DNA of 34,311 nt from Candidatus Competibacter sp. (GTDB lineage Bacteria > Pseudomonadota > Gammaproteobacteria > Competibacterales > Competibacteraceae): positions 1 through 34,311 of the forward strand of contig JARSSH010000008.1 of the NCBI GenBank assembly GCA_029624815.1. Direction: 5' to 3'. The notes under the pieces are model-generated. The model was not told where the DNA came from. It searched no databases and worked only from the letters and a program-made list of their open reading frames with translations. The position numbers and the translations under genes were made by a program. Of this stretch, positions 1-34,311 are shown piece after piece (the first letter of the stretch is position 1; every line of letters starts with the position of its first letter).

Positions 1-45
1 AACCAGAATGATATCAATCATAAAAAAAGTAAAAACTAATTTAAT

Positions 46-261
46 TTAAAGTATATAAGTTGAGTAGTTATCTTCGATATAGCTGATATGCACTCGACCC
101 AAGCTATCTATAGCTATAGAATTTTGTAAACCCACATTCCCCCAATGTTCAACGGATTGAATATTCCAACTACTAGCGAAAACAGGTATAAACGCAGCCC
201 CAGATAACGTCATCATACTAACCAAAATGAATGCGTATTTATTTTTACGATACTTATACAT
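46..261 (-). CDS. Short exported protein, probably the truncated N-terminus of a repeat protein
   Basis: The 71-residue product has a basic N-terminus (MYKYRKNK) and a hydrophobic stretch ending near VFAS, which fits a Sec signal peptide. The mature part contains NSIAIDSLGRVHISYIED, which resembles one unit of the SIAxDSxGxxHISYYD repeats of secreted propeller-like proteins. Such proteins normally carry many units, but here the frame stops after one. It is therefore probably a truncated or decayed gene, although a genuine short protein cannot be excluded. The ATG at 261 is preceded by GGAG at a usable distance. About 100 bases upstream lies a probable c-di-GMP riboswitch with a terminator, so expression was probably tied to c-di-GMP. 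Base composition is AT-rich compared with the hydrogenase operon that follows. Confidence 0.5.
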   Translation of the reverse strand: MYKYRKNKYAFILVSMMTLSGAAFIPVFASSWNIQSVEHWGNVGLQNSIAIDSLGRVHISYIEDNYSTYIL

Positions 262-356
262 TTGGAGTGCTCCTGTCGAGTAATTTCAATAGACCGGTTC
301 CCAAATAAGTTTCATAATTTATTGAATAACATAGTCCCCTTTCAGCGAACTCAAAC

Positions 357-392
357 AAAAAAAGTCGCACCGCCTCATGCGGCCTTGACGAC
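357..392 (-). terminator. Intrinsic terminator of the riboswitch expression platform
   Basis: On the minus strand, GTCG and CCGC pair with GCGG and CGAC around an ATGAG loop, followed by seven T residues (plus-strand A at 357-363). It lies directly 3' of the GEMM-like aptamer and overlaps its alternative pairing partner, as in riboswitches that control transcription termination. Confidence 0.65.
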
Positions 393-397
393 GGTCG

Positions 398-478
398 CCC
401 TCGGCAGTCCGGCTGTCTTGTTCCAAGACCCGCGACTTTCCGCCCCTCCCTCACGGGAAATTTGGTTTTCATGCTTCA
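398..478 (-). ncRNA. Probable cyclic-di-GMP-I (GEMM-I) riboswitch aptamer
   Basis: Read on the minus strand, the segment follows the GEMM-I layout. An AAACCA element is followed by a TCCC-GTGA-GGGA hairpin capped by a GNRA tetraloop. Next comes GGGGCGGAAAGTC, close to the family's GGGACGCAAAGCC, then a second arm GTCTTG-GAA-CAAGAC, then AGCCGGACTGCCGA, close to AGCCGGGTTGCCGA. The GTC/CGG and CCG/GAC flanks can pair to extend the second arm. A terminator follows directly, and AAAGTCGC of the aptamer is exactly complementary to GCGACTTT of the terminator, so alternative folds are plausible. The likely target is the small exported-protein gene at 46-261. Whether the ligand is c-di-GMP or cGAMP was not resolved by eye. 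Confidence 0.7.
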
Positions 479-809
479 ATGGATTGTTATCTATTGGCGG
501 TATTTCATATCAAAAATTTTATTTTGTATCAACTGAGTAACTTAGTCATCTACAAAATTTAATGTTATATCCCTAATATTGAAATATTTGTGTTACAAAA
601 TTATTCCCTGAACGCTACGAGAGTTTTTCTCACAAGCGACCGTCTTACCCCGCCCACACCACCGGCAGTTTCTCTACCGCATGAGAGAAATAAACCGGCA
701 AGCGGTAACCAGGGCGCATCGCTCAAGACTGCTCGAAGCCCTTCCGCATCTTGACGGGTTTATGGATGCGCGACTTGAACCATGGGATGGTCAAAAAAAC
801 CCCTAAAAA
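479..809. other. Intergenic region between divergent transcription units
   Basis: No convincing gene was found. The left part (about 479-610) is AT-rich and probably holds the minus-strand promoter for the riboswitch transcript. The right part becomes GC-rich towards the hydrogenase operon. Open frames here look like chance or shadow frames. Confidence 0.5.
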
Positions 810-823
810 TTGATGATCGTCAA
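810..823. promoter_or_regulatory. Candidate FNR/ANR-type binding site
   Basis: TTGAT-GATC-GTCAA matches the consensus TTGAT-N4-ATCAA at 9 of 10 informative positions. It is centred about 68 bases before the hybO start at 885. With TACAAA (851-856) as a weak -10 element, the box would sit near -41 to -47, the usual place for FNR activation. This fits an anaerobically induced hydrogenase operon. Confidence 0.5.
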
Positions 824-884
824 GCCATCGCGTTTGCTCCCCGCTAACTTTACAAATGGCCAAATTCGCGGGGGAAAACGGGTG

Positions 885-2051
885 ATGAATGTTGTCAGCG
901 AGACCGATTTTGACCATGCCGTCCAGTATCCGGACGGTTACGAAGGCGCGCTCGGCGGGCTGACCCGTCGTCAGTTCCTGACCTACTGCACCGGCGTCGC
1001 CGCGACCTTGGGATTATCGTCGCTCATGGGGCCGCGCATCGCCGCCGCCGCCACCGCCGCGACCCGGCCGCCGGTCATCTGGCTGTCGGCGCAGGAATGC
1101 ACCGGCTGCACCGAATCGCTGCTGCGCGCCTACCATCCGACGCTCGAAACCCTGATCCTCGACATGATCTCGCTGGATTACCACGAGGCGTTGTGCGCGG
1201 GCGCCGGCCATCAGGCCGAGGCGCACAAGGCCAAGTCGATGAAGGAGAACTGGGGCAAGTTCGTGTTGGTGGTGGACGGCTCGATTCCGACCAGGGACGG
1301 CGGCGTCTACTGCATGGTGGCCGGCAAGCCGATCCTGGAAACGGTGCGGGAAACGGCCGAGGGCGCGGCGGCGATTATCGCCATCGGCTCCTGCGCTTCC
1401 TGGGGCGGCATTCCGTCGAGCGATCCCAATCCGACCCAGGCCAAGTCGGTGCATGAAGTACTGCCTGGCAAAACCGTGATCAATATTCCCGGTTGTCCGC
1501 CCAATCCCTACAACTTTTTGTCCACCGTTCTGTATCTGCTGACCTTTGGCAAGCCGCCGGCGCTGGATATCGAAAACCGACCGAAATTCGCCTATGGCCG
1601 GTTGATTCACGAAAACTGCGAACGGCGCCCGCACTTCGACGCGGGACGCTTCGCCCTGGAATACGGTGATTTCGGCCACCGCCAGGGCTGGTGTCTGTAC
1701 AAGCTGGGCTGCAAGGGGCCGGAGACCCACGCCAATTGTCCGGCCATCGGCTTCGGCGATGTCGGCGAAGGCAATTGGCCGGTGGGCATCGGTCATCCCT
1801 GCTTCGGCTGCACCGAGCAAGGGGTGGGGTTCACCAAACCACTCCATGCGCTGGCGAAGGTTAAGACTTTCACGCCGCCGACCGCCTTTCCCGTGGTGAA
1901 CGCGCCCAAAGGCGAGGGCGTTACTCCGGCAGCGGCGGCGGTCGTGGCCGGCGTCGCCGGACTGGCGGTGGGGGCGGGCGCGATGGCCCTGCGCGGCATG
2001 GACAAAAAGGACGAGCCCACGACCTCCGATCACCATACCCCGCGGCAGTAG
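885..2051 (+). CDS. hybO: [NiFe] hydrogenase 2-type small subunit HybO
   Basis: This is the iron-sulfur small subunit of a membrane-associated uptake-type [NiFe] hydrogenase. It passes electrons from the active site through three FeS clusters. A twin-arginine signal (TRRQFL) is followed by a hydrophobic stretch and an Ala-rich cleavage region. The mature part starts RPPVIWLSAQECTGCTES and contains VVDGSIP, GSCASWGG, NIPGCPPNP, CERRPHFDAGRF, CLYKLGCKGPE and HPCFGCTE, all very close to E. coli HybO. The proximal-cluster motif is CTGCTES, without the extra cysteine typical of oxygen-tolerant enzymes. A C-terminal hydrophobic helix (VAGVAGLAVGAGAMAL) anchors it in the membrane. I chose the ATG at 885 (GTG at 882 is an alternative): a G/A-rich ribosome site precedes it, and the longer frame from 810 would run through the FNR-like box. 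First gene of the operon. Confidence 0.96.
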   Translation: MNVVSETDFDHAVQYPDGYEGALGGLTRRQFLTYCTGVAATLGLSSLMGPRIAAAATAATRPPVIWLSAQECTGCTESLLRAYHPTLETLILDMISLDYHEALCAGAGHQAEAHKAKSMKENWGKFVLVVDGSIPTRDGGVYCMVAGKPILETVRETAEGAAAIIAIGSCASWGGIPSSDPNPTQAKSVHEVLPGKTVINIPGCPPNPYNFLSTVLYLLTFGKPPALDIENRPKFAYGRLIHENCERRPHFDAGRFALEYGDFGHRQGWCLYKLGCKGPETHANCPAIGFGDVGEGNWPVGIGHPCFGCTEQGVGFTKPLHALAKVKTFTPPTAFPVVNAPKGEGVTPAAAAVVAGVAGLAVGAGAMALRGMDKKDEPTTSDHHTPRQ

Positions 2052-2062
2052 GAGGGTGCGTC

Positions 2063-3082
2063 ATGGCTATCAACCGTCGTCAGTTTCTGCGGGGCGCCAT
2101 CGGCGCCGTCACCACCACCGCCGCTGTCGCCGCGCCGGTCGCGGGGGCCGCGCCTTTCGACCGGCGCGAGCCGAAGACCCTGCCGCCCAAGGCGGTCGGG
2201 ATGCTGTACGACTCGACCCAGTGCATCGGCTGCAAGGCCTGCGTCGCCGCCTGCAAGGAAGCCAATGGCATGCCGGTCGAACAACCGCAACGCTTGGCCA
2301 ATTGGAACGAAGGAACCTGGGATACCGCCGAAGACATTTCCGGTAAGACGCTGAACGTGATCCGTGTCTACCAGAACGGCGCCATGACCCGTAAGGATCG
2401 CGAGATCGACGGCTACGCCTTCGTCAAGCGCCACTGCTTGCACTGCGTCGATCCGTCCTGCATCTCGGTGTGCCCGGTCAGCGCGATGCAAAAGGATCCG
2501 GTGACCGGCATCGTTACCCACAACCCGGATGCCTGCATCGGCTGCCGCTATTGCGTCTACGGCTGTCCGTTCAACGTACCCCAATATCAATTCGACGAGC
2601 CGCTTGGCCGGATTGCCAAGTGCCAGTTCTGCAACCACTTGCAGAAACAGGGCAAGATCCCGGCCTGCTGCGACGTATGCCCGACCGGCGCCTCGCTGTT
2701 CGGGCTGGTCGAGGATTTACAGAAGGAAGCGGACCAGCGCATGACCCTCAAGCCCGGAGACCTGTACGAGTTCCCGCGCGGCAAGCTGGGCGGCGACCGG
2801 CCCGGCCAGGTGGCGCCGGTCGGCGAGTATCAGCCGCACATCTACGGCGAGACCGAATCCGGCGGCACTCAAGTGCGTTATCTGACCGGCGTGCCCCATG
2901 AAAAATTGGGTCTGCCCAAGCTGCCCGATCACTCCTTCGCCGCTGTTTCCGAAGGGATGCAGCATACGCTCTACAAGGGCATGATCGCGCCGCTGGCCTT
3001 GCTCGGCGGTCTGGTGGTTCTGGCCCGGCGCAGCGCCAAGAGCGATGAAAAACGAGAGAAGGACGAGGAGCGGCCATCATGA
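2063..3082 (+). CDS. hybA: Hydrogenase 2 electron-transfer ferredoxin subunit HybA
   Basis: This periplasmic ferredoxin-like subunit relays electrons between the HybO/HybC pair and the membrane subunit HybB. The N-terminus carries a Tat signal (NRRQFLRG). Four cysteine clusters follow in order: CIGCKACVAACKEANG, CLHCVDPSCISVCP, CIGCRYCVYGCPFNVP and CQFCNHL...CCDVCPTGA, the ligands for four [4Fe-4S] clusters. A hydrophobic segment near the C-terminus (IAPLALLGGLVVLA) and a charged tail match the membrane anchor of E. coli HybA, and the 339-residue length is normal for the family. An AGGAGGG ribosome site lies between the hybO stop and this ATG, and the stop overlaps the hybB start as ATGA. Confidence 0.95.
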   Translation: MAINRRQFLRGAIGAVTTTAAVAAPVAGAAPFDRREPKTLPPKAVGMLYDSTQCIGCKACVAACKEANGMPVEQPQRLANWNEGTWDTAEDISGKTLNVIRVYQNGAMTRKDREIDGYAFVKRHCLHCVDPSCISVCPVSAMQKDPVTGIVTHNPDACIGCRYCVYGCPFNVPQYQFDEPLGRIAKCQFCNHLQKQGKIPACCDVCPTGASLFGLVEDLQKEADQRMTLKPGDLYEFPRGKLGGDRPGQVAPVGEYQPHIYGETESGGTQVRYLTGVPHEKLGLPKLPDHSFAAVSEGMQHTLYKGMIAPLALLGGLVVLARRSAKSDEKREKDEERPS

Positions 3083-4248
3083 CGGCGATCAGCCACCAGC
3101 CGCTCGGCGGCAAAGTCGTCACCAAGCCGTTTCTGATTCTCGGCTTCTTCCTGCTGATCGCGGCCTATTTCATTGTGCGTCGCTTCCTGTTCGGGATGGG
3201 CGATGTTTCGAATATGAGCAACGGTTATCCCATCGGCACCTGGGTGGTGCTGGATGTGGTGATCGGCACGGCCTTCGGCTGCGGCGGTTTCGCCATGGCG
3301 TTGCTGGTCTATATCTTCAATCGCAGGGTGTATCACCCGCTCATGCGGCCCGCCCTGCTCGGCGGGGTGTTCGGCTACACCTTGGCCGGTCTGGCGGTAA
3401 TGATCGATCTGGGTCGCTACTGGAACGCCTTCAACCTGTTGCTGCCCTGGTACGCCCAGCCGAACTCGGTGATTCTGGAGGTGGGGCTGTGCGTCATGGC
3501 CTACATCACCGTCCTGTGGCTGGAATTCTGGCCGGCGTTTCTGGAGCGCATGCCGTCCGAATTCAAGCAACGGTATGGCTTGAACAGGCTCCAGGCTTTC
3601 CTGAAACGGTACATGTACGTCCTGGTGGCGGTCGGGGTGTTGCTGCCGACCATGCACCAGTCCTCGCTGGGCTCGGTGTTGCTGATCATGGGTTCCAAGC
3701 TCTCCCCCCTGTGGTACACCATCTGGCTGCCGCTGCTGTACCTGATATCGGCGCTGGCCATGGGCTACGGGGTAGTGATGCTGGAAGCCACCCTGGTCAA
3801 TCGGGCCTTCAAGACGCCGTCCGAGGCAACGTTGTTCGCGCGACTGGCGCGGGTCGTCGCCGGCCTGCTGACGGGCTACCTGCTGCTGCGCTGGGGCGAT
3901 CTGGCTTATCGCAGCGATCTGGGCCTGGCCTTTGCCGGCGATTGGGATGGCAATCTGTTCCTGATCGAAACCGCGCTGTTTCTCGCGCCCCTCTTCGTGC
4001 TGGTTTCTCACCGTCGGACCAGCCAGCGCTGGCAGTTTCTGGCGGCGGTTTCCCTGCTCGCCGGCGGTTCGTTGTACCGGCTTGACTCCTACCTGATGGC
4101 CGTGCGGCCCGGCAATGGCTGGACCTATTTCCCTTCGGCGCCAGAGCTGATGATCACCATCGGCGTCGTCTGCCTGGAAATCATGCTGTATTTGCTGTTC
4201 ATCAAGACCCTGCCGGTGCTGCACGGCGCCCATCAGGCCCAACCATGA
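3079..4248 (+). CDS. hybB: Hydrogenase 2 integral membrane subunit HybB (NrfD/PsrC family)
   Basis: This is the integral membrane quinone-reactive subunit of the Hyb hydrogenase. In E. coli it couples H2 oxidation to quinone reduction and is thought to help move protons. The 389-residue product is hydrophobic throughout, with about ten predicted transmembrane segments, starting with FLILGFFLLIAAYFIV. Motifs such as GTWVVLDVVIGTAFGCGGFAMA, DLGRYWN and LPTMHQSSLGS are typical of HybB within the NrfD family. No cofactor-binding histidine pattern for a b-type cytochrome was noticed, which fits NrfD proteins. It overlaps hybA by four bases, implying translational coupling, and is followed after 16 bases by hybC. 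In this locus the quinone partner could be rhodoquinone as well as ubiquinone. Confidence 0.94.
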   Translation: MTAISHQPLGGKVVTKPFLILGFFLLIAAYFIVRRFLFGMGDVSNMSNGYPIGTWVVLDVVIGTAFGCGGFAMALLVYIFNRRVYHPLMRPALLGGVFGYTLAGLAVMIDLGRYWNAFNLLLPWYAQPNSVILEVGLCVMAYITVLWLEFWPAFLERMPSEFKQRYGLNRLQAFLKRYMYVLVAVGVLLPTMHQSSLGSVLLIMGSKLSPLWYTIWLPLLYLISALAMGYGVVMLEATLVNRAFKTPSEATLFARLARVVAGLLTGYLLLRWGDLAYRSDLGLAFAGDWDGNLFLIETALFLAPLFVLVSHRRTSQRWQFLAAVSLLAGGSLYRLDSYLMAVRPGNGWTYFPSAPELMITIGVVCLEIMLYLLFIKTLPVLHGAHQAQP

Positions 4249-4264
4249 CGATCGGAGGCTGTCC

Positions 4265-5971
4265 GTGGCCAGAATAACCATTGATCCCATCACCCGCATC
4301 GAGGGTCATCTGCGGATCGACTGCGAGGTCAACAACGGCAAGGTGAGCAACGCCTGGTCGTCGGGGCAGATGTGGCGCGGCATCGAGATCATTCTTCAAG
4401 GCCGTGACCCGCGCGACGCCTGGCTATTCACCCAGCGCATCTGCGGGGTCTGCACCACGGTCCACGCCATCGTATCGGTGCGCGCGGTCGAGAATGCCCT
4501 GAATCTGGACGTACCGCTCAACGCCCAGTACATCCGTAACATGATCGTCGCCGCCCACGGCATTCACGATCACATCGTGCATTTTTATCAACTGGCGGCG
4601 CTCGACTGGGTCGATATCGTTTCGGCCCTGTCAGCCAGCCCCGAGGGCGCGGCCAAGCTGGGGGCCAGCCTGTCGGGCTACCGCCGCAACGGTCTGCCGG
4701 AGATTCGCCAGGTTCAGGAAAAGCTCAAGGCTTTCGTCGGCACCGGCCAGTTGGGGGTGTTCGCCAGCGGCTACTGGGGTCATCCGGCGATGAAGCTGCC
4801 GCCAGAGGTGAACCTGTTGGCGGCGACCCATTACTTGCAGGCGCTGGAATATCAGCGCATCGCCAACCGGATCGTCGCCATCCTGGGTTCGAAGACCCCG
4901 CACATCCAGAACCTCGCCGTCGGTGGGGTAGCCAACGCGATCAATCCCGACAGCCAGTCCACGCTGACCCTGGAGCGGCTGTTCGCCATCAAGGCGGAGA
5001 TCGACAAACTCGGCGAGTTCGTCAATCAGGCGATGATTCCGGACGTGGCGGCGGTGGGCGCGCTGTATGCCGACTGGACCCGCTACGGAGCCGGCGTCAC
5101 CGACTATCTGTCGGTGCCCGACCTGCCGCTGGATACCAAGGGCACTCAGTTCGAACTGCCCGGCGGTTATGTGCCCAAGGGTGATCTATCCCAGTTCAAG
5201 CCGATTGCCAGCTATCGGGACGCCTACTTCCGCGACGGGGTCAAGGAGAGCGTCAAGCATGCCTGGTACCAGTACAAGGGCGGCGCCGAGGCGCGTCATC
5301 CCTACGAGGGTCAGACCCATCCGCACCACACCGACTTCCAGGACGACGGTAAATATTCCTGGGTCAAGGCTCCGACCTTCTACGATCAACGGGTCCAGGT
5401 GGGGCCGCTGGCGAATGTGCTGGCCATGGTGGCCGCCGGTCACGAGCCGACCCAACGCCACCTGAAGCGGGTGCTCGACATCGCCAGCACGGTGGCCGGT
5501 TCGCCGATCCCGGTCGAGGCGCTGCACTCGACCATCGGCCGGATCGCCGCCCGGGCGGTGCGCTGCGCGGTGCTGCTGGAATCGCTGCAAAACCAGTGGC
5601 AACTGCTGATCGACAATATCGCCAAGGGGGATTTCACCACCTTCAACCGGCCGGTGTTTCCCAAGGGCGAGATTCGCGGTTTCGGCTATCACGAAGCCCC
5701 GCGCGGGGTGCTCTCGCATTGGACCGTGATCGAGGACGGCAAGATCAAGAACTATCAGGCCGTGGTGCCCAGCACTTGGAACGCCGGTCCACGCGACGAC
5801 TCCGATGCGTTGGGGCCCTATGAGGCATCACTGATCGATAATCCGGTCGCCGATCCCGAACTGCCGCTGGAGGTGTTGCGCACGGTGCATTCCTTCGATC
5901 CCTGCCTGGCCTGCGCGATCCATCTGACCGATACCCGGCGGCGGTCCACCGTCCAGGTCAAAGCGTTCTAA
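4265..5971 (+). CDS. hybC: [NiFe] hydrogenase 2-type large subunit HybC
   Basis: This catalytic subunit carries the NiFe(CN)2CO centre and splits or forms H2. It begins with GTG after a GGAGG ribosome site, followed by ITIDPITRIEGHLRIDCE, the standard large-subunit start. The N-terminal nickel motif RICGVC gives ligands C60 and C63. The C-terminal motif is DPCLACAIH (C547, C550), followed by a 15-residue tail that the endopeptidase HybD should remove after H553. Internal blocks AAHGIHDHIVHFYQL, GYWGHPAMKLPPEVNL and SHWTVIEDGKIKNYQAVVPSTWN agree closely with E. coli HybC, as does the length of 568 residues. All four nickel-binding cysteines are present, so the enzyme is expected to be active. 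The stop overlaps the hybD start (TAATG). Confidence 0.97.
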   Translation: MARITIDPITRIEGHLRIDCEVNNGKVSNAWSSGQMWRGIEIILQGRDPRDAWLFTQRICGVCTTVHAIVSVRAVENALNLDVPLNAQYIRNMIVAAHGIHDHIVHFYQLAALDWVDIVSALSASPEGAAKLGASLSGYRRNGLPEIRQVQEKLKAFVGTGQLGVFASGYWGHPAMKLPPEVNLLAATHYLQALEYQRIANRIVAILGSKTPHIQNLAVGGVANAINPDSQSTLTLERLFAIKAEIDKLGEFVNQAMIPDVAAVGALYADWTRYGAGVTDYLSVPDLPLDTKGTQFELPGGYVPKGDLSQFKPIASYRDAYFRDGVKESVKHAWYQYKGGAEARHPYEGQTHPHHTDFQDDGKYSWVKAPTFYDQRVQVGPLANVLAMVAAGHEPTQRHLKRVLDIASTVAGSPIPVEALHSTIGRIAARAVRCAVLLESLQNQWQLLIDNIAKGDFTTFNRPVFPKGEIRGFGYHEAPRGVLSHWTVIEDGKIKNYQAVVPSTWNAGPRDDSDALGPYEASLIDNPVADPELPLEVLRTVHSFDPCLACAIHLTDTRRRSTVQVKAF

Positions 5972-6471
5972 TGAGAATCGTGGTTCTGGGCCTCGGCAAC
6001 ATCCTGCTGCGCGACGAGGGGGTCGGCGTCCGGGTGGTCGAGGCGCTGGCCGCGCGCTACCGGCTGCCGGCGGAAGTCGAGGTGGTCGACGGCGGCACCG
6101 TTGGCATGGATTTGTTGGACACCCTGGCCGGCAGCGATCATCTGCTGGTGTGCGATGCGGTGCAAACCGGCGCACCGCCGGGGTCGGTGGTGAAGCTGGC
6201 CGATGCCGAAGTGCCGGCTTTGTTTCAAACTCGCTTTTCCCCGCATCAGTTGGGTTTGGCGGAGGTACTGGCAACCTTGATCCTGATGGAAGAAGCGCCG
6301 GCTGCCCTTACCCTGATTGGCGTGGTGCCGGCCGATCTGGAATTGGGCGTCGAATTGTCGCCCGAGGTGGCGGCGGCGCTGGAACGGGCGGTGGAGTGTT
6401 TGGCGGACGCGCTGCGTGGTCTGGGGTTGCACCCGACGCCACGCCGCGCCACGCCGGTCGCGGCGATCTAG
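5971..6471 (+). CDS. hybD: Hydrogenase maturation endopeptidase HybD
   Basis: This nickel-dependent protease (M52/HybD family) trims the C-terminal tail of HybC once nickel is inserted, letting the protein close round the active site. The N-terminal signature GLGNILLRDEGVGVRVVEAL is typical. The residues that bind nickel in E. coli HybD (E16, D62, H93) are seen here as E16 (RDEG), D62 (VCDAV) and H92 (SPHQ). Length (166 residues) is normal. The start codon overlaps the stop of its substrate gene hybC, as expected for a coupled maturation factor. The last ten or so residues are basic and low in complexity and may be a lineage-specific extension. Confidence 0.95.
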   Translation: MRIVVLGLGNILLRDEGVGVRVVEALAARYRLPAEVEVVDGGTVGMDLLDTLAGSDHLLVCDAVQTGAPPGSVVKLADAEVPALFQTRFSPHQLGLAEVLATLILMEEAPAALTLIGVVPADLELGVELSPEVAAALERAVECLADALRGLGLHPTPRRATPVAAI

Positions 6472-6475
6472 GCCC

Positions 6476-6718
6476 GTGTGCGTCGCCGTCCCGGCCCAGG
6501 TGGTCGAAGTCCGCGACGCCAGCGCGGTGGTGGAGCGCTACGGCGAGCGGCTGGAGGTGAGTTTGTTGCTGCTTCAGGACGAGGTCGCGGTCGGCGATTT
6601 CCTGATCCTGCAAGCGCGGGCCTATGCCGTGGAAAAAATCGCCCCCGAGGAAGCAGCCGAGATTTACCGTCTGTTCGACGAGTTTGTCGGCGCGACCGAC
6701 GACAACGCGACGGCATGA
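6476..6718 (+). CDS. hybG: Hydrogenase assembly chaperone, HypC/HybG family
   Basis: The 80-residue product begins V(M)CVAVPAQVVEV. This matches the family's N-terminal MCxAxPG signature, in which Cys2 binds iron of the Fe(CN)2CO unit and contacts the large subunit or HypD. The start codon is GTG directly followed by TGC for that cysteine, only four bases after the hybD stop. The rest (VERYGERLEVSLLLLQDEVAVGDFLILQARAYAVEKI) keeps the small beta-barrel pattern. Its place after hybD makes it the counterpart of E. coli HybG, though HypC and HybG cannot be told apart by sequence alone. hypA, hypB, hypD, hypE and hypF are not in the window and must lie elsewhere. Confidence 0.88.
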   Translation: MCVAVPAQVVEVRDASAVVERYGERLEVSLLLLQDEVAVGDFLILQARAYAVEKIAPEEAAEIYRLFDEFVGATDDNATA

Positions 6719-6784
6719 GGTCGCGGTCGGCCCGCGCCTTGCCTGAGCTTCGCATCGTCCCACGACGGGGTTGCCCATCCTGAC

Positions 6785-7996
6785 ATGGCCGATGGCGCGA
6801 CTGGTGGAGTCGAAGGCGGCCTGAGTATTCGGGTCACGGTGCAAGACGGCCGCATCGTGGCGGTCGAGCTGAGTTCGACCCGGCCGGTGAAGCTGTGCAC
6901 CCGGCTGGTGGGGTGCGAGGTCGGCGCCGCCATGGCGCTACTGCCCCGGCTGTTCGGCGTATGCCGCGTCGCGCAGGCGGTCGCTGGCCTCGCCGCCGTC
7001 GAAACCGCCCTTGGCATGGTTCCCGCGCCTCCTCAACTGGCCGCCCGCCGTTTCCTGGTGGCCGCCGAATCCCTCGAACAAACCGCTTGGCGTCTGCTGC
7101 TGGATTGGCCGCGCTGCGTCGGTGCAAGCCCCGCTCTCGAACCCCTGAAACGGGTGCGGCAACTCCTGTCTATCCTCCCGCTCAAACTGTTCCCCGACCG
7201 GGCTTGGCATCGCATCGGTGGCGCGCGACTGGCCCCGGCCCGGATGGATCTCGCCACGATGCTCGACCAACTCCAGCTCGCCATCCACCAGGCGGTTTGC
7301 GACGACGCCACCCGGAATGACTGGCCTTTGACCGACCGCCGGAACTTCGAGCGCTGGCTGCGTCGTGCTTCCACGCCGGCGGCGCTGACCCTGCGTTGCC
7401 TGTGCGAGCAGGGTTTGGCGGATTTCGGGCGCGGCACGGTGGAGGCGCTGCCGGCATTCGACCTCGCCGTGCTGGAGCGACGGATGGCGGCGGCCGACGG
7501 TGATGCGTTTTGCGCCCGCCCCGACCTGGATGGCGCGGTCCATGAAACCGGAGCCCTGGCCCGATTGTGGGTGCATCCGCTGATCGCCGATTTGCGCGCC
7601 GACCATGGGAATGGTTTGCTGACGCGCTGGGCGGCGCGGTGGGTGGAACTGGATGGACTGCTGACCGAACTCCGCCGGCAATGGGTACGGCTGGAAGAGC
7701 ATCCTGGATCACCGATGGAGCAGACCGACGCTGGCGTCAGCGCTGGTTTCGGTTTCGTGGAGAGTGCGCGTGGTCGCTTGTGCCACCGGGTAGCGGTGGC
7801 GGTGGGAAAGGTGACCGACTACAAAATCCTCGCGCCGACGGAATGGAACTTTCACCCGGAAGGCCCGCTGGCGCGCGGTCTGGCGGGCGCGCGGGTCGCT
7901 GAAGCCGGCGCGCCGCCGGTCCGCCGCGCCGTTACTCTGCTGGCGACGGTGCTTGATCCCTGCGTCGGTTTTGAGTTGGTCGTTGAGGAATCCTGA
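6785..7996 (+). CDS. hupK: HupK/HoxV-like hydrogenase assembly scaffold (large-subunit relative)
   Basis: The 403-residue protein looks like a reduced and altered hydrogenase large subunit. Near residue 57 it has RLFGVCRVAQAVA where the enzyme has RICGVC, so the first cysteine is replaced by Phe. Near the C-terminus it has LDPCVGFE instead of DPCxxCxxH, so the second cysteine is lost and there is no cleavable tail motif. NYQAVVPSTWN of HybC has a weak counterpart in DYKILAPTEWNFHPEG. HupK/HoxV proteins with such losses are proposed scaffolds that hold the Fe(CN)2CO unit before transfer to the large subunit. It starts 66 bases after hybG and closes the operon. The exact family is inferred from motifs and position, but catalytic activity looks impossible. 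Confidence 0.78.
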   Translation: MADGATGGVEGGLSIRVTVQDGRIVAVELSSTRPVKLCTRLVGCEVGAAMALLPRLFGVCRVAQAVAGLAAVETALGMVPAPPQLAARRFLVAAESLEQTAWRLLLDWPRCVGASPALEPLKRVRQLLSILPLKLFPDRAWHRIGGARLAPARMDLATMLDQLQLAIHQAVCDDATRNDWPLTDRRNFERWLRRASTPAALTLRCLCEQGLADFGRGTVEALPAFDLAVLERRMAAADGDAFCARPDLDGAVHETGALARLWVHPLIADLRADHGNGLLTRWAARWVELDGLLTELRRQWVRLEEHPGSPMEQTDAGVSAGFGFVESARGRLCHRVAVAVGKVTDYKILAPTEWNFHPEGPLARGLAGARVAEAGAPPVRRAVTLLATVLDPCVGFELVVEES

Positions 7997-8024
7997 ACGG
8001 CCAAGTGATAAAGCGCAAAATTTA

Positions 8025-8053
8025 TTGCAGCGCAACATTTGCTTTGTTAGAAT
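8025..8053 (+). promoter_or_regulatory. Candidate sigma70 promoter
   Basis: TTGCAG and TAGAAT are separated by exactly 17 bases. The -10 box matches the consensus at five of six positions and the -35 box at three. It lies 30 bases after the hupK stop and would start a transcript reading through the leader and the small membrane-protein gene to the terminator at 8566-8610. Confidence 0.4.
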
Positions 8054-8353
8054 GTTCCCAATTCGGTTGCGCTATGCAAGGAAATTCAAGCCTCTTGTCG
8101 GCAAGAAAGAGAGGCGTTCCGCTTGGGTAGCTTCGATTATGACTCGTTTAAAGGACACCCGAAGCACGAGTCTCCATACGTCGGGCGGTGCGCCAGAGGG
8201 CTGGATCAGTCTTTGCTTGATCGTTTTGATCCCGGACGGCAAGCGCACTGTCAGAATACGAAGCCGCCCGCGACCGATCTTCTGACATCTAAACAGATGG
8301 AGGACGTGCGTGGTCTCTGTCCTGAGCGATGGGGTTTCCACAGCGTATATATC
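8054..8353 (+). other. Long untranslated leader or uncharacterised RNA region
   Basis: About 300 bases between the candidate promoter and the small membrane-protein start. Open frames here lack recognisable domains, and none has a persuasive ribosome site. I saw no known riboswitch motif. A short GGAC...GTCC hairpin lies near 8300-8325. A regulatory leader or an independent small RNA ending at the 8566-8610 terminator is possible. Confidence 0.3.
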
Positions 8354-8557
8354 ATGAGCAATATCCTCAAAATAGCAGTTCTAGCCATCGTGATTTTGGC
8401 TTTATCTCCCGTTCTGGGGTTTTGGATCGTCGCGCTGATCGGTGCGGCGCTGTTCCTGCTCCCCGCCGGTGCGGCGGTTTCGGTTCTCTTTCCGAAAGCG
8501 TGGCAACATATTGAAGACGGCTTGTTTTCCCGAACGCACTTTTTGCCAAGCGCTTGA
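8354..8557 (+). CDS. Small two-helix membrane protein of unknown function
   Basis: The 67-residue product starts MSNILKIAVLAIVILALSP and continues through a second hydrophobic run (FWIVALIGAALFLLPAGAAVSVLF) into a short polar tail, so two closely spaced membrane helices are expected. I do not recognise the family. The frame is open further upstream to 8123, but that part has no membrane or domain character, so I placed the start at the ATG that begins the hydrophobic protein. No clear Shine-Dalgarno sequence precedes it, which lowers confidence. A perfect-palindrome terminator begins eight bases after the stop, supporting a gene end here. It lies alone between the hydrogenase operon and the quinone genes, and no link to either can be shown. 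Confidence 0.5.
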   Translation: MSNILKIAVLAIVILALSPVLGFWIVALIGAALFLLPAGAAVSVLFPKAWQHIEDGLFSRTHFLPSA

Positions 8558-8565
8558 TTTTAGTC

Positions 8566-8610
8566 ATCGACATAAAAAAACCCGGTTGACCCGGGTTTTT
8601 TTATGTCGAT
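8566..8610 (+). terminator. Strong, probably bidirectional intrinsic terminator
   Basis: Two perfectly complementary 20-base arms (8566-8585 and 8591-8610) enclose the loop TTGAC. The inner stem is AAACCCGG/CCGGGTTT with A and T tracts on either side, so it can end transcripts from both directions. Confidence 0.9.
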
Positions 8611-8748
8611 CGTCGGGGCTGGCAACCGAATCGTGCGTCGTCACAAACCCCATATGCCGAGCGGCGGAATCGGCTACTATTACGACGAAGCACGCTGCTG
8701 GCGATCCTTGGTGGATAACGATGGCGGGCAGCGGGGGAGAGAGGCGAC

Positions 8749-9219
8749 ATGTTCAAGACAGCGCATCGTGAAAGCCGGGTGGTTGCCGTTTCCACCGAGC
8801 GGATGTTCGACCTCGTCGCCGATGTCGAGCGCTATCCGGAATTTCTGCCATTGATGCGGGAGGCGAGGATCATCGGCCGCCACGCCAGCGGATATGAGAC
8901 GGAGCAAGTGCTGATGCTGGGTTTGCTGGCGTATCGCTTTCGTACCCACACCGAACTGGAACCCCCTTGCTCCATCGCCGTCACGTCGGCCGATCGCCAC
9001 TTCCGTTATTTCGATATCCGCTGGCGGTTCGCCCCCGTCCCCGAAGGGGGATGCCGCATCGACTTTGCGCTCGACTGCGAAGTTCGCTCGCTCTGGTTCA
9101 AACCGCTCGGCGATGTATTGGTGGCGCAGATGGCGTTGACTACCGTCAACGCCTTCGCGGCGCGGGCACGCCGGTTGGATGCCGGACAAACCCTATCGGT
9201 CCAGCGCCCTAGAACGTGA
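8749..9219 (+). CDS. COQ10/RatA-type START-domain protein (polyketide cyclase-like)
   Basis: The 156-residue product fits the SRPBCC/START fold family that includes eukaryotic COQ10 and bacterial RatA. Supporting features are the opening strand (HRESRVVAVSTERMFDLVADVERYPEFLPLM), the middle (AVTSADRHFRYFDIRWRFAPVPEGGCRIDFALDCEV) and the closing amphipathic helix (LGDVLVAQMALTTVNAFAARARRL). COQ10 proteins bind ubiquinone and support its use in respiration. RatA was described in E. coli as inhibiting ribosome subunit joining. The usual RatA neighbour smpB is absent, while the rhodoquinone gene rquA faces it with the two 3' ends overlapping by 11 bases, so a quinone role seems more likely here. 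A GGGGGAGAGAGG ribosome site precedes the ATG. Confidence 0.85.
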   Translation: MFKTAHRESRVVAVSTERMFDLVADVERYPEFLPLMREARIIGRHASGYETEQVLMLGLLAYRFRTHTELEPPCSIAVTSADRHFRYFDIRWRFAPVPEGGCRIDFALDCEVRSLWFKPLGDVLVAQMALTTVNAFAARARRLDAGQTLSVQRPRT

Positions 9220-10024
9220 CGACCACCTTCTGATACAAGCCGCCGAAAAAAGTCTCCTTTTTGACGGTTGCGGTCCGCGCCCGTTCTTCCGGGATCCATT
9301 CGGCGATTTCCTTGCGCCACAGATCCATGGCGAAGGGTTCCAGCGTGGTGAGAATGGGCACCATGACATAACGGAAAGGGTTGCTCAGATGGGGGCGATG
9401 GTAGTCGACAAAGATCACCTTGCCGCCCGGTTTGACCACGCGCAACGCCTGCGCGATGGTCTGCGCCCGGACCTCTTCGGGTTGTTCGTGCAGCAGGAAG
9501 AACAGCACCACGCAATCGTAGCTGGCATCGGCGAAATGAAGATTGGTCGAGTCCTGGTGGTGCAGTGCGATGCGCGGAGCGCCACCATCCAGCTTGGCCC
9601 TTAGATTTTCCAATTGGACGGGCGCCACGTCCACCACATCCAGCCGCGCGGTTGGCTCCAGCCGTTGGGCCAGCCGCTCGGTGAAATCGCCGTAGACGCA
9701 GGCGACTTGCAGGATGCTGCCGTCGATGGTGGCGCCCATTTCGTCCAAGGCGACGTCGCGTAGTTGGGCGAAGTTGCCCCACAGGATCAAATTGACCAGC
9801 CACTGCCGTTCGAACACGCGCACCGCGGCGGGGTGAAGATATGCCCACCAGTAGACTTGCTGCAGATACGCCGGTAGCGGAACCTGCGTCGAGGCGGAAA
9901 TCTCCTGATCGGACTCCTGGCAATGGGCCGCGTTTTCGTCGTCGGTGGTCGCTGGCTGTAAAACCATGTCTTCATCCGATGACCGCGGCCGAACCAGCGC
10001 GGCCGTAGCAGGTTGGGAACTCAT
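9209..10024 (-). CDS. rquA: Rhodoquinone biosynthesis protein RquA
   Basis: RquA converts ubiquinone to rhodoquinone by replacing a ring methoxy group with an amino group. The 271-residue product has the family's characteristic blocks: VPLPAYLQQVYWWAYLHP, VRVFERQWLVNLILWGN, LQVACVYGD in place of the usual Gly-rich SAM motif, LDVVDVAPVQLENLRAKL, VLFFLLHEQPEEVR and ALRVVKPGGKVIFVDYHRP. The overall fold is that of a class I SAM-dependent methyltransferase. The first 45 or so residues are polar, variable and probably disordered. A GAGGAAA ribosome site precedes the ATG. It lies downstream of frdABCD in the same direction, about 310 bases apart, so its product would supply the low-potential quinone for fumarate reduction. 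It could be confused with UbiE/UbiG methyltransferases, but the WWAYLHP and HEQPEEVR motifs favour RquA strongly. Confidence 0.92.
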   Translation of the reverse strand: MSSQPATAALVRPRSSDEDMVLQPATTDDENAAHCQESDQEISASTQVPLPAYLQQVYWWAYLHPAAVRVFERQWLVNLILWGNFAQLRDVALDEMGATIDGSILQVACVYGDFTERLAQRLEPTARLDVVDVAPVQLENLRAKLDGGAPRIALHHQDSTNLHFADASYDCVVLFFLLHEQPEEVRAQTIAQALRVVKPGGKVIFVDYHRPHLSNPFRYVMVPILTTLEPFAMDLWRKEIAEWIPEERARTATVKKETFFGGLYQKVVVTF

Positions 10025-10333
10025 GGGGGTTTCCTCGATAATTGTGGGGTGTACGTACGCCTGCGCCGGATTTGGCCGGCGTGGATATCGCGTCTCGACG
10101 GCGATGATCCCAAGTGGAGCAGGTCTGCACGGTAACGCCTCGATTAAGAAGTTTGAAGTTTACGGGGGTTTTTGTCGCTTTAGCCAGCTTCCGCCAGCCC
10201 GAACAGACAGAACGCCGCTTCCCACGGTTGCGAGGAGCGGCGCCACGGTTAGGGGGAACGGATGGTTCGCGCCTCTCCCCTGCCGCGGGTCTGGAGTGTT
10301 CGCGGCAGGGGAAGACGGGACTCTCCAGCCTCT
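10025..10333. other. Spacer between frdD and rquA
   Basis: No gene is supported. It should contain the rquA leader and, unless rquA is read from the frd promoter, its own promoter. A strong hairpin lies at 10277-10311. Nothing matching an FNR box was seen. Confidence 0.5.
10277..10311 (-). terminator. Hairpin downstream of frdD, possible terminator or processing site
   Basis: The arms CCCCTGCCGCG and CGCGGCAGGGG are perfectly complementary over 11 bases, with a 13-base loop. It begins 22 bases past the frdD stop. There is no T-tract on the minus strand, so it may instead stabilise the frd mRNA end or attenuate reading into rquA. Confidence 0.5.
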
Positions 10334-10675
10334 TCAGATGCGCAACAGGTAAACCAGCGTCATGAGCGTGCCCAGTCCCGCGAGCCCGTAAACGGCATAA
10401 GCGACCACGGTGTCGGCGCGGACGCCGAAGTCGTGCACGGTGACCCGCAGTCGGTGCGCGGCATGCCACAGCGACAGCAGAATGATGCCAAAGATGATCA
10501 GTTTCCCCAGCCACCACCCCGCGAACGCGTGAATCGACTCATAGGTAAACATATCCATCCCGGCGCCCAGGGCGGCGAACAGGGTGACTAAGACCAGCGC
10601 CGGAGTCACAAACGCCGTGACCGTGCCGCCGGCGGCGAACAGGCCCCAGAAGATCGGTTTGTTGGATTTGGCCAT
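10334..10675 (-). CDS. frdD: Fumarate reductase membrane anchor FrdD
   Basis: This 113-residue hydrophobic protein has three predicted membrane helices and the FrdD signature KPIFWGLFAAGGTVTAFVTP near the start (E. coli: EPVFWGLFGAGG) plus LSLWHAAHRLRVTVHDFGV in the middle. With FrdC it anchors the FrdAB dimer and forms the quinol site of a heme-free, four-subunit quinol:fumarate reductase. The longer open frame up to 10810 overlaps frdC and is not protein-like, so I chose the internal ATG at 10675, two bases after the frdC stop. Last gene of frdABCD. Confidence 0.93.
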   Translation of the reverse strand: MAKSNKPIFWGLFAAGGTVTAFVTPALVLVTLFAALGAGMDMFTYESIHAFAGWWLGKLIIFGIILLSLWHAAHRLRVTVHDFGVRADTVVAYAVYGLAGLGTLMTLVYLLRI

Positions 10676-10677
10676 AA

Positions 10678-11064
10678 TTACATTCCCCAGATCAGGATGA
10701 TCAGCGAGACCACCGCCCAGGCCCCGTAGTGGGCGTTGACGATGATGTTGCCCGGCACGAACTCCTCGCCTCGCTGGATGGGCATGGCCTGCGGTGTCAC
10801 CACAAACCACGATATGCTGTGGTAAACGGTCACGATCAGCACCGCCAGATTGAACAGAACGCCCAATGGGCTGCGCAGCGATTCCAAAAAGCCCGAAAAA
10901 GCTTCCGGGCCATTCGCCAGGGCGCCAAGGCCCCAGATCAGCAGGAAGGTATAGGCAAAGATGAAGATGCAGGTGACCTCGCGAGCCATATAGCGCTTGT
11001 AGCGCGGCTGGCTCAGAAACCAGGTCGTTTTGGACATCTCTCGAACGTAAGGTTTACTGCTCAT
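10678..11064 (-). CDS. frdC: Fumarate reductase membrane anchor FrdC
   Basis: The 128-residue product starts [16 protein letters not shown], like E. coli FrdC (KPYVRPMTSTWW). It has three predicted membrane helices and the conserved NGPEAFSGFLESLRSPLGVLFNL block. The helices with FrdD make the quinol pocket, and no heme-ligand pair is expected in this type. The start codon overlaps the end of frdB by four bases, typical of a tightly coupled operon. Because rquA is nearby, the bound quinone may be rhodoquinol rather than menaquinol, though the pocket residues alone do not show this. Confidence 0.94.
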   Translation of the reverse strand: MSSKPYVREMSKTTWFLSQPRYKRYMAREVTCIFIFAYTFLLIWGLGALANGPEAFSGFLESLRSPLGVLFNLAVLIVTVYHSISWFVVTPQAMPIQRGEEFVPGNIIVNAHYGAWAVVSLIILIWGM

Positions 11065-11813
11065 TTTTTCACCCAGGGCATCAAGTGTTCTTTGTACCAG
11101 TCGATGGTGCTGGCCACCTTAACCTGTTGCAGGGCGCCGGCGGGGTCGACGTGCTTGGGACAGACTTCGGAGCAGGCGCCGACGAACGAGCATTCCCACA
11201 CGCCTTCGTCGGTGGCGATCACCTCCTGACGCTGGTCCCGGCCACCATCGCGGGAATCCTGGTTGTAGCGGTGCGCCATGGAAATCGCCGCCGGGCCGAG
11301 GAATTCCGGCACCAGACCGTATTGCGGACACGCGGCGTAGCACAGCATGCAGTTGATGCACAGCGTGTACTGTTTGAACTTCTTCAACTCCGCCGGCGTC
11401 TGCTTGAACTCGCCGGCGCTGATTGGCTGATCCGACTTGGGAATCAGGTAGGGCTTGACGCTGGCCAGCTTGGTGATGAAATCCTCGACCGTCGTGACCA
11501 GATCACGCTCGATGGGGAAATTCGCCATCGGCTCGACCTTGATCTGATCGCCATACTCGTGGATGAAGGCCTTGCAAGCCAGTTTCGGCTCGCCGTTGAC
11601 CATCATGCCGCAACTGCCGCAGACCGCCATGTGGCAGGACCAGCGATAGCTCAGCGTCGGATCAATGTGGTCCTTGACGTAGTTCAGCGCATCCAGCACC
11701 ACCCATTCATTGAGGCAGGGCACGGAATAGGTCTGATACCGGGGCGCGGTATCGGTCTCCGGGTTGTAGCGGAGCACCTCCAGCTGGATCTGGCGTTTCT
11801 GGAGTTCGCTCAT
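11061..11813 (-). CDS. frdB: Fumarate reductase iron-sulfur subunit FrdB
   Basis: The 250-residue iron-sulfur subunit carries electrons from the membrane quinol to FrdA. The N-terminal plant-type ferredoxin domain has [21 protein letters not shown] for the [2Fe-2S] cluster. The C-terminal part has [15 protein letters not shown] for [4Fe-4S] and [17 protein letters not shown] for [3Fe-4S]. These motifs, and the length, are closer to E. coli FrdB than to SdhB. It overlaps frdA and frdC by four bases at each end. SdhB is the alternative, but the FrdC/FrdD partners settle the assignment. Confidence 0.95.
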
Positions 11814-13570
11814 TTCTTGGCTCCTGAGTAGTCACGGATACCGGGCTGCGACTTGGTGATGACGACATCGAGATACTCGATGCGCGGTGGTTCCGTGGGA
11901 TGGTAATGGGCCAGCGAATGTTTGAGCAGGTTCTCATCGTCGCGGGCCGTGAAGTCCAGCCGCTGATGCGCGCCCCGCGATTCCTTGCGATCCCGCGCGC
12001 CCACCGTGACCGCTTCGGCGCAGTCGAGCATCGACCCCAGTTCCAACGCCTGCATCAAATCGGTGTTGTAGACGCGGCTCTTGTCGGTCAGCGTGATATT
12101 GGCGTAGCGCCGACGCAGCTCGGAAATCTTTTCGCACGCCGCCGCCAGACCTTCGCCGGTGCGATAGATACCGACGTTCGCTTCCATGGTGTCCATCATT
12201 TCCTGACGCAGTCCCGCGATGCTCTCCGTGCCGTCGCTCTTGTCGAACAAGGCCTGGATACGGTTTTGCGACGCTTTCGCCTTCGCCGCGAGCGCCGCGT
12301 CGCTGCTGGGCGTCGGATTGGACTGCAGATGGGCCATGGCGCTGAGCGCCGCTCGCCGCCCGAAGACCAGCAGTTCGGTCAGGGAGTTGGAGCCGAGTCG
12401 GTTGGCGCCGTTGATACTGACGCAGGCGCATTCGCCGGCGGCGAACAATCCCGGCAACCGGGTCGCGGCCTGCACATCGGTATGGATGCCGCCCATCATG
12501 TAATGGACGACCGGGCGAATCGGAATCGGCTCCTTGACCGGATCCTTGCCCAGGTAGCTAATGCACAGATCGCGCACCAGCGGCAGCCGCTCGTCGATTT
12601 TCTTCTCGCCCAGATGGCGCATGTCCAGCAACACGCAGTCGCCCCACGGAGTTTTGACCGTGTTGCCTTTCTGCTGCTCGCCCCAGAACGCCTGGCTGAG
12701 CCGGTCGCGCGGACCCAGCTCCATGGTCTTGAGCACCGGCTGACCGACCGGCGTTTCCGGTCCCATGCCATAGTCCTGCAGGTAGCGCCGGCCGTCCTTG
12801 TTCAACAGAATGCCGCCTTCGCCGCGGCAGCCTTCGGTGAGCAGGATGCCGTTGTTCGGCAGGCCGGTGGGATGGTACTGGACGAATTCCATGTCCTTGA
12901 GCGGCGTTCCGGCGCGATAGGCGAGCGCCATGCCATCGCCGGTCTTGATGTTGCCGTTGGTGGTGAACGGGAACATCTTGCCGCCGCCACCCGCCGCGAT
13001 GATGACCGCGCCCGCCTGAAACTGCTTCATTTCCCCATTGCGAATTTCCAGGGCGGTGAGTCCCTGACAGCGCCCGTCCTCGACCAGCAGATCGGTGGCG
13101 TAGTACTCGTCGAAGCGCTGGATGCTGGGATATTTCAGCGAGGTCTGAAACAGGGTGTGCAGGATGTGGAACCCCGACTTGTCGGCGGCGAACCAGGTGC
13201 GCTTGATCTTCATGCCGCCAAACGGGCGCACGGCGACGGAGCCATTTGGCTCGCGGCTCCACGGACAGCCCCAATGTTCCAGTTGGGTCAGTTCCTTGGG
13301 CGCTTCGTTAATGAAGTATTCGACGGCGTCTTGATCGCTCAGCCAGTCGCCGCCACCCACCGTGTCGTTGAAGTGCAGATCGAGACTGTCGTCGGATTTG
13401 ATGACGCCGGCCGCGCCGCCTTCAGCCGCGCAGGTGTGGCTGCGCATCGGATACACCTTCGAGATCAAGGCGATGCGAAGCTTGGGGTCGGCTTCGGCGA
13501 GCGCGATCGCGGCGCGCAGGCCCGCTCCTCCCGCACCGACGATGGCGACGTCTGTTTTGATGATCTCCAT
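11810..13570 (-). CDS. frdA: Fumarate reductase flavoprotein subunit FrdA
   Basis: This catalytic flavoprotein reduces fumarate to succinate at the cytoplasmic face. The FAD-binding [10 protein letters not shown] lies near the N-terminus. [10 protein letters not shown] carries H45, the expected site of covalent FAD attachment. Further conserved blocks are [34 protein letters not shown] and [19 protein letters not shown]. The protein has 586 residues, slightly shorter than E. coli FrdA. The frame is open up to 13603, but the ATG at 13570 is preceded by GGAG and aligns with the family start [12 protein letters not shown]. First gene of the operon. The promoter must lie in the 13571-14048 spacer. 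Long open frames on the opposite strand are composition shadows. Confidence 0.96.
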
Positions 13571-14048
13571 TACTTCGGCTCCTCGGCATGTAATGCCAGG
13601 CAAGTTTTATTGAAGCTTACGAGAGTACACGATGCCAGACTGACAGTTTAGCCTGTTTCCATAAAGCGGCGGCCACACACAATCCGCGTCGCATGAATTT
13701 TGGGCTTCCCTGTGCAAAATCGCTGGCGTCGGAGAGTGAGGGGTGGAGTATGCAGGAATTCGGCTGTGTGCCAGGGTCGCGGATCAACCCCACCCCAAAA
13801 CTTCAAAATTATAGGAGGTATGTGCGATCAGGTTAAGTTCCGCGGTACGCGGAATCCAACGGGACAATCGGGCCATGTCTGAATAACATATTGATTTTAA
13901 ATCATATTGATAAATATTCAGGAGCGCGCAGAGCGCGATTGCCCTGCGGAGTCCTATCCATTTGGATAGGGAGGCGATCGCCGATGGGTTGTCTCCCTCG
14001 GTTTCGCCCCCCGGCTTCGGCCGGTTCGAGATTGGGGCGAGGTCGGCT
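13571..14048. other. frd upstream spacer with hairpins and an AT-rich patch
   Basis: No gene is supported. Hairpins are TTCCGCG-GTA-CGCGGAA (13838-13854) and CCTATCC-ATTT-GGATAGG (13953-13970). The latter could help end or separate transcription between the two minus-strand genes. An AT-rich patch at about 13883-13920 holds the 13-base palindrome TGATTTTAAATCA and two TTGAT half-sites. These resemble FNR half-sites, but the spacing is not canonical. GGAGG at 13814-13818 lies too close to ATG/GTG to make a convincing leader peptide. Confidence 0.4.
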
Positions 14049-14816
14049 TCAGTTCAGGATCGCTGTTTTCAGCACCCCTGGTTCGACTTGCAACGGCACC
14101 ACATCGACGCTGTCGAGCCGGGCGCAGTAATCCAGATCCTGCTCGCAGCCCAGCGCCGCCAGACCGCGTCCATGGTGCGCATAGCGCAGCAGTTGCGGCA
14201 ATCGGGTCTGCCAGCGTTCGAACAATGCCATGGCGGCGATCGATTCATCGTCGCCGGCGCAGTCGCTGTCCCGCTCGACGCTCAGGGCGCAGGCGATGGC
14301 CCCGGCGCAGATGGTGTCCTCCAGCGAAAACCCACCGCGCCAGCCGGCGGCCACGATCCACACCGTATGCGGCTGTTCCCGCAGCAGGTAACGAACCACC
14401 GCCGCCCGGTTGGTCAGCGCGGCCGTTAGCAGGATCGGCACCTGTCGCACCCGCTCCAGGGCGCGGGTGCCGTTGGTGGTGCTCATGAATAGCCGTTTGC
14501 CACCAACTCGTTCCGGTAGGCATTCCGACGGCGAGTTGCCGAGGTCGAAGTCTTCCAGCTTTTCGCCGCCGCGCTCGCCGGCCAGCAAGCGCCGTTCCGT
14601 CGGCCAGCGCTTGCTGGTCTGGAACAATTCGTCGAGATCGTCGAATACCTGAATGGCTTCCGCGCCCGATTCCAGCGCGGTCGCCATGGTGGTGGTGGCG
14701 CGCAGCACGTCGATGACGATGGCGCAGGCCGGCAGATCGAGCGTAAGGCCGCCCTTGCGGGCCTTTTTACCGATATCCGGGACTTGATCGGGGGTGTGGT
14801 AGACGAAGATTTCCAT
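14049..14816 (-). CDS. comB: ComB-like 2-phosphosulfolactate phosphatase
   Basis: The 255-residue product belongs to the ComB family, whose archaeal members remove phosphate from 2-phosphosulfolactate in coenzyme M synthesis. The diagnostic blocks are VIDVLRATTTMATALESGA, LLAGERGGEKLEDFDLGNSP, STTNGTRALERV and FSLEDTICAGAIACAL. Bacteria with this gene usually lack coenzyme M, and the true substrate there is uncertain; sulfolactate metabolism or another phospho-acid are options. The frame ends at 14049 and starts at an ATG that follows a short spacer after the M16C peptidase gene. No partner comA or comC gene is in the window, so only the family, not the pathway, is certain. Confidence 0.85.
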   Translation of the reverse strand: MEIFVYHTPDQVPDIGKKARKGGLTLDLPACAIVIDVLRATTTMATALESGAEAIQVFDDLDELFQTSKRWPTERRLLAGERGGEKLEDFDLGNSPSECLPERVGGKRLFMSTTNGTRALERVRQVPILLTAALTNRAAVVRYLLREQPHTVWIVAAGWRGGFSLEDTICAGAIACALSVERDSDCAGDDESIAAMALFERWQTRLPQLLRYAHHGRGLAALGCEQDLDYCARLDSVDVVPLQVEPGVLKTAILN

Positions 14817-15073
14817 GGTGGTTGGTCTGATGGGTAACGACGTGGCGTGGCTTGGTTCGGGGAGGATTGGCCGGGAATTATCGGCCTGTTTTTTATAAGG
14901 TTAATCCAAGCCGGTACAAAGCGCCATAGCTCGGGCATGGCGGGTCCGTAAAGTGGTGGATATCCAGACCGGAGGGGTTCGCTGGCGATCGCTTCCCGAT
15001 GTCCTGCAACACAAGCATTGGTTGTGGAGAGTACGCGCATTCCGAACTCGAACGGCATTCAAACCGGCTAGCG

Positions 15074-17980
15074 TCAAATCGCGACGATAGTGAAATCCCG
15101 CTGTTCCGCCAGCGTCCGCGCGTTGCTCAGCACCGCGCAATGGGCCTGTTCCGGTCGCAGGTAGTTTGCCGCTACCCGCTTGAGGTCGTCCAACGTAACC
15201 GCCAGCACCCGCTGCCGGTAGGCGCGGCGCTGTTCCGGGGTGCGGCCGAACAGCGCGCCGAAGAAGGCGCCGATGGCCTCGCCGGCGGGAGAGCCGGGTT
15301 TGTCGATGGCGGCGATGATGCCGAGAATGGCTTCCTCCAGCGTCCGGGCGGGATGATCGTGCCCTTGCAACCAATCCAGCGCCCGGTCGAAATCGGCCAG
15401 TGTATCCGCCAGTCGGGGATCGCGGTAGGAATAGAAGCGGAACGCGCCGCTGTCGGGATGATAGCCGGCCCCGCCGCCGTAGGCGCCGCCCTGTTCGCGG
15501 ATGGCCCGATGCAGGTGGCCGTTGCGCAGAAAGTCGCCCAGTACGTGCAGCGCCGGTGCGTCGGGGTGGTTGGGCGCGACGGTGGGATAAGCCTTGGCGC
15601 AGAAGTTGACTTGGGTGTTGACGCTGAAACCCTGCCGGGCCGGCGATGCCTCCGGCGCGGCCAGCGCGAACGCTTCGACCTTGCTGGTTGCGACATCGCG
15701 CCAGTGGGTCGCCAGCGCCGCCGCGATCGCCTCCCGCCGCTCGGCTTCGCTGACGACCAGTAGTTGTCGGGGCGCGCCTTGCAAGCGGTCGCGCAACCGC
15801 TCCAGCCGGGCGGCGAAAGCGGCCAACGCCGCGGGGTCGTCCAGCGACTCGTCCAGCGCCTTGAGATCCCGCAAGCCCTGCAAACCCTCCCAGCGGTGGC
15901 TGAGCGCCGCCGTCGGGCTCAAGCCGGCACTGGCGGCGGCCAGCGCCAGCATGTGGCCGTGATCGGTGACCGCTTCCTCGCGCTGAGCGCGCATCTGAGC
16001 CACCAGCTCCCGCAATCGAGGCAATTCGTCGAAACGGGGACTGGTCAGCGTTTCCCACAGCAACTCGGATAGCGCGGCCTGATTGCGGGCCAACGCCTTG
16101 CCGGTCAGGACCAGGACACCCTTGACCCGATGCACGTCGTCCACTTCGCCGCGCACGCTGGCGCGGGCGCCGATGCCACCGGTGACCGCCGCCTGCCGGG
16201 CCTGGGTGGCGCGGTAATCGCGTCCGGCGCTGCCGACCTCGGGCAGACAGGCGCACAGCAGCGGCAGTAGATCCAGTTCCTCGGGGTCGAGCGCCGGCAG
16301 ATCGAGCACGGCTTGCAGATACACCATGCCGTTGGTGCCTTGCGCGTACCAGGCGGCGGGCAGTGCGCCGACCGGCCGGGCGACGCCCTCGGCGATTTTC
16401 AAATCCGGCGGCACGTCTTCCAAGCCCACCTTGGGCAGGAGTTCGGGATCGTCCTGACGCTGCTGGCGTTCGGTCAGGATGCGCGCCTGTTCGACCAGAC
16501 GGGTTTTGTCGGCGTCGGCCAGCGCCGCGCGGATCGCGGCCAGCCGCTCCCGTTCCGCCGCCGCCTGTTTCGCGCTCAGCCCGGCATCCGGGGCCATGGT
16601 CAGCCGAACCCGGTGCGGATTATCCAACAGCAGTTGCCGGGCCAGCCGGGGGATGAATTCCGGGTCGCGGCTTTCCAGCCGCAACTGCTCCAGCAGCGGA
16701 TTGCTGTCCAGCGCCGGCAGCGGGTCCGCGCCGTGGATTGCCGGCGTCAGCGCTTCCATCAGCAAGCGCAGGCCGTAAGGAAAGCCGTCGCCGGTAATTT
16801 CCCGCTCGCTCAATTCCAATTGGTGCAGGGCGGCGTCCACCGCCTCTTGCGGCACGCCATCGGCCGCGACCTGTTGCAACACTTCGAGCACCAGGGTCTC
16901 GACGGCTTCGGCGTGTTCGGGGTTGGAACCCTCCAGCCCGCAAACGAAAGTGGCTTCGCGGGTGGCGGTATCGAAGCCGCACAAGGGCGAGGGCGCGGCG
17001 CCCAGTTCCGAGGTTTCCAGGGCGTTGCGCAGCGGCGAGCTGCTGTTGTCCAGCAGCGCGTCGCTCAACAGGCGGGCCCGCAGCGTCGCCAGCGGGTCGG
17101 TGATCGGCCCCAGCAGCCAACCGAGCACGATGTGCGTTTGGTCACTCGGGTCTTCGGTTCCGTCCAGGGGATAGTGGATGAGGTCGGCGAGCGGGGCGGA
17201 AAGGCGGCGCTCGTCGGGAATGGCCAAATCCAGGGTCAGCGCCTGAAAACGGTTGAGCGCTTGCGTCTCGAAACGTTGCTGATGCTCGGCGGCGGGAATG
17301 TCGCCATAGGTGAGGAAAATAGCGTTCGAGGGGTGATAGTGGCGAGCATGAAAGGCCCGAAGTCGTTCGTGGGTGAGGTCGGGAATCGCCTCGGGGTCGC
17401 CGCCGCTGTTGTGGTGATAGGTGATGGTCGGGAACAGCCGGTGTTGCAGTTCCTGGCCGAGCCGCTGCACCGGCGAACTGAGCGCGCCCTTCATTTCGTT
17501 GAACACCACGCCCTTGAACAGCAATTCCGAATTGGGGTCGTCGGGCTGAGCGAACTCCAGCCGATGGCCTTCCTGGGCGAAGTCGCGTTCGTCGAGCAGC
17601 GGGAAGAACGCCGCGTCCAGATAAACGTCCAGCAGGTTGTTGAAGTCCTTTTTGTTCTGGCTGGCGAAGGGGTAGGCGGTCCAGTCGCTGCTGGTGAAGG
17701 CGTTCATGAAGGTGTTGAGCGACCGGCGGATCATCATGAAGAAGGGATCGCGCACCGGGTAACGCCGACTGCCGCATAAAGCGGTGTGTTCCAGGATGTG
17801 CGCCACGCCGGTCGAGTCTTGCGGCACGGTCAGGAATGCCACCATGAAGGCATTGTGCGGGTCGTCGGCGGCGAGATGGAGATGCCGGGCGCCGGTGGCG
17901 CGATGGCGGTATTCCTGAAACTCCAGCCGCAGGGCGGGAACGGGGTGACTGCGCAGGTGTTGAAAGGCGGGATGGTGCAT
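15074..17980 (-). CDS. M16C metallopeptidase, PreP (presequence protease)-like
   Basis: The 968-residue protein is a full-length M16C zinc peptidase. The inverted zinc motif HILEH (H61, E64, H65) is followed by ALCGSRRYPVRDPFFMMIRRSLNTFMNAFTSSDWTAYPFASQN, a hallmark of the PreP subfamily. Two pairs of M16-like domains are joined by a central linker, and the second half (GGAYGGGAGYHPDSGAFRFYSYRDPRL) keeps the inactive partner-domain motif. PreP enzymes degrade short unstructured peptides such as targeting sequences. No signal peptide is seen, so the protein is likely cytoplasmic. It starts seven bases after rfbB on the same strand and is probably cotranscribed with rfbB and xthA, although the three share no obvious pathway. 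Confidence 0.9.
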   Translation of the reverse strand: MHHPAFQHLRSHPVPALRLEFQEYRHRATGARHLHLAADDPHNAFMVAFLTVPQDSTGVAHILEHTALCGSRRYPVRDPFFMMIRRSLNTFMNAFTSSDWTAYPFASQNKKDFNNLLDVYLDAAFFPLLDERDFAQEGHRLEFAQPDDPNSELLFKGVVFNEMKGALSSPVQRLGQELQHRLFPTITYHHNSGGDPEAIPDLTHERLRAFHARHYHPSNAIFLTYGDIPAAEHQQRFETQALNRFQALTLDLAIPDERRLSAPLADLIHYPLDGTEDPSDQTHIVLGWLLGPITDPLATLRARLLSDALLDNSSSPLRNALETSELGAAPSPLCGFDTATREATFVCGLEGSNPEHAEAVETLVLEVLQQVAADGVPQEAVDAALHQLELSEREITGDGFPYGLRLLMEALTPAIHGADPLPALDSNPLLEQLRLESRDPEFIPRLARQLLLDNPHRVRLTMAPDAGLSAKQAAAERERLAAIRAALADADKTRLVEQARILTERQQRQDDPELLPKVGLEDVPPDLKIAEGVARPVGALPAAWYAQGTNGMVYLQAVLDLPALDPEELDLLPLLCACLPEVGSAGRDYRATQARQAAVTGGIGARASVRGEVDDVHRVKGVLVLTGKALARNQAALSELLWETLTSPRFDELPRLRELVAQMRAQREEAVTDHGHMLALAAASAGLSPTAALSHRWEGLQGLRDLKALDESLDDPAALAAFAARLERLRDRLQGAPRQLLVVSEAERREAIAAALATHWRDVATSKVEAFALAAPEASPARQGFSVNTQVNFCAKAYPTVAPNHPDAPALHVLGDFLRNGHLHRAIREQGGAYGGGAGYHPDSGAFRFYSYRDPRLADTLADFDRALDWLQGHDHPARTLEEAILGIIAAIDKPGSPAGEAIGAFFGALFGRTPEQRRAYRQRVLAVTLDDLKRVAANYLRPEQAHCAVLSNARTLAEQRDFTIVAI

Positions 17981-17987
17981 GAGTTCT

Positions 17988-19031
17988 CTATTCTCCAGCC
18001 ATGCCGCCCCAGGCGGGGTCGGTGGCGTGCCGCTCCAGATACCAGTCCACGGTTTTGGCGATGCCGGTGTTGAAGGTTTCTTCCGGCCGCCAGCCGAGTT
18101 CCTCGCTCATCTTGCGCGGGTCGATGGCGTAGCGCCAGTCGTGGCCGGGCCGGTCGGCGACGAACTGGATCAGCCGTTCGTGCGGGGCGTGTTCCGGGCG
18201 GCGCTGGTCCAGCAGGGCGCAGATCAGCTTGGCGATGTTGAGGTTCGCCCATTCGTTGTCGCCGCCGATGTTGTAGGTTTCGCCCAGCGTGCCGCGCCGG
18301 ATCGCCGCATCGATGCCTCGGCAATGGTCTTCGACGTACAGCCAGTCGCGGATGTTGCTGCCGTCGCCGTACACCGGAATCGGCCGTTGCAGCAGGCAGG
18401 AGCGGATCACGGTGGGAATGAATTTCTCGCCGTGCTGGTAGGGGCCGTAGTTGTTGGAGCAGTTGGTGGTGACCACCGGCAGGCCGTAGGTGTGGAAATA
18501 GGCGCGCACCAGATGGTCGGAGCCGGCCTTGGAGGCGGAGTAGGGCGAATTGGGCGCGTAGGGGGTGGTCTCGCTGAACGGCGGGTCGTCGCGTTTGAGC
18601 GTGCCGTACACCTCGTCGGTGGAGATGTGATGGAAGCGACAGTGCGCGGCGGTTTTGCCGTCCTCCAGCCAAGCCCCGCGGGCGGCCTCCAGCAGCGTGA
18701 AGGTGCCGACCAGATTGGTTTGCACGAAAGCCGCCGGGCCGGCGATGGAACGGTCCACATGGCTTTCGGCGGCGAAGTGGGCGATGGTGTCGATGGCGTG
18801 CTCGCGCAATAGCCGATCCACCAGCGGCCGGTCGCAGATGTCGCCCTGGACGAAGAGATGCCGGGTCGGATCGGGCAGCTCGCGCAGATTGTCCAGCGAG
18901 CCGGCGTAGGTCAGCAGATCGAGGGTGACGACGCGGGCGTCCGGCTCGGTGGCCAGCAGGTGGCGGACGAAATTGCAACCGATGAAACCGGCGCCGCCGG
19001 TCACCAGTACATTGCGAGGATGATGGTCCAT
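17988..19031 (-). CDS. rfbB: dTDP-glucose 4,6-dehydratase RfbB
   Basis: The 347-residue short-chain dehydrogenase/reductase-type enzyme converts dTDP-glucose to dTDP-4-keto-6-deoxyglucose, the second step to dTDP-rhamnose and other deoxysugars. It shows the NAD-binding GGAGFIG near the N-terminus, HISTDEVYG, the YSASKAGSD catalytic Tyr/Lys motif, NCSNNYGPYQ, VYGDGSNIRDWLYVEDHCRGID and YNIGG. The frame runs open to 19223, but the ATG at 19031 begins the conserved VLVTGGAGF strand. It is 11 bases downstream of xthA. The usual rfbA, rfbC and rfbD partners are not adjacent, so the rest of the pathway must be encoded elsewhere. Confidence 0.94.
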   Translation of the reverse strand: MDHHPRNVLVTGGAGFIGCNFVRHLLATEPDARVVTLDLLTYAGSLDNLRELPDPTRHLFVQGDICDRPLVDRLLREHAIDTIAHFAAESHVDRSIAGPAAFVQTNLVGTFTLLEAARGAWLEDGKTAAHCRFHHISTDEVYGTLKRDDPPFSETTPYAPNSPYSASKAGSDHLVRAYFHTYGLPVVTTNCSNNYGPYQHGEKFIPTVIRSCLLQRPIPVYGDGSNIRDWLYVEDHCRGIDAAIRRGTLGETYNIGGDNEWANLNIAKLICALLDQRRPEHAPHERLIQFVADRPGHDWRYAIDPRKMSEELGWRPEETFNTGIAKTVDWYLERHATDPAWGGMAGE

Positions 19032-19042
19032 GAGGGCTCGAT

Positions 19043-19819
19043 TCAGTGGAGTGCGAGATTGAATTCGGCGATCACCGGGGCGTGATCGGACGGGCGTTCC
19101 AGCCGGCGCGGGGCCTTGTCCACCCAACAGGCGGTGCAGGTCGCGGCCAGCGCCGGGCTGAGCAACAGATGGTCGATGCGCAGCCCCCGGTTGCGGCGGA
19201 AGCCGGCGGCGCGATAGTCCCACCAGCTAAAGGTGTTTTCTTCCTGCGGAAACCGTCGAAACGCGTCCTGGAGGCCCAAATCCAGCAGTCGCCGGAACGC
19301 GGCCCGCTCGGGATCGCTGCACAGGATTTGACCGGCCCAGGCGGCGGGGTCGTGCACATCGCGGTCTTCCGGCGCGATGTTGAAATCGCCCAGCGCCACG
19401 AGTCGAGGATATTGGGCCAGTTCGGCTTCCAGCCACCGCGCCAGCTTGTCCAGCCACGCCAGCTTATAGGCGTATTTGTCGGAGCCGACGGATTGACCGT
19501 TGGGAACGTAGAGGTCGATGACCCGCACCTCGCCGACGGTCGCGCCCAATACCCGCCGCTGCGGGTCGTCCAACCCCGGCAAGTCGGCGACGGTTTCGCC
19601 GATGGGCGAACGGCTGAGTATCGCCACGCCGTTGTAGGTTTTCTGCCCGGCGAAAGCGGACCGATAGCCGGCGCTGGCGAGATCAAGCGTCGGAAAATCG
19701 GGATCGGTCAGCTTGGTTTCCTGCAGGGCCAGAATGTCGGGTTGCCGCTCGCGCAACCAGTCCAGCACCTGCGGCAGGCGCACGTTCAGGGAATTGACGT
19801 TCCAGGTGGCGATTTTCAT
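19043..19819 (-). CDS. xthA: Exodeoxyribonuclease III / AP endonuclease
   Basis: The 258-residue ExoIII-family enzyme cuts DNA 5' of abasic sites and degrades 3' ends in base excision repair. Start [21 protein letters not shown] is typical. Catalytic motifs are ALQETKL (metal-binding Glu), [29 protein letters not shown] and the final PSDHAPV histidine. Upstream codons up to 19969 are open but not conserved, and the ATG at 19819 fits the family start. It is the first gene of the apparent xthA-rfbB-M16C unit. Confidence 0.95.
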
Positions 19820-20005
19820 GAATGACGATTTTAACAGTGGTTCGGACCGCTTTGGTTTTGACTTGTGGATGAAAAGCTCGTCAGCCCCTGAAGCCCCCTG
19901 ACCCGAGTGGGTCCGAGTTTCGAATAGCGGTTTATTGAGCATCGTTGCGGCAAGCCGTTCCGGCGCCAAGCGCGCCGGTCCGGTGCGCCATGTCCCTGGC
20001 GCGTT

Positions 20006-22246
20006 TCAGGGTTGCCCGATCAGCACATAGATGGTGCTCTCGCCCGATCCCGACAGCCCAAACCCCAGGAAGGCCGGACCGATCCAGGTGTCGGAGCCGA
20101 AGAAGACGCTCCCGCCGTACCCGTTCTGTTCGGGGCTCAGGATCACGTTCTGGCCCGTGTCCGGGTTGCGGATCACGCCCTCCGACAGCCAACCGGCTTC
20201 CAGGGAGGCCCCCAGGTAGAGGCCGCGCCCAATGGGCGGGGGCAGCGCGGCGATCTGGCGATAATAAGCCAGGCCGGCAAAAGCCATGTCGTTGCCGCGG
20301 AATTGTTCGTTGGCGTAGCCGGAAAGATTGAGGAAGCCGCCCAAGGGGAATTGGTCGTAATAGGGCATCTGCTCGCCGAAGCTGCTCCCACCCTTGAGCT
20401 TCAAGGCGAGCGTGTTGGGTCCGAAGCTATACGCAGTGGTGGCGCTGAGGAAAGCCCGAGTGTATTGGACATCGGCCCCCAGAGCCTCAAGCGGGTTTCG
20501 CGCCTCCAGGAAGATCCGAGTCCCCGAACGCGGGACAGCGGCGCTGTCGAGGGTGTCGTAGAGAATCCGGGCGCGCACCCCAGTGTCGGTTACTCGACCC
20601 TCCGGGAGTTCGGGCGAGCCAGTGTCCAGCGTGACCTTGGTCTGGCCGTAGTAGGGCCCGATCCGCAGCTCGGTCCCGCGTAGCGTCGTGCCCAGATCCA
20701 CGCCGAGGCGTCCGCGCACCACGTCGTAGCGCGCCACCCGCTGGTCGTCCAGGAAGACGCTGTCCGGGCTCAGGCCATAGTCCAGGTAGGGGGCGACAAA
20801 GGCGGCCCGGTCGAGACTCAAGGGCTGGTAGAACTCGGCGAGCAGGCTTGGGGCGTTGCCCAGGGTCAGGTCGGCGCCAAACTCGGCCCCGAGTCGGTTG
20901 ATCCAGGTCTGGTCGTAGGTGGCGCGCAGGCCGAAGCGGCTGTCGCCCTTGTTGTCGGTTAAAAGGCCCAATCCGAAACCCAGGTAGCCCGGACCCCAGG
21001 CCTTCTCCACCGCGTTGACGATGAGCAGGTCGTTGCCATCGGAGCGGGGTTGGAAGTGGTAGCTGATGCGTTCGTAGTCGCCATGACCGTAGGCCTCCTG
21101 GATGTCCCGTTCCAGCCGGGCGCGATCCAGTGGCTTGCCCTGCTGGGCTTCGACCAGGTTGTCGAAGACCCCGGGATTGACCCGCTCCAGGCCGGCAATC
21201 CGTACTTCGCCGACCTGCCGCGCCGGTTGACCTGGGCCGAAGCGCCCGCGCTGCCAGGCGGCGTACTCGGTCTCGCTCAGACTATAGCGGGCAAGCTGAG
21301 GAGCCGCCTTGCGGGCGGCGGCCACGCCGGTGGCGATGGCCTCCGGGGCGCGGTCAAAATCACCGGCGGTGATGTCGCCCAGATCCGGGACGATCAGCAC
21401 GTCGCGCTTGGGGTCGATCTGCTTGAGCGAGACCTGGACATTCTGTTCGGTCAGGATCGCGATCATCTGGCCGGTGACGCCGAGGATGTTGCCGAGCTGA
21501 TCGCGGGGGAGATACCCGGACCCCAGATTGACGGCGATGATGACGTCTACGCCCATGCGCCGGGCCACGTCGATGGGCAGGTTGCGGACCAGGCCCCCGT
21601 CCACGTAGATGTGGTTGTCCCATTCCATGGGCGCGAATAGCCCCGGCACGGACATGCTGGCGCGCATGGCCACCGGCAGCGGCCCGTGATCGAAGACCGC
21701 CATCTCTCCATTCTCCAGGTTGGTGGCCACGGCCCGGAAGGGGATCGGCAGGTCGTCGAAGCGTTGGACCGTTTCCACCCCCTTGACTAGATTATTGAAA
21801 AACAACTGAACTTGCTGACCCGCGATGGCGCCCTTGGGTAGTTTGAGGTTGCCGTCGCGCACCCCCACGGTGAAATCGAAGGTCGGGTTCTCGGACGCTT
21901 GCTTGCGGCGCGCGGGCCAGTCCTTGCGCGGCGGGTCGTCGTTGAAGAGAACATTCCAGTCGACCTGGGTGACCCGTTGCTCCAGAACCTCCGGCGATAG
22001 CCCGGCCGCGTAGGAGCCGCCCACTAGGGAGCCCATGCTAGTCCCCACCACGACGTGGATGGGAATGCGCAGCTCCTCCAGGATCTTGAGCACCCCGATA
22101 TGGGCCGAGCCTCGCGCCCCGCCGCCGCTGAGCACCAGGCCGATGCGCGGATGGGCGAGATCGGCCGCGGTCGCGGTGGTCCAGGGCATTGCCAGGGACA
22201 GGGCGGCGAGCGCGGCGGCGAGCAGGGCGAGCAGGTGTTGTTTCAT
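20006..22246 (-). CDS. PlpD-like patatin phospholipase fused to outer-membrane beta-barrel
   Basis: The 746-residue product has a signal peptide (MKQHLLALLAAALAALSLAMPWTTATAA), then a patatin domain. This has an oxyanion loop (LSGGGARGSAHIGVLK), the nucleophile motif GTSMG and the catalytic Asp in DGGLVRNLP. A POTRA-like stretch follows (GEVRIAGLERVNPGVFDNLVEAQQG), and the C-terminal half is an Omp85-type barrel typical of type Vd autotransporters such as PlpD. The last residues (STIYVLIGQP) form the closing strand, although the usual terminal Phe is missing. Such proteins place a phospholipase A1-type domain outside the outer membrane. The ATG at 22246 has GAGG upstream and starts the signal peptide. 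Flanking genes give no functional hint. Confidence 0.9.
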   Translation of the reverse strand: MKQHLLALLAAALAALSLAMPWTTATAADLAHPRIGLVLSGGGARGSAHIGVLKILEELRIPIHVVVGTSMGSLVGGSYAAGLSPEVLEQRVTQVDWNVLFNDDPPRKDWPARRKQASENPTFDFTVGVRDGNLKLPKGAIAGQQVQLFFNNLVKGVETVQRFDDLPIPFRAVATNLENGEMAVFDHGPLPVAMRASMSVPGLFAPMEWDNHIYVDGGLVRNLPIDVARRMGVDVIIAVNLGSGYLPRDQLGNILGVTGQMIAILTEQNVQVSLKQIDPKRDVLIVPDLGDITAGDFDRAPEAIATGVAAARKAAPQLARYSLSETEYAAWQRGRFGPGQPARQVGEVRIAGLERVNPGVFDNLVEAQQGKPLDRARLERDIQEAYGHGDYERISYHFQPRSDGNDLLIVNAVEKAWGPGYLGFGLGLLTDNKGDSRFGLRATYDQTWINRLGAEFGADLTLGNAPSLLAEFYQPLSLDRAAFVAPYLDYGLSPDSVFLDDQRVARYDVVRGRLGVDLGTTLRGTELRIGPYYGQTKVTLDTGSPELPEGRVTDTGVRARILYDTLDSAAVPRSGTRIFLEARNPLEALGADVQYTRAFLSATTAYSFGPNTLALKLKGGSSFGEQMPYYDQFPLGGFLNLSGYANEQFRGNDMAFAGLAYYRQIAALPPPIGRGLYLGASLEAGWLSEGVIRNPDTGQNVILSPEQNGYGGSVFFGSDTWIGPAFLGFGLSGSGESTIYVLIGQP

Positions 22247-22544
22247 GGTGCCTCGGCTGAATAGGGTCGGTAGGGAGAGCATTAGCTGTATAGCATCATA
22301 CTACCCCCGATCCTCGAAATACCGCCGGCGCGTTTGATACTGGCGACCCTTGCGGGATGGTGGGCTGCGCTCTTTAAAACCGCGCTTTCCAGAGTGAGCC
22401 TGTAATCTGGGATATTTGCCCAACCCGCATTAGACTTAATTTTTAGTGCCGGAAGGCTCCACGCTACTTTACTTTTCCCTGTCCCGCGGGCTAGGGAAAT
22501 CGCGCCTCGAAGGGTTTTCGGCCATCGCTCGTACAGGAGAGACA

Positions 22545-23696
22545 ATGCCACTCTACGACATGCGCAAGTTCGTCGCGCCGGAGTTCATCTTCGGCGTCGG
22601 CGCGCGGCGGCGCGCGGGATTTTACGCGCGCAACCTGCAAGCGCGACGCGTTTTGGTCGTCACCGATCCGGGCATCATCCGCGCGGGTTGGCTGAGCGGG
22701 CTGCTTGCCGATCTGGAAGAAAGCGGGCTGCAAGCGGTGGTGTTCAGCGGGGTGACGCCCAACCCTCGGGATCACGAAATCATGGCGGGCGAGCAGGTTT
22801 ACCGCGACAGCGGCTGCGATGTGATCGTGGCCTTGGGCGGCGGCAGCGTCATCGATTGCGCCAAGGGTATCGGCATCGTGTTTGCCAACGGCGGCCATAT
22901 TCTTGATTTCGAGGGCGTCGATCGCATCGACCATGCCGGCCCGCCGCTGATCTGTGTCCCCAGCACGGCCGGCGCCGCCGCCGATATCTCGCAGTTCGCC
23001 ATCGTCAACAATACTCGGCGGCGCTACAAGATCGCCATCATCAGCAAGGGCGTGGTGCCGGACGTGGCGCTGGTGGACCCGGAAGTCACCCTCACCATGG
23101 ACCCATATCTTACCGCCTGCACCGGTCTCGACGCGCTCAGCCATGCCGTCGAAGCCTACGTATCCACGGCGAGTTCGCCGGTGGTGGACGTCCATGCGCT
23201 GGCCGCCATTGAACTCATCCGCGATTTTTTGTTGCAGGCGGTCACCGAGCCCGCCAACCTGGCGGCGCGGGAGAATATGATGCTGGCCAGCCTGCAAGCC
23301 GGCCTGGCTTTTTCCAACGCCAGCCTCGGTGCGACGCATGCCCTGTCCCACAGCCTGGGCGGCTATCTGGACTTGTCGCACGGAGAAAGCAACGCTCTGT
23401 TGCTCGAACATGTCGTCCGCTTCAACTATCGCGTTGCCGAAGAGCGCTACCGACGCATCGCCCAAGCGATCGGTGTGCCGCTCGCGGGCGGAACCGGCGG
23501 GGAAAGGAGCCTCACCGGGGCATTGCAAACGCTGCGCGAAGCGTGCGGGATCCGCGATGGCCTCGCGGCGCGTGGCGTGACCTCCGGCGAGATCGTGGAG
23601 CTGGCGCCGCCGGCCGCCCGCGACGCCTGTCTGGTCACCAACCCGCGCCGCGCCAGTCTGGCCGACATCAAGGCGCTCTATGCCGAAGCCCTCTGA
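22545..23696 (+). CDS. Iron-containing alcohol dehydrogenase, ErcA-like
   Basis: The 383-residue group III alcohol dehydrogenase has the nucleotide-binding motif GGGSVIDCAKGIG and the metal-binding segments CTGLDALSHAVEAY and HALSHSLGGYLDLSHGESNALLL, giving the expected Asp and three His ligands. The start, MPLYDMRKFVAPEFIFGVGARRRAGFYARNL, resembles the ErcA subgroup, linked in Pseudomonas to control of ethanol oxidation. AGGAGA precedes the ATG at 22545, while the frame further upstream is not conserved. Its last 17 bases overlap the start of the PAS-GGDEF-EAL gene, so the two products are probably made together and may act in one signalling or redox-sensing pathway. The substrate cannot be told from sequence. 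Confidence 0.88.
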   Translation: MPLYDMRKFVAPEFIFGVGARRRAGFYARNLQARRVLVVTDPGIIRAGWLSGLLADLEESGLQAVVFSGVTPNPRDHEIMAGEQVYRDSGCDVIVALGGGSVIDCAKGIGIVFANGGHILDFEGVDRIDHAGPPLICVPSTAGAAADISQFAIVNNTRRRYKIAIISKGVVPDVALVDPEVTLTMDPYLTACTGLDALSHAVEAYVSTASSPVVDVHALAAIELIRDFLLQAVTEPANLAARENMMLASLQAGLAFSNASLGATHALSHSLGGYLDLSHGESNALLLEHVVRFNYRVAEERYRRIAQAIGVPLAGGTGGERSLTGALQTLREACGIRDGLAARGVTSGEIVELAPPAARDACLVTNPRRASLADIKALYAEAL

Positions 23697-25881
23697 GCCG
23701 ACCGGCGATCGCGCCTGGGAGTTGCTGCGGGACCAGATTATCGGTTTGGGCGAACGCTCCTTCCGCAAGAGCTACTACCCCGAATTGCGCCGTAACCTGT
23801 GGCGGTTGGAACGGTTTCGCGCGCTGTTGGACTTCGCCGGCGACATGGTGCTGCTCATTGCCCTGCCCGACGGCGAGATGATCGACGCCAACGCGGCGGC
23901 GGCCGAGATTTTCGGCCAGCCGCTCGAAGCGCTGATCGGCCGCCGGTTCGGCGAACTGGGTCTCGACCGCGCCACCGAAATTCTGACTTCCCTGGTCCGG
24001 GATACGGTCGGCGCCGCGCCGTTGCGGCGGATCGAAGCGACCGTGCGGAGCCGCTCCAGGTCGATCCCGCTCGATCTGACCTACCGCATCGCCGAACTGG
24101 ATGGTCGCCGGTACGGCGTCTTGCTGGGGCGCGACGCCCGCGCCCGCATCGCGGCGGAAGCCCGCTTGCGCTTGGCCGAGCGGGTGTTCGACGATAGCGG
24201 CGAGGGCATCGTCGTCGCCGACACCCAGGGTCGCATCGTCGAGGTCAACCGCGCTGGCGAGAACATCACCGGCTACCGCCGCGCCGAGCTGGAGGGTCAG
24301 AGCCCGGAACGGTTTGCCATCGAGAGTCACGACCCCGGCTACGATCGGAATGCTTGGGCGATGCTGCGCGCGCAGGGCTACTGGCAGGGCGAGATCTGGA
24401 GCCGACGCAAGAACGGCGAAGTATTCCCGGTCTGGCTGTCGGTCAGCGCGATCCGCGACGAAAAAGGCGTGGTTTGCCACTATGTCGCCATGTTTTCGGA
24501 CATCAGCGCGAGCAAGGCGCATGAAGCGCGTCGCAAGGCCGATGAAGCGCGTATCCAGCATATGGCGCACCACGATTTCCTGACCGGCTTGCCCAACCGG
24601 CTGCTGCTGGAAGTCCGGTTCGGGCAATTGCTGACCGAGGCCCGCCGCCGCCGCAAGCGGTTTGCCCTGCTGTTCATCGACCTCGATCGCTTCAAGAACA
24701 TCAACGACACCTTCGGTCATGGCGTCGGTGACCGGCTTTTGTGCGGCGTGGCCGCGCGCCTGTCCGCCCTGGTCCGCGCCACCGATACCGTGTCGCGGCA
24801 AGGAGGAGACGAGTTTGTCGTTCTGCTGTCCGAGATCGGCGGTCCCGACGATGCGGTCCTGGTGGCGCGCAAGCTGCTGCGGGAGCTGGGCGAGCCGTGC
24901 GTGCTGGAGGGGCACGACCTGACGGTGACGCCCTCCATCGGCATCGCTGTCGCCCCCGACGACGGCGAGAGTCTGGAGACCCTGCTCAAGCACGCCGATC
25001 TGGCGATGTACGAGGCCAAGCGGCAGGGCCGCAACAACTATCAGTTTTTCCAGCAGGAAATGAATGCGCGGACATTGGAGCGGCTGCTGCTGGAAAACCG
25101 ATTGCGGCAGGCCTTGAAGCAGGAAGAATTCGAATTGTTCTACCAGCCACAAGTCGATCTCGAAACCGGCCGGATGGTGGCGTTCGAGGCGCTGTTGCGC
25201 TGGCGTCATCCCGAGCGGGGACTGGTATTGCCGATGGATTTCCTCCCCTTGGCCGAGGAAACGGGCCTGATCCTGCCCATGGGGGTATGGGTGCTGCGGG
25301 AGGTGTGCCGGCAGGTCGCCGCCTGGCGGCGCGGGCCGTGGCCGGAAATCCGGGCAACGGTCAATCTGTCGGCCTTGCAGTTCCGGCAGCCGGCCTTGAT
25401 CGAGCAGCTGCGCTCCGCCTTGGCCGATGCGGAGGTGGAAGCGGAGGCCATCGAGCTGGAGGTGGCGGAAGGCGTGGCGATGCAGGATGCCGGAGCGACT
25501 GTCCACATTCTGCGCGCACTGCGCGCCATGGGTGTCACGCTGGCCATCGACAACTTCGGTACTGGCTATTCGTCGCTGGCCTATTTGAAGCAGTTTCCGG
25601 TCAGCGTACTGAAGATCGACCGCTCTTTCGTGGGAGATATTGGCGAGGATATCGGCAGCGCGGCCATCTGCGCGGCGGTGATCGGCCTCGCCCGCAATCT
25701 GGGTCTCGATGTCGTGGCGGAAGGGGTCGAGACCGACGCGCAAATAGCCTGGTTGCGCGCCGCCGGCTGTTGCCGGGCGCAGGGGTTTTTACTGGGCGCG
25801 CCACTGCCCGCGGCCGGGTATGCGACCGGTGCGGATCTGGAGGTGCGATTGAATGACATGGGATCGCTCGAAGGCGAATAA
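23680..25881 (+). CDS. PAS-PAS-GGDEF-EAL cyclic-di-GMP turnover protein
   Basis: The 733-residue cytoplasmic protein has no membrane helices. An N-terminal PAS-like domain lies at about residues 45-150 and a second PAS/PAC at about 165-290. The GGDEF domain follows, with GGDEF at 375-379 and an intact RxxD inhibitory site (RATD) five residues before it. The EAL domain starts near 480 with EAL at 503, and later shows NLSALQF, KIDRSFV, VVAEGVET and AQGFLLGAPLP. The usual DDFGTG motif reads DNFGTG (N625), which touches a metal-binding position and may weaken phosphodiesterase activity, while the cyclase motif is intact. The ATG overlaps the alcohol dehydrogenase gene by 17 bases, suggesting translational coupling and a shared signal. 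Confidence 0.94.
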   Translation: MPKPSEPTGDRAWELLRDQIIGLGERSFRKSYYPELRRNLWRLERFRALLDFAGDMVLLIALPDGEMIDANAAAAEIFGQPLEALIGRRFGELGLDRATEILTSLVRDTVGAAPLRRIEATVRSRSRSIPLDLTYRIAELDGRRYGVLLGRDARARIAAEARLRLAERVFDDSGEGIVVADTQGRIVEVNRAGENITGYRRAELEGQSPERFAIESHDPGYDRNAWAMLRAQGYWQGEIWSRRKNGEVFPVWLSVSAIRDEKGVVCHYVAMFSDISASKAHEARRKADEARIQHMAHHDFLTGLPNRLLLEVRFGQLLTEARRRRKRFALLFIDLDRFKNINDTFGHGVGDRLLCGVAARLSALVRATDTVSRQGGDEFVVLLSEIGGPDDAVLVARKLLRELGEPCVLEGHDLTVTPSIGIAVAPDDGESLETLLKHADLAMYEAKRQGRNNYQFFQQEMNARTLERLLLENRLRQALKQEEFELFYQPQVDLETGRMVAFEALLRWRHPERGLVLPMDFLPLAEETGLILPMGVWVLREVCRQVAAWRRGPWPEIRATVNLSALQFRQPALIEQLRSALADAEVEAEAIELEVAEGVAMQDAGATVHILRALRAMGVTLAIDNFGTGYSSLAYLKQFPVSVLKIDRSFVGDIGEDIGSAAICAAVIGLARNLGLDVVAEGVETDAQIAWLRAAGCCRAQGFLLGAPLPAAGYATGADLEVRLNDMGSLEGE

Positions 25882-25967
25882 CGCATGACCCCGGTTCGAT
25901 CCGCCGCCCACCCGCCGGGTGGCCCGGCTCGCCAGATCCACCTTTTTTCAGGATCGTCAACTTTATC

Positions 25968-26291
25968 ATGAGCTTTGCAACGCTGATTGGGATACTCGCG
26001 GCGATGGGAATTGGCCTGTGGTTTTGGCGCGACAGTCTCGGCGCCCGCGAACAGGCGCGCACCGCCAGTTCTCGCGCCTGCCAGCAGAGCAACGTGCAGT
26101 TATTGGACGACACCGTGGCGCTGGAGCGGCTGTGGTGGCGGCGCGACCGCGATGGCCGGCTCAAGCTGGAGCGGTTGTACGTGTTCGAGTTCACCGATAC
26201 CGGCCAGCGCCGCCAGGTCGGTAGTGTGCTGCTGGTCGGCTGGCGGGTGGAGGTGCTGCACATGGAGGGCGGCGATCTGCTGCTACCCTGA
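25968..26291 (+). CDS. DUF3301 family membrane-anchored protein
   Basis: The 107-residue product has one N-terminal membrane helix (ATLIGILAAMGIGLWFW). A conserved soluble part follows (ASSRACQQSNVQLLDDTVALERL, RDRDGRLKLERLYVFEFTDTGQRRQVGSVLLVGWRVEVL), which matches the gammaproteobacterial DUF3301 family. Members are small single-pass proteins of unknown function. It lies 86 bases after the GGDEF-EAL gene on the same strand and is the last chromosomal-core gene before the accessory region. The family is a useful sign of a gammaproteobacterial host. Confidence 0.85.
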   Translation: MSFATLIGILAAMGIGLWFWRDSLGAREQARTASSRACQQSNVQLLDDTVALERLWWRRDRDGRLKLERLYVFEFTDTGQRRQVGSVLLVGWRVEVLHMEGGDLLLP

Positions 26292-26302
26292 GATGCTGCC
26301 CA

Positions 26303-26757
26303 TTATATATACCAATAAGATCATGATTTTTCTGAATTAAAAATAGGGAATCCCCTCCCCCGCAAGGGGGAGGGCGGTTTGTGTGTAACGGACAGCCCAT
26401 AACGGCTCTGCATCATCGATACGGCCATCCCTATTTTCGTTTCTCGCCACGCTGTTGCTTTTGCTCGGCCAACCAGTGTGCCAAGTCCGTCGGCTTCTCG
26501 AAATCCAGCAAACCTCGTTCAGTATGCAAGCGCATCATCAATAGCGCTCCCGTTCCTGACGCGGGTTTTCACGCCTTAGTACACCCATCCAAGCTTTGAT
26601 GAATGCTGCTCTAGCCTTAATGTTCTATTTTGATGCATTTTAAGAATGTGACAATGTGCGGATTGGCCAGCTAAAAGATGTTGCATTACTATATATATAA
26701 ATATTTTATGCCATTTTAGAAAACACACTTGCATTGTGACACATACTTAGTAGTAAC
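26303..26757 (+). repeat. Duplicated upstream block, copy A (about 455 bp)
   Basis: This block is repeated, in the same orientation, at 31379-31975. The first 270 bases or so are nearly identical; the rest is diverged but colinear, ending at TGACACATACTTAGTAGTAA here and TGACATGTACTTAATGGTAA in copy B. It contains a perfect CCCTCCCCC-GCAA-GGGGGAGGG hairpin (26353-26374), 10-base inverted repeats AAAATAGGGA (26340-26349) and TCCCTATTTT (26428-26437), and a 34-codon ORF remnant on the minus strand. It lies upstream of the large IPTL-CTERM gene and may supply its promoter. Confidence 0.8.
26431..26535 (-). pseudogene. 34-codon ORF remnant in repeat copy A
   Basis: Reads MRLHTERGLLDFEKPTDLAH, continues WLAEQKQQRGEKRK, then stop. 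The same peptide, with Glu for Ala, is in copy B at 31506-31610. It looks like the C-terminal tail of an unrecognised gene carried along in the repeat. The sequence upstream of the shared ATG differs between copies. Confidence 0.35.
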
Positions 26758-26969
26758 ATATTTATACGTCATGCGGTGTGTCGATATAGCATTTAAGCCC
26801 CAGCGTGTTGGAAAAGTACGTTGTGAGACGTTCCTAACGAAAAATGTGGAGTAAGTGCCAATTTCTATTCGGCTTGGCAGGCGCAAGATTCGCGCTGTGA
26901 AGTCAACCGAGCTAACCGAGGGTCGAAGACCCTTGCTGGACTATAGTGTTGATATTGGAGGGGGAACCA
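26758..26969 (+). other. Leader of the large IPTL-CTERM gene
   Basis: No gene is supported. A GGGTC-GAA-GACCC hairpin lies at 26921-26933 and a GCGC-AAGATT-CGCGC-type pairing just upstream. I looked for the GEMM riboswitch pattern seen at the left end and did not find it here. Confidence 0.4.
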
Positions 26970-29900
26970 ATGAGCTTCTGTAATAAATTAGGATTTATAG
27001 TTGGGGTGCTAATGTTCGTATCGACTGCCATCGCCCAAGATGTGAAGCCAAATGAGCCTTTGCCGATGCCAATTGTTAATTATCAAACTACAACAAATAA
27101 TCAAGGAGATACCATTTGGCGTGCTGATATTAACTCGGGTTGTCAGTATTCAGACCATAACTATGGCTTAGACATTCCGGTAGACCCTAGCTTGATGTCC
27201 GATATTGTCTTTACGATGACTAACTATGATGTGGATTATAATGACCCACAAAGCTGTTTGGGTGGACCAGAGGTTGACATTACAAAGATTAATAATAGTA
27301 CTCTTGGTATCTTGACTGGAGCAAACAATTCTTGGAGCACAAACTCTTGGAAGCTGGATAAAAGCCAGATCGTCAAAGGCAATAATAAAATTTATATAGA
27401 TACCGATTCAACTAATACAGGTTGTTGGTGTGTAGGGGTCGGCTATATTGAGGTACGCGCCAAGGTTGGGTTTGAAGTAACTTCATCTACCCCACAAGAT
27501 AAAGATATCAATAGGGATTTTCGGGCCAATAAATTAAATTTAACATTTGAATTTTCTGATGATGTTGATCCAAGCACGCTGAGTGATAGAACATTTAGAC
27601 TAGAATATCAAAGTGGAGGAACGCCAGTAACGGGGAACTTTCAGTTAGAGTCGCCTAAAAAAATACGCTTTACTCCCGACAGCGACCTTAAGGATGGTGT
27701 GCGTTATAAGGTCACCGTAGTGAGTGGTACGAATGGCGTCAAGGCTAAAAGTGGTGCGGAACTCAAAAAAGATTATGCATTGGCTTTTTCCACAGTGCCT
27801 AACTTGGATCTTTCAGATAGCTTTGATTATGGTGGTGGCTCTGTTTGCCCTCCTTCCACGTCACCATGCCCAGGTCTGGAAGTTGCTGTTTTTCAAACGG
27901 CTCGAAACCAGACTATGGTCCCTAATAAATTGGCTGTGGCACGCCTATATCTGCGTTGGAAGAAACATAACGGTGTGCCATCCGCTGATCAAATCACCGA
28001 GATGGACGTAGAAGCCAGTCTGAATTTAGCTGCAACAACACGAGAAACGGTTAAACGCCCTGACGGTTATACTGCTCAGCAGCGAGATCAGGCTGCAAAC
28101 ACCATCAATTTATATCACACGCCTAACGGGAATTATAAGTACGAAGCGACAGTTACGCCTCTTCCTCAAACCAATATTGAAATCGTTAAATTCACTCAAG
28201 CCAATGATCTCAATGGGATAGCTGAGCAGCCAAAAATCAAATTCGATTATTACACTCTTAAAGATGGTGCTTGGGCGACGGGCGTTCCAATCGGCGTCCA
28301 GCCTGCCAGTAAAAATCTCATGGCCAGTGGTTCTCAATTTACACAAGAGCAATTTCCTGCCATCAGTTTTACCTTTGATGATAAGGGTGAGCACTCCATT
28401 GGCTATACGCTCACGGGAAACACAAAAGATTACAATAATGGTTGTGGCGTAGTCAATGAGGTGAGCTGTCCTAACTCAAGGTTGTTCTTTTTTGCAAAGG
28501 ATATGTCGGAAATCGATTGTGCTTATAGCAAACTATCTTCGATGCTTGGAGGTAAAAAGTTTGTAGCGGCAACTGTACCAAATAATTTGTGTGTTGGCGC
28601 TACCGCTTTTGCTATAGGAAACAAAGTATTCATGCATCAATTCGGTGCGGGTGGTAACCATGCTACTATTGCTCACGAAATAGGCCATATCTATGGTATC
28701 AGTAAAGCAAATGATCCTACACCGGGGCACCGCAACGATAGTACTGGCGTTGAAGGGTTTCGCGTGCTTCAACATGAAAACCGCTCCCGGATTGAAACGA
28801 ACAATGCCCAGCGAACAGTTTCTTTAATGTACACGGCACTTCAGCCGGACAAGTGGATTCACAATGAAGACTATAAAGCATTGTTTGCCACTGTCAAAAC
28901 AACGGCAACAGCTAACAATGCTAAGGCAACTGCCGTTGCTGGTAAGTTTCTTATCGTTTCGGGAACCGTCAATACGACAACTGGCGATGTCACCCTAGTT
29001 CCCACATTCCTTCAGGAAGTTCCTAATGATGACCTGCTGAGTGCGGGTGAATGCTTGCTTGAGTTGATCAATGGCCAACGCAGCGTACTATCAAGCACGT
29101 ATTTTGATCCGGGCCGTGAAATTATTGTCGAGAGTGTAAAAGGCGGTCACGCTTATTCCAAGCAAAGTGTCACCGAAGACCGCCTGTTCAACGCTAGCCT
29201 GCCTTGGGATGATGCAGGGCGCGGTCTGAGAATCTCCTGTGGAAATGCTGTATTACTGGAAGAAATATTTACGGTGGCCACACCCTTGGTTAAATTCACT
29301 AATATTTCCGATGGCGATACTCTATCAGGGAAAAAAATCGTTCAGTGGTCAGCCAATGATACGGACAGTCCTAATTTGGCTTACCAGCTTCAGTCGAATC
29401 ATGACAATGCGGGTTGGATACCCTTGACATTCCTGTTGTCAACTCCGCAATTCGAGCTTGATACCACGACACTGCCTTCCAGTGATCAAGTCCAGCTTCG
29501 AATCATGGTCACGGATGGCTTCAACACCGCCTATGATGTCAAAAAAATCGCCATCCAAAATAAACTGACTGTGACAGCTGTTGATCCCACCAACGAAGCA
29601 AAGGGTACGGGTGAGATTTCGATCAATACACCGATTAGCGCTCTATTCGATACGCCTGTTTCGGTAGATAACGTCACCAACAAGCGGTTGAATTTGTCTG
29701 CCAACGGGGTGCCAGTAAGCGGTGAATTATCATTGGCCAATGAAGATCGCAAGATAGTTTTTACGCCGGATAAGGCATTGTTACCCAGCACAACCTATAC
29801 TGCTACACTTAGTGCTGATTTCGCTGATACTCATGGTAATACGTTGGAACAGATCTTTAGTTGGAGCTTTACTACGGAATCAGATCGTATTTCACCTGTT

Positions 29901-30989
29901 GTAAGCGGTGTCGATCCTGTTAATGGGGACATCGATGTGCCAATGAATACGGTTATTGAAGCGCGCTTTGATAAGGCCCTGAAAGGTTCAACAGTTTCCA
30001 CTTCAAGCTTCAGTCTATCGGATACCCAACAAAATATGGTTTCTGGTAGCGTCAACTACAATGCCTCAGATAACAAGGCGGTATTTATTCCGAGTCAGCC
30101 ACTAGCTGCTAACACGAGCTATATCGCGCGCCTTGCAACGACGATTACTGATACAGTGGGTAATTTTTTGGAGAAGGAGTTTACTTGGCAATTTACCACT
30201 GGAGGGTCTAGTGACTCCGGCTATCGCATCACAGATGTCTATAGAGATGAAGCTAACGATATTGACGGTGATGGTCTTTTTGATCAGCTAACGATTTTGG
30301 TTCAGGTACAGGTTTCCCTTGCAGGGATATATAACCTGAATGGCCGTCTGACCGATATCAATGGTCATTTGCTAGGGTGGGCAACAACAGGAAATATCTC
30401 GCTAGCTCCTGGGTTTCACGTTCTATCTTTAATCTATAGTGGAGTCAATATTAGGAGCAATGGGGTCGATGGACCATACTTCATGGGCCCACTCAGCTTT
30501 TATGCCATGAACGATCCTAATAATGGGGATTTGAGATTTAAGGCATATCAAACATTCCCTTATAAAGTTACTACGTTCTTCAGTGAACTCTCATTCGGCG
30601 GTATTCCAGATGTGACGGTGCAGCCTGGCCAATTCTATGATAATATTATAGATTTGGAGCAATACACCGCCCATGCAGTGCTGCCTTTATCCGAGGTAAG
30701 CTATAAGATCTTTATTAATACCGACCCCAAGATTGGTTTAAGTATCGATTCCAATAATAATATTGACATATTACCTCAACCGGGTGTTGGTAAATTTAGT
30801 GACGTGACTATCTTAGCCACGGATACCCATGGTAACAGTGTTCAGGCTTCATTTAGGGTCAATGTCGGGACATTGCCAGCACCTCCCCCTGTCAATTCTA
30901 CGAGCATTCCTACCTTGTCTGAATATGGAGTGTTACTGATGAGCATTCTGCTTATGCTTTCAATATGGCTACGTCGCCGAGTAAACTAA
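26970..30989 (+). CDS. Large secreted IPTL-CTERM protein with Big_5-like domains and a metzincin-like HEIGH motif
   Basis: The 1339-residue product has a signal peptide (KLGFIVGVLMFVSTAIAQ) and a C-terminal sorting signal: IPTLSEYG at 1313, then a hydrophobic helix and RRRVN. IPTL-CTERM signals are processed by an exosortase-type system (XrtH); no such enzyme is in the window. A first SbsA-like Ig domain (Big_5) spans about 165-275. A middle region carries HEIGHIYG at 569-576, a zinc-protease HExxH motif, with SLMYTA about 55 residues later resembling a Met-turn; the third metal ligand is unclear. Two more Big_5-like domains lie at about 865-965 and 974-1075, with an unassigned C-terminal part. 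The ATG at 26970 follows GGAGGGGG. The gene is visibly AT-rich and probably acquired. Likely a surface protease or adhesin. Confidence 0.85.
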   Translation: MSFCNKLGFIVGVLMFVSTAIAQDVKPNEPLPMPIVNYQTTTNNQGDTIWRADINSGCQYSDHNYGLDIPVDPSLMSDIVFTMTNYDVDYNDPQSCLGGPEVDITKINNSTLGILTGANNSWSTNSWKLDKSQIVKGNNKIYIDTDSTNTGCWCVGVGYIEVRAKVGFEVTSSTPQDKDINRDFRANKLNLTFEFSDDVDPSTLSDRTFRLEYQSGGTPVTGNFQLESPKKIRFTPDSDLKDGVRYKVTVVSGTNGVKAKSGAELKKDYALAFSTVPNLDLSDSFDYGGGSVCPPSTSPCPGLEVAVFQTARNQTMVPNKLAVARLYLRWKKHNGVPSADQITEMDVEASLNLAATTRETVKRPDGYTAQQRDQAANTINLYHTPNGNYKYEATVTPLPQTNIEIVKFTQANDLNGIAEQPKIKFDYYTLKDGAWATGVPIGVQPASKNLMASGSQFTQEQFPAISFTFDDKGEHSIGYTLTGNTKDYNNGCGVVNEVSCPNSRLFFFAKDMSEIDCAYSKLSSMLGGKKFVAATVPNNLCVGATAFAIGNKVFMHQFGAGGNHATIAHEIGHIYGISKANDPTPGHRNDSTGVEGFRVLQHENRSRIETNNAQRTVSLMYTALQPDKWIHNEDYKALFATVKTTATANNAKATAVAGKFLIVSGTVNTTTGDVTLVPTFLQEVPNDDLLSAGECLLELINGQRSVLSSTYFDPGREIIVESVKGGHAYSKQSVTEDRLFNASLPWDDAGRGLRISCGNAVLLEEIFTVATPLVKFTNISDGDTLSGKKIVQWSANDTDSPNLAYQLQSNHDNAGWIPLTFLLSTPQFELDTTTLPSSDQVQLRIMVTDGFNTAYDVKKIAIQNKLTVTAVDPTNEAKGTGEISINTPISALFDTPVSVDNVTNKRLNLSANGVPVSGELSLANEDRKIVFTPDKALLPSTTYTATLSADFADTHGNTLEQIFSWSFTTESDRISPVVSGVDPVNGDIDVPMNTVIEARFDKALKGSTVSTSSFSLSDTQQNMVSGSVNYNASDNKAVFIPSQPLAANTSYIARLATTITDTVGNFLEKEFTWQFTTGGSSDSGYRITDVYRDEANDIDGDGLFDQLTILVQVQVSLAGIYNLNGRLTDINGHLLGWATTGNISLAPGFHVLSLIYSGVNIRSNGVDGPYFMGPLSFYAMNDPNNGDLRFKAYQTFPYKVTTFFSELSFGGIPDVTVQPGQFYDNIIDLEQYTAHAVLPLSEVSYKIFINTDPKIGLSIDSNNNIDILPQPGVGKFSDVTILATDTHGNSVQASFRVNVGTLPAPPPVNSTSIPTLSEYGVLLMSILLMLSIWLRRRVN

Positions 30990-31320
30990 ACACTTTTGGC
31001 TAAGGATTGGCTTTGGTTTAGTAGCAACACTGGCAGTGCAGTGCGCTGAAGGCTGTCGATTCCACACATCTCTAATCGGTTGATTAGGTATGGAGATCGG
31101 AGGCCAATCGCATTCCCCAAGCGAGGTCGCGAGGTCGCGAGGTCGCGAGCGCGCTGTGCAACCCGATCCAGGCTTGGGGACCGGGAGGACCGTCGCTGCG
31201 GCCCAGATGGCCGCCGAGACGGGCGATCCAACCGAGCATGGCTGGCAGCAGTGGCTCAAGATCTGTGTAATGAACAGATGCAAAAGGAGACCACCTCTCA
31301 CATCGCTTTAAGTCTCAGCA
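30990..31320. other. GC-rich spacer without a supported gene
   Basis: This stretch between two AT-rich segments contains three tandem copies of GAGGTCGC (31123-31146). Several overlapping open frames cross it, but none shows a domain, codon bias or ribosome site that would support it. It may be the remnant of a host-like gene or of an inserted element, or a small RNA ending at the following terminator. Confidence 0.4.
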
Positions 31321-31346
31321 AAAGGCCCGCCAAATGGCGGGCCTTT
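31321..31346 (+). terminator. Intrinsic terminator
   Basis: AAAGGCCCGCC-AAAT-GGCGGGCCTTT is a perfect 11-base stem with a 4-base loop, followed by TGTTAT. The A and T ends make it able to work in both directions. It probably closes transcription from the large IPTL-CTERM gene or from an RNA in the GC-rich spacer. Confidence 0.85.
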
Positions 31347-31505
31347 GTTATAGCGACACTCCCTTTAGCACCTGACCTATTATATATATCCATAACATCA
31401 TGATTTTTATGAATTAAAAATAGGGAATCCCCTCCCCCGCAAGAGGGAGAGCGGTTTGTGTATCGGACAGCCCATAACGGCTCTGCATCATCGATACGGC
31501 CATCC

Positions 31506-31610
31506 CTATTTTCGTTTCTCGCCACGCTGTTGCTTTTGCTCGGCCAACCAGTGTTCCAAGTCCGTCGGCTTCTCGAAATCCAGTAAACCTCGTTCAGTAT
31601 GCAAGCGCAT
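31506..31610 (-). pseudogene. 34-codon ORF remnant in repeat copy B
   Basis: Same peptide as in copy A (RLHTERGLLDFEKPTDLEHW, ending QQRGEKRK), with one amino-acid and one silent difference. Here the frame stays open upstream through EHPRQEREISLSL and into the MITE-like insert, by chance or because the insertion kept the frame. The parent family was not recognised. Confidence 0.35.
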
Positions 31611-31650
31611 TAGGCTCAATGAGATCTCCCGTTCCTGACGCGGGTGTTCA

Positions 31651-31788
31651 TACCGTTTCTCAATAGATTTTATGATTCAGAGGGGTAGGGCGTCGGCCCG
31701 TAACCCGCCGATTTGATTGTGACTTCGGCGGGTTACGCTGCGCTAACCCGCCCTACGCGGGAAATATAAAACTTACCGGGAATTGGTA
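31651..31788. mobile_element. 138-bp MITE-like element with 3-bp target duplication
   Basis: The element begins TACCGTTTC and ends GAATTGGTA, imperfect terminal inverted repeats of the TACCAATTC type. It is flanked on both sides by TCA (31648-31650 and 31789-31791). Copy A of the surrounding block has a single TCA and no insert, so the empty site is preserved in the same window. Inside, GTAACCCGCCGA pairs with TCGGCGGGTTAC, and GTAGGGCG pairs with CGCCCTAC. It is too small to encode a transposase. Confidence 0.75.
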
Positions 31789-32040
31789 TCACGCCTCAGC
31801 TCACCCACCAAAGCTTCGACGAAAGATACTTGGTCTTAATGTTCTGCTTCGATACGTATATAAAATGCGACAATACGTCGGTCGTGAGCAAAAATATGTG
31901 TCGTCATTAATTGATTACAATATTTATTTTTTTATAAACACCGGCTTGAATTGTGACATGTACTTAATGGTAAGCTACCTTCGATGAAAACCTTAGGGAT
32001 GTTTCATTGCTCTTCACAACATTTGGGATTGGGGGAATAC

Positions 32041-32301
32041 ATGAAAAACATCTTGTTGTTGGCTACGGCAACACTTGCCACATTCTCATTCTCGAACGGT
32101 ACGGCTTTCGCCGCCTGCGCGGATGGTATCCGGGTTCAGGAAGCAAGAATGACCGCACAAGACGCTCAAGAAGCGGAATCATTAGAGGCCGCTTTCAAGT
32201 ATATGAAAGAGGCCAAACTGCTCTGCGCCCGAGGCGACGAAAGCGAAGCAGCCAATGTTTTAAACCAGCTCAAAACATTACTAACAAATATGAGTCGGTA
32301 G
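32041..32301 (+). CDS. Small exported helical protein of unknown function
   Basis: The 86-residue product has a clear signal peptide (MKNILLLATATLATFSFSNGTAFA). The mature domain of about 62 residues is Ala/Glu-rich, probably alpha-helical, with two cysteines (AACADG and LLCARG) that could form a disulfide. I do not recognise the family. The ATG at 32041 follows GGGGGA, while the longer frame from 31984 has no ribosome site. The second IPTL-CTERM gene starts 19 bases later, so the two are probably cotranscribed from the promoter in or near repeat copy B. It may be a partner or chaperone of that surface protein, but this is only positional. Confidence 0.7.
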   Translation: MKNILLLATATLATFSFSNGTAFAACADGIRVQEARMTAQDAQEAESLEAAFKYMKEAKLLCARGDESEAANVLNQLKTLLTNMSR

Positions 32302-32320
32302 TCATAACTGGGGGGAAAAT

Positions 32321-33151
32321 ATGAAACTCAAATACATGCGCAATTTGTTGGTTCTGGCTGCTTTGACATCATCACCCGCGTGGGCGATCTTTACCAACGG
32401 TGGCTTTGAATCCGGTGACTTCACGGGCTGGACGAAGACCATCGGAAGCAACCCGGGCCTGACTGGCACGCCGCCGTTCACTGGCGCCAATGTGGTGATC
32501 GGTGCCGGCGGCTCGGATACGAGTGCCGTGATCGGCGCGGGGGCTGACCCGCGGGCTCCGCAGCTCGTGCTGCCACGTGCGGGCGCTTGGACCGCGCGCG
32601 TCAATGATTTCAATAGCGGTGCCATCATCAACTCGATCAAGCAGTCGGCACCGATTACCGCCGCTGATCGCGACCCGAACGACAATAAGCTCCACGTCCG
32701 CTTCAGCTACGCTGCGGTGCTCGAGGATCCGAACCATACGCCCAACGCCCAGCCCTACTTCTACGTCAGACTGCGCAATGTCACCAAGAACACCCTGTTG
32801 TACGAAGACTTCACATTCGCGAACCAGCCCGGCAAGCAGTTCACGACAACGGTGGTCAACTTGGCCACATGGCTTTCGACGACCAATTTCATCAATGTCG
32901 ATATCGTAATCCCGGAAACCGACATCGGCGATACCCTCGAGATCGAGGCGCTGGGTGCCGACTGCTCGTTTAGCGGTCACGGTGGCTACGTGTACCTTGA
33001 CGGTTTCGGTTCGGCGGTTGTTCCCCCCGGCCCCACCACGGCGGATAATCCGATTCCTACGCTTTCCGAGTGGGCAATGATCCTGCTGTCGCTGGCTCTC
33101 GCGGGCGCCGTCGTATTTACGCAGCGGCGGCGCAACGGTTCGTGGCTCTGA
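32321..33151 (+). CDS. IPTL-CTERM sorted secreted protein
   Basis: The 276-residue product has a signal peptide (LLVLAALTSSPAWA), then NGGFESGDFTGWT, a start common among PEP-CTERM-type surface proteins with a carbohydrate-binding-like jelly-roll domain. The body is beta-rich without catalytic motifs. The C-terminus has IPTLSEWAMILLSLALAGAV from residue 245, followed by a basic tail QRRRNG. This is the IPTL-CTERM signal that directs membrane insertion and release by an exosortase. GGGGGA precedes the ATG. Base composition is much more GC-rich than the larger IPTL-CTERM gene, so the two probably have different histories. A terminator follows 21 bases after the stop. Confidence 0.85.
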   Translation: MKLKYMRNLLVLAALTSSPAWAIFTNGGFESGDFTGWTKTIGSNPGLTGTPPFTGANVVIGAGGSDTSAVIGAGADPRAPQLVLPRAGAWTARVNDFNSGAIINSIKQSAPITAADRDPNDNKLHVRFSYAAVLEDPNHTPNAQPYFYVRLRNVTKNTLLYEDFTFANQPGKQFTTTVVNLATWLSTTNFINVDIVIPETDIGDTLEIEALGADCSFSGHGGYVYLDGFGSAVVPPGPTTADNPIPTLSEWAMILLSLALAGAVVFTQRRRNGSWL

Positions 33152-33172
33152 CCTTCCTTTAGATCGTGCGAG

Positions 33173-33197
33173 GAGCCTCCTGCGAAGGGGGCTCTTT
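33173..33197 (+). terminator. Intrinsic terminator after the second IPTL-CTERM gene
   Basis: GAGCCTCC pairs with GGGGGCTC (one T-G wobble) around a TGCGAA loop, followed by TTTCATT. It ends the 32041-33151 unit before the next gene at 33219. Confidence 0.65.
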
Positions 33198-33218
33198 CAT
33201 TGCTAGGGAACGAAACTT

Positions 33219-34046
33219 ATGATCGAGAGTTCGCGACTGCGATTCGTGTGGTTTGGGGTGGTGGCCGCGTTGCTCGTCTTGGGGCTGGCCGGCCCGATTC
33301 AGCGCTCGATCGCCACCCGCTCCAAGCCGGCATCGTCCGCCGATGCGCATCGGCAACAGTTGCGCCAGGAGTTCGACGCCCTCCGGGATGAGTTCATGCG
33401 TGATCGCGCCACCATCATCAATCGCGTCCGTTCGCTCCAGCGCGCCGACCATCACGACACGGCGATGAATTTGGCGGCGCGGTTCTATCCGCTGCAAGAT
33501 CCGGAGATGAACGCGCTTTACCAAATTTCGGCCAGTGCGGAGGGTCAACGACAGCGGCTCGCCGAGTACCGCGATTTGGTCGCCCGGGAATGCACCGACA
33601 CGGCGGCACGGACGCATGTGATCGAATACCTGCGTTTGGGGCGTAAACCCGAGGAGCGATCCGAAATATCCGCCATCACTCAATTGGCGTTGACAAGGCT
33701 ATCGGGGAGCGCGATCCGCGCGGATGTGGTCAAGCGGTTACAAGAGCCAATCGAGGTGACGGACGCACCGGGCCATGAAACTGAGCATCACGATCATGCC
33801 GCAGCCGCGCATCGGGCACATGTACACCCGGATTTTGTCGCGGCTCTGCTCCGCGGGACCGCCGCGTATGACGAACTGCTTTGCGTGTGGGGGGGTGATG
33901 GTCAGCGAACGTGGGCGGATGGTTCCCGCCATTTCGAGCTGCTGCTGCTGCTTGCTCCGTCGGCCTCCGGTAAGAGGCTCGAACCTGAGGTATTCTTGTA
34001 CGCCGAGCGCCCGCACCAATCTGCTGCTGCCACAGTGTCTGATTGA
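33219..34046 (+). CDS. Membrane-anchored protein of unknown function
   Basis: The 275-residue product starts with one hydrophobic helix (RFVWFGVVAALLVLGLAG), probably an uncleaved signal anchor. A charged, probably helical region follows (ADAHRQQLRQEFDALRDEFMRDRATIINRVRSLQRADHHD), then a predicted soluble part. A His-rich stretch (GHETEHHDHAAAAHRAHVHP) near residue 190 could bind metal. I recognise no family. From about 33740 on, other frames on both strands are open too, so the last third is less certain and could reflect a frameshift or a fused end. The start ATG at 33219 has only a weak upstream GGGAACG-like site. It follows the IPTL-CTERM unit after a terminator, so a separate promoter is expected. 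Confidence 0.55.
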   Translation: MIESSRLRFVWFGVVAALLVLGLAGPIQRSIATRSKPASSADAHRQQLRQEFDALRDEFMRDRATIINRVRSLQRADHHDTAMNLAARFYPLQDPEMNALYQISASAEGQRQRLAEYRDLVARECTDTAARTHVIEYLRLGRKPEERSEISAITQLALTRLSGSAIRADVVKRLQEPIEVTDAPGHETEHHDHAAAAHRAHVHPDFVAALLRGTAAYDELLCVWGGDGQRTWADGSRHFELLLLLAPSASGKRLEPEVFLYAERPHQSAAATVSD

Positions 34047-34311
34047 TTACAGCGGTAGCACTCCTTAAATGCGCCCCGCGCACCGAGGATGTGAAGAAAC
34101 TATCTTTCGTCTGGATGGCTTGTTGTTACTGCCTATATAGCGATCCCAGATCAGTTGTGGTTGCCGCCCGCCACACCCTCACCCCGCGCGGACGCGCTCC
34201 CCTTGTATGTTTTGAGTGAGGTAGAGTTTGGGTTGACGTGGTAGCGCGATACCCCTCTTGTATGTTTTGAGTGAGGTAGAGTTTGGGTTGACGTGGTAGC
34301 GCGATACCCCT
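34047..34311. other. Intergenic region with tandem repeats at the window edge
   Basis: No gene is supported between the previous stop and the edge. The first 155 bases are unremarkable. The remainder is the 55-base tandem repeat listed separately. Confidence 0.5.
34202..34311. repeat. Two exact 55-bp tandem repeats
   Basis: The unit starting CTTGTATGTTTTGAGTGAGG and ending GCGCGATACCCCT occurs at 34202-34256 and again, without a mismatch, at 34257-34311, reaching the window end. The array may continue beyond it. There are no spacers, so it is not a CRISPR array. Confidence 0.9.

Follow-up and report, generated by a model that had tools for sequence, protein, structure and literature searches.

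Secreted proteases that are held at the cell surface by a C-terminal signal together with an intramembrane sorting enzyme are known from the GlyGly-CTERM/rhombosortase system, as outlined in PMC3237569 and PMC13393428. The protein analyzed here is encoded in a stretch of 34,311 nucleotides from Candidatus Competibacter sp. (the window). It resembles XrtH/IPTL-CTERM proteins in having a signal peptide, an IPTL motif, a hydrophobic stretch and a basic end, with an XrtH in the genome, but differs from them in its great size and in being foreign to the host's family.

Gene and domain architecture

The gene (P0001) was recognized from its open reading frame, its domain matches and GGAGGGGG ahead of the ATG. 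As the original prediction had it, the gene occupies positions 26970-30989 (plus strand, like the domains, motifs, repeats and second IPTL-CTERM gene given below) and encodes an intact protein of 1339 amino acids, with the ATG at 26970, the stop at 30989 and no internal stop. The list of open reading frames opens the gene at GTG 26946; the ATG at 26970 was taken as the better start because GGAGGGGG precedes it.

The putative signal peptide (residues 1-22, 26970-27035) was read from the translation by eye and not with a prediction tool. It is followed by an N-terminal domain (residues 42-166, 27093-27467) which may be carbohydrate-binding-like and in which conservation with the plasmid relative described below is highest (72 of 125 aligned residues identical); residues 1-177 gave no match in Pfam. 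Three SbsA-like Ig domains had been claimed, and Pfam indeed counts three stretches of Big_5 (162.5 bits, cut-off 23.6, E 5.3e-48). The first two are placed at 27468-27800 and 29562-29873 with boundaries set by eye, and the third at residues 972-1077 (29883-30200) by Pfam. A conserved stretch ahead of the core (residues 283-372, 27816-28085, FQTxRN ... RWKKHN) is present in the relatives too, and a C-terminal domain (residues 1085-1205, 30222-30584) is weakly like DUF4785_3rd, under the cut-off. The exosortase signal that had been proposed was found as an IPTL-CTERM match over the cut-off at the C-terminus (residues 1311-1337, 30900-30980) in both Pfam (PF18203, 28.1 bits versus 20.8) and NCBIfam (TIGR04174, 21.5 bits versus 20.5). 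A search of the genome for XrtH, which had been set beforehand as a refutation test, found the enzyme (G000:C15:9954-10403, 182.9 bits versus a cut-off of 86), and this XrtH could sort the giant protein. Another IPTL-CTERM protein of the host genome bears a protease-type (pro-kumamolisin activation) domain.

Relatives of the core and their distribution

Eleven relatives were collected, eight from genome searches and three from plasmid matches of the L036 core, all three on alphaproteobacterial plasmids; with the window protein the comparison covers 12 sequences. The class, phylum, family and order searches, which used overlapping genome sets and differing queries, gave core matches in two of 369 genomes (the own genome and G392), two of 398 (own and G700), one of 39 (own), one of 32 (G392) and three of 61 (G700, G817 and G818). 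The core had no match in the 38 other genomes of the host's family. Genome contigs searched with queries A1 and A2 gave no further relatives, and nothing was obtained from viral contigs with the window core, A3, the L036 core and A6, or from plasmids with the window core and the N-terminal domain.

The closest relative, L036 of G392, is collinear with the window protein over residues 42-1337 (30.6% identity, 1368 columns, E 2e-161). Its gene occupies 48% of an apparently circular Rep_3 plasmid of 8593 bp. The tail of L036 consists of IPSLGW, a hydrophobic stretch and a basic end, with six of 30 residues identical to the window tail; it gave no match to Pfam IPTL-CTERM even at E 1, a point against the explanation favored below. 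XrtH is present in both genomes in which the protein is long and ends in an IPTL or IPTL-like tail (182.9 bits in G000; 135 bits joined in G392), and the long, tailed form is thereby tied to XrtH in two distant hosts. G700, G817 and G818 gave no XrtH match, and their seven relatives show no IPTL-like tail by eye.

The relatives outline a putative metzincin-like family for which neither Pfam nor NCBIfam was found to have a dedicated model, and no existing model matched strongly. The window core matched only eCIS_core in Pfam, and nothing in NCBIfam. An eCIS core domain was rejected, since the match reached 20.3 bits against a cut-off of 22 and comprised 33 residues over HEIGH.

Base composition and origin of the island

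The giant gene has a GC content of 44.1% and a GC3 of 41%, while 4-kb windows of the host genome have a mean GC content of 62.5% (sd 2.3, minimum 57.7%, n = 81; these overlap, are not independent, and were drawn from positions 1-26292 and three further stretches of the same genome). GC3 is 82% in the two upstream genes measured, and downstream it is 52% in the ORF at 31984, 74% in the gene at 32321 and 70% in the gene at 33219. The prediction of an AT-rich gene unlike both flanks is borne out by these values, and the AT-rich stretch extends past the gene, over about 26300-32300. A scan for promoters in the surroundings of the gene found 15 sites, against 10.9 (sd 3.1) in shuffled sequence, and was not interpreted.

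The left edge of the island lies at 26292-26293. DNA similarity of 88-89% with the sister genomes G001, G002 and G003 ends there (26292-26294), at the end of a 107-aa gene, and the block next to the break in G001 sits at the start of another contig of the host genome (G000:C1:350-3800). Because the core is absent from the other 38 genomes of the family, the GC content is far below the genome mean and the similarity breaks at this point, a foreign origin of the AT-rich DNA is established at the level of sequence comparison.

Two direct repeats 5.1 kb apart flank the gene. The left one (26299-26757), whose first ~100 bases recur in the host genome, is 93% identical to 31376-31650 over 26299-26571 and 69% identical to 31789-31973 over 26569-26756. 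The right one (31376-31973) contains a short insertion (31651-31788) with at least seven further copies in the host genome (92-94% identity), and it immediately precedes the following gene pair, which comprises a 105-aa ORF (31984-32301) and the second IPTL-CTERM gene of the island (276 aa, 32321-33151, Pfam and NCBIfam). Such repeats might have been left by recombination of a plasmid-like circle that carried the gene. This origin, compatible with any of the readings of the protein given below, would agree with the apparently circular molecule of L036 and with the three relatives on alphaproteobacterial plasmids, but we consider it rather unlikely. As the right repeat also precedes the second IPTL-CTERM gene, duplication of an upstream region explains the repeat equally well. 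Furthermore, neither rep nor integrase was seen in the two scanned ORFs of the island (31984-32298 and 33219-34043), since these gave no Pfam match, and a pattern search for dif-like recombination sites returned none.

Several other candidates were rejected. There is no tRNA anywhere in the window that could have been the target of insertion, and a dif-module origin of the plasmid gene was dropped because the pattern search gave no such site. The upstream repeat is not a general promoter of IPTL genes, as the zone adjoining the giant gene gave only a 22-base match (E 0.88) near the two other IPTL-CTERM genes of the genome. Rfam gave no RNA element at the gathering threshold near the repeats (25800-34311).

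Zinc motif and Met-turn

The motif HEIGH (residues 569-573, 28674-28688) would by analogy supply two of the zinc ligands together with the catalytic Glu, and SLMY (residues 618-621, 28821-28832) corresponds to a Met-turn. Both motifs had been pointed out in the original prediction. All 12 sequences have HExxH, and the Met of the Met-turn is found in all 11 that cover the position; the annotation splits L128 into two overlapping frames, and because the first of these stops short of the Met-turn, L128 was counted for the His motif only. A chance motif is ruled out by this conservation. The third-ligand place and the Met are separated by 41-57 residues, among them an invariant Arg.

The sequence HEIGHIYGISK of the window protein departs from HExxHxxGxx(H/D) in that the third ligand is Lys (K579, codon AAA, 28704-28706), while the same place is His in 11 of 11 relatives (HEMYHSFGISH in L036); the missing His had also been pointed out in the original prediction. 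The Gly of the motif varies in three relatives, being Asp in L054 and Ala in L058 and L127. The window protein retains H569, E570, H573, G576, R598 and M620, and the third ligand alone is changed. As judged from the alignment, loss of the canonical third zinc ligand is real and, among the 12 sequences, peculiar to the window copy, a naturally occurring exception in a group that is otherwise uniform at this place. Lysine is not known to serve as a zinc ligand in metzincins.

One alternative is that the protein is an active surface metalloprotease with a shifted ligand, in which H587 (28728-28730, from the alignment), eight residues past the third-ligand place, replaces the canonical His. The retained motif residues are in keeping with this, and the loop from the third-ligand place to E595 has 16 residues versus 12 in L036. 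L054 and L056 also have His at the H587 place; since they keep the canonical His too, H587 is not an ancestral ligand. His occurs there in only three of the nine rows of alignment A4, which leaves out the three plasmid sequences, and L036 has a gap. The loop measures 20-26 residues in the ten other relatives, which all have the canonical His, so the window loop is not specially long; being longer than that of L036 but shorter than those of the ten others, it removes part of the case. Our estimate did not change, because the case rested mainly on precedent: in leishmanolysin the last His comes after a 62-residue insertion that leaves the site undisturbed, as described in PMC5572447. We regard substitution by H587 as possible, though the less probable reading.

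A site formed by two His and an acidic residue such as E595 of EGFR (residues 595-598, 28752-28763) would not be metzincin-like and would make K579 irrelevant. The terminal residues of EGFR are conserved as Glu/Asp and Arg in 12 of 12 sequences, which speaks for such a site. However, 11 of 11 relatives have this Glu/Asp alongside the third His. A role of the acid in the structure or in the substrate pocket is thus the simpler explanation, and we think this arrangement of ligands very improbable.

Proposed function

The explanation that we favor, with some reserve, is that the gene encodes a horizontally acquired, XrtH-sorted giant surface protein with a core derived from a metalloprotease and probably weak or no proteolysis. 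Behind it stand features established by sequence analysis, namely the architecture, the sorting signal and its enzyme, the foreign origin, and the third His of the relatives with its loss in the window copy. Judging from known systems of this kind, the protein would be exported by its signal peptide, and the host XrtH would cut the IPTL-CTERM tail, the remainder being either anchored at the outer surface or set free there. The N-terminal domain and the three Ig domains would hold out the metzincin-like core. Relatives of the core with the full three-His motif and Met-turn are most likely proteases. The window core, because its third ligand is lysine, most likely has weak affinity for zinc or none and would show little or no proteolytic activity, so that the giant protein would work by binding, not cutting. 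Against inactivity, the other motif residues are intact, unlike in the long drift of a dead enzyme, and a single Lys-bearing sequence is known. Single-sequence folds reached a pLDDT of 30.8 for residues 283-770 and 31.8 for residues 502-645, and nothing was drawn from them.

More speculatively, and in our opinion with rather little probability, small mobile elements may carry giant surface proteins that use the host XrtH, the plasmid form being a working protease and the chromosomal copy having become a non-cutting surface binder on losing its ligand. If so, an arriving mobile element would remodel the surface of its recipient, and the window protein would be a bacterial pseudoprotease. On a plasmid of less than 9 kb, about half of the sequence is given over to a single surface protein, which presumably depends on the sorting enzyme of the host, and this raises the question of the benefit of the protein to the plasmid.

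Comparison with known systems

Two proteins annotated as 'Ig-like domain-containing protein' on alphaproteobacterial plasmids (WP_277807419.1 and WP_156320216.1) share with the window protein the pre-core stretch, over which tblastn covers 20-21% of the query, and an HExxHxx[GA]xxH core. Unlike the window protein, they have the third His intact and show no IPTL-like end in their tails by eye.

Among the nine members of A4, the best Pfam match was Peptidase_M10 (E 1.9e-4) and the best NCBIfam match had E 1.1e-3. The best 60 of 164 matches of the A4 profile to solved structures were led by MMP-12 (E 1.3e-4) and included archaemetzincin (1.3e-3), ADAM33 (1.7e-3) and two NPCBM/NEW2 proteins (1.5e-3 and 2.0e-3), the top matches extending over some 48 residues around the zinc helix. 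Together with the full third His and Met-turn of the relatives, these matches agree with the metzincin-like center that had been predicted. With metzincins of the MMP/reprolysin/archaemetzincin/serralysin type the window protein shares HExxH and, further downstream, a Met-turn with a conserved Tyr after it, but it has Lys for the third His.

The MYXO-CTERM/myxosortase surface proteases also appear to combine a C-terminal signal with an intramembrane sorting enzyme, and two A4 members have weak matches to the myxosortase-dependent metalloprotease family NF041905 (best E 0.0011). In both the GlyGly-CTERM and the MYXO-CTERM systems, the sorting enzyme and the signal differ from those of the window protein. 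A surface-sorted protease of this layout had been called unusual. That judgment must be tempered, as the GlyGly-CTERM proteases cited at the outset, the myxosortase-dependent metalloproteases of NCBIfam and the host's own pro-kumamolisin IPTL-CTERM protein provide comparable cases.

The Giant IPTL-CTERM Gene and Its Island

The frame at 26970-30989 (+) is intact, encodes 1339 residues, and its ATG is preceded by GGAGGGGG. Its GC content is 44.1%, whereas 4-kb windows taken from this genome (81, overlapping) average 62.5%, with an sd of 2.3 and a minimum of 57.7, which bears out the AT-rich island with a giant IPTL-CTERM gene. The three Ig domains and the exosortase signal were also recovered: Pfam matched Big_5 in three stretches and IPTL-CTERM at the tail, each above its cut-off, and the tail was matched by NCBIfam as well. 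From the N-terminus, a signal peptide (by eye) is followed by an N-terminal domain without Pfam match, the first Big_5 and a conserved stretch leading up to the HEIGH...SLMY core. Beyond the core come one more stretch, the other two Big_5, a C-terminal domain with weak resemblance to DUF4785_3rd (Pfam) and the IPTL-CTERM tail.

The core was not found in 38 other genomes of the family. DNA similarity with the sister genome G001 is 88% across 22445-26292 (two other sister genomes, G002 and G003, are alike over shorter stretches) and ends for all three at 26292-26294, just past a 107-aa gene. Past the break, G001 continues with a convergent gene whose end lies 50 bases away and whose product is a membrane protein of 451 aa, permease-like by eye. 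The genome under study has this block at the beginning of contig C1 (350-3800), without roughly the final 50 bases of that gene. This break and the block on C1 indicate an island of at least 26293-34311 (contig end), which probably extends into C1; judging from the arrangement in G001, the window's contig and C1 would adjoin. The contig end carries a 58-base direct repeat (34199-34311, copies 98% identical), a possible cause of the assembly break.

The giant gene is enclosed by a pair of direct repeats, spaced by about 5.1 kb, with a first part at 26299-26571 and 31376-31650 (93% identity) and a second part at 26569-26756 and 31789-31973 (69% identity). The second copy contains a short GC-rich insertion with inverted repeats (31651-31788), present in at least seven other places in the genome (92-94% identity) and once in G015 (93%). 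The first ~100 bases of the repeat (26296-26400, 31376-31480) include a GC-rich hairpin and recur at 13 other sites in the genome (18 matches), being split in two, some 40-110 bases apart, at five of them. Because the second repeat lies in front of another IPTL-CTERM gene, duplication of an upstream region accounts for the pattern about as well as a recombination scar. The stretch 31047-31255, which contains an 8-base tandem repeat (GCGAGGTC), has counterparts in several genomes of the family (71-87% identity).

The Protein Family and the Ligand Lost in the Window Copy

Searching residues 283-682 against 369 genomes of the class matched one other genome (G392), whose protein aligns collinearly with that of the window over residues 42-1337 (30.6% identity, 1368 columns, E 2e-161). 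A two-row profile added two further relatives in G700, and a four-row profile gave seven in all across G700, G817 and G818, which belong to another class. Three more were found on plasmids of Roseinatronobacter, Croceibacterium and Qingshengfaniella. Each of these alphaproteobacterial plasmids encodes two hypothetical proteins, similar in size, upstream of the relative (L126 2487-3876, L127 2511-3884, L128 2379-3829), which suggests a conserved neighbourhood and a candidate operon.

HExxH is kept in all 12 family sequences, as is the Arg of EGFR (residues 595-598), and the Met of the Met-turn in all 11 sequences reaching that place; the motif Gly is replaced by Asp in L054 and by Ala in L058 and L127. 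HEIGHIYGISK of the window protein aligns with HEMYHSFGISH of the G392 relative, and the third His, found in 11/11 relatives, is indeed Lys (AAA) in the window copy. Among solved structures, the nine-row family profile ranked MMP-12 highest (E 1.3e-4), followed by archaemetzincin, two NPCBM/NEW2 proteins and ADAM33 (E 1.3e-3 to 2.0e-3; best 60 of 164 matches). Because the strongest matches span some 48 residues at and around the zinc helix, they are better evidence for the motif than for the fold. Against metzincin families, Reprolysin_5, Peptidase_M10 and others were matched weakly by single members, and NF041905, a myxosortase-dependent metalloprotease family, by two (best E 0.0011). Given HExxH, the third His, the Met-turn and these weak matches in the relatives, the family appears metzincin-like. 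The predicted metzincin-like centre therefore stands for the family; the window copy, going by its sequence, fails the defining motif and is not filed as a metzincin.

Whether H587 replaces the lost ligand was considered. Such a rescue is possible, as the last His of leishmanolysin follows a 62-residue insertion with the site undisturbed (PMC5572447). However, the H587 column holds His in only 3/9 rows of the alignment, is a gap in the G392 relative, and both of the other His-bearing rows retain the canonical one, so H587 is, by this alignment, no family position. Nor is its loop specially long, the distance from the third-ligand place to the EGFR Glu being 16 residues in the window protein, 12 in the G392 relative and 20-26 in the ten others. 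Two single-sequence folds of the window protein gave pLDDT near 31. On balance, loss or strong reduction of activity seems somewhat likelier than rescue by H587.

Plasmid Carriage and Proposed Sorting

The contig of the G392 relative (GC 37%) has ends that overlap exactly over 140 bases, so the molecule is apparently circular, of 8593 bp. Besides the giant gene, which makes up 48% of it, the molecule encodes a Rep_3 initiator, the pair BrnT/BrnA and an integrase of phage type. Short backbone parts (141-161 bases among the matches listed) are 73-77% identical to Acinetobacter and Moraxella plasmids, Acinetobacter accounting for 34 of the 38 matching records.

A single XrtH match was obtained in the genome under study (182.9 bits, cut-off 86), as the original prediction anticipated, together with four IPTL-CTERM matches above cut-off, two of them within the window; we infer that XrtH sorts the window protein. 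G392 encodes XrtH on a separate 207-kb contig (135 bits with neighbours joined). The genomes G700, G817 and G818 gave no XrtH match, and by eye none of their seven relatives has an IPTL-like tail. In these few genomes the pattern fits a tail that follows the enzyme. Against this stands the tail of the plasmid protein, which is no more than IPTL-like: it shares 6 of 30 residues with the window tail and gave no Pfam match at E 1.

Another IPTL-CTERM protein of this genome (1514 residues; L082, G000:C60:184500-196500, 1869-6413) carries a pro-kumamolisin activation domain and Ig domains; since Pfam listed no catalytic domain, it is a putative second sorted protease-like protein. At the XrtH locus (L081, G000:C15:6000-18000, 3955-8296), an S8 subtilase with C-terminal dockerin adjoins an IPTL-CTERM protein bearing a cohesin and two PASTA domains, and the pair may tether the protease to an XrtH-sorted scaffold. 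In the portion of the literature consulted, an IPTL-CTERM domain is predicted at the C-terminus of the S-layer protein of Methylomirabilis lanthanidiphila.

Comparison with Known Systems

Taken together, the original observation was confirmed and its interpretation supported in part. As far as these searches reach, the family itself is new, as are its tail-bearing long form in two hosts with XrtH, carried in one of them by a small plasmid, and the third ligand's natural loss; in the excerpts of the literature on inactive metzincins, metzincin pseudoproteases and their zinc ligands, no comparable bacterial surface case stood out. The layout had been called unusual, which is too strong as far as C-terminal sorting of proteases goes. 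Among the GlyGly-CTERM proteins of Vibrio cholerae, likewise sorted through their C-termini, there are serine proteases and one putative metalloprotease (PMC13393428; see also PMC3237569).
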